Assembly (NCBI GenBank): GCA_023053545.1
Contig: JAKZAN010000001.1
Location: 10,622,565-10,686,564, forward strand
DNA from: Lepidurus packardi
Lineage: Eukaryota > Arthropoda > Branchiopoda > Notostraca > Triopsidae
Direction: 5' to 3'
Length of the DNA stretch: 64,000 bases
Shown here: positions 1-64,000 of the stretch, in pieces
Layout: each line of letters begins with the position of its first letter
How positions within the stretch are numbered: position 1 is the first letter of the stretch
Notes under the pieces: model-generated
Databases searched by the model: none
What the model was told of the DNA's origin: nothing
What the model saw: only the letters and a program-made list of their open reading frames with translations
Translations under genes and position numbers: made by a program

Positions 1-574
1 AAGCATGGGCTAATAAAGCAAATATTAGTAAAAATATCACACTGGATAATGAAGCATATACCTTTAGTAAATAGTGGCTTGATGCTCTCAAAGAGATGAA
101 TCTGTTCTTCAAGGCTGTGTCCGCATTGCTCAGAAATAAGGGCAATAGTAGGCCAGGTCTTCTGGTCCTTTTATAACTTGAAGGTGAGAAACATGAAAGG
201 TACAAGCACTGTAAGTATGTTAGTATAGAGAGTTTGAAGTTTGTTACCCATCAATCCTTCCTAATAATGCACTCACAATAGAAAAAACTCCAATCCAATA
301 TAGCTATTCTCATGCTCGAGCTATCTGTGTGGCTACCACGCGTTCTCTCATCAGGTTTTGCATCTGAATTTGTCTTTCCAGCTGTTATTAGTATACATAA
401 AAATATGAATACTTAACTAGAAATTAACCAAGCTTACGTTCACCCGACCCATTTCTATCATGAACTCCTGGTTCTACCCCGTATTCTTTTCCACAGTCGG
501 TGAAACCAGGGAACTCATATTTTTGGACTATTTATAGGTGTCATACAGGAGTTGTTTTGCCGCCATATTAATCA
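1..574 (-). repeat. Inverted partial copy of the 5.87-kb tandem unit (NOG1 remnant / PISD upstream region)
   Basis: This stretch is the reverse complement of roughly 28427-28998 and of the equivalent part of every later unit. It carries the upstream half of the NOG1 remnant and the spacer between NOG1 and PISD, including the TATAAATAG and ATGGCGGC motifs. It has the three-base insertion (ATT at about 262) that marks units 3 to 6 of the array and is absent from units 1 and 2. No intact gene is present. Confidence 0.9.
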
Positions 575-674
575 NNNNNNNNNNNNNNNNNNNNNNNNNN
601 NNNNNNNNNNNNNNNNNNNNNNNNNNNNNNNNNNNNNNNNNNNNNNNNNNNNNNNNNNNNNNNNNNNNNNNNNN
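575..674. other. Assembly gap (100 N)
   Basis: One hundred N bases, a standard placeholder length. The flanks match positions about 4 kb apart in the inverted tandem unit, so the gap probably hides the PISD gene and much of the gypsy remnant, or marks a scaffold join. Confidence 0.98.
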
Positions 675-788
675 AAAGGGAACATTCTTTTCGGTTAGTT
701 TATATAGCGGCTTGGCAATGTCAGCAAAACCTTTCACAAATCGACGATAGTATGAAGATCGAGGAAACTATTCAATTCATCACTGGTC
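675..788 (-). repeat. Inverted gypsy RT/RNase H fragment from the 5.87-kb unit
   Basis: Reverse complement of about 30273-30386, covering the end of the reverse transcriptase thumb and the start of RNase H (GFADIAKPLYKLT on the minus strand). Homology stops abruptly at 788. The next bases are a short 8-bp tandem (AACAACGT repeated) leading into the hAT remnant, so this is a rearrangement or insertion junction. Confidence 0.88.
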
Positions 789-2583
789 AACAACGTAACA
801 ACGTAACAACGGGGCTAATTTGCGTCTCAAGCGTACGAAGTGTGCAGCATTGATAAAAAACGTTATTGCGCCATGCCTCGAGAAGGAGCTTCTCGACGAT
901 ATTGGGGATTCTCCGTTTTCCCTCCTTATCGATGAGTCCACTGACATTTCTGTTTCCAAATCTTTATGCTTGTGTGTCAGGTACTTTTCAAAAGATAATT
1001 GTTGTGTTCGTACAACGTTTCTTGGGCTGATTGATATGCCGGGCGGAACGACAGCCGATGATTTGTATATGTCAGTTGTCGGCTTCTTAGCTGAGAAAAA
1101 ATTACCCCCTTACAAATCTTGTTGGTATTGGCACTGACGGTGCTAGTGCGATGTGCGGTGTTAACAATTCTTTGTACACCAAACTTCGCGATAAAGTACC
1201 AGGATTAATACTGGTTAAATGTGTGTGCCACTCGCTTCATCTGGCTGCCTCTAAAGCTTGTACAATTTTTCCGAAACATATTGATTTTATGGTTCGTGAA
1301 ACTTTTAACTGGTTCAGCAATAGCCCCATGCGTAGGAACTTGTATAGAGAGATTTACGATGTAATTCAAACCGGGGAAGAATTGGAACATAGTACTCCTC
1401 TCAATTTTGTTTCTCCTTCAGACACACGCTGGCTTTCCATTTCTCGTTGCGTTACGAGAATTTTGGACCAGTGGGACTGTCTAGTAGCCTTTTTTAACTC
1501 TGTCTCGACTAAAGAACGGTGCTACACCGCAAGTGTCCTTCGCGACATGTACAATGATGAGTCAAACAAACTCTATTTTATTTTCTTAAAGCCAATCCTT
1601 CAGGAAATTGAAAATTTTAATTAAAAATTTCAGAAAGAGACAATCGATAGCTTTGTCTTATTTGGGGAACTCGAAAATTACGTTAGCACGTTAGTTAAAC
1701 GCTTCGTTATCCCTAAAGTTATCCAACATGATGTGACGACTACCGTTTTAACGGAGCATAACTTTATGAAAGATAACGAAGTCGATTTGGGATTTGAATT
1801 TGACCAAGCTTTAAAGACAGCCAAATGTGACGAGAAAAAAAATGTAATCCTAAAGATTTGCAAAGGCTTCTTAGTTGAACTCACTAAGCAACTTATTATG
1901 CGTCTTCCTACCAATTTAGCCTTATTCCGAAAAATAGGCTGTTTTTCTCCATTGTCTATCTTGAGTCCCAGTCCAGCAAAGTTTTCGGAATTACCTTTTC
2001 TTTCGTCAAGATCCCGCACATCTGGCTTGGAAAACCAATGGAGGAATGTTTTGTCCGTAAACTGGAAACAATATTTTAACGAGAATGTTCCTTGTGATAG
2101 CTCTGAGTTTTGGAGTGGGGTGTATTCGTTTGTTGATTCAATGGGCATCATGCCCTACCAAGACATTGCTTTGTACGTACTCTCACTGCTGTCTTTGCCA
2201 TTCAGCAACGCAGCATGTGAACGAGTTTTCAGCCATGTAAACATTGTTAAGTCGAAGCTAAGGAATCGGCTGTCTACAGCAACCCTCAGGCAGATTTTAC
2301 ATGTAAAATATGGATTACGCATGAAGGAGATTTGTTGCAAGGATTTCCAGCCCTCAGAAATAATGTTAGAAAGATTTAATACTGACATGTATGATGATGA
2401 TGACGATATTTCCGACTATTTTTGAACAATTTTGTATTATTTAAATCTTTATTTAAATGTGCATGCTGTAAAATAAAATAATTTATGGCGACTTTGGCGA
2501 CTTGTATCCCTTAATTTTTGGCGAGATATTGGCGACTTTGGACGAAAATTTGGTGGGCATTCATAAAAAAACTTGGCAACACT
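789..2583 (+). mobile_element. hAT DNA transposon, left-truncated remnant
   Basis: A decayed transposase gene is followed by an AT-rich tail with repeated TGGCGACTT words, ending at 2568-2583 in AACTTGGCAACACTG. Its reverse complement, CAGTGTTGCCAAGTT, is a hAT-type terminal inverted repeat. No matching left terminus is seen: the sequence abuts the inverted tandem-unit fragment at about 789, so the left end and the N-terminal zinc-finger region of the transposase are missing. The bases after the right end (AACTTTAG, 2584-2591) would be the 8-bp target duplication, but no partner can be found. Confidence 0.75.
820..2425 (+). pseudogene. hAT transposase pseudogene (RNase H-like core and C-terminal dimerisation domain)
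   Basis: Three collinear reading-frame blocks (820-1137, 1151-1624, 1733-2425) read as one hAT-family transposase. The first holds SLLIDESTD with the first catalytic Asp. The reading frame shifts at about 1105-1113, and the second block begins with a GIGTDGASAM motif carrying the second Asp. An in-frame TAA at 1622-1624 breaks the protein, although the frame then continues and a short unrecognised intron there cannot be excluded. The last block ends with the hAT dimerisation region (LPFSNAACERVFSHVNIVKS) that contains the catalytic Glu. No BED finger is present. It resembles the broad group of animal transposases and domesticated genes with DUF4371-type cores. It differs clearly from the intact hAT at 20830-22635, so it is a different family. 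Confidence 0.82.
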
Positions 2584-2591
2584 GAACTTTA

Positions 2592-2859
2592 GAAGCTCCT
2601 TATTCAGTCCAAATCCAGCAAGGAAGAAAGTAAGCACTTTTTAAGCATTGGTTGAATTTATATTTAAGTTCTTGCGGTTTTTAGTCTTTTTTTTCATTCT
2701 TTTTCATTCTTTTTTGTCAATAATTTGTCGCTTCATTTCGCTATTATTTTTTATGTTTTAAACGTAATCATCACAAACCTTGCATATTTCGAAAGCTAAG
2801 AAAAAAACTCGTAAAAGAAAATAAAAGAAACTTTCTTGTTTCTTTTGTTTACTATCTAG
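2592..2859. other. AT-rich spacer, no feature recognised
   Basis: Low-complexity T-rich sequence without a convincing ORF or repeat. It ends in a pyrimidine tract plus TAG directly before the ATG at 2860, which could be either a 5' UTR or a splice acceptor of the next gene. Confidence 0.5.
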
Positions 2860-3232
2860 ATGGAAACCACCGTTACGCCTGCTGCCGTCGCCCCGCCTGC
2901 CGCCCCCACGCCTGCTGCCGTCGCCCTTACGCCTGCTGCCGCCCCCACGCCGGCCGCCGCCGCCATCCCAGCTGGCCTGTCTAAGCGCGGAGGGCGGGGC
3001 AGATGGAGGGGAGAGCATAGGGGAAGGAACCCCCATCAGGAGGGGCTGCTGCGAGCGGCCATTGAAGCGGCCATGGCCAGTAGCAATGGCCCGGAAGCCA
3101 AGTAAATAATTAGCTTTTTAATTAATTTATTCTGATTACCTTTCTTGTTATAGTCGCTTCCGTGGCCGCTGCCATTCGTGCGGGCGGCACGGGCACCGTG
3201 ACGCCCAGTGTCGTAACAAGCCCCTCCCCTAA
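2860..3232 (+). CDS. Small Ala/Pro-rich protein with C-terminal CCHC zinc knuckle (two exons, gag-like)
   Basis: Exon 1 (2860-3101) encodes an Ala/Pro/Thr-rich tract of APTPAAV-type repeats, then a basic RGGRGRWRGEHRGR patch. Read straight through, it stops at 3103-3105. A 52-bp intron with GT at 3102 and TATAG at 3149-3153 restores a longer frame through exon 2 (3154-3232), giving 106 residues. The exon 2 part contains CHSCGRHGHRDAQC, a perfect C-x2-C-x4-H-x4-C knuckle at residues 87-100. Such knuckles bind single-stranded nucleic acid and are typical of Gag or CNBP-type proteins. The intron is inferred from splice sites and from the knuckle appearing only after splicing. The gene could be a free-standing host gene or a gag remnant, since it lies about 200 bp from an LTR element. 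Confidence 0.5.
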
Positions 3233-3435
3233 TCAATACAATGCCCTCCCCTAATCAATCGCCTTCCCTAATTAATAATTTGTTTTCAATACAAAACACT
3301 TATATTCTCGACAGCCATCTTGTTATATTGTTCTTTTAAAATCGCAATGCAGGACATGCTTTTAAAGATGAGTTTACTTTCTTTATTAGTTAGATGTCTG
3401 TAACAAGCCAATAACTTCATATTTCAGAATGAAAC
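3233..3435. other. Spacer with CCCTCCCCTAATCAAT direct repeats
   Basis: Directly after the zinc-knuckle ORF the words CCCTCCCCTAATCAAT and relatives occur in tandem (about 3222-3275). The rest is AT-rich with no ORF. The left LTR starts at 3436. Confidence 0.5.
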
Positions 3436-3570
3436 TGTAGGAAACTGTTTTGGGCGATTAAATTGTTTTGAGCGGTTGGGCGGAAGGCTGTGAGTTCTTT
3501 TTTCGCTCAACGGTAAAATACCGTACAACTTTATTCACTATTTTCGTCGGTACAAGTTTTCGTCGGTACA
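3436..3570 (-). repeat. LTR A (3' LTR of the short element)
   Basis: Starts TGTAGGAAACTG and ends CGGTACA on the plus strand. It matches the other LTRs except for three extra bases near the right end (GTTTTCGTCGGTACA against GTTTTCGGTACA). The TG...CA ends are LTR-like in both orientations. No 4-6-bp target duplication can be matched between GAAAC before it and the bases after the last LTR, because the far end is lost in the gap. Confidence 0.8.
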
Positions 3571-3605
3571 ATGTTTGTTCGTCAAGTTTGGTGGGCTGGG
3601 GCTGT

Positions 3606-3627
3606 GCTAGCAGGAGATCCTGCTAGC
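3606..3627. other. Perfect 10-bp inverted repeat (hairpin)
   Basis: GCTAGCAGGA, two bases, then TCCTGCTAGC, followed by a C-tract. It is a strong potential hairpin at the inner side of the left LTR. Function unknown; it could be a structured end of the element RNA. Confidence 0.6.
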
Positions 3628-3825
3628 CCCCCCTAAACAATGTGCAGAACAAGCGTTTATATACATGTTTGGCGTGGAATCTGCTGAATGGGCTAAATTA
3701 TAAACAGAGGGAATGTTCGGGTAAAATAAGACAGATGGACCGGATGCGTGAGAAGGAAATTAGCTAGTGATCTGACGCTCGGCATCCTGGATATGAGCTG
3801 AGAATTATAAGTCGGCGAAATATCG

Positions 3826-4083
3826 TCAAAATGTGGTCAGCGAAATATGGTCTTGCTTAGTCATCGGAATTAAGTTTAAAATGATCGTTCTCCACATCGC
3901 ATTCTTCTCTGAGAGACTACGTCCCGTAGTACAGGTTTTCTGGGGTTTTCTGGGTTGGGTTGAAATAGTTGGGTCGCTTATCGGTTGTCCCAGGAAGGTC
4001 ATCGAGCGTGGACGTGTAGCAGGAGTGGTCGTATTCATGGTTGTGGTCGTAGAGGTCGTAGTGGTCGTGGTGTTCTGTTCCAC
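3826..4083 (-). CDS. Thr-rich gag-like ORF of the short LTR element
   Basis: The only sizeable ORF between the two LTRs in the element's own orientation, about 180 bp inside the primer-binding site, where gag normally starts. It encodes 85 residues beginning with a poly-Thr stretch, then a Pro/Arg-rich middle. An overlapping ORF in another frame (3917-4135) is His/Tyr/Asp-rich. Which frame is used is unclear. No capsid or zinc-knuckle domain is recognisable, so this would be at most the N-terminal tip of a Gag. Confidence 0.3.
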   Translation of the reverse strand: MEQNTTTTTTSTTTTMNTTTPATRPRSMTFLGQPISDPTISTQPRKPQKTCTTGRSLSEKNAMWRTIILNLIPMTKQDHISLTTF

Positions 4084-4263
4084 CTACGGGTGGTAGAGGA
4101 GTTGGCGTCATCTTAGGCACAATGGATTCGTACAAAACTAAACTTTTTTAAACTTCGGTGGAACTGTGGCACGTTGGGCTATTTGAATAATTTGAACGAT
4201 TTTGAACTAGGTGGGACACTTGCACTAATTGGAAACTTATTTGAACTGCCGGTATTTTAACGC

Positions 4264-4283
4264 GAATCCCACTTCTGACACCA
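4264..4283 (-). promoter_or_regulatory. Primer-binding site (tRNA-Leu 3' end) of the short LTR element
   Basis: The plus strand reads GAATCCCACTTCTGACACCA, which equals the 3' end of a leucine tRNA including CCA. On the minus strand this is a canonical PBS starting TGG, three bases (ATT) after the LTR end. Twenty bases match here. In the viral units only the last 17 (TCCCACTTCTGACACCA) are kept. Confidence 0.82.
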
Positions 4284-4286
4284 AAT

Positions 4287-4418
4287 TGTAGGAAACTGTT
4301 TTGGGCGATTAAATTGTTTTGAGCGGTTGGGCGGAAGGCTGTGAGTTCTTTTTTCGCTCAACGGTAAAATACCGTACAACTTTATTCACTATTTTCGTCG
4401 GTACAAGTTTTCGGTACA
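4287..4418 (-). repeat. LTR B (shared by short element and viral unit 1)
   Basis: 132 bp, TGTAGG...GGTACA. On the minus strand it contains AATAAA (plus-strand TTTATT at 4381-4386), consistent with a polyadenylation signal and hence with minus-strand transcription. It also holds a perfect palindrome, ACGGTAAAATACCGT, at 4361-4375. A plausible core promoter was not identified. Confidence 0.82.
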
Positions 4419-4429
4419 TTTTATCTTTT
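4419..4429 (-). promoter_or_regulatory. Polypurine-tract-like run next to the LTR
   Basis: On the minus strand the bases immediately before the LTR start (TGTACC) read AAAAGATAAAA. That is where a retrotransposon polypurine tract should lie. The same run occurs in all three viral units but not at LTR A. It could instead be viral 5' UTR that happens to be purine-rich on that strand. Confidence 0.4.
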
Positions 4430-4444
4430 AATTCTGACTCAAAA

Positions 4445-6304
4445 ATGGCTAGCCCCAATGATCAGGTATTCACTGTTCTGAGGAATTTCCAAGGAGTAAT
4501 TAGAGCTGGGACAGGGGATCCAACGGTGGAAATGGACCCTGGAGGAGGCATTACGGCGTCTTGGGAAGTCTGGAGCGATGTCTCTGCTTACATTCGGTCA
4601 TATGATTTAAAGACCCTTGTGACGATAGTCCCCTCAACCCACTGGGAGAATACAATGGTACTTGAGGTTCCTCCAGATTATGAAGGAACCACTCAACTGT
4701 TAGCAATCTGGCTGAGAAGTGGTATTACTCGAACAGCACAAGGAAATTTTGACGCTGTTCTGCTTGTGGGTAATCAAGAACAGGCAATCCCGGCACTGGC
4801 CAGCATCATTTGCTCAGTGATGGATTTGTGCACTGTCATCCTCCCAGATGTATTATTGCAACACTACAATCGAACATTGGTTCCGGGAAATAACGTGGGT
4901 TTGGTGGATTCCCGACCGGTCTTCTTTTTGTGTAATGACCGCCAACTGGACGCGTTACTGTTGTGCCCAAACGTGAATCAGGTTGAAAAGATTTTGAGCA
5001 CGTTGGTTCACCTTTTTCCATTCGTGCTCCCTGAGTTCCGGCGATCGTTCCAACAATACAATTACCAAATGGCTGAAACATCCCGTGGTGCCTCAACAGA
5101 TGGTACAGCCATTGTTAATCGAATTCAGTTTACTCGATCCTTCTACGCTAAGACTGCTGTCATGTGTTTTGTGTCGGGTTACACTAGAGATAACACTATT
5201 ACGACTCAATTGTACGGTCGTTACAAGGCGTGTTGCGCAAATGCCCGACAGGAAATTCTGGATCTTACTCAATTTCGCTTAACCTATGGCACGCTCGGAG
5301 TTTCTCCCGGAGATGTGGATGGCTCCATTACGGCTGCACTAGGGATGGCTATAGGTCGGGACTCCCAACTGCAGTATTCGCTGGAGGTGACCAAGGATAC
5401 CATGGTCACATTAGAAAATCTTCAGCGTGCTCCGGGTGTGACCCTATGGGGATCTGCCGTCTTTGACGGTCTTAGGCTGGTTTTCTCGTACGCTCATCTA
5501 TCAACTCTCACGTTTGCGGGGTTAGTGCGTACAGCTACCCTAAATGAGCGGACTCCTTTAAGCACTGATTTTGAAGGGGAGGCAATAGCATTAGACAATG
5601 CGATGATGATGATTCCAGGCCAACCCTTCAGGGGGATGACGGCCACTCTGCATCCTGCTCTTCAGGTGGCAAACTTCTCCAAGTTTGCATACCTAGGATT
5701 GCTGTATCATGCTGAATCGCTCGATGAGAAGGAAAAAGCAGATTGGGCGGCATATAACATGGCGGGAGTACGGGCTCATCTACATAGTTCGAGAGACCAA
5801 GCCCGAGTGGCCCTCATGGCAACAGCACTCCCAGAGCCCAGGATAGTAGATATTATCTACCTTGTAGATCTTGGTTTTGTTGACGAGGTCTATAAGGCGT
5901 TAAAGCCTCTTGGCCCGTCTTCTGTTGATACTCTATATACAATGTTGTATAGAAAAGAGTCAACTGCTCTCTGGTTTAATCAGGAGAAAAGGACTAGAGT
6001 TTTGGGTAAAACGCTCGAGTATGCAAGAATTATAACCACCCACGTGAAAGAGGCTTGGGGCACAACTAAAGCTCGCGTCGGAGCTGAAATTAATGACATC
6101 CAGGATGCCGAGGAACGACGCCGAGCCAACCAGTCGGTGCGCGATTTCGAGGCGGAATTGAATGGCCAATTGGCTGGTTTAACCCCAACGGAGGCATTGC
6201 TCCCTACATCCCCCGACGCCTCGTTGCGGCCTATCATTGACACATTACGTACACAATTAGATCAGCTGACTCAATCCGTTCGTAATTTTCAGTATACTCA
6301 TTAA
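4445..6304 (+). CDS. N: Viral nucleoprotein-like protein, unit 1 (endogenous mononegavirus N)
   Basis: A 619-residue ORF starting at the ATG 26 bp after the LTR. The role is inferred from its position as the first gene before a P-like and a G-like gene with mononegavirus-type junctions, and from its soluble, helix-rich composition without signal peptide or membrane segment. In such viruses N coats genomic and antigenomic RNA. A Gly-rich segment lies near residues 33-36, and the C-terminal third is charged and coiled-coil-like (EEAW/DAEERRRANQ region). I recognise no family-specific motif; Jingchuvirales (chuvirus-like) or an arthropod Mononegavirales family are both possible. The frame is also open 42 codons upstream through the LTR, but the ATG at 4445 is the first Met in a good context. 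Unit 1 differs from unit 2 at residues 324 (Glu against Lys) and 439 (Met against Thr). No break. Confidence 0.6.
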   Translation: MASPNDQVFTVLRNFQGVIRAGTGDPTVEMDPGGGITASWEVWSDVSAYIRSYDLKTLVTIVPSTHWENTMVLEVPPDYEGTTQLLAIWLRSGITRTAQGNFDAVLLVGNQEQAIPALASIICSVMDLCTVILPDVLLQHYNRTLVPGNNVGLVDSRPVFFLCNDRQLDALLLCPNVNQVEKILSTLVHLFPFVLPEFRRSFQQYNYQMAETSRGASTDGTAIVNRIQFTRSFYAKTAVMCFVSGYTRDNTITTQLYGRYKACCANARQEILDLTQFRLTYGTLGVSPGDVDGSITAALGMAIGRDSQLQYSLEVTKDTMVTLENLQRAPGVTLWGSAVFDGLRLVFSYAHLSTLTFAGLVRTATLNERTPLSTDFEGEAIALDNAMMMIPGQPFRGMTATLHPALQVANFSKFAYLGLLYHAESLDEKEKADWAAYNMAGVRAHLHSSRDQARVALMATALPEPRIVDIIYLVDLGFVDEVYKALKPLGPSSVDTLYTMLYRKESTALWFNQEKRTRVLGKTLEYARIITTHVKEAWGTTKARVGAEINDIQDAEERRRANQSVRDFEAELNGQLAGLTPTEALLPTSPDASLRPIIDTLRTQLDQLTQSVRNFQYTH

Positions 6305-6370
6305 AATCGGGCTTGTGGATTGTTGCCAGGTGAATGAGGTCCAGCATGCTACGGTTGTTATCTGGGCCAT

Positions 6371-6392
6371 TTAGAAAAACCTTAAGAAAACG
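6371..6392 (+). promoter_or_regulatory. Viral N/P gene junction (gene-end, intergenic, gene-start)
   Basis: TTAGAAAAACC then TTAAGAAAACG, located 66 bp after the N stop and 16 bp before the P start. The same layout recurs before G. TTAGAAAAA resembles the antigenome-sense polyadenylation/gene-end signal of non-segmented negative-strand viruses, followed by a CC spacer and a TAAGA(A/C)AAC start signal. These signals are relics here and would not act without the viral polymerase. Confidence 0.7.
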
Positions 6393-6408
6393 TCTTTCAT
6401 AAGTTGTC

Positions 6409-7764
6409 ATGGCGACGAATTGGGATTTGCCTGAGTATGATTTTTCAGTTGAGCCAGATCCTCAATCATTTCTTGCAGCGGATTATGAGGAACAAACTCG
6501 GAGCACCGGTCGACGCAGGTTCCCAGCTACAGTAAGATCATCCTTGTCAGGCCCGGGGACCCCACATCAAAGTCATTCTCAAGAGATAGGTGTCACCCCC
6601 AGGGTTGCACCTAGATCCTTGTTGTTAGCAACAGCCCCCACTTTTGTTCCTCAATCATCGCAGGCACAATATCATGCGGAACAATTACAACAAGCAGGTG
6701 TGTTTTATCCGGTAACAGCATCCTCAGCCAAACACATGGACGTGCAAGCTCAACAAAAAGAAATGATAGAGGATCCTTGGTACAATGTTGATGAGCAAGT
6801 CTATCCGCGCCCGCCTTCCGTGACTGAGCTAGTGACATCATTTGAGAATTTGGCTCCTCGATCGCCCCGCAGAAAGCGAACTCAACGAGGTCGTGGACGA
6901 GGATCTAATCATCAAGGAAAGGGGCAACAGAAGGCCAAGTATGCAGAACGAAACACCTCCACTTACTTAGATGCTGTGAAACAATCAACCAAAACCCGGT
7001 TTGCACCCCTCCCTACTCAAACACACTTTAAATTAGGAGTTCATCCTAACGGAACTTACCACATTCCTGTTGAAGTGTTTACGAAAATTGAGCAGGGTTT
7101 GACAATAGATGAAGATTACCTTCAGGCCCTTCGTCGAGTTTGGATGTCCGACAATTTTGCCAGGTTGACCGGATCAGCTCCTAACTTCTTGTTCTCTGTA
7201 TTCCTCAGAGGGATACCACCTACTGTTTCCGCCCACCAACGTGCTACTATGATTGTTGAAGCCCAGTATCACCTTCAAGCTCTTATGTTGGGGACAATTG
7301 AGCAAAATCACCAGGAATTTCATGACTCTTTGAAATTATTGGCCACTTTTCAACCTCCCTTATCTGGAGTAGCCACCAAGTTAGATCAATTAAACCTCAA
7401 CATGAGACAACTTCAATCAGGCTTGGACACAATTCATAAGGCTATTGTTGGTGAAACCACAGCCTATTCCAATAGGGCAACTCTTGCTTTGAAGACCCTG
7501 GAATCAACAATTAGGGACTTTTCAACTTCCTTTGCTCATAGTGCAAAAGCATTAACAGCTGCCATTGGTCAGACAACAAAAGCTTCTTCGAGTGTTGGTT
7601 CTCCTTGCCCTCCTGCTGCAGCACCGTCCATCTCTAGTAGAGGTTCAACCCATGCTTTCTCCTCTGTTAGTGGCTTCACTCCTCATGGTCCACAGCCACA
7701 GATGCAAGGTCCACGAACCCAAGCCACTACTCGTGGCCGTATCCCAACGATGGTCATCTTGTAG
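6409..7764 (+). CDS. P: Viral phosphoprotein-position protein, unit 1
   Basis: A 451-residue second gene, lying between N and G as P does in mononegaviruses. The N-terminal 140 residues are Ser/Thr/Gln/Pro-rich and probably disordered, with an acidic start (LPEYDFSVEPD). A strongly basic patch, SPRRKRTQRGRGRG, sits at about residues 151-165. The region of residues 215-340 looks ordered. A helical stretch follows (about 305-385), and the C-terminus is Ser/Pro/Gln-rich. Such a layout fits a polymerase cofactor that bridges N and L. The basic RGRGRG patch is unusual for a P protein and suggests RNA binding. No sequence motif proves the assignment. The ATG at 6409 follows the junction signal directly. 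The frame is intact in units 1 and 2 and split by a transposon in unit 3. Confidence 0.5.
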   Translation: MATNWDLPEYDFSVEPDPQSFLAADYEEQTRSTGRRRFPATVRSSLSGPGTPHQSHSQEIGVTPRVAPRSLLLATAPTFVPQSSQAQYHAEQLQQAGVFYPVTASSAKHMDVQAQQKEMIEDPWYNVDEQVYPRPPSVTELVTSFENLAPRSPRRKRTQRGRGRGSNHQGKGQQKAKYAERNTSTYLDAVKQSTKTRFAPLPTQTHFKLGVHPNGTYHIPVEVFTKIEQGLTIDEDYLQALRRVWMSDNFARLTGSAPNFLFSVFLRGIPPTVSAHQRATMIVEAQYHLQALMLGTIEQNHQEFHDSLKLLATFQPPLSGVATKLDQLNLNMRQLQSGLDTIHKAIVGETTAYSNRATLALKTLESTIRDFSTSFAHSAKALTAAIGQTTKASSSVGSPCPPAAAPSISSRGSTHAFSSVSGFTPHGPQPQMQGPRTQATTRGRIPTMVIL

Positions 7765-7781
7765 GTTGTCTAACAGTTTAC

Positions 7782-7802
7782 TTAGAAAAACCATAAGACA
7801 AC
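7782..7802 (+). promoter_or_regulatory. Viral P/G gene junction
   Basis: TTAGAAAAACC followed by ATAAGACAAC, 17 bp after the P stop and 8 bp before the G start. Its match to the N/P junction over 18 of 21 positions is the best evidence that the three genes come from one negative-strand viral genome. Confidence 0.72.
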
Positions 7803-7810
7803 ATTCAAAA

Positions 7811-9523
7811 ATGAACTTTGTGGTTGACATCAAGATGATTATCATGGTGATCGGATTATGGATGATGTTACCCTCTGTAAACCTTCTATTGGCATATGAT
7901 TGTTTAAAGTTAGAACACACATCTCCTTTCACTCTGATGACCGAAGACCAATGTCTCCAACAGGCGCAAGAAACAGCCATGGAGCGGCCTGTTGAGATAA
8001 CTCTTTTGCAAGCGAAACGAAGTGTTGTAGTAGATGGGTGGATGTGTCAATTGCGTGTTGCCCACGAATCCTATTACTGTACTTGGGACCGGGATCTCAC
8101 CCCCACAGCAAACAAACAACACTCTGTCATTCCCACAACAATCCCTGTTCGAGGTCGCGAATGCCTCAACTGGATGACACAGAATAAAGGGTTATACCAT
8201 ACAACACCTTTTATGACCAAGATGGGTTCAATAACACGCACCCGAGTGAAGGGGGATAATATTGATCACGAGGGTTTTTGCATTGGAAAATCGATCCACA
8301 TCACCGTTGAATGGATTGAAGCCAGTCTTTCACCTATCAGAGTTGTAGCTAATCTTTCTCCACTCGGGCAAATATCAAGTTATGCTCTATTATCTGGCGA
8401 GCAATTAGATCCAGATGGCCCGTTTTCAATGGTAGATTTAGGAGGCTCAGCATATGGGATCCCAAGCATAAATAGCTCGGACTGCAACCTAGTAAAGCTA
8501 TACAGTGGTCCCGGAGTTGTTCTTCAATTCCCCGGAGGAGGAGAAATCCTGATTATCCATAAATTATCAACAGGTGTTCGCCTGAGTGGAATTGTTGATC
8601 GCTGCCATATATCTCTATGGCTTACAGCAGATCCCTTTTTATTTGTGACTAATTCCAGCTCTTACCCCTTGCCTCAGGAATCCTTGGAGGTTGTTGGTGC
8701 TTGGTCCTCCGTAATACAAGCTGCAACAGAATTTTCAGTCTCGTCTTCATTGGCCGCTATCCTCAACTCCAGGCAAGTCAGCTTGATCAACATGTGTCGT
8801 CTGGAGACATCTCTTAGACGAGAAATGCTTTATTCATCGGCCTTGGATCCAGAAATGTTAGGTTACCGACTCACTGGCCAACCGGGGTGGTCAGCCACCG
8901 TTGCAGGAGAGCTCATTAAACTCAGCAAGTGCAGTAGTGTTGTGGTAAAATTAGCCCCGAAGAAATCGTGTTTTACCTTACTCCCTATTGCTAGAGATGG
9001 TGACGACTTAGAATTGTTCATGCATCCGGTTCATAGGACAATTCATACCTCTGCTGTGCAAATATCCTGTGAAGATCCGGCACTCCCAGGATTTTCATCC
9101 GGCAATCAATGGTACGAAATGTCCCCATCTATTCGCCCCCTTGGCCAGATTAACCCCTTGCCTTCAGATCTGAAGGCATACCATACGCTCGACACTTCAA
9201 AAAGGGGTTTATTATATACAGCAGATGTTTTAGCCCGATTAGAAGGTACCACCTGGATTAACGATCGAAAGCGTGTCCTACAAGATTCTCTCCTGAATGA
9301 GGGAGAAATCACTGCTGACGGAACTTCGTTCTCTGTTGGTTATCCTGGAATCTTTGGTGTCATAGGGGGACCATCGACATTAACCATTGTTTGTTGGGTT
9401 ATCTTGGTTGTTTGGTTAACCTTAATCACGGTTATAGTGGTTCGCAACTGGATGACTCAACAAAAATCAGGATCGCCAGCATCGTCCGTGACTGTATCAG
9501 TGGCAACATCATCCCACTTCTGA
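7811..9523 (+). CDS. G: Viral glycoprotein-like protein, unit 1 (type I membrane protein)
   Basis: 570 residues from the ATG 8 bp after the junction signal. The first 28 residues form a signal peptide (hydrophobic IIMVIGLWMMLPSVNLLLA), and the mature start would be near Tyr29. The ectodomain has twelve Cys and N-glycosylation sequons at NLS, NSSD and NSSS. One membrane span (STLTIVCWVILVVWLTLITVIVV) lies about 30-50 residues from the end and is followed by a short tail, as in viral class I or III envelope proteins. No polybasic furin site is obvious. The final residues Ser-His-Phe and the TGA lie inside the 17-base PBS, so the natural viral C-terminus has been cut off and replaced. A longer upstream frame overlapping P (from 7565) was rejected because the signal peptide starts at 7811. 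Chuvirus-like G is a possibility that I cannot confirm. Confidence 0.68.
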   Translation: MNFVVDIKMIIMVIGLWMMLPSVNLLLAYDCLKLEHTSPFTLMTEDQCLQQAQETAMERPVEITLLQAKRSVVVDGWMCQLRVAHESYYCTWDRDLTPTANKQHSVIPTTIPVRGRECLNWMTQNKGLYHTTPFMTKMGSITRTRVKGDNIDHEGFCIGKSIHITVEWIEASLSPIRVVANLSPLGQISSYALLSGEQLDPDGPFSMVDLGGSAYGIPSINSSDCNLVKLYSGPGVVLQFPGGGEILIIHKLSTGVRLSGIVDRCHISLWLTADPFLFVTNSSSYPLPQESLEVVGAWSSVIQAATEFSVSSSLAAILNSRQVSLINMCRLETSLRREMLYSSALDPEMLGYRLTGQPGWSATVAGELIKLSKCSSVVVKLAPKKSCFTLLPIARDGDDLELFMHPVHRTIHTSAVQISCEDPALPGFSSGNQWYEMSPSIRPLGQINPLPSDLKAYHTLDTSKRGLLYTADVLARLEGTTWINDRKRVLQDSLLNEGEITADGTSFSVGYPGIFGVIGGPSTLTIVCWVILVVWLTLITVIVVRNWMTQQKSGSPASSVTVSVATSSHF

Positions 9524-9528
9524 CACCA
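9512..9528 (-). promoter_or_regulatory. Primer-binding site at viral unit 1/2 boundary
   Basis: TCCCACTTCTGACACCA on the plus strand, 17 bases identical to the short element's PBS. Identity between the two stops sharply at its inner edge: GCGAA lies upstream in the native element, ACATCA in the viral unit. It contains the G stop codon (TGA at 9521-9523). Confidence 0.8.
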
Positions 9529-9531
9529 AAT

Positions 9532-9663
9532 TGTAGGAAACTGTTTTGGGCGATTAAATTGTTTTGAGCGGTTGGGCGGAAGGCTGTGAGTTCTTTTTTC
9601 GCTCAACGGTAAAATACCGTACAACTTTATTCACTATTTTCGTCGGTACAAGTTTTCGGTACA
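9532..9663 (-). repeat. LTR C (between viral units 1 and 2)
   Basis: Identical in layout to LTR B, and shared by the two flanking units. Confidence 0.85.
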
Positions 9664-9689
9664 TTTTATCTTTTAATTCTGACTCAAAA

Positions 9690-11549
9690 ATGGCTAGCCC
9701 CAATGATCAGGTATTCACTGTTCTGAGGAATTTCCAAGGAGTAATTAGAGCTGGGACAGGGGATCCAACGGTGGAAATGGACCCTGGAGGAGGCATTACG
9801 GCGTCTTGGGAAGTCTGGAGCGATGTCTCTGCTTACATTCGGTCATATGATTTAAAGACCCTTGTGACGATAGTCCCCTCAACCCACTGGGAGAATACAA
9901 TGGTACTTGAGGTTCCTCCAGATTATGAAGGAACCACTCAACTGTTAGCAATCTGGCTGAGAAGTGGTATTACTCGAACAGCACAAGGAAATTTTGACGC
10001 TGTTCTGCTTGTGGGTAATCAAGAACAGGCAATCCCGGCACTGGCCAGCATCATTTGCTCAGTGATGGATTTGTGCACTGTCATCCTCCCAGATGTATTA
10101 TTGCAACACTACAATCGAACATTGGTTCCGGGAAATAACGTGGGTTTGGTGGATTCCCGACCGGTCTTCTTTTTGTGTAATGACCGCCAACTGGACGCGT
10201 TACTGTTGTGCCCAAACGTGAATCAGGTTGAAAAGATTTTGAGCACGTTGGTTCACCTTTTTCCATTCGTGCTCCCTGAGTTCCGGCGATCGTTCCAACA
10301 ATACAATTACCAAATGGCTGAAACATCCCGTGGTGCCTCAACAGATGGTACAGCCATTGTTAATCGAATTCAGTTTACTCGATCCTTCTACGCTAAGACT
10401 GCTGTCATGTGTTTTGTGTCGGGTTACACTAGAGATAACACTATTACGACTCAATTGTACGGTCGTTACAAGGCGTGTTGCGCAAATGCCCGACAGGAAA
10501 TTCTGGATCTTACTCAATTTCGCTTAACCTATGGCACGCTCGGAGTTTCTCCCGGAGATGTGGATGGCTCCATTACGGCTGCACTAGGGATGGCTATAGG
10601 TCGGGACTCCCAACTGCAGTATTCGCTGGAGGTGACCAAGGATACCATGGTCACATTAAAAAATCTTCAGCGTGCTCCGGGTGTGACCCTATGGGGATCT
10701 GCCGTCTTTGACGGTCTTAGGCTGGTTTTCTCGTACGCTCATCTATCAACTCTCACGTTTGCGGGGTTAGTGCGTACAGCTACCCTAAATGAGCGGACTC
10801 CTTTAAGCACTGATTTTGAAGGGGAGGCAATAGCATTAGACAATGCGATGATGATGATTCCAGGCCAACCCTTCAGGGGGATGACGGCCACTCTGCATCC
10901 TGCTCTTCAGGTGGCAAACTTCTCCAAGTTTGCATACCTAGGATTGCTGTATCATGCTGAATCGCTCGATGAGAAGGAAAAAGCAGATTGGGCGGCATAT
11001 AACACGGCGGGAGTACGGGCTCATCTACATAGTTCGAGAGACCAAGCCCGAGTGGCCCTCATGGCAACAGCACTCCCAGAGCCCAGGATAGTAGATATTA
11101 TCTACCTTGTAGATCTTGGTTTTGTTGACGAGGTCTATAAGGCGTTAAAGCCTCTTGGCCCGTCTTCTGTTGATACTCTATATACAATGTTGTATAGAAA
11201 AGAGTCAACTGCTCTCTGGTTTAATCAGGAGAAAAGGACTAGAGTTTTGGGTAAAACGCTCGAGTATGCAAGAATTATAACCACCCACGTGAAAGAGGCT
11301 TGGGGCACAACTAAAGCTCGCGTCGGAGCTGAAATTAATGACATCCAGGATGCCGAGGAACGACGCCGAGCCAACCAGTCGGTGCGCGATTTCGAGGCGG
11401 AATTGAATGGCCAATTGGCTGGTTTAACCCCAACGGAGGCATTGCTCCCTACATCCCCCGACGCCTCGTTGCGGCCTATCATTGACACATTACGTACACA
11501 ATTAGATCAGCTGACTCAATCCGTTCGTAATTTTCAGTATACTCATTAA
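9690..11549 (+). CDS. N: Viral nucleoprotein-like protein, unit 2
   Basis: Intact 619-residue copy. It differs from unit 1 by Lys at residue 324 (unique to this copy) and Thr at residue 439 (shared with unit 3). The rest is identical at the protein level, so it is functionally indistinguishable by sequence. Confidence 0.6.
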   Translation: MASPNDQVFTVLRNFQGVIRAGTGDPTVEMDPGGGITASWEVWSDVSAYIRSYDLKTLVTIVPSTHWENTMVLEVPPDYEGTTQLLAIWLRSGITRTAQGNFDAVLLVGNQEQAIPALASIICSVMDLCTVILPDVLLQHYNRTLVPGNNVGLVDSRPVFFLCNDRQLDALLLCPNVNQVEKILSTLVHLFPFVLPEFRRSFQQYNYQMAETSRGASTDGTAIVNRIQFTRSFYAKTAVMCFVSGYTRDNTITTQLYGRYKACCANARQEILDLTQFRLTYGTLGVSPGDVDGSITAALGMAIGRDSQLQYSLEVTKDTMVTLKNLQRAPGVTLWGSAVFDGLRLVFSYAHLSTLTFAGLVRTATLNERTPLSTDFEGEAIALDNAMMMIPGQPFRGMTATLHPALQVANFSKFAYLGLLYHAESLDEKEKADWAAYNTAGVRAHLHSSRDQARVALMATALPEPRIVDIIYLVDLGFVDEVYKALKPLGPSSVDTLYTMLYRKESTALWFNQEKRTRVLGKTLEYARIITTHVKEAWGTTKARVGAEINDIQDAEERRRANQSVRDFEAELNGQLAGLTPTEALLPTSPDASLRPIIDTLRTQLDQLTQSVRNFQYTH

Positions 11550-11615
11550 AATCGGGCTTGTGGATTGTTGCCAGGTGAATGAGGTCCAGCATGCTACGGT
11601 TGTTATCTGGGCCAT

Positions 11616-11637
11616 TTAGAAAAACCTTAAGAAAACG
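11616..11637 (+). promoter_or_regulatory. Viral N/P gene junction, unit 2
   Basis: Same junction sequence as at 6371-6392. Confidence 0.68.
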
Positions 11638-11653
11638 TCTTTCATAAGTTGTC

Positions 11654-13009
11654 ATGGCGACGAATTGGGATTTGCCTGAGTATGATTTTTCAGTTGAGCC
11701 AGATCCTCAATCATTTCTTGCAGCGGATTATGAGGAACAAACTCGGAGCACCGGTCGACGCAGGTTCCCAGCTACAGTAAGATCATCCTTGTCAGGCCCG
11801 GGGACCCCACATCAAAGTCATTCTCAAGAGATAGGTGTCACCCCCAGGGTTGCACCTAGATCCTTGTTGTTAGCAACAGCCCCCACTTTTGTTCCTCAAT
11901 CATCGCAGGCACAATATCATGCGGAACAATTACAACAAGCAGGTGTGTTTTATCCGGTAACAGCATCCTCAGCCAAACACATGGACGTGCAAGCTCAACA
12001 AAAAGAAATGATAGAGGATCCTTGGTACAATGTTGATGAGCAAGTCTATCCGCGCCCGCCTTCCGTGACTGAGCTAGTGACATCATTTGAGAATTTGGCT
12101 CCTCGATCGCCCCGCAGAAAGCGAACTCAACGAGGTCGTGGACGAGGATCTAATCATCAAGGAAAGGGGCAACAGAAGGCCAAGTATGCAGAACGAAACA
12201 CCTCCACTTACTTAGATGCTGTGAAACAATCAACCAAAACCCGGTTTGCACCCCTCCCTACTCAAACACACTTTAAATTAGGAGTTCATCCTAACGGAAC
12301 TTACCACATTCCTGTTGAAGTGTTTACGAAAATTGAGCAGGGTTTGACAATAGATGAAGATTACCTTCAGGCCCTTCGTCGAGTTTGGATGTCCGACAAT
12401 TTTGCCAGGTTGACCGGATCAGCTCCTAACTTCTTGTTCTCTGTATTCCTCAGAGGGATACCACCTACTGTTTCCGCCCACCAACGTGCTACTATGATTG
12501 TTGAAGCCCAGTATCACCTTCAAGCTCTTATGTTGGGGACAATTGAGCAAAATCACCAGGAATTTCATGACTCTTTGAAATTATTGGCCACTTTTCAACC
12601 TCCCTTATCTGGAGTAGCCACCAAGTTAGATCAATTAAACCTCAACATGAGACAACTTCAATCAGGCTTGGACACAATTCATAAGGCTATTGTTGGTGAA
12701 ACCACAGCCTATTCCAATAGGGCAACTCTTGCTTTGAAGACCCTGGAATCAACAATTAGGGACTTTTCAACTTCCTTTGCTCATAGTGCAAAAGCATTAA
12801 CAGCTGCCATTGGTCAGACAACAAAAGCTTCTTCGAGTGTTGGTTCTCCTTGCCCTCCTGCTGCAGCACCGTCCATCTCTAGTAGAGGTTCAACCCATGC
12901 TTTCTCCTCTGTTAGTGGCTTCACTCCTCATGGTCCACAGCCACAGATGCAAGGTCCACGAACCCAAGCCACTACTCGTGGCCGTATCCCAACGATGGTC
13001 ATCTTGTAG
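11654..13009 (+). CDS. P: Viral phosphoprotein-position protein, unit 2
   Basis: Intact 451-residue copy with the same protein sequence as unit 1. Confidence 0.5.
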   Translation: MATNWDLPEYDFSVEPDPQSFLAADYEEQTRSTGRRRFPATVRSSLSGPGTPHQSHSQEIGVTPRVAPRSLLLATAPTFVPQSSQAQYHAEQLQQAGVFYPVTASSAKHMDVQAQQKEMIEDPWYNVDEQVYPRPPSVTELVTSFENLAPRSPRRKRTQRGRGRGSNHQGKGQQKAKYAERNTSTYLDAVKQSTKTRFAPLPTQTHFKLGVHPNGTYHIPVEVFTKIEQGLTIDEDYLQALRRVWMSDNFARLTGSAPNFLFSVFLRGIPPTVSAHQRATMIVEAQYHLQALMLGTIEQNHQEFHDSLKLLATFQPPLSGVATKLDQLNLNMRQLQSGLDTIHKAIVGETTAYSNRATLALKTLESTIRDFSTSFAHSAKALTAAIGQTTKASSSVGSPCPPAAAPSISSRGSTHAFSSVSGFTPHGPQPQMQGPRTQATTRGRIPTMVIL

Positions 13010-13026
13010 GTTGTCTAACAGTTTAC

Positions 13027-13047
13027 TTAGAAAAACCATAAGACAAC
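13027..13047 (+). promoter_or_regulatory. Viral P/G gene junction, unit 2
   Basis: Same junction sequence as at 7782-7802. Confidence 0.68.
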
Positions 13048-13055
13048 ATTCAAAA

Positions 13056-14768
13056 ATGAACTTTGTGGTTGACATCAAGATGATTATCATGGTGATCGGA
13101 TTATGGATGATGTTACCCTCTGTAAACCTTCTATTGGCATATGATTGTTTAAAGTTAGAACACACATCTCCTTTCACTCTGATGACCGAAGACCAATGTC
13201 TCCAACAGGCGCAAGAAACAGCCATGGAGCGGCCTGTTGAGATAACTCTTTTGCAAGCGAAACGAAGTGTTGTAGTAGATGGGTGGATGTGTCAATTGCG
13301 TGTTGCCCACGAATCCTATTACTGTACTTGGGACCGGGATCTCACCCCCACAGCAAACAAACAACACTCTGTCATTCCCACAACAATCCCTGTTCGAGGT
13401 CGCGAATGCCTCAACTGGATGACACAGAATAAAGGGTTATACCATACAACACCTTTTATGACCAAGATGGGTTCAATAACACGCACCCGAGTGAAGGGGG
13501 ATAATATTGATCACGAGGGTTTTTGCATTGGAAAATCGATCCACATCACCGTTGAATGGATTGAAGCCAGTCTTTCACCTATCAGAGTTGTAGCTAATCT
13601 TTCTCCACTCGGGCAAATATCAAGTTATGCTCTATTATCTGGCGAGCAATTAGATCCAGATGGCCCGTTTTCAATGGTAGATTTAGGAGGCTCAGCATAT
13701 GGGATCCCAAGCATAAATAGCTCGGACTGCAACCTAGTAAAGCTATACAGTGGTCCCGGAGTTGTTCTTCAATTCCCCGGAGGAGGAGAAATCCTGATTA
13801 TCCATAAATTATCAACAGGTGTTCGCCTGAGTGGAATTGTTGATCGCTGCCATATATCTCTATGGCTTACAGCAGATCCCTTTTTATTTGTGACTAATTC
13901 CAGCTCTTACCCCTTGCCTCAGGAATCCTTGGAGGTTGTTGGTGCTTGGTCCTCCGTAATACAAGCTGCAACAGAATTTTCAGTCTCGTCTTCATTGGCC
14001 GCTATCCTCAACTCCAGGCAAGTCAGCTTGATCAACATGTGTCGTCTGGAGACATCTCTTAGACGAGAAATGCTTTATTCATCGGCCTTGGATCCAGAAA
14101 TGTTAGGTTACCGACTCACTGGCCAACCGGGGTGGTCAGCCACCGTTGCAGGAGAGCTCATTAAACTCAGCAAGTGCAGTAGTGTTGTGGTAAAATTAGC
14201 CCCGAAGAAATCGTGTTTTACCTTACTCCCTATTGCTAGAGATGGTGACGACTTAGAATTGTTCATGCATCCGGTTCATAGGACAATTCATACCTCTGCT
14301 GTGCAAATATCCTGTGAAGATCCGGCACTCCCAGGATTTTCATCCGGCAATCAATGGTACGAAATGTCCCCATCTATTCGCCCCCTTGGCCAGATTAACC
14401 CTTTGCCTTCAGATCTGAAGGCATACCATACGCTCGACACTTCAAAAAGGGGTTTATTATATACAGCAGATGTTTTAGCCCGATTAGAAGGTACCACCTG
14501 GATTAACGATCGAAAGCGTGTCCTACAAGATTCTCTCCTGAATGAGGGAGAAATCACTGCTGACGGAACTTCGTTCTCTGTTGGTTATCCTGGAATCTTT
14601 GGTGTCATAGGGGGACCATCGACATTAACCATTGTTTGTTGGGTTATCTTGGTTGTTTGGTTAACCTTAATCACGGTTATAGTGGTTCGCAACTGGATGA
14701 CTCAACAAAAATCAGGATCGCCAGCATCGTCCGTGACTGTATCAGTGGCAACATCATCCCACTTCTGA
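13056..14768 (+). CDS. G: Viral glycoprotein-like protein, unit 2
   Basis: Intact 570-residue copy, protein identical to unit 1. A silent C-to-T difference near 14401 is shared with unit 3 and separates both from unit 1. The stop again lies in the PBS. Confidence 0.67.
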   Translation: MNFVVDIKMIIMVIGLWMMLPSVNLLLAYDCLKLEHTSPFTLMTEDQCLQQAQETAMERPVEITLLQAKRSVVVDGWMCQLRVAHESYYCTWDRDLTPTANKQHSVIPTTIPVRGRECLNWMTQNKGLYHTTPFMTKMGSITRTRVKGDNIDHEGFCIGKSIHITVEWIEASLSPIRVVANLSPLGQISSYALLSGEQLDPDGPFSMVDLGGSAYGIPSINSSDCNLVKLYSGPGVVLQFPGGGEILIIHKLSTGVRLSGIVDRCHISLWLTADPFLFVTNSSSYPLPQESLEVVGAWSSVIQAATEFSVSSSLAAILNSRQVSLINMCRLETSLRREMLYSSALDPEMLGYRLTGQPGWSATVAGELIKLSKCSSVVVKLAPKKSCFTLLPIARDGDDLELFMHPVHRTIHTSAVQISCEDPALPGFSSGNQWYEMSPSIRPLGQINPLPSDLKAYHTLDTSKRGLLYTADVLARLEGTTWINDRKRVLQDSLLNEGEITADGTSFSVGYPGIFGVIGGPSTLTIVCWVILVVWLTLITVIVVRNWMTQQKSGSPASSVTVSVATSSHF

Positions 14769-14773
14769 CACCA
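14757..14773 (-). promoter_or_regulatory. Primer-binding site at viral unit 2/3 boundary
   Basis: Same 17-base tRNA-Leu-type site, minus orientation, overlapping the end of G. Confidence 0.8.
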
Positions 14774-14776
14774 AAT

Positions 14777-14908
14777 TGTAGGAAACTGTTTTGGGCGATT
14801 AAATTGTTTTGAGCGGTTGGGCGGAAGGCTGTGAGTTCTTTTTTCGCTCAACGGTAAAATACCGTACAACTTTATTCACTATTTTCGTCGGTACAAGTTT
14901 TCGGTACA
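14777..14908 (-). repeat. LTR D (between viral units 2 and 3)
   Basis: 132 bp, same as LTRs B and C. Confidence 0.85.
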
Positions 14909-16033
14909 TTTTATCTTTTAATTCTGACTCAAAAATGGCTAGCCCCAATGATCAGGTATTCACTGTTCTGAGGAATTTCCAAGGAGTAATTAGAGCTGGG
15001 ACAGGGGATCCAACGGTGGAAATGGACCCTGGAGGAGGCATTACGGCGTCTTGGGAAGTCTGGAGCGATGTCTCTGCTTACATTCGGTCATATGATTTAA
15101 AGACCCTTGTGACGATAGTCCCCTCAACCCACTGGGAGAATACAATGGTACTTGGGGTTCTTCCAGATTATGAAGGAACCACTCAACTGTTAGCAATCTG
15201 GCTGAGAAGTGGTATTACTCGAACAGCACAAGGAAATTTTGACGCTGTTCTGCTTGTGGGTAATCAAGAACAGGCAATCCCGGCACTGGCCAGCATCATT
15301 TGCTCAGTGATGGATTTGTGCACTGTCATCCTCCCAGATGTATTATTGCAACACTACAATCGAACATTGGTTCCGGGAAATAACGTGGGTTTGGTGGATT
15401 CCCGACCGGTCTTCTTTTTGTGTAATGACCGCCAACTGGACGCGTTACTGTTGTGCCCAAACGTGAATCAGGTTGAAAAGATTTTGAGCACGTTGGTTCA
15501 CCTTTTTCCATTCGTGCTCCCTGAGTTCCGGCGATCGTTCCAACAATACAATTACCAAATGGCTGAAACATCCCGTGGTGCCTCAACAGATGGTACAGCC
15601 ATTGTTAATCGAATTCAGTTTACTCGATCCTTCTACGCTAAGACTGCTGTCATGTGTTTTGTGTCGGGTTACACTAGAGATAACACTATTACGACTCAAT
15701 TGTACGGTCGTTACAAGGCGTGTTGCGCAAATGCCCGACAGGAAATTCTGGATCTTACTCAATTTCGCTTAACCTATGGCACGCTCGGAGTTTCTCCCGG
15801 AGATGTGGATGGCTCCATTACGGCTGCACTAGGGATGGCTATAGGTCGGGACTCCCAACTGCAGTATTCGCTGGAGGTGACCAAGGATACCATGGTCACA
15901 TTAGAAAATCTTCAGCGTGCTCCGGGTGTGACCCTATGGGGATCTGCCGTCTTTGACGGTCTTAGGCTGGTTTTCTCGTACGCTCATCTATCAACTCTCA
16001 CGTTTGCGGGGTTAGTGCGTACAGCTACCCTAA

Positions 16034-16161
16034 TGGCGTTTTCCTTTGGGAGCCCTAGTGCTGAACTTTCATCCACTGAGTGCACTTTGCGTTTTCCTTT
16101 GGGAAGCGAGAGCAAGTTCAGTGACACTGGGCAAATTCCTTTGGGAAGGTGCGCACTGGAA
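16034..16161. repeat. Harbinger left end with subterminal TTCCTTTGGGA repeats
   Basis: TTCCTTTGGGA occurs at about 16043, 16094 and 16136 on the plus strand. The right end has the same word at 18857 and its complement at 18953. The spacing is irregular, which fits binding sites for the Myb-like partner protein. Confidence 0.6.
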
Positions 16162-16241
16162 AGTGCGGCCAAGGGCAGCTTTTGCAGCTCTGACTTTTTC
16201 GGCAGTGCTACAGTTTGAGAGCGGTAGGTTTGGCGCCAAAT

Positions 16242-17584
16242 ATGAACCCAACACAAAAACAAAAGTTACTTTTTCTTCTTTTAGAGGAAATGTCGTCCTC
16301 AAGTTCTAGTAGTGACAGTGACAGTGATGAAATGGCTTTTTTACTTGCGGATTATCAAATTCCCAGGCCCAAAATAAGGAACTACGGGTCCATAATACGT
16401 TTGTACTCGGACGAAGAGGTAACCTAGCTACCTTGTGATTATTCGTTTATAATATCCAGTTCTCTATTCGTTTTTAGTTCAGGAAGAACTTCCGAATGTC
16501 TCGGCGGGTATGCGACCAACTTATCACGTTATTCCATAATTCTGATTTCTACCCGAAAAGTTGTACGCGTGGGGGTATTCCTCCTAACTCAGCCGACAAT
16601 TACATCTTGTCATTCCTATGGTACTTCATGGGTCTTTAGATAAATTATAACAATCAGTTTATAGGTTTGCAGGTAATAAAGCGTGTCTGCGGGACACTGC
16701 TGGTCGTTTCGGGATTGGCGAGACATCACTGTTTCGCCAAATAAACAAAGTAATGGAGTTTTTGCTGGACATCGCGCCACTGTACATATCTTTTCCCAGT
16801 ACTGTGGAGGCAAAGCGAAAACTAGCCGATGAATTTTATAGGGTAAGTACTGCTATTTAGCGCTTTAAGAGTCAATAGAGGCTATTTATTAGGTTGCTGG
16901 ATTCCCTGGGGTGCTCGGGTGCATAGACGGAAGCTACATATCCGTCAGAACACCAGCACATAAAATACGGTCTACCTACGTGAATCGCCACGACCAGGTA
17001 TCCGTAACAATGCAAGGCATCTGTGACGCGAATAGAGCATTTCTCGACGTCTTTACGGGAACACCCAGCAAAATCCATGATGCCCGCATCTACAAGATGT
17101 CTTTCATCTCTAAGGACTTGCCTGTTATCTGCAACGGCGATTACCATCTACTTGGTAAGCTTTCAAATCATTAACTAAAATATTAAAACGTTCTAGTTTA
17201 GGAGATTCAGCATACCCACTGTCCGAATGGCTAATGACGCCACACAAAGATTTCGGAAACTTAACCCCTGAAAAACTCCAATTCAACCGCAAGCTAAGCT
17301 CAACGAGGGTACTAATTGAGAATGCCTTTGGCATTCTCAAACAACGGTTCCGGCAACTTCAGCATCTGGAATTCCACAGTGTGGATAAGATAACTAAGTT
17401 TATTATTTCTTGCTGCGTTCTTCATAATTTGTGTATTCGGAACAACGACATTGAGTTCGATACTGTCCCCGAAGAAAACAACCCTGCCGGAGAAGATTGC
17501 CCTCAAGCAAGCGGGCGAGAAGCCGAAACGCGACTCCGCGGAGAAGCAAAGCGGGAGCGCCTAGCCATACAAATGGCTAGTTAA
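16242..17584 (+). CDS. Harbinger transposase (DDE_Tnp_4 / HARBI1-like nuclease), five exons
   Basis: Exons 16242-16418, 16478-16620, 16665-16842, 16893-17154 and 17202-17584 give 380 residues. All four introns (44-59 bp) have GT-AG ends and keep the frame, and joining across them produces conserved family text (SFLWFAGNKACLRDTAGRFG; LLGDSAYPL). The catalytic triad is visible: Asp in GCIDGSYI (exon 4), Asp in GDSAYPL (exon 4/5 junction) and Glu in TRVLIENAFGILK (exon 5). An acidic Ser/Asp tract follows the start. This is the cut-and-paste nuclease and needs the element's Myb-like protein for DNA binding and nuclear import. The ATG at 16242 was chosen as the first Met in the frame. No disabling change seen. 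Confidence 0.88.
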
Positions 17585-17939
17585 GACAGATTGAAATCTG
17601 CATATCTTGTGGTAAAAAAAAAAAAAAAAACTATTTTTCATTAAACGAAAATTTCGCAAAAATTGTATTGAAAACGTAACAACTTTGCCTCCCATTTTCA
17701 GAACTCACTGACAGTTTTACTAACTTTACGTACATTCCGGAATACAAATTTACCTGGATGAGATCTTAACGTTTCTTGGATAAACATGACATTGGTTTGA
17801 TAAACGATGACTTAGTTATAACACTGAGGTAACATTGAATCACTGAGAATTTTGGCAGTCATCTTACAAGGCAGTGAAAATCACAGAGTTAAGATTTGAG
17901 TACTGGTAAAAATTAGAATTGCGAACCGGGCCAAAAAAT
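17585..17939. other. Intergenic region between the convergent Harbinger genes
   Basis: Contains an A-run at 17613-17630 and AT-rich 3' UTR-like sequence. No ORF is recognised. Confidence 0.5.
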
Positions 17940-18807
17940 TCACGCAGCTTGTTTCTCCAAAAGGGATTTAATCAATTCCAGACGCTCTTTATGGCGCTTA
18001 TCCTTCATCTCTTCTTTCTTCCGGTTGGACTCTTGCTTTTCCTTGTGAAATTCCAATAGTAAGTTTTGAACTGTTGAATACTTCGTTTTCTTTCTTTCAG
18101 GCTCCTCGTCAGAATTTGCGCTCGTGTTGGGGGACGGAACCGTTTGTTTCTCCGTAGCGTCTTCCTTCTGCGAGACAGTTTCCTTGTGGGCGACAATGCC
18201 AACTCCCCTTCTTATCTCAGGCTCTATCGAGTCGTCCAGCGAGGCAATCTTGCTTAGCTCGTCTTCGTATTCTACAGAGGTCCTGGTGTTTCCGCTCCTT
18301 TTATTTAAATCAAGAGCTCCCTTCTTTCGCTTCATGAGGGTTTTGTATCTATTCTCGCATTGCGCATTAGATTTGGACGACGAAATAACAGCGAGATCTT
18401 CCGATATTCTTCCCCACATCGCCTTCTTGTTTTTGAATTTCTTCAAGGGACCAATTTCATCCATGTACTCATGGTACTTTTGGAGAAGGAAACGAGTCTC
18501 TCCTTCGGTCCAGTCATTTCGTGTGTTTTGCGTAGAAGCAGCAGGTAGAGAATCTTCCTCCGTTTCAGGCTCTAGAACACCGATGTCAACCAAGAGTTGT
18601 CTTTGGAGAGACCGGACTTGAATTTGTCCTGAATTAAATTAAATAGCTTATTCACAATATCGAAACAACAATTATAAATTAAGGTAATACAAAAGTACCG
18701 TCCACTGTAACCGTGCAGAGAAATTCTGACCCGTTCGGAACCGGAATGCCCTCCTCGTTCCTCACAAAGTCTTCAAACAAAAAAGACGTAGAAGCTGAAG
18801 CAGCCAT
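17940..18807 (-). CDS. Harbinger Myb/SANT-like (MADF/trihelix-type) DNA-binding protein, two exons
   Basis: Exon 1 is 18699-18807 and exon 2 is 17940-18628, with a 70-bp GT-AG intron; together they encode 265 residues. The DNA-binding region has the spaced Trp/aromatic pattern of a Myb/SANT-like trihelix (WTEGETRFLLQKYHEY, then MWGRISEDL and CENRYKTLMKRKKG). The C-terminal third is a highly charged coiled coil (HKEKQESNRKKEEMKDKRHKE). In Harbinger elements this second protein binds the subterminal repeats and recruits the nuclease. It is convergent with the transposase gene, as usual for the family. Intact. Confidence 0.85.
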
Positions 18808-19801
18808 GTTTACAAACAAGCAGGAAAACAGAGGAGGACCGTTGCACTAGCCGTCTTCCTTTGGGAACTGCCTTTTGGCACTGGCTGGGGCGCTGTGACG
18901 CCCCAGTGGCGAAAACTCGGAAACTGGGGCAGCACTAAAAATGCACTCAGTGTTCCCAAAGGAAAACGCCATAAATGAGCGGACTCCTTTAAGCACTGAT
19001 TTTGAAGGGGAGGCAATAGCATTAGACAATGCGATGATGATGATTCCAGGCCAACCCTTCAGGGGGATGACGGCCACTCTGCATCCTGCTCTTCAGGTGG
19101 CAAACTTCTCCAAGTTTGCATACCTAGGATTGCTGTATCATGCTGAATCGCTCGATGAGAAGGAAAAAGCAGATTGGGCGGCATATAACACGGCGGGAGT
19201 ACGGGCTCATCTACATAGTTCGAGAGACCAAGCCCGAGTGGCCCTCATGGCAACAGCACTCCCAGAGCCCAGGATAGTAGATATTATCTACCTTGTAGAT
19301 CTTGGTTTTGTTGACGAGGTCTATAAGGCGTTAAAGCCTCTTGGCCCGTCTTCTGTTGATACTCTATATACAATGTTGTATAGAAAAGAGTCAACTGCTC
19401 TCTGGTTTAATCAGGAGAAAAGGACTAGAGTTTTGGGTAAAACGCTCGAGTATGCAAGAATTATAACCACCCACGTGAAAGAGGCTTGGGGCACAACTAA
19501 AGCTCGCGTCGGAGCTGAAATTAATGACATCCAGGATGCCGAGGAACGACGCCGAGCCAACCAGTCGGTGCGCGATTTCGAGGCGGAATTGAATGGCCAA
19601 TTGGCTGGTTTAACCCCAACGGAGGCATTGCTCCCTACATCCCCCGACGCCTCGTTGCGGCCTATCATTGACACATTACGTACACAATTAGATCAGCTGA
19701 CTCAATCCGTTCGTAATTTTCAGTATACTCATTAAAATCGGGCTTGTGGATTGTTGCCAGGTGAATGAGGTCCAGCATGCTACGGTTGTTATCTGGGCCA
19801 T

Positions 19802-19823
19802 TTAGAAAAACCTTAAGAAAACG
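19802..19823 (+). promoter_or_regulatory. Viral N/P gene junction, unit 3
   Basis: Same junction sequence as in units 1 and 2. Confidence 0.68.
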
Positions 19824-20202
19824 TCTTTCATAAGTTGTCATGGCGACGAATTGGGATTTGCCTGAGTATGATTTTTCAGTTGAGCCAGATCCTCAATCAT
19901 TTCTTGCAGCGGATTATGAGGAACAAACTCGGAGCACCGGTCGACGCAGGTTCCCAGCTACAGTAAGATCATCCTTGTCAGGCCCGGGGACCCCACATCA
20001 AAGTCATTCTCAAGAGATAGGTGTCACCCCCAGGGTTGCACCTAGATCCTTGTTGTTAGCAACAGCCCCCACTTTTGTTCCTCAATCATCGCAGGCACAA
20101 TATCATGCGGAACCATTACAACAAGCAGGTGTGTTTTATCCGGTAACAGCATCCTCAGCCAAACACATGGACGTGCAAGCTCAACAAAAAGAAATGATAG
20201 AG

Positions 20203-22860
20203 CAGGGTTTCTTAACCGGTGGTCCACGGACCCCTTGGGGGTCCGTAGAAAATTTTAGGGGGTCCGTGAGATGTACGGGAAATTCATACTGGCAAGAACC
20301 TTTGCACGTAAAGAAACGTTGCTGTTCGCTATAAGTGATACGAACCATAGCTCTGTTCTTTCTGGAAAAGCATGCTACCTTGTGGATGTCCGTATATAAC
20401 GCCTAAAATGAGCGCGAAATGGCCTGGCTCATAGAAACCGTAAAAGCTTGAGCTCCGTGTGCGGATTTTGCCGAACCGGCACTAGACCGTCATAAGCGGT
20501 TATTGCACACGGGACAGTCCCTCCACTCCCTAGCAAGCGTGGTTTTGTTGATTCACCGCCACAGTGCCCCCTTAGCAGCCTTTTTGTTTGCGTAGGCTTG
20601 CGTCAGACTGTTGACTATTACGCTTCGAATATTGTTATTTCTAATATTGCAAATAAACAGGTAAGATTTGTATCTGCTTATAAAGCAGTTATTTTGAGTA
20701 TTATGCGTTTACTTAAGTATATAAAGTGCACATGAACGTAATAACCTAAGTATTACAAAACCTTAAAATGTGACTGGAAGATTTACCATGGTTTCGACTG
20801 GCTGTTTTTAATAGATTGGGCAAGAGAAAATGTCGAAGAAAAGGAAGTTCAATGAAGAGTATGTAAATTATGGTTTCACATACATCACTGAAAAAGACGG
20901 AACCCAAAAGCCACAGTGCTTTCTGTGTTCCACTGTAAAAGTTCTTGCAAACGGGTCCATGAAACCAGCGAAACTAAAAGAACATTTCGAAGCGTGCCAT
21001 CAAGAATATGAGAAAAAGGATGCAGCCTTTTTCCAAACAAAAAGAGCCCAATTCGAGAATGGTACAACACTTCCAAAGATAGGTTTTGCTGCGGTTTCGT
21101 CCAAGCCGTTACTAGAAGCCTCGTACAAAGTTGCGTACCGCATCGCGAAGGAAAAGAAGCCACATACTATTGGTGAATCACTAATAAAGCCATGTGCTTT
21201 AGAAATGGTCGAGCTAGTTTGTGGCTCTGATCAAAGAAGAAAGCTGGAAGCAATTCCACTATCAAATGATGTTATACACTCGAGGATAGTCGATATGTCC
21301 TCCAACATCTTAAAACAAGTCATCGAAGAATTGGCAGCTTCGTCATTTCGATTCAGTATGCAACTCGATGAAACAACAGACATAGCTCAATGTAGCCAGC
21401 TTCTCGTTTTCGTTCGCTATATGCATAATAACGCGGTAAAAGAGGAGTTCCTGTTCTGTGAGCCTCTTTTGGAAACAACTAAGGCCGTTGATGTTTTGCA
21501 AATGGTAAAAATGTTCTTTGCCAAACACAATTTTGATTGGACGAAAAAACTTCTGACTATTTGCACGGACGGGGCTCCCGCAATGCTTGGTAATACGTCC
21601 GGTTTCGCTGCTTTGGTGAAAAGAGAAGCACCTCAGGTTAGCGTTACTCACTGTTTCTTACACCGACATGCTTTAGCAGCGAAAACTCTCCCGGACACGT
21701 TGAAAGACATTTTGTCGATTGCGGTTAAAATCATTAACTTCATTAGAAGCAGAGCTCTAAATCACCGCATTTTCAAGGTACTTTGTCAAGAAATGGGCGC
21801 AGCGTACGAAGTGCTTCTCTATCACACGGAGGTACGTTGGCTGTCACGAGGACAGATCTTAAAGCGGCTGTTCAAATTGAGGAAAGAAGTAGCAGCTTTC
21901 TTAAAAGGAAAAGAAAACTCACTTTCAGTGCAACTCGAAAGCGAAGATTTCGTTCATGGACTCGCCTATTTGGCTGACATTTTCGGCCACATGAATGAAG
22001 TTAACATTTCATTACAAGGATCGGATGTAACAATTCTGGAGGCAACTGAAAAACTGCAGAGTTTGATAGCTAAGCTGCCTATATGGAAAAGGAGAATAGA
22101 GGCAGGGGTTTACGCAAATTTTCAAACTCTTTTTGACGCGCTTCATGAAGACGAGTCAAGTGAAGAATGTACCATAACGTCGTCTTTAAAAGAAGAGATC
22201 TGCGCTCACGTAGACTTGCTTCAGAAATCTTTCAATAACTACTTCTGTCTTGAAGCTACTAAAGCGGAACTATGGATGCGAAACCCCTTTGATTGTGATG
22301 AAAATTGTATCGCAGATGCAGACCTAGCTAAAGATGAACTCGTCGATCTCCGTACAAGAGATTTACTCCGAATAGAATTCGCCTCGAAGAGCCGTGCAGA
22401 ATTTTGGTGTCCCTTGTTAAGCGTTTATCCTCTTCTTGTTCAACGTGTTTTGAAAACGATTGTTCCATTCGCAACTACTTATCTCTGTGAATCTGGCTTC
22501 TCAACTCTTGTGAACATTAAGACAAAGAGCAGAACAAGGTTGGATGTTCAGCACGATATGCGCGTTGCGCTTTCAAAGACGAGGCCGCAGTTTGATGTCC
22601 TTATTGGGGCCAAGCAACAGCAAGTGTCGCACTGAACTCTTTTTTAATATGTAATTCTGTTAATTTCGTTTAACAAAGATAAATAAATACTCATTATAGT
22701 TAATGTAAATCGGTAATACATTCAATAATCCTATTAACAGGGTCTTACATAGGGGTATCTGTAATACTATGTGTTTAATGTCTCTTTATAGGAAGGGGGT
22801 CCGTGGGGTTTTCTAGGTCGACTTAGGGGGTCCGCATGGAAAAAAGGTTAAGAACCACTG
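20203..22860 (+). mobile_element. hAT DNA transposon, apparently intact, 2658 bp
   Basis: The 8-bp target duplication TGATAGAG (20195-20202 and 22861-22868) is diagnostic of hAT. The ends match as inverted repeats: CAGGGTTTCTTAACC at the left, CAGTGGTTCTTAACC when the right end is read inward. Both ends also carry GGGGGTCCGT-type words. It contains one intronless transposase gene. Inserted in the viral P gene of unit 3 only. Confidence 0.93.
20830..22635 (+). CDS. hAT transposase with BED zinc finger (ZBED5/Buster-like group)
   Basis: A 601-residue intact ORF. A BED-type finger at the N-terminus uses Cys30, Cys33, His52 and His57. The RNase H-like core has Asp180 in QLDETTD and Asp247 in CTDGAPAMLG, followed by the CFLHRHALAAK and HTEVRWLSRG motifs of the hAT insertion domain. 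The C-terminal block FATTYLCESGFSTLVNIKTK carries the catalytic Glu and the dimerisation surface. It resembles the transposases from which vertebrate ZBED5 and FAM200-type genes were derived. The length and absence of stops suggest an active or recently active copy. It cuts at the element's own terminal repeats. Confidence 0.9.
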   Translation: MSKKRKFNEEYVNYGFTYITEKDGTQKPQCFLCSTVKVLANGSMKPAKLKEHFEACHQEYEKKDAAFFQTKRAQFENGTTLPKIGFAAVSSKPLLEASYKVAYRIAKEKKPHTIGESLIKPCALEMVELVCGSDQRRKLEAIPLSNDVIHSRIVDMSSNILKQVIEELAASSFRFSMQLDETTDIAQCSQLLVFVRYMHNNAVKEEFLFCEPLLETTKAVDVLQMVKMFFAKHNFDWTKKLLTICTDGAPAMLGNTSGFAALVKREAPQVSVTHCFLHRHALAAKTLPDTLKDILSIAVKIINFIRSRALNHRIFKVLCQEMGAAYEVLLYHTEVRWLSRGQILKRLFKLRKEVAAFLKGKENSLSVQLESEDFVHGLAYLADIFGHMNEVNISLQGSDVTILEATEKLQSLIAKLPIWKRRIEAGVYANFQTLFDALHEDESSEECTITSSLKEEICAHVDLLQKSFNNYFCLEATKAELWMRNPFDCDENCIADADLAKDELVDLRTRDLLRIEFASKSRAEFWCPLLSVYPLLVQRVLKTIVPFATTYLCESGFSTLVNIKTKSRTRLDVQHDMRVALSKTRPQFDVLIGAKQQQVSH

Positions 22861-23878
22861 TGATAGAGGATCCTTGGTACAATGTTGATGAGCAAGTCTA
22901 TCCGCGCCCGCCTTCCGTGACTGAGCTAGTGACATCATTTGAGAATTTGGCTCCTCGATCGCCCCGCAGAAAGCGAACTCAACGAGGTCGTGGACGAGGA
23001 TCTAATCATCAAGGAAAGGGGCAACAGAAGGCCAAGTATGCAGAACGAAACACCTCCACTTACTTAGATGCTGTGAAACAATCAACCAAAACCCGGTTTG
23101 CACCCCTCCCTACTCAAACACACTTTAAATTAGGAGTTCATCCTAACGGAACTTACCACATTCCTGTTGAAGTGTTTACGAAAATTGAGCAGGGTTTGAC
23201 AATAGATGAAGATTACCTTCAGGCCCTTCGTCGAGTTTGGATGTCCGACAATTTTGCCAGGTTGACCGGATCAGCTCCTAACTTCTTGTTCTCTGTATTC
23301 CTCAGAGGGATACCACCTACTGTTTCCGCCCACCAACGTGCTACTATGATTGTTGAAGCCCAGTATCACCTTCAAGCTCTTATGTTGGGGACAATTGAGC
23401 AAAATCACCAGGAATTTCATGACTCTTTGAAATTATTGGCCACTTTTCAACCTCCCTTATCTGGAGTAGCCACCAAGTTAGATCAATTAAACCTCAACAT
23501 GAGACAACTTCAATCAGGCTTGGACACAATTCATAAGGCTATTGTTGGTGAAACCACAGCCTATTCCAATAGGGCAACTCTTGCTTTGAAGACCCTGGAA
23601 TCAACAATTAGGGACTTTTCAACTTCCTTTGCTCATAGTGCAAAAGCATTAACAGCTGCCATTGGTCAGACAACAAAAGCTTCTTCGAGTGTTGGTTCTC
23701 CTTGCCCTCCTGCTGCAGCACCGTCCATCTCTAGTAGAGGTTCAACCCATGCTTTCTCCTCTGTTAGTGGCTTCACTCCTCATGGTCCACAGCCACAGAT
23801 GCAAGGTCCACGAACCCAAGCCACTACTCGTGGCCGTATCCCAACGATGGTCATCTTGTAGGTTGTCTAACAGTTTAC

Positions 23879-23899
23879 TTAGAAAAACCATAAGACAAC
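23879..23899 (+). promoter_or_regulatory. Viral P/G gene junction, unit 3
   Basis: Same junction sequence as at 7782-7802. Confidence 0.68.
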
Positions 23900-23907
23900 A
23901 TTCAAAA

Positions 23908-25617
23908 ATGAACTTTGTGGTTGACATCAAGATGATTATCATGGTGATCGGATTATGGATGATGTTACCCTCTGTAAACCTTCTATTGGCATATGATTGT
24001 TTAAAGTTAGAACACACATCTCCTTTCACTCTGATGACCGAAGACCAATGTCTCCAACAGGCGCAAGAAACAGCCATGGAGCGGCCTGTTGAGATAACTC
24101 TTTTGCAAGCGAAACGAAGTGTTGTAGTAGATGGGTGGATGTGTCAATTGCGTGTTGCCCACGAATCCTATTACTGTACTTGGGACCGGGATCTCACCCC
24201 CACAGCAAACAAACAACACTCTGTCATTCCCACAACAATCCCTGTTCGAGGTCGCGAATGCCTCAACTGGATGACACAGAATAAAGGGTTATACCATACA
24301 ACACCTTTTATGACCAAGATGGGTTCAATAACACGCACCCGAGTGAAGGGGGATATTGATCACGAGGGTTTTTGCATTGGAAAATCGATCCACATCACCG
24401 TTGAATGGATTGAAGCCAGTCTTTCACCTATCAGAGTTGTAGCTAATCTTTCTCCACTCGGGCAAATATCAAGTTATGCTCTATTATCTGGCGAGCAATT
24501 AGATCCAGATGGCCCGTTTTCAATGGTAGATTTAGGAGGCTCAGCATATGGGATCCCAAGCATAAATAGCTCGGACTGCAACCTAGTAAAGCTATACAGT
24601 GGTCCCGGAGTTGTTCTTCAATTCCCCGGAGGAGGAGAAATCCTGATTATCCATAAATTATCAACAGGTGTTCGCCTGAGTGGAATTGTTGATCGCTGCC
24701 ATATATCTCTATGGCTTACAGCAGATCCCTTTTTATTTGTGACTAATTCCAGCTCTTACCCCTTGCCTCAGGAATCCTTGGAGGTTGTTGGTGCTTGGTC
24801 CTCCTTAATACAAGCTGCAACAGAATTTTCAGTCTCGTCTTCATTGGCCGCTATCCTCAACTCCAGGCAAGTCAGCTTGATCAACATGTGTCGTCTGGAG
24901 ACATCTCTTAGACGAGAAATGCTTTATTCATCGGCCTTGGATCCAGAAATGTTAGGTTACCGACTCACTGGCCAACCGGGGTGGTCAGCCACCGTTGCAG
25001 GAGAGCTCATTAAACTCAGCAAGTGCAGTAGTGTTGTGGTAAAATTAGCCCCGAAGAAATCGTGTTTTACCTTACTCCCTATTGCTAGAGATGGTGACGA
25101 CTTAGAATTGTTCATGCATCCGGTTCATAGGACAATTCATACCTCTGCTGTGCAAATATCCTGTGAAGATCCGGCACTCCCAGGATTTTCATCCGGCAAT
25201 CAATGGTACGAAATGTCCCCATCTATTCGCCCCCTTGGCCAGATTAACCCTTTGCCTTCAGATCTGAAGGCATACCATACGCTCGACACTTCAAAAAGGG
25301 GTTTATTATATACAGCAGATGTTTTAGCCCGATTAGAAGGTACCACCTGGATTAACGATCGAAAGCGTGTCCTACAAGATTCTCTCCTGAATGAGGGAGA
25401 AATCACTGCTGACGGAACTTCGTTCTCTGTTGGTTATCCTGGAATCTTTGGTGTCATAGGGGGACCATCGACATTAACCATTGTTTGTTGGGTTATCTTG
25501 GTTGTTTGGTTAACCTTAATCACGGTTATAGTGGTTCGCAACTGGATGACTCAACAAAAATCAGGATCGCCAGCATCGTCCGTGACTGTATCAGTGGCAA
25601 CATCATCCCACTTCTGA
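23908..25617 (+). CDS. G: Viral glycoprotein-like protein, unit 3
   Basis: Intact, 569 residues. It lacks one Asn through an in-frame 3-bp deletion at about 24353 (GGGGATATTGAT against GGGGATAATATTGAT) and has Leu for Val near 24806. Other features are as in unit 1, including a stop inside the PBS. It is the only undamaged viral gene of this unit. Confidence 0.66.
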   Translation: MNFVVDIKMIIMVIGLWMMLPSVNLLLAYDCLKLEHTSPFTLMTEDQCLQQAQETAMERPVEITLLQAKRSVVVDGWMCQLRVAHESYYCTWDRDLTPTANKQHSVIPTTIPVRGRECLNWMTQNKGLYHTTPFMTKMGSITRTRVKGDIDHEGFCIGKSIHITVEWIEASLSPIRVVANLSPLGQISSYALLSGEQLDPDGPFSMVDLGGSAYGIPSINSSDCNLVKLYSGPGVVLQFPGGGEILIIHKLSTGVRLSGIVDRCHISLWLTADPFLFVTNSSSYPLPQESLEVVGAWSSLIQAATEFSVSSSLAAILNSRQVSLINMCRLETSLRREMLYSSALDPEMLGYRLTGQPGWSATVAGELIKLSKCSSVVVKLAPKKSCFTLLPIARDGDDLELFMHPVHRTIHTSAVQISCEDPALPGFSSGNQWYEMSPSIRPLGQINPLPSDLKAYHTLDTSKRGLLYTADVLARLEGTTWINDRKRVLQDSLLNEGEITADGTSFSVGYPGIFGVIGGPSTLTIVCWVILVVWLTLITVIVVRNWMTQQKSGSPASSVTVSVATSSHF

Positions 25618-25622
25618 CACCA
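25606..25622 (-). promoter_or_regulatory. Primer-binding site at the end of viral unit 3
   Basis: Same 17-base site, followed after three bases by the last LTR. In the element's own orientation this is the most 5' PBS seen. Confidence 0.78.
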
Positions 25623-25625
25623 AAT

Positions 25626-25712
25626 TGTAGGAAACTGTTTTGGGCGATTAAATTGTTTTGAGCGGTTGGGCGGAAGGCTGTGAGTTCTTTTTTCGCTCAA
25701 CGGTAAAATACC
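25626..25712 (-). repeat. LTR E, cut by the assembly gap
   Basis: The first 87 bp of the LTR (TGTAGG to GGTAAAATACC) precede the N run. Whether a fourth viral unit or the outer edge of the array follows is unknown. Confidence 0.82.
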
Positions 25713-25812
25713 NNNNNNNNNNNNNNNNNNNNNNNNNNNNNNNNNNNNNNNNNNNNNNNNNNNNNNNNNNNNNNNNNNNNNNNNNNNNNNNNNNNNNNNN
25801 NNNNNNNNNNNN
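25713..25812. other. Assembly gap (100 N) between the two arrays
   Basis: The left flank is inside an LTR of the viral array and the right flank is inside a gypsy integrase of the second array. The true distance and even adjacency are not established. Confidence 0.98.
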
Positions 25813-26517
25813 GATTTTAGCAGGCCTCAGTAAACTCATCGACGAAGGTGATGAAACCTGTGTTGCCTAGTGTTTTACTTGCGTACCGGACGAGTGTTCA
25901 AAGTTCCTCGACTTTCACTCCTGCACGTTTACAATTTGGTAGACCGTTGTTCTTACCAGAAGATAGAGTTTTCGGTGGTGGTACCAGTTTCAACGTCTCA
26001 ATACGCGGCAAAACTGGAGACAACTCTTCCTACCATTTTTGAACAAGCTCGAACACGGTTGGGATTTGCACAATGTTATCAGAAGATTTATTACGACAGC
26101 AAAACTTTAAACCAGGAAATCCAAATGGGGGACTCCGTTTGGCTCTTCAATCCTTCCCCGAAGAGAGGAAAGTTCCCCAAGTTTCACCGACCTTGGACGG
26201 TTATGAAACGAATTTCGGATCAAGTTGTCCACATTAAAAACACCATTTCGGGTGCATATGAACAATTTAAAGAAGGGACACCATTAAGGCGAGTGACCAT
26301 TATGCAAAGCCGGACTTTCGCTACCATTAAAGGTACCATTCCCGACAGGAAAAAAATAGACAAACGTTACACAATAAAATTTGTATTAAAGAAAATTCAC
26401 TCGGAGGATACAACAAATCACCACACAAAAATCACGATAATTTTCACGCAAAATACGGAAATTTCACTGAAACGAATAGCCAGACATCTTAGAACCCACA
26501 TTAATGCTACGGTTTAG
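25813..26517 (+). pseudogene. Ty3/gypsy integrase C-terminal fragment (unit 1 edge)
   Basis: The end of integrase continues out of the gap and is frameshifted: one frame reads VLLAYRTSVQSSSTFTPARL, and the next continues with IYYDSKTLNQEIQMGDSVWLF and HRPWTVMKR, the integrase C-terminal domain. It ends 11 bp inside the 3' end of the PISD gene on the opposite strand. Ser rather than Trp occurs near 26401 relative to later units (CTCGGAG against CTGGGAG). Confidence 0.8.
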
Positions 26518-28118
26518 AATTTTGAGCGATAGCTTGACCGACTCGAACGATTTGCCCAAGCTGGACGGTAAATTTAAAGTCCTTGGGGGCCTGAAAAATA
26601 AGGACCATTGTAGAGCCAAAGTTAAACTCACCGAATACTTCACCTTTCTCCTGATGGAGACCCTCCCCGCCTGCACGTTCCTTGCGGAAGTTGTAGTCCG
26701 TCGTCCTGCGACGTCCGGCACGACAGTTTGTTTCCAATTCCTACAATACAAAGAAAAGAAAACTGTTAAGTCACTTTCAAAAACGCAAACTCGTCGACTA
26801 ACTTACTGGATCTTTATAGACTCGTATGGAGCCGACATTGGTAGCGCCGACCGCTGTCATGCTGAACAAGCCGTACTGCCACTGGCCAAAGTAAACGGCT
26901 CGCTCGTTGAGGGCAAGTAAGCCGGGGACCCATTTGGAAACGCTTGGGTTCACACTAAGGAGTTCCCCTAAGATAATATTCCGGTTAGTAACACCCTTTG
27001 TTGTTCTCATGGCGAATTACCTGGAAAGTGTCGCCGCAATGAAATATCCCATTCAACGGGGGAATGAAACCGATGGTAGTCCCCGGGCGCCAGATAGATG
27101 ACACAGTAGTGGAGGCCGGAGGTTGGGGACCCTGTTGAGAGTTGCACCAGTTCAGAGGGTCCCAAAAACTGGCTCAGGGAGTAATACACCCCCTTCACCT
27201 GTCCCAACAGTCCATTCCGGTCCACTGCGCCCAAATGGAGGACTTTCCCATCGGCTGGTGACACCTGTTGTAGAAAACAAACAATATTTAGTACGAGAAA
27301 CGAGTGCATAAAAACCCCCATCAACTTACAATGCAGTCCGTAGTGTTGATAGGGCGTGCGCCTGGTTTAAGCGGCCGTCGAAAAAATTCGCCGATGCTGG
27401 AGTAGTCGGACAGGTTGTCCGATGCGGCTTCTTCGACGTTTACGCCAAACGTCCGCGCGTAGAACCCAAGGACCGGCTTCCTCATCCACCGAGGCAAACG
27501 GGTGTTGGCCAGTCGCCCCCAGATGCGCGACAGGGTCGCCCAGGGCAAGCTGCGATAAGCACGTACCTGTTAACCAAGATAAAAGCATATTAGGTACTTG
27601 ACTCACATAGCAATTGCTACGCCAGATAGATACAGAAGATCGTATTAGGCAAAAGAAATCCCCTTAGGGGATTGTATTGATCTTACCTTAAAGGCTCGCG
27701 CACAGGCATGCCACGAACGAGGCAAAGCGATCCGTGGAGCAGCGTCATCTGTTAAAGAAAACACAAGTCAAGTGTTAGGGAGACTGAACAAAAGGTCCCA
27801 TAATATATATCACAGAAAAATACGTACGTACAACAAACGTACATAGGAAACAACAACAGAAAAAAGCTGCTTAGGATTTCAGGAGAATTGGGCCATCCAT
27901 GACCTCCAAATTACAACAAGACGATCAGGACTTCGTTCACAATTTTTTATGGGTATTTCTGGAAAATAAAAACCGATTAGGACTCGTGTTACAACTCTGT
28001 TGCTTTCTTATCGAAAGGGAAAAACCATAGCACTCGCGGTTGAAACTATTTGGCTAAGCTTCTTCTGAGACTAGATGTACTTGAATGGTAAACAAAAAGG
28101 CAAAAAACGCTTACCCAT
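26507..28118 (-). CDS. PISD: Phosphatidylserine decarboxylase, unit 1 (six exons)
   Basis: Converts phosphatidylserine to phosphatidylethanolamine. Exons in transcript order: 28118-28115, 27748-27687, 27566-27330, 27264-27021, 26967-26807 and 26740-26507, all with GT-AG introns (53-366 bp), giving 313 residues. Recognisable family text includes [67 protein letters not shown] and [14 protein letters not shown]. The self-processing triad is present: Asp106, His168 (with His165) and Ser279. Ser279 is in F-G-S-T, where most PISDs have L-G-S-T. The start is ACCATGG directly before the first donor, with an in-frame stop just upstream. The protein therefore begins at the conserved core and lacks the usual mitochondrial presequence and membrane anchor. 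Unit 1 differs from other copies at residues 20 (Ala/Asp), 37 (Ile/Thr) and 255 (Arg/His). Confidence 0.9.
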
Positions 28119-28792
28119 GGTCCAGGCAACCCGTACGAAATGAGGAACCTTCTAAGGTTGAAAAACTGAGGGCACAATACACGAAAACTTTGGGAGAAAA
28201 TGCAAAAGGCTCCTTCCTGGTTAACGATAGCAAGAAGACTTACCAAAACAAGTGACAACAATGAAAGTTATAGCGTCACTTGGCGTCACTTCCGGGGTGG
28301 CCAGTTCATTGCGTCATTGGTTCCCGAACCCGCTTCCTTCGGGTTGCTATCCCCAGCATCAACGGTAGAGGGTTGGACGAATAGGCGATATGTTGACGCC
28401 CTCTTTACCGGTGTCTGGGCGACACTTGATTAATATGGCGGCAAAACAACTCCTGTATGACACCTATAAATAGTCCAAAAATATGAGTTCCCTGGTTTCA
28501 CCGACTGTGGAAAAGAATACGGGGTAGAACCAGGAGTTCATGATAGAAATGGGTCGGGTGAACGTAAGCTTGGTTAATTTCTAGTTAAGTATTCATATTT
28601 TTATGTATACTAATAACAGCTGGAAAGACAAATTCAGATGCAAAACCTGATGAGAGAACGCGTGGTAGCCACACAGATAGCTCGAGCATGAGAATAGCTA
28701 TATTGGATTGGAGTTTTTTCTATTGTGAGTGCATTAGGAAGGATTGATGGGTAACAAACTTCAAACTCTCTATACTAACATACTTACAGTGC
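28119..28792. promoter_or_regulatory. Divergent spacer between PISD (minus) and the NOG1 remnant (plus), possible bidirectional promoter
   Basis: Contains paired GCGTCACTTGGCGTCACTT words running into TTCCGG (28273-28295), an ETS/CRE-like cluster common in housekeeping promoters. ATGGCGGC at about 28435 and TATAAATAG at 28465-28473 also occur. No ORF of note is present. Transcription start sites cannot be placed from sequence. The same region recurs in each unit. Confidence 0.35.
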
Positions 28793-29570
28793 TTGTACCT
28801 TTCATGTTTCTCACCTTCAAGTTATAAAAGGACCAGAAGACCTGGCCTACTATTGCCCTTATTTCTGAGCAATGCGGACACAGCCTTGAAGAACAGATTC
28901 ATCTCTTTGAGAGCATCAAGCCACTATTTACTAAAGGTATATGCTTCATTATCCAGTGTGATATTTTTACTAATATTTGCTTTATTAGCCCATGCTTGTT
29001 ACTTTCAAAAAGCGTTCGAGAATGATCATGTCCCAATTGTGCAAATGTCTACCGTCACCGAAGAAGGAGTAGTGGAAGTAAAGACAGACGTAAGGGCGGA
29101 TTATTTATTGGTTTTCTGGTGTTCAATTTGGATTGTCTAGGCTTGTGAGCGTTGATTGCTAGCGCATCGTGTGGAAGGCAAGATGCGTAGCTAGAAGGTA
29201 GAAGGCGTCTTGAACCGTCTAAACGTAGGCGAACCCAGGCGAAAAGATAACGTTGTTCGTCCAGTTTGCATTCCGGACTCTGTTTCGCAGAAGAAAGCAG
29301 CTCAAGCTGAGAAAGAGAAAACAAAAAGGACGGGACGAGCTATCGAATTGGAACAAGGGGACGACCACATTGTGGATTACAGAAAGAATTATGACCTGCC
29401 ATACGACTTCAAATACGACAAAATTCCAGAATTCTGATAAAACAAAAACATTGCCGACTACATTGATCCGGATCTTATGGTGGTTAGTTTACCGTTTTAT
29501 CTCCGGCCGGTTTTTTTACTTTGTTATCTTAAAAAAAAAAGAAATTGGAGCAGTTGGAAAAGGCTAACTG
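28793..29570 (+). pseudogene. GTPBP4: NOG1/GTPBP4 nucleolar GTPase fragment, unit 1
   Basis: Pieces of the middle and C-terminal part of NOG1, a GTPase for 60S ribosome assembly, appear in order: EQCGHSLEEQIHLFESIKPL, VPIVQMSTVTEEGVVEVKTD, LLAHRVEGKMRS, NRLNVGEPRRKDN, ELEQGDDHIVDY, KYDKIPEF, NIADYIDPDLM and KLEQLEKA. Real introns are kept (for example 29090-29140, GTAAGG...TCTAG), so this is a genomic duplicate, not a retrocopy. It is dead: in-frame stops at 29153, 29192 and 29435-29440, frame changes near 28860 and 28980, loss of the NKxD segment, and no G1 motif. The 115-codon ORF at 28793-29140 is a by-product of unspliced intron read-through. Confidence 0.8.
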
Positions 29571-29982
29571 GGTAGTTTCGAAATCATTTATGGCCCTTGA
29601 AATTAAATCTGGAAGGACTTGAGAAGAGAATACAAGTTTGCCTTGAAATAAACTTTGAAATGGCTTTTTACTCGTTTATTACTGCTGATTTTGAGATGTT
29701 TTTGACTTTCCTTCAGTTCCAAATGAGCTGTTTTGCTCCCTCCCCCCGTAATACGTACTTGCGTATTTGTTGTACCCATAGAGCGCTCCCTGTAATACGT
29801 ACTTTGCTTATTAGAAATAGACGAAATAACAATGTCTGAACCTTACAAATCGGATTTTCCGGATGCAAAGTCTACAAAACTTCTCTTAAAAGGTGCTCTC
29901 ATCCATCCTATTCTTCAGAAGTAGCCCCTAATCACAACGCAGGGACCATCTCATTTTTACTCATACCCAAATCCTCCACATT
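29571..29982. other. NOG1/gypsy spacer, possible gypsy 5' LTR tail
   Basis: No convincing gene. Two TAATACGTACTT words occur at about 29747 and 29792. The segment ends CCTCCACA, followed by TT and a tRNA-type PBS, so its right part is probably the end of a 5' LTR. No LTR start could be placed, and no second LTR copy exists in the unit. Confidence 0.45.
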
Positions 29983-32391
29983 TGGTGCCGTGACCAGGAT
30001 GAGCCGCACAGAAACGAAGTCCATTGATTGAGTGAAGATCAAATCCTCTCTACTTTCTCAACCCATCGTTAATACCTTCGAAACAATGAATAACCTTGAG
30101 CAAGAAGACGCCCCCACGAAACAAGAAGCCACTGCTGATCTCCTGAGCTCCCTCGAAGAATACCTTCAAGACTTGAAAGTCCTTTATCAAGAAATCGAAG
30201 ACAAGTGACCTCGAAGACGTCCTGAAAACTCATTTCGACGTCCTGAAAAAACTAAAGCAATCGTGGAATGGTCCCGACCAGTGATGAATTGAATAGTTTC
30301 CTCGATCTTCATACTATCGTCGATTTGTGAAAGGTTTTGCTGACATTGCCAAGCCGCTATATAAACTAACCGAAAAGAATGTTCCCTTTGAGTGGTCCGT
30401 GTTATGTGAGGAAGCTTTGACAGATCTTAAACGGCTCCTTTCTTCAACTCCTGTACTCGCTTTTCCTGATCTGTCCCAAACACTTCTAGTGGACAGCGAC
30501 GCCAGTAATATTGGGCTAGGAGCCGTGTTGTCACAAGAAATTGACGCTGTTGAACGTCCTATAGCATATGCAAGTCCATGCTTGATGAGACCATTTACTG
30601 TGTAACGCGGAAGGAGCTCCTGGCAGTTAAATTTGCTGTAATGCAATTTAGCCACTCTCTTCTGGGGAGACCGGTTATGCTTCGGACGGATAACATTTGC
30701 CGTGGCCTGGATGAAAACTTGCAAGGAACCAACTGGACAGACTTTGCGATGGCTGAACTTGTTTGAATCGTATCAGTTCACAATTGAACAGCGGCCTGGA
30801 CCAAAGCGTGGGAATGCGGATGCACTCTCAAGAAGACCATGTTCACAATGTGGACGTCATGAAGGAGTGGACGAAGAATGCCACATGAACCACAACGAGA
30901 TGTCGTGTTAAATCATGTGGAATTGGCTAGTGACGGTAGCGTCGTAGTATCCCAGGAAGAAGACGAGGAGATGAAAGTTATCAAGAGATGTTTACAAGAA
31001 CTTTATAAACCGTGTCTGCAAGCTATGAGTCAGCCGTTGCGCAGCTACTGGGCCCAAAGGAAAAATGTGAGTCTTCGTGGTGGCGGGTTTTACGGCGAAT
31101 GGATTTCGACAAACGGATCTCAGCACCTGCATCTTGTGCCTAAAGCAAAGCAAGAGGAAATCTTCAGAAGTTACCACGGTGGTAATTCTGGGGCTCATAT
31201 GGGAAGTAAAAACATCTTAGAAAAATTGCGATCACGTTTGTATTGGCCCAAGATGCGGAACAATGTTGAAGGGTGGTGTAAAGGCTGCGTGACATGTGTG
31301 CAGCGAAATCCTCCATCCCAAAAGACTAGAGCGCCATTGAACCCTGTGCAACCTAGATTTCCAAGTGACATTGTAGCTATGGATATACTGGGTCCTCTGC
31401 CTGAAACAGTAGATCATTATCGCTATAGTTTGGTTGTCGGGGATTTGTTCCCAAAGTGGGTGGAGGCATATCCTATTCCAGATCAGGAAGCCACTACTAT
31501 CGCCACCAAGCTCTATGGGGAATACATGAGAAGGTATGGAGTGCCGCTTCAGCTTCATTCCGAGCAAGGTAGAAGTTTTGAATCAAGAACTGTGAGCGAA
31601 ATCTGCCGGTTGCTCAAAATCAAGAAAACTAGAACTACTCCATACCATCCGGAGAGTGAGGAATGTATTGAAAGGGCCAATAGGACGATTTTAGCAGGCC
31701 TCAGTAAACTCATCGACGAAGGTGATGAAACCTGTGTTGCCTAGTGTTTTACTTGCGTACCGGACGAGTGTTCAAAGTTCCTCGACTTTCACTCCTGCAC
31801 GTTTACAATTTGGTAGACCGTTGTTCTTACCAGAAGATAGAGTTTTCGGTGGTGGTACCAGTTTCAACGTCTCAATACGCGGCAAAACTGGAGACAACTC
31901 TTCCTACCATTTTTGAACAAGCTCGAACACGGTTGGGATTTGCACAATGTTATCAGAAGATTTATTACGACAGCAAAACTTTAAACCAGGAAATCCAAAT
32001 GGGGGACTCCGTTTGGCTCTTCAATCCTTCCCCGAAGAGAGGAAAGTTCCCCAAGTTTCACCGACCTTGGACGGTTATGAAACGAATTTCGGATCAAGTT
32101 GTCCACATTAAAAACACCATTTCGGGTGCATATGAACAATTTAAAGAAGGGACACCATTAAGGCGAGTGACCATTATGCAAAGCCGGACTTTCGCTACCA
32201 TTAAAGGTACCATTCCCGACAGGAAAAAAATAGACAAACGTTACACAATAAAATTTGTATTAAAGAAAATTCACTGGGAGGATACAACAAATCACCACAC
32301 AAAAATCACGATAATTTTCACGCAAAATACGGAAATTTCACTGAAACGAATAGCCAGACATCTTAGAACCCACATTAATGCTACGGTTTAG
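29983..32391 (+). pseudogene. Ty3/gypsy retrotransposon remnant, unit 1/2 (PBS, gag start, RNase H, integrase)
   Basis: PBS TGGTGCCGTGACCAGGAT at 29983-30000 is followed by a gag start (ATG near 30086, MNNLEQEDAPTK). A large deletion then joins it at about 30280 to the end of RT (YYRRFVKGFADIAKPL). RNase H motifs DSDASNIGLGAVLS, TRKELLAVKF and RTDN are present but frameshifted at about 30597. The integrase block (30878-31744) has the HHCC finger (H-H in YHGGNSGAHMG, CKGCVTC), the first Asp in AMDILGPL and the Glu in ESEECIERANR. The second Asp is replaced by Glu (HSEQG). Two further frameshifts (about 31725 and 31860) precede the C-terminal domain. No 3' LTR: the end runs into PISD of the next unit. 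Confidence 0.85.
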
Positions 32392-33992
32392 AATTTTGAG
32401 CGATAGCTTGACCGACTCGAACGATTTGCCCAAGCTGGACGGTAAATTTAAAGTCCTTGGGGGCCTGAAAAATAAGGACCATTGTAGAGCCAAAGTTAAA
32501 CTCACCGAATACTTCACCTTTCTCCTGATGGAGACCCTCCCCGCCTGCACGTTCCTTGTGGAAGTTGTAGTCCGTCGTCCTGCGACGTCCGGCACGACAG
32601 TTTGTTTCCAATTCCTACAATACAAAGAAAAGAAAACTGTTAAGTCACTTTCAAAAACGCAAACTCGTCGACTAACTTACTGGATCTTTATAGACTCGTA
32701 TGGAGCCGACATTGGTAGCTCCGACCGCTGTCATGCTGAACAAGCCGTACTGCCACTGGCCAAAGTAAACGGCTCGCTCGTTGAGGGCAAGTAAGCCGGG
32801 GACCCATTTGGAAACGCTTGGGTTCACACTAAGGAGTTCCCCTAAGATAATATTCCGGTTAGTAACACCCTTTGTTGTTCTCATGGCGAATTACCTGGAA
32901 AGTGTCGCCGCAATGAAATATCCCATTCAACGGGGGAATGAAACCGATGGTAGTCCCCGGGCGCCAGATAGATGACACAGTAGTGGAGGCCGGAGGTTGG
33001 GGACCCTGTTGAGAGTTGCACCAGTTCAGAGGGTCCCAAAAACTGGCTCAGGGAGTAATACACCCCCTTCACCTGTCCCAACAGTCCATTCCGGTCCACT
33101 GCGCCCAAATGGAGGACTTTCCCATCGGCTGGTGACACCTGTTGTAGAAAACAAACAATATTTAGTACGAGAAACGAGTGCATAAAAACCCCCATCAACT
33201 TACAATGCAGTCCGTAGTGTTGATAGGGCGTGCGCCTGGTTTAAGCGGCCGTCGAAAAAATTCGCCGATGCTGGAGTAGTCGGACAGGTTGTCCGATGCG
33301 GCTTCTTCGACGTTTACGCCAAACGTCCGCGCGTAGAACCCAAGGACCGGCTTCCTCATCCACCGAGGCAAACGGGTGTTGGCCAGTCGTCCCCAGGTGC
33401 GCGACAGGGTCGCCCAGGGCAAGCTGCGATAAGCACGTACCTGTTAACCAAGATAAAAGCATATTAGGTACTTGACTCACATAGCAATTGCTACGCCAGA
33501 TAGATACAGAAGATCGTATTAGTCAAAAGAAATTCCCTTAGGGGATTGTATTGATCTTACCTTAAAGTCTCGCGCACAGGCATGCCACGAACGAGGCAAA
33601 GCGATCCGTGGAGCAGCGTCATCTGTTAAAGAAAACACAAGTCAAGTGTTAGGGAGACTGAACAAAAGGTCCCATAATATATATCACAGAAAAATACGTA
33701 CGTACAACAAACGTACATAGGAAACAACAACAGAAAAAAGCTGCTTAGGATTTCAGGAGAATTGGGCCATCCATGACCTCCAAATTACAACAAGACGATC
33801 AGGACTTCGTTCACAATTTTTTATGGGTATTTCTGGAAAATAAAAACCGATTAGGACTCGTGTTACAACTCTGTTGCTTTCTTATCGAAAGGGAAAAACC
33901 ATAGCACTCGCGGTTGAAACTATTTGGCTAAGCTTCTTCTGAGACTAGATGTACTTGAATGGTAAACAAAAAGGCAAAAAACGCTTACCCAT
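32381..33992 (-). CDS. PISD: Phosphatidylserine decarboxylase, unit 2
   Basis: Same six-exon structure (exons 33992-33989, 33622-33561, 33440-33204, 33138-32895, 32841-32681, 32614-32381), all splice sites intact. It carries the Asp20, Thr37 and His255 forms seen in all later units. No damage. Confidence 0.9.
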
Positions 33993-34666
33993 GGTCCAGG
34001 CAACCCGTACGAAATGAGGAACCTTCTAAGGTTGAAAAACTGAGGGCACAATACACGAAAACTTTGGGAGAAAATGCAAAAGGCTCCTTCCTGGTTAACG
34101 ATAGCAAGAAGACTTACCAAAACAAGTGACAACAATGAAAGTTATAGCGTCACTTGGCGTCACTTCCGGGGTGGCCAGTTCATTGCGTCATTGGTTCCCG
34201 AACCCGCTTCCTTCGGGTTGCTATCCCCAGCATCAACGGTAGAGGGTTGGACGAATAGGCGATATGTTGACGCCCTCTTTACCGGTGTCTGGGCGACACT
34301 TGATTAATATGGCGGCAAAACAACTCCTGTATGACACCTATAAATAGTCCAAAAATATGAGTTCCCTGGTTTCACCGACTGTGGAAAAGAATACGGGGTA
34401 GAACCAGGAGTTCATGATAGAAATGGGTCGGGTGAACGTAAGCTTGGTTAATTTCTAGTTAAGTATTCATATTTTTATGTATACTAATAACAGCTGGAAA
34501 GACAAATTCAGATGCAAAACCTGATGAGAGAACGCGTGGTAGCCACACAGATAGCTCGAGCATGAGAATAGCTATATTGGATTGGAGTTTTTTCTATTGT
34601 GAGTGCATTAGGAAGGATTGATGGGTAACAAACTTCAAACTCTCTATACTAACATACTTACAGTGC

Positions 34667-35444
34667 TTGTACCTTTCATGTTTCTCACCTTCAAGTTATA
34701 AAAGGACCAGAAGACCTGGCCTACTATTGCCCTTATTTCTGAGCAATGCGGACACAGCCTTGAAGAACAGATTCATCTCTTTGAGAGCATCAAGCCACTA
34801 TTTACTAAAGGTATATGCTTCATTATCCAGTGTGATATTTTTACTAATATTTGCTTTATTAGCCCATGCTTGTTACTTTCAAAAAGCGTTCGAGAATGAT
34901 CATGTCCCAATTGTGCAAATGTCTACCGTCACCGAAGAAGGAGTAGTGGAAGTAAAGACAGACGTAAGGGCGGATTATTTATTGGTTTTCTGGTGTTCAA
35001 TTTGGATTGTCTAGGCTTGTGAGCGTTGATTGCTAGCTCATCGTGTGGAAGGCAAGATGCGTAGCTAGAAGGTAGAAGGCGTCTTGAACCGTCTAAACGT
35101 AGGCGAACCCAGGCGAAAAGATAACGTTGTTCGTCCAGTTTGCATTCCGGACTCTGTTTCGCAGAAGAAAGCAGCTCAAGCTGAGAAGGAGAAAACAAAA
35201 AGGACGGGACGAGCTATCGAATTGGAACAAGGGGACGACCACATTGTGGATTACAGAAAGAATTATGACCTGCCATACGACTTCAAATACGACAAAATTC
35301 CAGAATTCTGATAAAACAAAAACATTGCCGACTACATTGATCCGGATCTTATGGTGGTTAGTTTACCGTTTTATCTCCGGCCGGTTTTTTTACTTTGTTA
35401 TTTAAAAAAAAAAAGAAATTGGAGCAGTTGGAAAAGGCTAACTG
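34667..35444 (+). pseudogene. GTPBP4: NOG1/GTPBP4 fragment, unit 2
   Basis: Same disabling changes as unit 1. CTCATCG replaces CGCATCG just before HRVEGKM, and the poly-A tract is 11 bases. Confidence 0.78.
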
Positions 35445-35856
35445 GGTAGTTTCGAAATCATTTATGGCCCTTGAAATTAAATCTGGAAGGACTTGAGAAG
35501 AGAATACAAGTTTGCCTTGAAATAAACTTTGAAATGGCTTTTTACTCGTTTATTACTGCTGATTTTGAGATGTTTTTGACTTTCCTTCAGTTCCAAATGA
35601 GCTGTTTTGCTCCCTCCCCCCGTAATACGTACTTGCGTATTTGTTGTACCCATAGAGCGCTCCCTGTAATACGTACTTTGCTTATTAGAAATAGACGAAA
35701 TAACAATGTCTGAACCTTACAAATCGGATTTTCCGGATGCAAAGTCTACAAAACTTCTCTTAAAAGGTGCTCTCATCCATCCTATTCTTCAGAAGTAGCC
35801 CCTAATCACAACGCAGGGACCATCTCATTTTTACTCATACCCAAATCCTCCACATT

Positions 35857-38265
35857 TGGTGCCGTGACCAGGATGAGCCGCACAGAAACGAAGTCCATTG
35901 ATTGAGTGAAGATCAAATCCTCTCTACTTTCTCAACCCATCGTTAATACCTTCGAAACAATGAATAACCTTGAGCAAGAAGACGCCCCCACGAAACAAGA
36001 AGCCACTGCTGATCTCCTGAGCTCCCTCGAAGAATACCTTCAAGACTTGAAAGTCCTTTATCAAGAAATCGAAGACAAGTGACCTCGAAGACGTCCTGAA
36101 AACTCATTTCGACGTCCTGAAAAAACTAAAGCAATCGTGGAATGGTCCCGACCAGTGATGAATTGAATAGTTTCCTCGATCTTCATACTATCGTCGATTT
36201 GTGAAAGGTTTTGCTGACATTGCCAAGCCGCTATATAAACTAACCGAAAAGAATGTTCCCTTTGAGTGGTCCGTGTTATGTGAGGAAGCTTTGACAGATC
36301 TTAAACGGCTCCTTTCTTCAACTCCTGTACTCGCTTTTCCTGATCTGTCCCAAACACTTCTAGTGGACAGCGACGCCAGTAATATTGGGCTAGGAGCCGT
36401 GTTGTCACAAGAAATTGACGCTGTTGAACGTCCTATAGCATATGCAAGTCCATGCTTGATGAGACCATTTACTGTGTAACGCGGAAGGAGCTCCTGGCAG
36501 TTAAATTTGCTGTAATGCAATTTAGCCACTCTCTTCTGGGGAGACCGGTTATGCTTCGGACGGATAACATTTGCCGTGGCCTGGATGAAAACTTGCAAGG
36601 AACCAACTGGACAGACTTTGCGATGGCTGAACTTGTTTGAATCGTATCAGTTCACAATTGAACAGCGGCCTGGACCAAAGCGTGGGAATGCGGATGCACT
36701 CTCAAGAAGACCATGTTCACAATGTGGACGTCATGAAGGAGTGGACGAAGAATGCCACATGAACCACAACGAGATGTCGTGTTAAATCATGTGGAATTGG
36801 CTAGTGACGGTAGCGTCGTAGTATCCCAGGAAGAAGACGAGGAGATGAAAGTTATCAAGAGATGTTTACAAGAACTTTATAAACCGTGTCTGCAAGCTAT
36901 GAGTCAGCCGTTGCGCAGCTACTGGGCCCAAAGGAAAAATGTGAGTCTTCGTGGTGGCGGGTTTTACGGCGAATGGATTTCGACAAACGGATCTCAGCAC
37001 CTGCATCTTGTGCCTAAAGCAAAGCAAGAGGAAATCTTCAGAAGTTACCACGGTGGTAATTCTGGGGCTCATATGGGAAGTAAAAACATCTTAGAAAAAT
37101 TGCGATCACGTTTGTATTGGCCCAAGATGCGGAACAATGTTGAAGGGTGGTGTAAAGGCTGCGTGACATGTGTGCAGCGAAATCCTCCATCCCAAAAGAC
37201 TAGAGCGCCATTGAACCCTGTGCAACCTAGATTTCCAAGTGACATTGTAGCTATGGATATACTGGGTCCTCTGCCTGAAACAGTAGATCATTATCGCTAT
37301 AGTTTGGTTGTCGGGGATTTGTTCCCAAAGTGGGTGGAGGCATATCCTATTCCAGATCAGGAAGCCACTACTATCGCCACCAAGCTCTATGGGGAATACA
37401 TGAGAAGGTATGGAGTGCCGCTTCAGCTTCATTCCGAGCAAGGTAGAAGTTTTGAATCAAGAACTGTGAGCGAAATCTGCCGGTTGCTCAAAATCAAGAA
37501 AACTAGAACTACTCCATACCATCCGGAGAGTGAGGAATGTATTGAAAGGGCCAATAGGACGATTTTAGCAGGCCTCAGTAAACTCATCGACGAAGGTGAT
37601 GAAACCTGTGTTGCCTAGTGTTTTACTTGCGTACCGGACGAGTGTTCAAAGTTCCTCGACTTTCACTCCTGCACGTTTACAATTTGGTAGACCGTTGTTC
37701 TTACCAGAAGATAGAGTTTTCGGTGGTGGTACCAGTTTCAACGTCTCAATACGCGGCAAAACTGGAGACAACTCTTCCTACCATTTTTGAACAAGCTCGA
37801 ACACGGTTGGGATTTGCACAATGTTATCAGAAGATTTATTACGACAGCAAAACTTTAAACCAGGAAATCCAAATGGGGGACTCCGTTTGGCTCTTCAATC
37901 CTTCCCCGAAGAGAGGAAAGTTCCCCAAGTTTCACCGACCTTGGACGGTTATGAAACGAATTTCGGATCAAGTTGTCCACATTAAAAACACCATTTCGGG
38001 TGCATATGAACAATTTAAAGAAGGGACACCATTAAGGCGAGTGACCATTATGCAAAGCCGGACTTTCGCTACCATTAAAGGTACCATTCCCGACAGGAAA
38101 AAAATAGACAAACGTTACACAATAAAATTTGTATTAAAGAAAATTCACTGGGAGGATACAACAAATCACCACACAAAAATCACGATAATTTTCACGCAAA
38201 ATACGGAAATTTCACTGAAACGAATAGCCAGACATCTTAGAACCCACATTAATGCTACGGTTTAG
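35857..38265 (+). pseudogene. Ty3/gypsy remnant, unit 2/3
   Basis: Same deletion, frameshifts and Asp-to-Glu integrase change as the first remnant. PBS at 35857-35874. Confidence 0.83.
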
Positions 38266-39866
38266 AATTTTGAGCGATAGCTTGACCGACTCGAACGATT
38301 TGCCCAAGCTGGACGGTAAATTTAAAGTCCTTGGGGGCCTGAAAAATAAGGACCATTGTAGAGCCAAAGTTAAACTCACCGAATACTTCACCTTTCTCCT
38401 GATGGAGACCCTCCCCGCCTGCACGTTCCTTGTGGAAGTTGTAGTCCGTCGTCCTGCGACGTCCGGCACGACAGTTTGTTTCCAATTCCTACAATACAAA
38501 GAAAAGAAAACTGTTAAGTCACTTTCAAAAACGCAAACTCGTCGACTAACTTACTGGATCTTTATAGACTCGTATGGAGCCGACATTGGTAGCTCCGACC
38601 GCTGTCATGCTGAACAAGCCGTACTGCCACTGGCCAAAGTAAACGGCTCGCTCGTTGAGGGCAAGTAAGCCGGGGACCCATTTGGAAACGCTTGGGTTCA
38701 CACTAAGGAGTTCCCCTAAGATAATATTCCGGTTAGTAACACCCTTTGTTGTTCTCATGGCGAATTACCTGGAAAGTGTCGCCGCAATGAAATATCCCAT
38801 TCAACGGGGGAATGAAACCGATGGTAGTCCCCGGGCGCCAGATAGATGACACAGTAGTGGAGGCCGGAGGTTGGGGACCCTGTTGAGAGTTGCACCAGTT
38901 CAGAGGGTCCCAAAAACTGGCTCAGGGAGTAATACACCCCCTTCACCTGTCCCAACAGTCCATTCCGGTCCACTGCGCCCAAATGGAGGACTTTCCCATC
39001 GGCTGGTGACACCTGTTGTAGAAAACAAACAATATTTAGTACGAGAAACGAGTGCATAAAAACCCCCATCAACTTACAATGCAGTCCGTAGTGTTGATAG
39101 GGCGTGCGCCTGGTTTAAGCGGCCGTCGAAAAAATTCGCCGATGCTGGAGTAGTCGGACAGGTTGTCCGATGCGGCTTCTTCGACGTTTACGCCAAACGT
39201 CCGCGCGTAGAACCCAAGGACCGGCTTCCTCATCCACCGAGGCAAACGGGTGTTGGCCAGTCGTCCCCAGGTGCGCGACAGGGTCGCCCAGGGCAAGCTG
39301 CGATAAGCACGTACCTGTTAACCAAGATAAAAGCATATTAGGTACTTGACTCACATAGCAATTGCTACGCCAGATAGATACAGAAGATCGTATTAGTCAA
39401 AAGAAATTCCCTTAGGGGATTGTATTGATCTTACCTTAAAGTCTCGCGCACAGGCATGCCACGAACGAGGCAAAGCGATCCGTGGAGCAGCGTCATCTGT
39501 TAAAGAAAACACAAGTCAAGTGTTAGGGAGACTGAACAAAAGGTCCCATAATATATATCACAGAAAAATACGTACGTACAACAAACGTACATAGGAAACA
39601 ACAACAGAAAAAAGCTGCTTAGGATTTCAGGAGAATTGGGCCATCCATGACCTCCAAATTACAACAAGACGATCAGGACTTCGTTCACAATTTTTTATGG
39701 GTATTTCTGGAAAATAAAAACCGATTAGGACTCGTGTTACAACTCTGTTGCTTTCTTATCGAAAGGGAAAAACCATAGCACTCGCGGTTGAAACTATTTG
39801 GCTAAGCTTCTTCTGAGACTAGATGTACTTGAATGGTAAACAAAAAGGCAAAAAACGCTTACCCAT
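38255..39866 (-). CDS. PISD: Phosphatidylserine decarboxylase, unit 3
   Basis: Intact six-exon copy, protein identical to unit 2. Confidence 0.9.
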
Positions 39867-40543
39867 GGTCCAGGCAACCCGTACGAAATGAGGAACCTTC
39901 TAAGGTTGAAAAACTGAGGGCACAATACACGAAAACTTTGGGAGAAAATGCAAAAGGCTCCTTCCTGGTTAACGATAGCAAGAAGACTTACCAAAACAAG
40001 TGACAACAATGAAAGTTATAGCGTCACTTGGCGTCACTTCCGGGGTGGCCAGTTCATTGCGTCATTGGTTCCCGAACCCGCTTCCTTCGGGTTGCTATCC
40101 CCAGCATCAACGGTAGAGGGTTGGACGAATAGGCGATATGTTGACGCCCTCTTTACCGGTGTCTGGGCGACACTTGATTAATATGGCGGCAAAACAACTC
40201 CTGTATGACACCTATAAATAGTCCAAAAATATGAGTTCCCTGGTTTCACCGACTGTGGAAAAGAATACGGGGTAGAACCAGGAGTTCATGATAGAAATGG
40301 GTCGGGTGAACGTAAGCTTGGTTAATTTCTAGTTAAGTATTCATATTTTTATGTATACTAATAACAGCTGGAAAGACAAATTCAGATGCAAAACCTGATG
40401 AGAGAACGCGTGGTAGCCACACAGATAGCTCGAGCATGAGAATAGCTATATTGGATTGGAGTTTTTTCTATTGTGAGTGCATTATTAGGAAGGATTGATG
40501 GGTAACAAACTTCAAACTCTCTATACTAACATACTTACAGTGC

Positions 40544-41321
40544 TTGTACCTTTCATGTTTCTCACCTTCAAGTTATAAAAGGACCAGAAGACCTGGCCTA
40601 CTATTGCCCTTATTTCTGAGCAATGCGGACACAGCCTTGAAGAACAGATTCATCTCTTTGAGAGCATCAAGCCACTATTTACTAAAGGTATATGCTTCAT
40701 TATCCAGTGTGATATTTTTACTAATATTTGCTTTATTAGCCCATGCTTGTTACTTTCAAAAAGCGTTCGAGAATGATCATGTCCCAATTGTGCAAATGTC
40801 TACCGTCACCGAAGAAGGAGTAGTGGAAGTAAAGACAGACGTAAGGGCGGATTATTTATTGGTTTTCTGGTGTTCAATTTGGATTGTCTAGGCTTGTGAG
40901 CGTTGATTGCTAGCTCATCGTGTGGAAGGCAAGATGCGTAGCTAGAAGGTAGAAGGCGTCTTGAACCGTCTAAACGTAGGCGAACCCAGGCGAAAAGATA
41001 ACGTTGTTCGTCCAGTTTGCATTCCGGACTCTGTTTCGCAGAAGAAAGCAGCTCAAGCTGAGAAGGAGAAAACAAAAAGGACGGGACGAGCTATCGAATT
41101 GGAACAAGGGGACGACCACATTGTGGATTACAGAAAGAATTATGACCTGCCATACGACTTCAAATACGACAAAATTCCAGAATTCTGATAAAACAAAAAC
41201 ATTGCCGACTACATTGATCCGGATCTTATGGTGGTTAGTTTACCGTTTTATCTCCGGCCGGTTTTTTTACTTTGTTATTTTAAAAAAAAAAGAAATTGGA
41301 GCAGTTGGAAAAGGCTAACTG
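40544..41321 (+). pseudogene. GTPBP4: NOG1/GTPBP4 fragment, unit 3
   Basis: As in unit 2. The ATT insertion that marks units 3-6 lies just upstream (about 40483-40488). Confidence 0.78.
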
Positions 41322-41733
41322 GGTAGTTTCGAAATCATTTATGGCCCTTGAAATTAAATCTGGAAGGACTTGAGAAGAGAATACAAGTTTGCCTTGAAAT
41401 AAACTTTGAAATGGCTTTTTACTCGTTTATTACTGCTGATTTTGAGATGTTTTTGACTTTCCTTCAGTTCCAAATGAGCTGTTTTGCTCCCTCCCCCCGT
41501 AATACGTACTTGCGTATTTGTTGTACCCATAGAGCGCTCCCTGTAATACGTACTTTGCTTATTAGAAATAGACGAAATAACAATGTCTGAACCTTACAAA
41601 TCGGATTTTCCGGATGCAAAGTCTACAAAACTTCTCTTAAAAGGTGCTCTCATCCATCCTATTCTTCAGAAGTAGCCCCTAATCACAACGCAGGGACCAT
41701 CTCATTTTTACTCATACCCAAATCCTCCACATT

Positions 41734-44142
41734 TGGTGCCGTGACCAGGATGAGCCGCACAGAAACGAAGTCCATTGATTGAGTGAAGATCAAATCCTCT
41801 CTACTTTCTCAACCCATCGTTAATACCTTCGAAACAATGAATAACCTTGAGCAAGAAGACGCCCCCACGAAACAAGAAGCCACTGCTGATCTCCTGAGCT
41901 CCCTCGAAGAATACCTTCAAGACTTGAAAGTCCTTTATCAAGAAATCGAAGACAAGTGACCTCGAAGACGTCCTGAAAACTCATTTCGACGTCCTGAAAA
42001 AACTAAAGCAATCGTGGAATGGTCCCGACCAGTGATGAATTGAATAGTTTCCTCGATCTTCATACTATCGTCGATTTGTGAAAGGTTTTGCTGACATTGC
42101 CAAGCCGCTATATAAACTAACCGAAAAGAATGTTCCCTTTGAGTGGTCCGTGTTATGTGAGGAAGCTTTGACAGATCTTAAACGGCTCCTTTCTTCAACT
42201 CCTGTACTCGCTTTTCCTGATCTGTCCCAAACACTTCTAGTGGACAGCGACGCCAGTAATATTGGGCTAGGAGCCGTGTTGTCACAAGAAATTGACGCTG
42301 TTGAACGTCCTATAGCATATGCAAGTCCATGCTTGATGAGACCATTTACTGTGTAACGCGGAAGGAGCTCCTGGCAGTTAAATTTGCTGTAATGCAATTT
42401 AGCCACTCTCTTCTGGGGAGACCGGTTATGCTTCGGACGGATAACATTTGCCGTGGCCTGGATGAAAACTTGCAAGGAACCAACTGGACAGACTTTGCGA
42501 TGGCTGAACTTGTTTGAATCGTATCAGTTCACAATTGAACAGCGGCCTGGACCAAAGCGTGGGAATGCGGATGCACTCTCAAGAAGACCATGTTCACAAT
42601 GTGGACGTCATGAAGGAGTGGACGAAGAATGCCACATGAACCACAACGAGATGTCGTGTTAAATCATGTGGAATTGGCTAGTGACGGTAGCGTCGTAGTA
42701 TCCCAGGAAGAAGACGAGGAGATGAAAGTTATCAAGAGATGTTTACAAGAACTTTATAAACCGTGTCTGCAAGCTATGAGTCAGCCGTTGCGCAGCTACT
42801 GGGCCCAAAGGAAAAATGTGAGTCTTCGTGGTGGCGGGTTTTACGGCGAATGGATTTCGACAAACGGATCTCAGCACCTGCATCTTGTGCCTAAAGCAAA
42901 GCAAGAGGAAATCTTCAGAAGTTACCACGGTGGTAATTCTGGGGCTCATATGGGAAGTAAAAACATCTTAGAAAAATTGCGATCACGTTTGTATTGGCCC
43001 AAGATGCGGAACAATGTTGAAGGGTGGTGTAAAGGCTGCGTGACATGTGTGCAGCGAAATCCTCCATCCCAAAAGACTAGAGCGCCATTGAACCCTGTGC
43101 AACCTAGATTTCCAAGTGACATTGTAGCTATGGATATACTGGGTCCTCTGCCTGAAACAGTAGATCATTATCGCTATAGTTTGGTTGTCGGGGATTTGTT
43201 CCCAAAGTGGGTGGAGGCATATCCTATTCCAGATCAGGAAGCCACTACTATCGCCACCAAGCTCTATGGGGAATACATGAGAAGGTATGGAGTGCCGCTT
43301 CAGCTTCATTCCGAGCAAGGTAGAAGTTTTGAATCAAGAACTGTGAGCGAAATCTGCCGGTTGCTCAAAATCAAGAAAACTAGAACTACTCCATACCATC
43401 CGGAGAGTGAGGAATGTATTGAAAGGGCCAATAGGACGATTTTAGCAGGCCTCAGTAAACTCATCGACGAAGGTGATGAAACCTGTGTTGCCTAGTGTTT
43501 TACTTGCGTACCGGACGAGTGTTCAAAGTTCCTCGACTTTCACTCCTGCACGTTTACAATTTGGTAGACCGTTGTTCTTACCAGAAGATAGAGTTTTCGG
43601 TGGTGGTACCAGTTTCAACGTCTCAATACGCGGCAAAACTGGAGACAACTCTTCCTACCATTTTTGAACAAGCTCGAACACGGTTGGGATTTGCACAATG
43701 TTATCAGAAGATTTATTACGACAGCAAAACTTTAAACCAGGAAATCCAAATGGGGGACTCCGTTTGGCTCTTCAATCCTTCCCCGAAGAGAGGAAAGTTC
43801 CCCAAGTTTCACCGACCTTGGACGGTTATGAAACGAATTTCGGATCAAGTTGTCCACATTAAAAACACCATTTCGGGTGCATATGAACAATTTAAAGAAG
43901 GGACACCATTAAGGCGAGTGACCATTATGCAAAGCCGGACTTTCGCTACCATTAAAGGTACCATTCCCGACAGGAAAAAAATAGACAAACGTTACACAAT
44001 AAAATTTGTATTAAAGAAAATTCACTGGGAGGATACAACAAATCACCACACAAAAATCACGATAATTTTCACGCAAAATACGGAAATTTCACTGAAACGA
44101 ATAGCCAGACATCTTAGAACCCACATTAATGCTACGGTTTAG
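41734..44142 (+). pseudogene. Ty3/gypsy remnant, unit 3/4
   Basis: Same structure as the preceding remnants; PBS at 41734-41751. Confidence 0.83.
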
Positions 44143-45743
44143 AATTTTGAGCGATAGCTTGACCGACTCGAACGATTTGCCCAAGCTGGACGGTAAATTT
44201 AAAGTCCTTGGGGGCCTGAAAAATAAGGACCATTGTAGAGCCAAAGTTAAACTCACCGAATACTTCACCTTTCTCCTGATGGAGACCCTCCCCGCCTGCA
44301 CGTTCCTTGTGGAAGTTGTAGTCCGTCGTCCTGCGACGTCCGGCACGACAGTTTGTTTCCAATTCCTACAATACAAAGAAAAGAAAACTGTTAAGTCACT
44401 TTCAAAAACGCAAACTCGTCGACTAACTTACTGGATCTTTATAGACTCGTATGGAGCCGACATTGGTAGCTCCGACCGCTGTCATGCTGAACAAGCCGTA
44501 CTGCCACTGGCCAAAGTAAACGGCTCGCTCGTTGAGGGCAAGTAAGCCGGGGACCCATTTGGAAACGCTTGGGTTCACACTAAGGAGTTCCCCTAAGATA
44601 ATATTCCGGTTAGTAACACCCTTTGTTGTTCTCATGGCGAATTACCTGGAAAGTGTCGCCGCAATGAAATATCCCATTCAACGGGGGAATGAAACCGATG
44701 GTAGTCCCCGGGCGCCAGATAGATGACACAGTAGTGGAGGCCGGAGGTTGGGGACCCTGTTGAGAGTTGCACCAGTTCAGAGGGTCCCAAAAACTGGCTC
44801 AGGGAGTAATACACCCCCTTCACCTGTCCCAACAGTCCATTCCGGTCCACTGCGCCCAAATGGAGGACTTTCCCATCGGCTGGTGACACCTGTTGTAGAA
44901 AACAAACAATATTTAGTACGAGAAACGAGTGCATAAAAACCCCCATCAACTTACAATGCAGTCCGTAGTGTTGATAGGGCGTGCGCCTGGTTTAAGCGGC
45001 CGTCGAAAAAATTCGCCGATGCTGGAGTAGTCGGACAGGTTGTCCGATGCGGCTTCTTCGACGTTTACGCCAAACGTCCGCGCGTAGAACCCAAGGACCG
45101 GCTTCCTCATCCACCGAGGCAAACGGGTGTTGGCCAGTCGTCCCCAGGTGCGCGACAGGGTCGCCCAGGGCAAGCTGCGATAAGCACGTACCTGTTAACC
45201 AAGATAAAAGCATATTAGGTACTTGACTCACATAGCAATTGCTACGCCAGATAGATACAGAAGATCGTATTAGTCAAAAGAAATTCCCTTAGGGGATTGT
45301 ATTGATCTTACCTTAAAGTCTCGCGCACAGGCATGCCACGAACGAGGCAAAGCGATCCGTGGAGCAGCGTCATCTGTTAAAGAAAACACAAGTCAAGTGT
45401 TAGGGAGACTGAACAAAAGGTCCCATAATATATATCACAGAAAAATACGTACGTACAACAAACGTACATAGGAAACAACAACAGAAAAAAGCTGCTTAGG
45501 ATTTCAGGAGAATTGGGCCATCCATGACCTCCAAATTACAACAAGACGATCAGGACTTCGTTCACAATTTTTTATGGGTATTTCTGGAAAATAAAAACCG
45601 ATTAGGACTCGTGTTACAACTCTGTTGCTTTCTTATCGAAAGGGAAAAACCATAGCACTCGCGGTTGAAACTATTTGGCTAAGCTTCTTCTGAGACTAGA
45701 TGTACTTGAATGGTAAACAAAAAGGCAAAAAACGCTTACCCAT
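44132..45743 (-). CDS. PISD: Phosphatidylserine decarboxylase, unit 4
   Basis: Intact six-exon copy, protein identical to unit 2. Confidence 0.9.
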
Positions 45744-46420
45744 GGTCCAGGCAACCCGTACGAAATGAGGAACCTTCTAAGGTTGAAAAACTGAGGGCAC
45801 AATACACGAAAACTTTGGGAGAAAATGCAAAAGGCTCCTTCCTGGTTAACGATAGCAAGAAGACTTACCAAAACAAGTGACAACAATGAAAGTTATAGCG
45901 TCACTTGGCGTCACTTCCGGGGTGGCCAGTTCATTGCGTCATTGGTTCCCGAACCCGCTTCCTTCGGGTTGCTATCCCCAGCATCAACGGTAGAGGGTTG
46001 GACGAATAGGCGATATGTTGACGCCCTCTTTACCGGTGTCTGGGCGACACTTGATTAATATGGCGGCAAAACAACTCCTGTATGACACCTATAAATAGTC
46101 CAAAAATATGAGTTCCCTGGTTTCACCGACTGTGGAAAAGAATACGGGGTAGAACCAGGAGTTCATGATAGAAATGGGTCGGGTGAACGTAAGCTTGGTT
46201 AATTTCTAGTTAAGTATTCATATTTTTATGTATACTAATAACAGCTGGAAAGACAAATTCAGATGCAAAACCTGATGAGAGAACGCGTGGTAGCCACACA
46301 GATAGCTCGAGCATGAGAATAGCTATATTGGATTGGAGTTTTTTCTATTGTGAGTGCATTATTAGGAAGGATTGATGGGTAACAAACTTCAAACTCTCTA
46401 TACTAACATACTTACAGTGC

Positions 46421-47200
46421 TTGTACCTTTCATGTTTCTCACCTTCAAGTTATAAAAGGACCAGAAGACCTGGCCTACTATTGCCCTTATTTCTGAGCAA
46501 TGCGGACACAGCCTTGAAGAACAGATTCATCTCTTTGAGAGCATCAAGCCACTATTTACTAAAGGTATATGCTTCATTATCCAGTGTGATATTTTTACTA
46601 ATATTTGCTTTATTAGCCCATGCTTGTTACTTTCAAAAAGCGTTCGAGAATGATCATGTCCCAATTGTGCAAATGTCTACCGTCACCGAAGAAGGAGTAG
46701 TGGAAGTAAAGACAGACGTAAGGGCGGATTATTTATTGGTTTTCTGGTGTTCAATTTGGATTGTCTAGGCTTGTGAGCGTTGATTGCTAGCTCATCGTGT
46801 GGAAGGCAAGATGCGTAGCTAGAAGGTAGAAGGCGTCTTGAACCGTCTAAACGTAGGCGAACCCAGGCGAAAAGATAACGTTGTTCGTCCAGTTTGCATT
46901 CCGGACTCTGTTTCGCAGAAGAAAGCAGCTCAAGCTGAGAAGGAGAAAACAAAAAGGACGGGACGAGCTATCGAATTGGAACAAGGGGACGACCACATTG
47001 TGGATTACAGAAAGAATTATGACCTGCCATACGACTTCAAATACGACAAAATTCCAGAATTCTGATAAAACAAAAACATTGCCGACTACATTGATCCGGA
47101 TCTTATGGTGGTTAGTTTACCGTTTTATCTCCGGCCGGTTTTTTTACTTTGTTATTTAAAAAAAAAAAAAGAAATTGGAGCAGTTGGAAAAGGCTAACTG
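46421..47200 (+). pseudogene. GTPBP4: NOG1/GTPBP4 fragment, unit 4
   Basis: As in unit 3, with a 13-base poly-A tract. Confidence 0.78.
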
Positions 47201-47612
47201 GGTAGTTTCGAAATCATTTATGGCCCTTGAAATTAAATCTGGAAGGACTTGAGAAGAGAATACAAGTTTGCCTTGAAATAAACTTTGAAATGGCTTTTTA
47301 CTCGTTTATTACTGCTGATTTTGAGATGTTTTTGACTTTCCTTCAGTTCCAAATGAGCTGTTTTGCTCCCTCCCCCCGTAATACGTACTTGCGTATTTGT
47401 TGTACCCATAGAGCGCTCCCTGTAATACGTACTTTGCTTATTAGAAATAGACGAAATAACAATGTCTGAACCTTACAAATCGGATTTTCCGGATGCAAAG
47501 TCTACAAAACTTCTCTTAAAAGGTGCTCTCATCCATCCTATTCTTCAGAAGTAGCCCCTAATCACAACGCAGGGACCATCTCATTTTTACTCATACCCAA
47601 ATCCTCCACATT

Positions 47613-50021
47613 TGGTGCCGTGACCAGGATGAGCCGCACAGAAACGAAGTCCATTGATTGAGTGAAGATCAAATCCTCTCTACTTTCTCAACCCATCGTT
47701 AATACCTTCGAAACAATGAATAACCTTGAGCAAGAAGACGCCCCCACGAAACAAGAAGCCACTGCTGATCTCCTGAGCTCCCTCGAAGAATACCTTCAAG
47801 ACTTGAAAGTCCTTTATCAAGAAATCGAAGACAAGTGACCTCGAAGACGTCCTGAAAACTCATTTCGACGTCCTGAAAAAACTAAAGCAATCGTGGAATG
47901 GTCCCGACCAGTGATGAATTGAATAGTTTCCTCGATCTTCATACTATCGTCGATTTGTGAAAGGTTTTGCTGACATTGCCAAGCCGCTATATAAACTAAC
48001 CGAAAAGAATGTTCCCTTTGAGTGGTCCGTGTTATGTGAGGAAGCTTTGACAGATCTTAAACGGCTCCTTTCTTCAACTCCTGTACTCGCTTTTCCTGAT
48101 CTGTCCCAAACACTTCTAGTGGACAGCGACGCCAGTAATATTGGGCTAGGAGCCGTGTTGTCACAAGAAATTGACGCTGTTGAACGTCCTATAGCATATG
48201 CAAGTCCATGCTTGATGAGACCATTTACTGTGTAACGCGGAAGGAGCTCCTGGCAGTTAAATTTGCTGTAATGCAATTTAGCCACTCTCTTCTGGGGAGA
48301 CCGGTTATGCTTCGGACGGATAACATTTGCCGTGGCCTGGATGAAAACTTGCAAGGAACCAACTGGACAGACTTTGCGATGGCTGAACTTGTTTGAATCG
48401 TATCAGTTCACAATTGAACAGCGGCCTGGACCAAAGCGTGGGAATGCGGATGCACTCTCAAGAAGACCATGTTCACAATGTGGACGTCATGAAGGAGTGG
48501 ACGAAGAATGCCACATGAACCACAACGAGATGTCGTGTTAAATCATGTGGAATTGGCTAGTGACGGTAGCGTCGTAGTATCCCAGGAAGAAGACGAGGAG
48601 ATGAAAGTTATCAAGAGATGTTTACAAGAACTTTATAAACCGTGTCTGCAAGCTATGAGTCAGCCGTTGCGCAGCTACTGGGCCCAAAGGAAAAATGTGA
48701 GTCTTCGTGGTGGCGGGTTTTACGGCGAATGGATTTCGACAAACGGATCTCAGCACCTGCATCTTGTGCCTAAAGCAAAGCAAGAGGAAATCTTCAGAAG
48801 TTACCACGGTGGTAATTCTGGGGCTCATATGGGAAGTAAAAACATCTTAGAAAAATTGCGATCACGTTTGTATTGGCCCAAGATGCGGAACAATGTTGAA
48901 GGGTGGTGTAAAGGCTGCGTGACATGTGTGCAGCGAAATCCTCCATCCCAAAAGACTAGAGCGCCATTGAACCCTGTGCAACCTAGATTTCCAAGTGACA
49001 TTGTAGCTATGGATATACTGGGTCCTCTGCCTGAAACAGTAGATCATTATCGCTATAGTTTGGTTGTCGGGGATTTGTTCCCAAAGTGGGTGGAGGCATA
49101 TCCTATTCCAGATCAGGAAGCCACTACTATCGCCACCAAGCTCTATGGGGAATACATGAGAAGGTATGGAGTGCCGCTTCAGCTTCATTCCGAGCAAGGT
49201 AGAAGTTTTGAATCAAGAACTGTGAGCGAAATCTGCCGGTTGCTCAAAATCAAGAAAACTAGAACTACTCCATACCATCCGGAGAGTGAGGAATGTATTG
49301 AAAGGGCCAATAGGACGATTTTAGCAGGCCTCAGTAAACTCATCGACGAAGGTGATGAAACCTGTGTTGCCTAGTGTTTTACTTGCGTACCGGACGAGTG
49401 TTCAAAGTTCCTCGACTTTCACTCCTGCACGTTTACAATTTGGTAGACCGTTGTTCTTACCAGAAGATAGAGTTTTCGGTGGTGGTACCAGTTTCAACGT
49501 CTCAATACGCGGCAAAACTGGAGACAACTCTTCCTACCATTTTTGAACAAGCTCGAACACGGTTGGGATTTGCACAATGTTATCAGAAGATTTATTACGA
49601 CAGCAAAACTTTAAACCAGGAAATCCAAATGGGGGACTCCGTTTGGCTCTTCAATCCTTCCCCGAAGAGAGGAAAGTTCCCCAAGTTTCACCGACCTTGG
49701 ACGGTTATGAAACGAATTTCGGATCAAGTTGTCCACATTAAAAACACCATTTCGGGTGCATATGAACAATTTAAAGAAGGGACACCATTAAGGCGAGTGA
49801 CCATTATGCAAAGCCGGACTTTCGCTACCATTAAAGGTACCATTCCCGACAGGAAAAAAATAGACAAACGTTACACAATAAAATTTGTATTAAAGAAAAT
49901 TCACTGGGAGGATACAACAAATCACCACACAAAAATCACGATAATTTTCACGCAAAATACGGAAATTTCACTGAAACGAATAGCCAGACATCTTAGAACC
50001 CACATTAATGCTACGGTTTAG
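47613..50021 (+). pseudogene. Ty3/gypsy remnant, unit 4/5
   Basis: Same structure; PBS at 47613-47630. Confidence 0.83.
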
Positions 50022-51621
50022 AATTTTGAGCGATAGCTTGACCGACTCGAACGATTTGCCCAAGCTGGACGGTAAATTTAAAGTCCTTGGGGGCCTGAAA
50101 AATAAGGACCATTGTAGAGCCAAAGTTAAACTCACCGAATACTTCACCTTTCTCCTGATGGAGACCCTCCCCGCCTGCACGTTCCTTGTGGAAGTTGTAG
50201 TCCGTCGTCCTGCGACGTCCGGCACGACAGTTTGTTTCCAATTCCTACAATACAAAGAAAAGAAAACTGTTAAGTCACTTTCAAAAACGCAAACTCGTCG
50301 ACTAACTTACTGGATCTTTATAGACTCGTATGGAGCCGACATTGGTAGCTCCGACCGCTGTCATGCTGAACAAGCCGTACTGCCACTGGCCAAAGTAAAC
50401 GGCTCGCTCGTTGAGGGCAAGTAAGCCGGGGACCCATTTGGAAACGCTTGGGTTCACACTAAGGAGTTCCCCTAAGATAATATTCCGGTTAGTAACACCC
50501 TTTGTTGTTCTCATGGCGAATTACCTGGAAAGTGTCGCCGCAATGAAATATCCCATTCAACGGGGGAATGAAACCGATGGTAGTCCCCGGGCGCCAGATA
50601 GATGACACAGTAGTGGAGGCCGGAGGTTGGGGACCCTGTTGAGAGTTGCACCAGTTCAGAGGGTCCCAAAAACTGGCTCAGGGAGTAATACACCCCCTTC
50701 ACCTGTCCCAACAGTCCATTCCGGTCCACTGCGCCCAAATGGAGGACTTTCCCATCGGCTGGTGACACCTGTTGTAGAAAACAAACAATATTTAGTACGA
50801 GAAACGAGTGCATAAAAACCCCCATCAACTTACAATGCAGTCCGTAGTGTTGATAGGGCGTGCGCCTGGTTTAAGCGGCCGTCGAAAAAATTCGCCGATG
50901 CTGGAGTAGTCGGACAGGTTGTCCGATGCGGCTTCTTCGACGTTTACGCCAAACGTCCGCGCGTAGAACCCAAGGACCGGCTTCCTCATCCACCGAGGCA
51001 AACGGGTGTTGGCCAGTCGTCCCCAGGTGCGCGACAGGGTCGCCCAGGGCAAGCTGCGATAAGCACGTACCTGTTAACCAAGATAAAAGCATATTAGGTA
51101 CTTGACTCAATAGCAATTCCTACGCCAGATAGATACAGAAGATCGTATTAGTCAAAAGAAATTCCCTTAGGGGATTGTATTGATCTTACCTTAAAGTCTC
51201 GCGCACAGGCATGCCACGAACGAGGCAAAGCGATCCGTGGAGCAGCGTCATCTGTTAAAGAAAACACAAGTCAAGTGTTAGGGAGACTGAACAAAAGGTC
51301 CCATAATATATATCACAGAAAAATACGTACGTACAACAAACGTACATAGGAAACAACAACAGAAAAAAGCTGCTTAGGATTTCAGGAGAATTGGGCCATC
51401 CATGACCTCCAAATTACAACAAGACGATCAGGACTTCGTTCACAATTTTTTATGGGTATTTCTGGAAAATAAAAACCGATTAGGACTCGTGTTACAACTC
51501 TGTTGCTTTCTTATCGAAAGGGAAAAACCATAGCACTCGCGGTTGAAACTATTTGGCTAAGCTTCTTCTGAGACTAGATGTACTTGAATGGTAAACAAAA
51601 AGGCAAAAAACGCTTACCCAT
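50011..51621 (-). CDS. PISD: Phosphatidylserine decarboxylase, unit 5
   Basis: Intact copy. A 1-bp loss and a G-to-C change in an intron (about 51108-51120, CTCAATAGCAATTCC) first appear here and persist in units 6 and 7. Exons unaffected. Confidence 0.9.
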
Positions 51622-52298
51622 GGTCCAGGCAACCCGTACGAAATGAGGAACCTTCTAAGGTTGAAAAACTGAGGGCACAATACACGAAAACTTTGGGAGA
51701 AAATGCAAAAGGCTCCTTCCTGGTTAACGATAGCAAGAAGACTTACCAAAACAAGTGACAACAATGAAAGTTATAGCGTCACTTGGCGTCACTTCCGGGG
51801 TGGCCAGTTCATTGCGTCATTGGTTCCCGAACCCGCTTCCTTCGGGTTGCTATCCCCAGCATCAACGGTAGAGGGTTGGACGAATAGGCGATATGTTGAC
51901 GCCCTCTTTACCGGTGTCTGGGCGACACTTGATTAATATGGCGGCAAAACAACTCCTGTATGACACCTATAAATAGTCCAAAAATATGAGTTCCCTGGTT
52001 TCACCGACTGTGGAAAAGAATACGGGGTAGAACCAGGAGTTCATGATAGAAATGGGTCGGGTGAACGTAAGCTTGGTTAATTTCTAGTTAAGTATTCATA
52101 TTTTTATGTATACTAATAACAGCTGGAAAGACAAATTCAGATGCAAAACCTGATGAGAGAACGCGTGGTAGCCACACAGATAGCTCGAGCATGAGAATAG
52201 CTATATTGGATTGGAGTTTTTTCTATTGTGAGTGCATTATTAGGAAGGATTGATGGGTAACAAACTTCAAACTCTCTATACTAACATACTTACAGTGC

Positions 52299-53080
52299 TT
52301 GTACCTTTCATGTTTCTCACCTTCAAGTTATAAAAGGACCAGAAGACCTGGCCTACTATTGCCCTTATTTCTGAGCAATGCGGACACAGCCTTGAAGAAC
52401 AGATTCATCTCTTTGAGAGCATCAAGCCACTATTTACTAAAGGTATATGCTTCATTATCCAGTGTGATATTTTTACTAATATTTGCTTTATTAGCCCATG
52501 CTTGTTACTTTCAAAAAGCGTTCGAGAATGATCATGTCCCAATTGTGCAAATGTCTACCGTCACCGAAGAAGGAGTAGTGGAAGTAAAGACAGACGTAAG
52601 GGCGGATTATTTATTGGTTTTCTGGTGTTCAATTTGGATTGTCTAGGCTTGTGAGCGTTGATTGCTAGCTCATCGTGTGGAAGGCAAGATGCGTAGCTAG
52701 AAGGTAGAAGGCGTCTTGAACCGTCTAAACGTAGGCGAACCCAGGCGAAAAGATAACGTTGTTCGTCCAGTTTGCATTCCGGACTCTGTTTCGCAGAAGA
52801 AAGCAGCTCAAGCTGAGAAGGAGAAAACAAAAAGGACGGGACGAGCTATCGAATTGGAACAAGGGGACGACCACATTGTGGATTACAGAAAGAATTATGA
52901 CCTGCCATACGACTTCAAATACGACAAAATTCCAGAATTCTGATAAAACAAAAACATTGCCGACTACATTGATCCGGATCTTATGGTGGTTAGTTTACCG
53001 TTTTATCTCCGGCCGGTTTTTTTACTTTGTTATTTTAAAAAAAAAAAAAGAAATTGGAGCAGTTGGAAAAGGCTAACTGG
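52299..53080 (+). pseudogene. GTPBP4: NOG1/GTPBP4 fragment, unit 5
   Basis: As in unit 4. Confidence 0.78.
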
Positions 53081-53491
53081 GTAGTTTCGAAATCATTTAT
53101 GGCCCTTGAAATTAAATCTGGAAGGACTTGAGAAGAGAATACAAGTTTGCCTTGAAATAAACTTTGAAATGGCTTTTTACTCGTTTATTACTGCTGATTT
53201 TGAGATGTTTTTGACTTTCCTTCAGTTCCAAATGAGCTGTTTTGCTCCCTCCCCCCGTAATACGTACTTGCGTATTTGTTGTACCCATAGAGCGCTCCCT
53301 GTAATACGTACTTTGCTTATTAGAAATAGACGAAATAACAATGTCTGAACCTTACAAATCGGATTTTCCGGATGCAAAGTCTACAAAACTTCTCTTAAAA
53401 GGTGCTCTCATCCATCCTATTCTTCAGAAGTAGCCCCTAATCACAACGCAGGGACCATCTCATTTTTACTCATACCCAAATCCTCCACATT

Positions 53492-55900
53492 TGGTGCCGT
53501 GACCAGGATGAGCCGCACAGAAACGAAGTCCATTGATTGAGTGAAGATCAAATCCTCTCTACTTTCTCAACCCATCGTTAATACCTTCGAAACAATGAAT
53601 AACCTTGAGCAAGAAGACGCCCCCACGAAACAAGAAGCCACTGCTGATCTCCTGAGCTCCCTCGAAGAATACCTTCAAGACTTGAAAGTCCTTTATCAAG
53701 AAATCGAAGACAAGTGACCTCGAAGACGTCCTGAAAACTCATTTCGACGTCCTGAAAAAACTAAAGCAATCGTGGAATGGTCCCGACCAGTGATGAATTG
53801 AATAGTTTCCTCGATCTTCATACTATCGTCGATTTGTGAAAGGTTTTGCTGACATTGCCAAGCCGCTATATAAACTAACCGAAAAGAATGTTCCCTTTGA
53901 GTGGTCCGTGTTATGTGAGGAAGCTTTGACAGATCTTAAACGGCTCCTTTCTTCAACTCCTGTACTCGCTTTTCCTGATCTGTCCCAAACACTTCTAGTG
54001 GACAGCGACGCCAGTAATATTGGGCTAGGAGCCGTGTTGTCACAAGAAATTGACGCTGTTGAACGTCCTATAGCATATGCAAGTCCATGCTTGATGAGAC
54101 CATTTACTGTGTAACGCGGAAGGAGCTCCTGGCAGTTAAATTTGCTGTAATGCAATTTAGCCACTCTCTTCTGGGGAGACCGGTTATGCTTCGGACGGAT
54201 AACATTTGCCGTGGCCTGGATGAAAACTTGCAAGGAACCAACTGGACAGACTTTGCGATGGCTGAACTTGTTTGAATCGTATCAGTTCACAATTGAACAG
54301 CGGCCTGGACCAAAGCGTGGGAATGCGGATGCACTCTCAAGAAGACCATGTTCACAATGTGGACGTCATGGAGGAGTGGACGAAGAATGCCACATGAACC
54401 ACAACGAGATGTCGTGTTAAATCATGTGGAATTGGCTAGTGACGGTAGCGTCGTAGTATCCCAGGAAGAAGACGAGGAGATGAAAGTTATCAAGAGATGT
54501 TTACAAGAACTTTATAAACCGTGTCTGCAAGCTATGAGTCAGCCGTTGCGCAGCTACTGGGCCCAAAGGAAAAATGTGAGTCTTCGTGGTGGCGGGTTTT
54601 ACGGCGAATGGATTTCGACAAACGGATCTCAGCACCTGCATCTTGTGCCTAAAGCAAAGCAAGAGGAAATCTTCAGAAGTTACCACGGTGGTAATTCTGG
54701 GGCTCATATGGGAAGTAAAAACATCTTAGAAAAATTGCGATCACGTTTGTATTGGCCCAAGATGCGGAACAATGTTGAAGGGTGGTGTAAAGGCTGCGTG
54801 ACATGTGTGCAGCGAAATCCTCCATCCCAAAAGACTAGAGCGCCATTGAACCCTGTGCAACCTAGATTTCCAAGTGACATTGTAGCTATGGATATACTGG
54901 GTCCTCTGCCTGAAACAGTAGATCATTATCGCTATAGTTTGGTTGTCGGGGATTTGTTCCCAAAGTGGGTGGAGGCATATCCTATTCCAGATCAGGAAGC
55001 CACTACTATCGCCACCAAGCTCTATGGGGAATACATGAGAAGGTATGGAGTGCCGCTTCAGCTTCATTCCGAGCAAGGTAGAAGTTTTGAATCAAGAACT
55101 GTGAGCGAAATCTGCCGGTTGCTCAAAATCAAGAAAACTAGAACTACTCCATACCATCCGGAGAGTGAGGAATGTATTGAAAGGGCCAATAGGACGATTT
55201 TAGCAGGCCTCAGTAAACTCATCGACGAAGGTGATGAAACCTGTGTTGCCTAGTGTTTTACTTGCGTACCGGACGAGTGTTCAAAGTTCCTCGACTTTCA
55301 CTCCTGCACGTTTACAATTTGGTAGACCGTTGTTCTTACCAGAAGATAGAGTTTTCGGTGGTGGTACCAGTTTCAACGTCTCAATACGCGGCAAAACTGG
55401 AGACAACTCTTCCTACCATTTTTGAACAAGCTCGAACACGGTTGGGATTTGCACAATGTTATCAGAAGATTTATTACGACAGCAAAACTTTAAACCAGGA
55501 AATCCAAATGGGGGACTCCGTTTGGCTCTTCAATCCTTCCCCGAAGAGAGGAAAGTTCCCCAAGTTTCACCGACCTTGGACGGTTATAAAACGAATTTCG
55601 GATCAAGTTGTCCACATTAAAAACACCATTTCGGGTGCGTATGAACAATTTAAAGAAGGGACACCATTAAGGCGAGTGACCATTATGCAAAGCCGGACTT
55701 TCGCTACCATTAAAGGTACCATTCCCGACAGGAAAAAAATAGACAAACGTTACACAATAAAATTTGTATTAAAGAAAATTCACTGGGAGGATACAACAAA
55801 TCACCACACAAAAATCACGATAATTTTCACGCAAAATACGGAAATTTCACTGAAACGAATAGCCAGACATCTTAGAACCCACATTAATGCTACGGTTTAG
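53492..55900 (+). pseudogene. Ty3/gypsy remnant, unit 5/6
   Basis: Same structure. Private changes are Glu to Gly near 54370 (GGAGGAGTGG) and Met to Ile near 55588 in the integrase C-terminal block. The integrase frame is open slightly further upstream (from 54348). Confidence 0.83.
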
Positions 55901-57500
55901 AATTTTGAGCGATAGCTTGACCGACTCGAACGATTTGCCCAAGCTGGACGGTAAATTTAAAGTCCTTGGGGGCCTGAAAAATAAGGACCATTGTAGAGCC
56001 AAAGTTAAACTCACCGAATACTTCACCTTTCTCCTGATGGAGACCCTCCCCGCCTGCACGTTCCTTGTGGAAGTTGTAGTCCGTCGTCCTGCGACGTCCG
56101 GCACGACAGTTTGTTTCCAATTCCTACAATACAAAGAAAAGAAAACTGTTAAGTCACTTTCAAAAACGCAAACTCGTCGACTAACTTACTGGATCTTTAT
56201 AGACTCGTATGGAGCCGACATTGGTAGCTCCGACCGCTGTCATGCTGAACAAGCCGTACTGCCACTGGCCAAAGTAAACGGCTCGCTCGTTGAGGGCAAG
56301 TAAGCCGGGGACCCATTTGGAAACGCTTGGGTTCACACTAAGGAGTTCCCCTAAGATAATATTCCGGTTAGTAACACCCTTTGTTGTTCTCATGGCGAAT
56401 TACCTGGAAAGTGTCGCCGCAATGAAATATCCCATTCAACGGGGGAATGAAACCGATGGTAGTCCCCGGGCGCCAGATAGATGACACAGTAGTGGAGGCC
56501 GGAGGTTGGGGACCCTGTTGAGAGTTGCACCAGTTCAGAGGGTCCCAAAAACTGGCTCAGGGAGTAATACACCCCCTTCACCTGTCCCAACAGTCCATTC
56601 CGGTCCACTGCGCCCAAATGGAGGACTTTCCCATCGGCTGGTGACACCTGTTGTAGAAAACAAACAATATTTAGTACGAGAAACGAGTGCATAAAAACCC
56701 CCATCAACTTACAATGCAGTCCGTAGTGTTGATAGGGCGTGCGCCTGGTTTAAGCGGCCGTCGAAAAAATTCGCCGATGCTGGAGTAGTCGGACAGGTTG
56801 TCCGATGCGGCTTCTTCGACGTTTACGCCAAACGTCCGCGCGTAGAACCCAAGGACCGGCTTCCTCATCCACCGAGGCAAACGGGTGTTGGCCAGTCGTC
56901 CCCAGGTGCGCGACAGGGTCGCCCAGGGCAAGCTGCGATAAGCACGTACCTGTTAACCAAGATAAAAGCATATTAGGTACTTGACTCAATAGCAATTCCT
57001 ACGCCAGATAGATACAGAAGATCGTATTAGTCAAAAGAAATTCCCTTAGGGGATTGTATTGATCTTACCTTAAAGTCTCGCGCACAGGCATGCCACGAAC
57101 GAGGCAAAGCGATCCGTGGAGCAGCGTCATCTGTTAAAGAAAACACAAGTCAAGTGTTAGGGAGACTGAACAAAAGGTCCCATAATATATATCACAGAAA
57201 AATACGTACGTACAACAAACGTACATAGGAAACAACAACAGAAAAAAGCTGCTTAGGATTTCAGGAGAATTGGGCCATCCATGACCTCCAAATTACAACA
57301 AGACGATCAGGACTTCGTTCACAATTTTTTATGGGTATTTCTGGAAAATAAAAACCGATTAGGACTCGTGTTACAACTCTGTTGCTTTCTTATCGAAAGG
57401 GAAAAACCATAGCACTCGCGGTTGAAACTATTTGGCTAAGCTTCTTCTGAGACTAGATGTACTTGAATGGTAAACAAAAAGGCAAAAAACGCTTACCCAT
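55890..57500 (-). CDS. PISD: Phosphatidylserine decarboxylase, unit 6
   Basis: Intact copy with the unit-5 intron changes. Its upstream spacer has CACATGG for CACTTGG in the ETS/CRE-like cluster (about 57660). Confidence 0.9.
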
Positions 57501-58177
57501 GGTCCAGGCAACCCGTACGAAATGAGGAACCTTCTAAGGTTGAAAAACTGAGGGCACAATACACGAAAACTTTGGGAGAAAATGCAAAAGGCTCCTTCCT
57601 GGTTAACGATAGCAAGAAGACTTACCAAAACAAGTGACAACAATGAAAGTTATAGCGTCACATGGCGTCACTTCCGGGGTGGCCAGTTCATTGCGTCATT
57701 GGTTCCCGAACCCGCTTCCTTCGGGTTGCTATCCCCAGCATCAACGGTAGAGGGTTGGACGAATAGGCGATATGTTGCCGCCCTCTTTACCGGTGTCTGG
57801 GCGACACTTGATTAATATGGCGGCAAAACAACTCCTGTATGACACCTATAAATAGTCCAAAAATATGAGTTCCCTGGTTTCACCGACTGTGGAAAAGAAT
57901 ACGGGGTAGAACCAGGAGTTCATGATAGAAATGGGTCGGGTGAACGTAAGCTTGGTTAATTTCTAGTTAAGTATTCATATTTTTATGTATACTAATAACA
58001 GCTGGAAAGACAAATTCAGATGCAAAACCTGATGAGAGAACGCGTGGTAGCCACACAGATAGCTCGAGCATGAGAATAGCTATATTGGATTGGAGTTTTT
58101 TCTATTGTGAGTGCATTATTAGGAAGGATTGATGGGTAACAAACTTCAAACTCTCTATACTAACATACTTACAGTGC

Positions 58178-58959
58178 TTGTACCTTTCATGTTTCTCACC
58201 TTCAAGTTATAAAAGGACCAGAAGACCTGGCCTACTATTGCCCTTATTTCTGAGCAATGCGGACACAGCCTTGAAGAACAGATTCATCTCTTTGAGAGCA
58301 TCAAGCCACTATTTACTAAAGGTATATGCTTCATTATCCAGTGTGATATTTTTACTAATATTTGCTTTATTAGCCCATGCTTGTTACTTTCAAAAAGCGT
58401 TCGAGAATGATCATGTCCCAATTGTGCAAATGTCTACCGTCACCGAAGAAGGAGTAGTGGAAGTAAAGACAGACGTAAGGGCGGATTATTTATTGGTTTT
58501 CTGGTGTTCAATTTGGATTGCCTAGGCTTGTGAGCGTTGATTGCTAGCTCATCGTGTGGAAGGCTAGATGCGTAGCTAGAAGGTAGAAGGCGTCTTGAAC
58601 CGTCTAAACGTAGGCGAACCCAGGCGAAAAGATAACGTTGTTCGTCCAGTTTGCATTCCGGACTCTGTTTCGCAGAAGAAAGCAGCTCAAGCTGAGAAGG
58701 AGAAAACAAAAAGGACGGGACGAGCTATCGAATTGGAACAAGGGGACGACCACATTGTGGATTACAGAAAGAATTATGACCTGCCATACGACTTCAAATA
58801 CGACAAAATTCCAGAATTCTGATAAAACAAAAACATTGCCGACTACATTGATCCGGATCTTATGGTGGTTAGTTTACCGTTTTATCTCCGGCCGGTTTTT
58901 TTACTTTGTTATTTTAAAAAAAAAAAAAGAAATTGGAGCAGTTGGAAAAGGCTAACTGG
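58178..58959 (+). pseudogene. GTPBP4: NOG1/GTPBP4 fragment, unit 6
   Basis: As in unit 5, with private changes GGATTGCCTAGG at the intron end (about 58521) and GGCTAGATG further on (about 58563, changing the Lys codon to a third stop). Confidence 0.78.
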
Positions 58960-59370
58960 GTAGTTTCGAAATCATTTATGGCCCTTGAAATTAAATCTGG
59001 AAGGACTTGAGAAGAGAATACAAGTTTGCCTTGAAATAAACTTTGAAATGGCTTTTTACTCGTTTATTACTGCTGATTTTGAGATGTTTTTGACTTTCCT
59101 TCAGTTCCAAATGAGCTGTTTTGCTCCCTCCCCCCGTAATACGTACTTGCGTATTTGTTGTACCCATAGAGCGCTCCCTGTAATACGTACTTTGCTTATT
59201 AGAAATAGACGAAATAACAATGTCTGAACCTTACAAATCGGATTTTCCGGATGCAAAGTCTACAAAACTTCTCTTAAAAGGTGCTCTCATCCATCCTATT
59301 CTTCAGAAGTAGCCCCTAATCACAACGCAGGGACCATCTCATTTTTACTCATACCCAAATCCTCCACATT

Positions 59371-61779
59371 TGGTGCCGTGACCAGGATGAGCCGCACAGA
59401 AACGAAGTCCATTGATTGAGTGAAGATCAAATCCTCTCTACTTTCTCAACCCATCGTTAATACCTTCGAAACAATGAATAACCTTGATCAAGAAGACGCC
59501 CCCACGAAACAAGAAGCCACTGCTGATCTCCTGAGCTCCCTCGAAGAATACCTTCAAGACTTGAAAGTCCTTTATCAAGAAATCGAAGACAAGTGACCTC
59601 GAAGACGTCCTGAAAACTCATTTCGACGTCCTGAAAAAACTAAAGCAATCGTGGAATGGTCCCGACCAGTGATGAATTGAATAGTTTCCTCGATCTTCAT
59701 ACTATCGTCGATTTGTGAAAGGTTTTGCTGACATTGCCAAGCCGCTATATAAACTAACCGAAAAGAATGTTCCCTTTGAGTGGTCCGTGTTATGTGAGGA
59801 AGCTTTGACAGATCTTAAACGGCTCCTTTCTTCAACTCCTGTACTCGCTTTTCCTGATCTGTCCCAAACACTTCTAGTGGACAGCGACGCCAGTAATATT
59901 GGGCTAGGAGCCGTGTTGTCACAAGAAATTGACGCTGTTGAACGTCCTATAGCATATGCAAGTCCATGCTTGATGAGACCATTTACTGTGTAACGCGGAA
60001 GGAGCTCCTGGCAGTTAAATTTGCTGTAATGCAATTTAGCCACTCTCTTCTGGGGAGACCGGTTATGCTTCGGACGGATAACATTTGCCGTGGCCTGGAT
60101 GAAAACTTGCAAGGAACCAACTGGACAGACTTTGCGATGGCTGAACTTGTTTGAATCGTATCAGTTCACAATTGAACAGCGGCCTGGACCAAAGCGTGGG
60201 AATGCGGATGCACTCTCAAGAAGACCATGTTCACAATGTGGACGTCATGAAGGAGTAGACGAAGAATGCCACATGAACCACAACGAGATGTCGTGTTAAA
60301 TCATGTGGAATTGGCTAGTGACGGTAACGTCGTAGTATCCCAGGAAGAAGACGAGGAGATGAAAGTTATCAAGAGATGTTTACAAGAACTTTATAAACCG
60401 TGTCTGCAAGCTATGAGTCAGCCGTTGCGCAGCTACTGGGCCCAAAGGAAAAATGTGAGTCTTCGTGGTGGCGGGTTTTACGGCGAATGGATTTCGACAA
60501 ACGGATCTCAGCACCTGCATCTTGTGCCTAAAGCAAAGCAAGAGGAAATCTTCAGAAGTTACCACGGTGGTAATTCTGGGGCTCATATGGGAAGTAAAAA
60601 CATCTTAGAAAAATTGCGATCACGTTTGTATTGGCCCAAGATGCGGAACAATGTTGAAGGGTGGTGTAAAGGCTGCGTGACATGTGTGCAGCGAAATCCT
60701 CCATCCCAAAAGACTAGAGCGCCATTGAACCCTGTGCAACCTAGATTTCCAAGTGACATTGTAGCTATGGATATACTGGGTCCTCTGCCTGAAACAGTAG
60801 ATCATTATCGCTATAGTTTGGTTGTCGGGGATTTGTTCCCAAAGTGGGTGGAGGCATATCCTATTCCAGATCAGGAAGCCACTACTATCGCCACCAAGCT
60901 CTATGGGGAATACATGAGAAGGTATGGAGTGCCGCTTCAGCTTCATTCCGAGCAAGGTAGAAGTTTTGAATCAAGAACTGTGAGCGAAATCTGCCGGTTG
61001 CTCAAAATCAAGAAAACTAGAACTACTCCATACCATCCGGAGAGTGAGGAATGTATTGAAAGGGCCAATAGGACGATTTTAGCAGGCCTCAGTAAACTCA
61101 TCGACGAAGGTGATGAAACCTGTGTTGCCTAGTGTTTTACTTGCGTACCGGACGAGTGTTCAAAGTTCCTCGACTTTCACTCCTGCACGTTTACAATTTG
61201 GTAGACCGTTGTTCTTACCAGAAGATAGAGTTTTCGGTGGTGGTACCAGTTTCAACGTCTCAATACGCGGCAAAACTGGAGACAACTCTTCCTACCATTT
61301 TTGAACAAGCTCGAACACGGTTGGGATTTGCACAATGTTATCAGAAGATTTATTACGACAGCAAAACTTTAAACCAGGAAATCCAAATGGGGGACTCCGT
61401 TTGGCTCTTCAATCCTTCCCCGAAGAGAGGAAAGTTCCCCAAGTTTCCCCGACCTTGGACGGTTATGAAACGAATTTCGGATCAAGTTGTCCACATTAAA
61501 AACACCATTTCGGGTGCATATGAACAATTTAAAGAAGGGACACCATTAAAGCGAGTGACCATTATGCAAAGCCGGACTTTCGCTACCATTAAAGGTACCA
61601 TTCCCGACAGGAAAAAAATAGACAAACGTTACACAATAAAATTTGTATTAAAGAAAATTCACTGGGAGGATACAACAAATCACCACACAAAAATCACGAT
61701 AATTTTCACGCAAAATACGGAAATTTCACTGAAACGAATAGCCAGACATCTTAGAACCCACATTAATGCTACGGTTTAG
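59371..61779 (+). pseudogene. Ty3/gypsy remnant, unit 6/7
   Basis: Same structure. Private changes are Ser to Asn near 60327, and His to Pro (61447) and Arg to Lys (61550) in the integrase tail. Confidence 0.83.
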
Positions 61780-63009
61780 AATTTTGAGCGATAGCTTGAC
61801 CGACTCGAACGATTTGCCCAAGCTGGACGGTAAATTTAAAGTCCTTGGGGGCCTGAAAAATAAGGACCATTGTAGAGCCAAAGTTAAACTCACCGAATAC
61901 TTCACCTTTCTCCTGATGGAGACCCTCCCCGCCTGCACGTTCCTTGTGGAAGTTGTAGTCCGTCGTCCTGCGACGTCCGGCACGACAGTTTGTTTCCAAT
62001 TCCTACAATACAAAGAAAAGAAAACTGTTAAGTCACTTTCAAAAACGCAAACTCGTCGACTAACTTACTGGATCTTTATAGACTCGTATGGAGCCGACAT
62101 TGGTAGCTCCGACCGCTGTCATGCTGAACAAGCCGTACTGCCACTGGCCAAAGTAAACGGCTCGCTCGTTGAGGGCAAGTAAGCCGGGGACCCATTTGGA
62201 AACGCTTGGGTTCACACTAAGGAGTTCCCCTAAGATAATATTCCGGTTAGTAACACCCTTTGTTGTTCTCATGGCGAATTACCTGGAAAGTGTCGCCGCA
62301 ATGAAATATCCCATTCAACGGGGGAATGAAACCGATGGTAGTCCCCGGGCGCCAGATAGATGACACAGTAGTGGAGGCCGGAGGTTGGGGACCCTGTTGA
62401 GAGTTGCACCAGTTCAGAGGGTCCCAAAAACTGGCTCAGGGAGTAATACACCCCCTTCACCTGTCCCAACAGTCCATTCCGGTCCACTGCGCCCAAATGG
62501 AGGACTTTCCCATCGGCTGGTGACACCTGTTGTAGAAAACAAACAATATTTAGTACGAGAAACGAGTGCATAAAAACCCCCATCAACTTACAATGCAGTC
62601 CGTAGTGTTGATAGGGCGTGCGCCTGGTTTAAGCGGCCGTCGAAAAAATTCGCCGATGCTGGAGTAGTCGGACAGGTTGTCCGATGCGGCTTCTTCGACG
62701 TTTACGCCAAACGTCCGCGCGTAGAACCCAAGGACCGGCTTCCTCATCCACCGAGGCAAACGGGTGTTGGCCAGTCGTCCCCAGGTGCGCGACAGGGTCG
62801 CCCAGGGCAAGCTGCGATAAGCACGTACCTGTTAACCAAGATAAAAGCATATTAGGTACTTGACTCAATAGCAATTCCTACGCCAGATAGATACAGAAGA
62901 TCGTATTAGTCAAAAGAAATTCCCTTAGGGGATTGTATTGATCTTACCTTAAAGTCTCGCGCACAGGCATGCCACGAACGAGGCAAAGCGATCCGTGGAG
63001 CAGCGTCAT
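61769..63009 (-). pseudogene. PISD: Phosphatidylserine decarboxylase, unit 7, lacking the start exon
   Basis: Exons two to six are intact (63009-62948, 62828-62592, 62526-62283, 62229-62069, 62002-61769). The unit is cut at 63271, inside intron 1. The first exon with the ATG, and the promoter region, are missing. Expression would need a new start. Confidence 0.85.
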
Positions 63010-63272
63010 CTGTTAAAGAAAACACAAGTCAAGTGTTAGGGAGACTGAACAAAAGGTCCCATAATATATATCACAGAAAAATACGTACGTACAACAAACG
63101 TACATAGGAAACAACAACAGAAAAAAGCTGCTTAGGATTTCAGGAGAATTGGGCCATCCATGACCTCCAAATTACAACAAGACGATCAGGACTTCGTTCA
63201 CAATTTTTTATGGGTATTTCTGGAAAATAAAAACCGATTAGGACTCGTGTTACAACTCTGTTGCTTTCTTAG

Positions 63273-63820
63273 GAGTTTTTGCACTTTACCGGAATTTTTT
63301 GTTTTTGCCTGCAAACAACTTTTTCTGGCATTTTAAGGGTCGCTGATTCCGAAAAAAGCAATCATTTCGCGCGGAAAACACTGCATCATGAAAATTTGCG
63401 GAGTTTTTGCACTTTACCGGAATTTTTTTTTTTCCCTGGAAACAACTTTTTCTGGCATTTTAACGGTCGGTGATTCCAAAGAAATCAATCATTTCATTCC
63501 AAATCGACATCAACATCATCATGCCAAAGTGCCAATAAAAAATTTGCGGAGTTTTTGCACTTTACCGGAATTTTTTTTTTTCCCTGGAAACAACTTTTTC
63601 TGGCATTTTAACGGTCGGTGATTCCAAAGAAATCAATCATTTCATTCCAAATCGACATCAACATCATCATGCCAAAGTGCCAATAAAAAATTTGCGGAGT
63701 TTTTGCACTTTACCGGATTTTTTTTGTTTTTTCCTGGAAACAACTTTTTCTGGCATTTTAACGGTCGGTGATTCCAAAGAAATCAATCATTTTATTCCAA
63801 ATCGACATCAACATCATCAT
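63273..63820. repeat. Four tandem 128-148-bp repeats
   Basis: Copies begin with GAGTTTTTGCACTTTACCGG at 63273, 63401, 63549 and 63697 (spacing 128, 148, 148). Each holds a T-run, ACAACTTTTTCTGGCATTTT, and (in the last three) AAATCGACATCAACATCATCAT. The last word is the end of the minus-strand ORF that follows, so the repeat seems to have grown from that gene's 3' end. The first copy abuts the broken array unit. Confidence 0.9.
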
Positions 63821-64000
63821 CTAAAACTTCATCAACAGGTTCATCACAATCGCGATACAGCAAACCTGCCAAAGTTAAAAATTCAACAGCTCGATCTAAA
63901 CCCATTTGATCACATCTTTTCTCAAACATATATCTTGCCAAGTTTCCTGGAATATGCGCCTTAATTCGTCCAGTCGATGAAAATGACGTTTTGGCCGCAC
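63792..64000 (-). CDS. 3' end of an unrecognised minus-strand gene (runs off the window)
   Basis: An open frame of 68 residues ends at the TAA at 63792-63794. It reads with basic and hydrophobic segments (GRIKAHIPGNLARYMFEKRC, VEFLTLAGLLYRD) and an acidic tail DEVLDDDVDVDLE. The NLARYMFEKRC part vaguely recalls the C-terminus of ISXO2-like DDE transposases, but this is a weak resemblance and I do not assign a function. Its stop codon is present only in the last repeat unit; the upstream repeats have TTCATTCC where the stop TTATTCC lies. Confidence 0.45.
   Translation of the reverse strand, partial: AAKTSFSSTGRIKAHIPGNLARYMFEKRCDQMGLDRAVEFLTLAGLLYRDCDEPVDEVLDDDVDVDLE

What the first reader, a model, noticed from the sequence alone, without database searches (positions are those of the whole stretch)
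4264..9663. Viral cDNA joined to an LTR element at the inner edge of the tRNA primer-binding site
The short LTR element and the viral units share the LTR plus exactly the 17-base PBS (TCCCACTTCTGACACCA on plus), and homology stops at the next base in every unit. That edge is where plus-strand strong-stop DNA ends during LTR-element reverse transcription. A junction there suggests template switching of retrotransposon RT onto a viral RNA at or near strand transfer, producing an LTR-flanked polycistronic viral insert. Known virus-retroelement chimeras usually involve one gene; three adjacent genes with intergenic signals would be unusual.
Basis: partly seen in the sequence, partly recalled or inferred. 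Interest (0 to 1): 0.95.

Follow-up and report, generated by a model that had tools for sequence, protein, structure and literature searches.

The report
RNA-virus genes captured at tRNA primer
Three neighbouring genes of a predicted unknown RNA virus lie inside a jumping LTR element, joined to it at the last base of its tRNA-primer site, so the element's copying enzyme likely switched onto viral RNA and pasted virus genes into its host's chromosome.

Summary
Window 3436-25712, continued on contig C33, is one composite LTR insertion: 5'LTR-PBS, four viral N-P-G units (antisense to the LTR) alternating with partial R-U5-PBS copies, a short internal region, 3'LTR. Its flanks match two uninserted copies of the target repeat, overlapping by exactly 4 bp. 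The shared primer-site copy is 18 bases, tRNA-Leu(CAA) nucleotides 59-76, the usual end of plus-strand strong-stop DNA in retroviruses. A full-length sister element is Ty3/gypsy type with a baculovirus-F-type env.

The genome records further captures from related viruses. On C5 the sister LTR and PBS run on through about 43 nt of tRNA-Leu into N, with a 4-bp duplication, inside a flavivirus-like envelope sequence. Elsewhere P-G and N copies end in poly(A); one poly(A) abuts a complete tRNA-Ser with non-genomic CCA. Template switching onto viral RNA is the best explanation. Corrections: the "LTR" in viral units is 132 bp of its R-U5 side; the match is 18 bases; tandem copies probably arose later.

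The parts
3436..3896 (-). complete 3' LTR (subfamily B, 461 bp, TGTGGAG...CCTACA) of the composite element
   Evidence: 1 mismatch in 461 to the 5' LTR on contig C33; outer flank GTTT duplication
3897..4265 (-). short internal region between PBS and 3' LTR
   Evidence: similar layout in two plain short elements, L081 and L082
4266..4283 (-). primer-binding site, 18 nt, complementary to tRNA-Leu(CAA) 3' end incl. CCA
4287..4418 (-). partial LTR copy (U5 side, probably part of R plus U5, 132 bp), joined to the N gene start at 4418/4419 with microhomology ACA
4445..6304 (+). unit 1 ORF in N position (619 aa, predicted nucleoprotein)
   Evidence: open; no homologue
6371..6381 (+). N/P gene junction signal TTAGAAAAACC
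   Evidence: a like signal carries poly(A) at the end of G in the C5 11.36-Mb array
6409..7764 (+). unit 1 ORF in P position (451 aa)
7782..7792 (+). P/G gene junction signal TTAGAAAAACC
7811..9523 (+). unit 1 glycoprotein ORF (570 aa); viral sequence ends at about 9510 and the stop codon lies in the PBS
   Evidence: (PF24664)
9511..9528 (-). 18-nt PBS joined directly to viral G
9532..9663 (-). partial R-U5 copy between units 1 and 2
9690..14768 (+). unit 2: N, P, G ORFs
14756..14773 (-). 18-nt PBS joined to viral G, unit 2/3
14777..14908 (-). partial R-U5 copy between units 2 and 3
14935..25617 (+). unit 3, interrupted by two later insertions (about 16034-18968 and 20203-22860)
25605..25622 (-). 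18-nt PBS joined to viral G, unit 3/4
25626..25712 (-). U5-R copy cut by an assembly gap (25713-25812); contig C33 resumes at the next LTR base with unit 4 and the complete 5' LTR

Best explanation
A composite LTR element with a 4-bp target duplication carries three predicted viral genes joined at the 18th base of its primer-binding site, and it likely arose when a Ty3/gypsy-type retrotransposon's reverse transcriptase switched from its own strong-stop DNA onto viral RNA. Shown: a 461-bp LTR at each end, one mismatch apart; a 4-bp duplication against two empty sites; the 18-nt PBS joined to G; the N start joined to the U5 side of the LTR; a full-length sister element in the same genome. Inferred: plus-strand strong-stop DNA, paused before the methylated A58 of tRNA-Leu, annealed by a few bases to viral RNA inside G and was extended in antisense through P to the N gene start. 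It then moved onto R of the retrotransposon copy and finished as an LTR-flanked, integrase-competent cDNA. Inferred: the four tandem units arose later by unequal recombination between the repeated R-U5-PBS copies. The C5 locus (about 43 nt of tRNA copied, then N) would be the read-through version of the same event. Not shown: the polymerase gene, the direction of each jump, and any present function.
For: (1) Flanks overlap by exactly 4 bases on two of two uninserted paralogues fetched; the predicted empty-site 30-mer is found without mismatch at 24 places, reversed control 0. (2) The junction is after 18 nt of PBS in 4 of 5 PBS copies of the composite (3 in the window, 1 on C33); the fifth leads into the element's own internal region. 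(3) C5 array: LTR-ATT-PBS continues as about 43 nt complementary to tRNA-Leu(CAA) through T-arm and variable arm, then N; no difference among 6 of 6 units over the 300 bases compared. cmscan calls it tRNA-like at 30.3 bits, gathering score 29. It includes CCA at the LTR side, which 0 of the 6 tRNA genes encode. (4) That insert starts TGTGGAGAA, ends TTCTCCACA and has GATC on both sides, as an integrase product would. (5) Poly(A) follows the gene end in C5 P-G units and C2/C23 N units, so viral mRNAs were copied; in C2/C23 the poly(A) abuts a whole tRNA-Ser(AGA)+CCA. (6) A relative of G lacks the PBS but reads ATCTCA where the strong-stop tip would pair with ATCCCA, 5 of 6 bases. (7) The sister element encodes RT, RNase H and integrase. 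(8) Another junction, P upstream region to U5-PBS-internal-LTR, has the same topology at a different base (L058).
Against: The strand and order of jumps cannot be read from DNA. The second switch falls inside the LTR, roughly 60 nt short of the RNA 5' end that its TATA box predicts; R itself was not mapped. The 18-nt stop at A58 is recalled from retroviruses; for yeast Ty3 the review read in passages gives 12 nt of tRNA copied and a PBS not inherited from the tRNA. The tRNA copy on C5 differs from the nearest gene (L065) at 2 loop positions, and its virus-side edge is ambiguous by 4 nt (AAGA). ARAGORN called 0 of 6 tRNA-Leu genes; their identity rests on the sequence and on cmscan of 3 of the 6. 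Two other viral arrays (C3 G, C5 P-G) have no LTR at the unit joint, so not every capture shows this signature. No full-length subfamily-B element was found. Window and C33 are separated by an assembly gap and linked by the exact LTR continuation and the empty sites.
Confidence: 0.8

Rival explanations
1. Viral cDNA made by any reverse transcriptase was joined at the DNA level, by end joining or microhomology repair, to an LTR element already sitting in the chromosome.
For: Microhomology at joints (ACA, CTT, AAGA); arrays without LTRs at their joints exist.
Against: It gives no reason for joints at base 18 of the PBS or for a tRNA copy with CCA running into N; the C5 chimera has its own inverted U3 ends and GATC on both sides, so it was integrated as a chimera.
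Confidence: 0.13
2. LINE-type retroposition of polyadenylated viral mRNA, with LTR pieces added by later insertion.
For: Poly(A) tails at viral gene ends in two arrays; N fragments next to LINE-like sequence on C5 9.65 Mb (judged by eye only).
Against: No poly(A) at the G edge of the window units; both viral edges abut LTR/PBS sequence, and the outer flanks carry a 4-bp duplication as at 5 of 5 LTR insertions examined.
Confidence: 0.04
3. Assembly or library chimera.
For: 100-N gaps at 575-674 and 25713-25812; C33 is a separate 25-kb contig.
Against: Exact empty sites, unit-specific differences, two insertions in one unit only, and a second LTR-PBS-virus locus with another junction.
Confidence: 0.02
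4. The 18 bases belong to the virus, or the elements are a real hybrid virus that normally carries LTR and N-P-G.
For: Intact ORFs in several units.
Against: The related G continues with other sequence and a longer tail; at the C5 locus N has the opposite orientation relative to its LTR.
Confidence: 0.01

Closest known systems
Nodavirus-like insert in a BEL/Pao LTR element of Bursaphelenchus xylophilus (PMC5177903, passages read)
   Same: RNA-virus gene inside an LTR retrotransposon with PBS and LTRs, attributed to capture
   Different: RdRp-like gene in a degenerate BEL/Pao element; the authors propose reverse transcription and capture by non-homologous recombination; no strong-stop junction, tRNA read-through or repeated captures in the passages read
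Aedes non-retroviral integrated RNA virus sequences beside Ty3/gypsy elements (PMC5497376, passages read)
   Same: Ty3/gypsy elements associated with viral cDNA; authors think template switching likely
   Different: Association and enrichment; the passages read show no base-level junction at PBS or tRNA
Chuvirus glycoprotein in Pao elements, 'Anakin' (PMC7642597, passages read)
   Same: Glycoprotein of a negative-strand RNA virus taken up by an LTR retroelement
   Different: One glycoprotein gene within otherwise complete elements; here three genes, antisense, in a non-autonomous element
LTR-mediated retroposition of host mRNAs (Tan 2016, not held; known through one passage of PMC8232201)
   Same: mRNA copied by LTR machinery and flanked by LTR sequence
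   Different: Host mRNAs, not viral RNA

Membership tests
Ty3/gypsy (Metaviridae, errantivirus-like) for the full-length sister element | RT-RNase H-integrase order with gypsy-type domains | tested here: met
   RVT_1, then RT_RNaseH, Integrase_H2C2, rve over two ORFs
Ty3/gypsy (Metaviridae, errantivirus-like) for the full-length sister element | LTRs TG..CA, PBS just inside 5' LTR, short target duplication | tested here: met
   520-bp LTRs 99.4% identical, PBS 3 nt inside, GATT on both sides
Ty3/gypsy (Metaviridae, errantivirus-like) for the full-length sister element | env of baculovirus-F type | tested here: met
   PF12259 8.2e-22
Ty3/gypsy (Metaviridae, errantivirus-like) for the full-length sister element | Placement in an RT tree | not tested
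   no tree was built
Monjiviricetes (Mononegavirales/Jingchuvirales) for the captured virus | Class-specific fusion glycoprotein | tested here: met
   PF24664 1.2e-31, cut-off passed
Monjiviricetes (Mononegavirales/Jingchuvirales) for the captured virus | Consecutive genes with repeated gene-end/gene-start signals | tested here: met
   TTAGAAAAACC at both gene junctions of all three window units (6 sites); poly(A) after TTTAGAAA at the end of G in a relative
Monjiviricetes (Mononegavirales/Jingchuvirales) for the captured virus | Nucleoprotein homology | tested here: inconclusive
   no hit; single-sequence model pLDDT 35.7, unusable
Monjiviricetes (Mononegavirales/Jingchuvirales) for the captured virus | L polymerase | not tested
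   PF00946 genome search unanswered in 13 of 13 tries (last); in the copies whose G edge was looked at (C1, C5 11.36 Mb, C3) none runs on past G
Non-retroviral endogenous viral element | Host-genome copy of a non-retroviral RNA virus gene with a host junction | tested here: met
   target duplication and empty sites

The most novel reading that the evidence does not exclude
This genome runs a recurrent capture route in which retrotransposon particles turn RNA-virus mRNAs into LTR- and tRNA-tagged cDNAs that are integrated and amplified into tandem arrays, a heritable antiviral RNA archive in which LTR promoters make RNA antisense to the virus.
Probability: 0.2. Interest if true: 0.95.

Novelty: new variant of a known kind. 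Interest (0 to 1): 0.84.

Why it matters
How RNA viruses without a reverse transcriptase enter chromosomes is mostly argued from association with retrotransposons. Here the joints themselves keep the reverse-transcription intermediate: an 18-nt primer copy, a tRNA read-through, poly(A) tails, a whole tRNA with CCA, and a target duplication with empty sites. That makes the mechanism testable base by base, and shows that several viral genes can be taken at once and that capture has happened repeatedly.

Tried and rejected
Sequence homologues of N and G: none at E 0.001 among the 7994 and 7996 candidates scored from 5.8 billion proteins, none in PDB sequences, none by tblastn in IMG/VR; no NCBIfam family above cut-off for N, P or G. 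N structure from one sequence was unusable. SL1 RNA search for a nematode host: no match, but 0 of 14 control genomes rang, so uninformative. The starts of six large contigs, seen in part and one of them all N, show no telomere repeat by eye. An early idea that viral sequence starts exactly at mRNA 5' ends was weakened: AAGAT upstream of the P and G starts is viral, so the C5 edge is ambiguous. An early idea that tRNA-Ser on C2 was a primer was dropped: the LTR-like repeat there continues differently in another copy (70), so the tRNA was copied as a template or joined. NG86 gave no dS for 6 of 7 pairs (saturated) and YN00 failed for 7 of 7 (73), so only dN and identities are used.

Full report
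OBSERVATION. The window is G000:C1:10622565-10686564 of an unnamed 108.6-Mb genome. Units of 5245 bp repeat from 4266; units 1 and 2 differ at 3 positions. Each holds ORFs in N (619 aa), P (451 aa) and G (570 aa) position, with TTAGAAAAACC at both gene junctions. G matches Pfam PF24664, Monjiviricetes fusion glycoprotein, at 1.2e-31. N and P match no family above cut-off, and N has no relative in the searches made; they are named by position and by the gene-junction signals. The 17-mer in the finding occurs four times in the window and 75 times in the genome, reversed control 0.

WHAT THE LTR IS. A full-length element lies at C1:2.82-2.83 Mb: LTRs 520 bp, 99.4% identical, PBS three bases inside, GATT on both sides, with RT, RNase H, integrase and a baculovirus-F-type env. 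It is Ty3/gypsy-type and carries LTR subfamily A. The window uses a sister subfamily (B) with a 461-bp LTR; no full-length B element was found. Two plain short B elements (L081, L082) have LTR, PBS, an internal region of about 330-370 bp, LTR, and 4-bp duplications TAAG and GTGT. The viral units contain only 132 bp of the LTR (its U5 side; R is inferred from the TATA and AATAAA motifs), then ATT, then the PBS. The LTR reads on the minus strand, so the viral genes are antisense to it.

ONE COMPOSITE INSERTION. The window ends at an assembly gap inside a U5-R copy (25712). Contig C33 begins at the next LTR base and holds a fourth unit (its P has one in-frame stop), then PBS and a complete 5' LTR. 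The 5' and 3' LTRs differ at 1 of 461 bases, which suggests a young insertion. The outer flanks are parts of a host repeat. Joining them with one copy of the 4-base duplication predicts an empty site, and that exact 30-mer is present at 24 places, reversed control 0. Two fetched copies align to the left flank and the right flank with an overlap of exactly four bases. This also ties C33 to the window.

THE JOINTS. The shared primer-site stretch is 18 bases, ATCCCACTTCTGACACCA. Six genes of an intron-bearing tRNA-Leu, anticodon CAA read by eye, end in that sequence without CCA (cmscan run on three of the six hit all three; ARAGORN found none of the six). Eighteen bases correspond to tRNA nucleotides 59-76; the stop of plus-strand strong-stop DNA before methylated A58 is recalled knowledge from retroviruses. 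For yeast Ty3, PMC5371799 (passages) gives 12 nt of tRNA copied and says the PBS is not inherited from the tRNA, so the 18-nt stop is not established for Ty3-type elements. A relative of G on C5 reads CCATCTCAACACG at this point and goes on, with no PBS; so the virus did not supply the PBS, and a short near match could have primed the switch. At the other end the N start (ACATTTTATC) meets the LTR at TGTACC, sharing ACA/TGT.

OTHER CAPTURES IN THE SAME GENOME. N has 25, P 11 and G 28 protein-level matches. (a) C5 10.40-10.44 Mb, period 5338: complete LTR of subfamily A (about 96% identical), ATT, PBS, then about 43 nt that are the complement of tRNA-Leu up to the variable arm (2 loop mismatches to the nearest gene), then N in sense; no difference among 6 units over 300 bases. 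This insert begins TGTGGAGAA, ends TTCTCCACA, has GATC on both sides, and lies in a flavivirus-like envelope sequence (Pfam PF00869 9.7e-34 and E stem 1.8e-19). (b) C5 11.36-11.38 Mb: P-G copies ending at the gene-end signal with a long poly(A) joined to P; at the array edge P joins U5-PBS-internal-LTR B. (c) C2 and C23: N fragment, poly(A) of roughly 18-30, complete tRNA-Ser(AGA) with CCA, then 154 nt of another LTR-like repeat starting at its TGT end. (d) C3: 17 G fragments in tandem without recognisable LTR at the joint printed. Between the three N loci compared, N is 84-91% identical in protein but 72-76% in DNA, dN 0.05-0.10; G is 82-90% and 74-77%, dN 0.06-0.11. Within the C5 N array the copies differ at 0-3 sites. 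Hence different virus lineages, diverged under purifying selection, were taken up separately and amplified later.

MECHANISM. Best fit: strong-stop DNA of the Ty3/gypsy element, at its normal stop (window) or after reading on into the tRNA (C5), continued on viral RNA, and the product was integrated by the element's integrase. Poly(A) shows that mRNAs were available to the enzyme; the window N-P-G template was a read-through mRNA or antigenome. Tandem units most simply arose by unequal exchange between the direct R-U5-PBS copies that flank the insert; this is inferred. Direction and order of jumps are inferred.

NOVELTY. LTR-element capture of RNA-virus sequence is known (PMC5177903, PMC5497376, PMC7642597; passages read). 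Nine searches (open-licence PMC papers only) listed no paper whose title or shown start of abstract describes viral RNA joined at the strong-stop edge or through a copied tRNA; full texts were not read. I rate it a new variant of a known kind.

LIMITS. The polymerase search (PF00946) did not complete. Genome counts are lower bounds by the tool's own statement. Expression and function are untested.

Noticed in passing
window 25813-63271: Second tandem array, period about 5.88 kb, more than 6 copies, with RNase H and integrase domains of a Ty3-like element; inverted pieces of it also at 1-574 and 675-788.
   Followed up: partly
window 16034-18968 and 20203-22860: Two insertions in unit 3 only; an ORF of the second has hAT-like matches below Pfam's cut-offs, and the unit sequence is repeated for 8 bases at its ends, 6 at the first.
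   Followed up: partly
L012-L017, L063; C5:11139612-11173234, C5:9597334, C5:9692086: Flavivirus-like envelope sequences, 33 matches, all 33 on C5, some in a tandem array of about 3.7-kb period.
   Followed up: partly
L018 1310-1395 and 3072-3157; L020 1314-1399 and 3072-3157: Complete tRNA-Ser(AGA) with CCA directly after the poly(A) of a viral N copy in the C2 and C23 arrays (two loci scanned).
   Followed up: partly
window 3570-3621; L062 6610-6661: 52 bases of the subfamily-B LTR match (98%) the protease/RT ORF of the full-length element in the same orientation, suggesting an older template switch inside the LTR.
   Followed up: no
C5:10403413-10435683 insert edge: The viral end of the chimeric insert carries 9 bases inverted from the U3 end, giving both ends the same terminus; origin unexplained.
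   Followed up: no
C6:3412021-3430021: The host repeat hit by the composite forms a tandem array of about 1056-bp period.
   Followed up: no
L025 (C2:792372-796784): N array abuts sequence that reads by eye like a BEL/Pao gag zinc-knuckle region.
   Followed up: no
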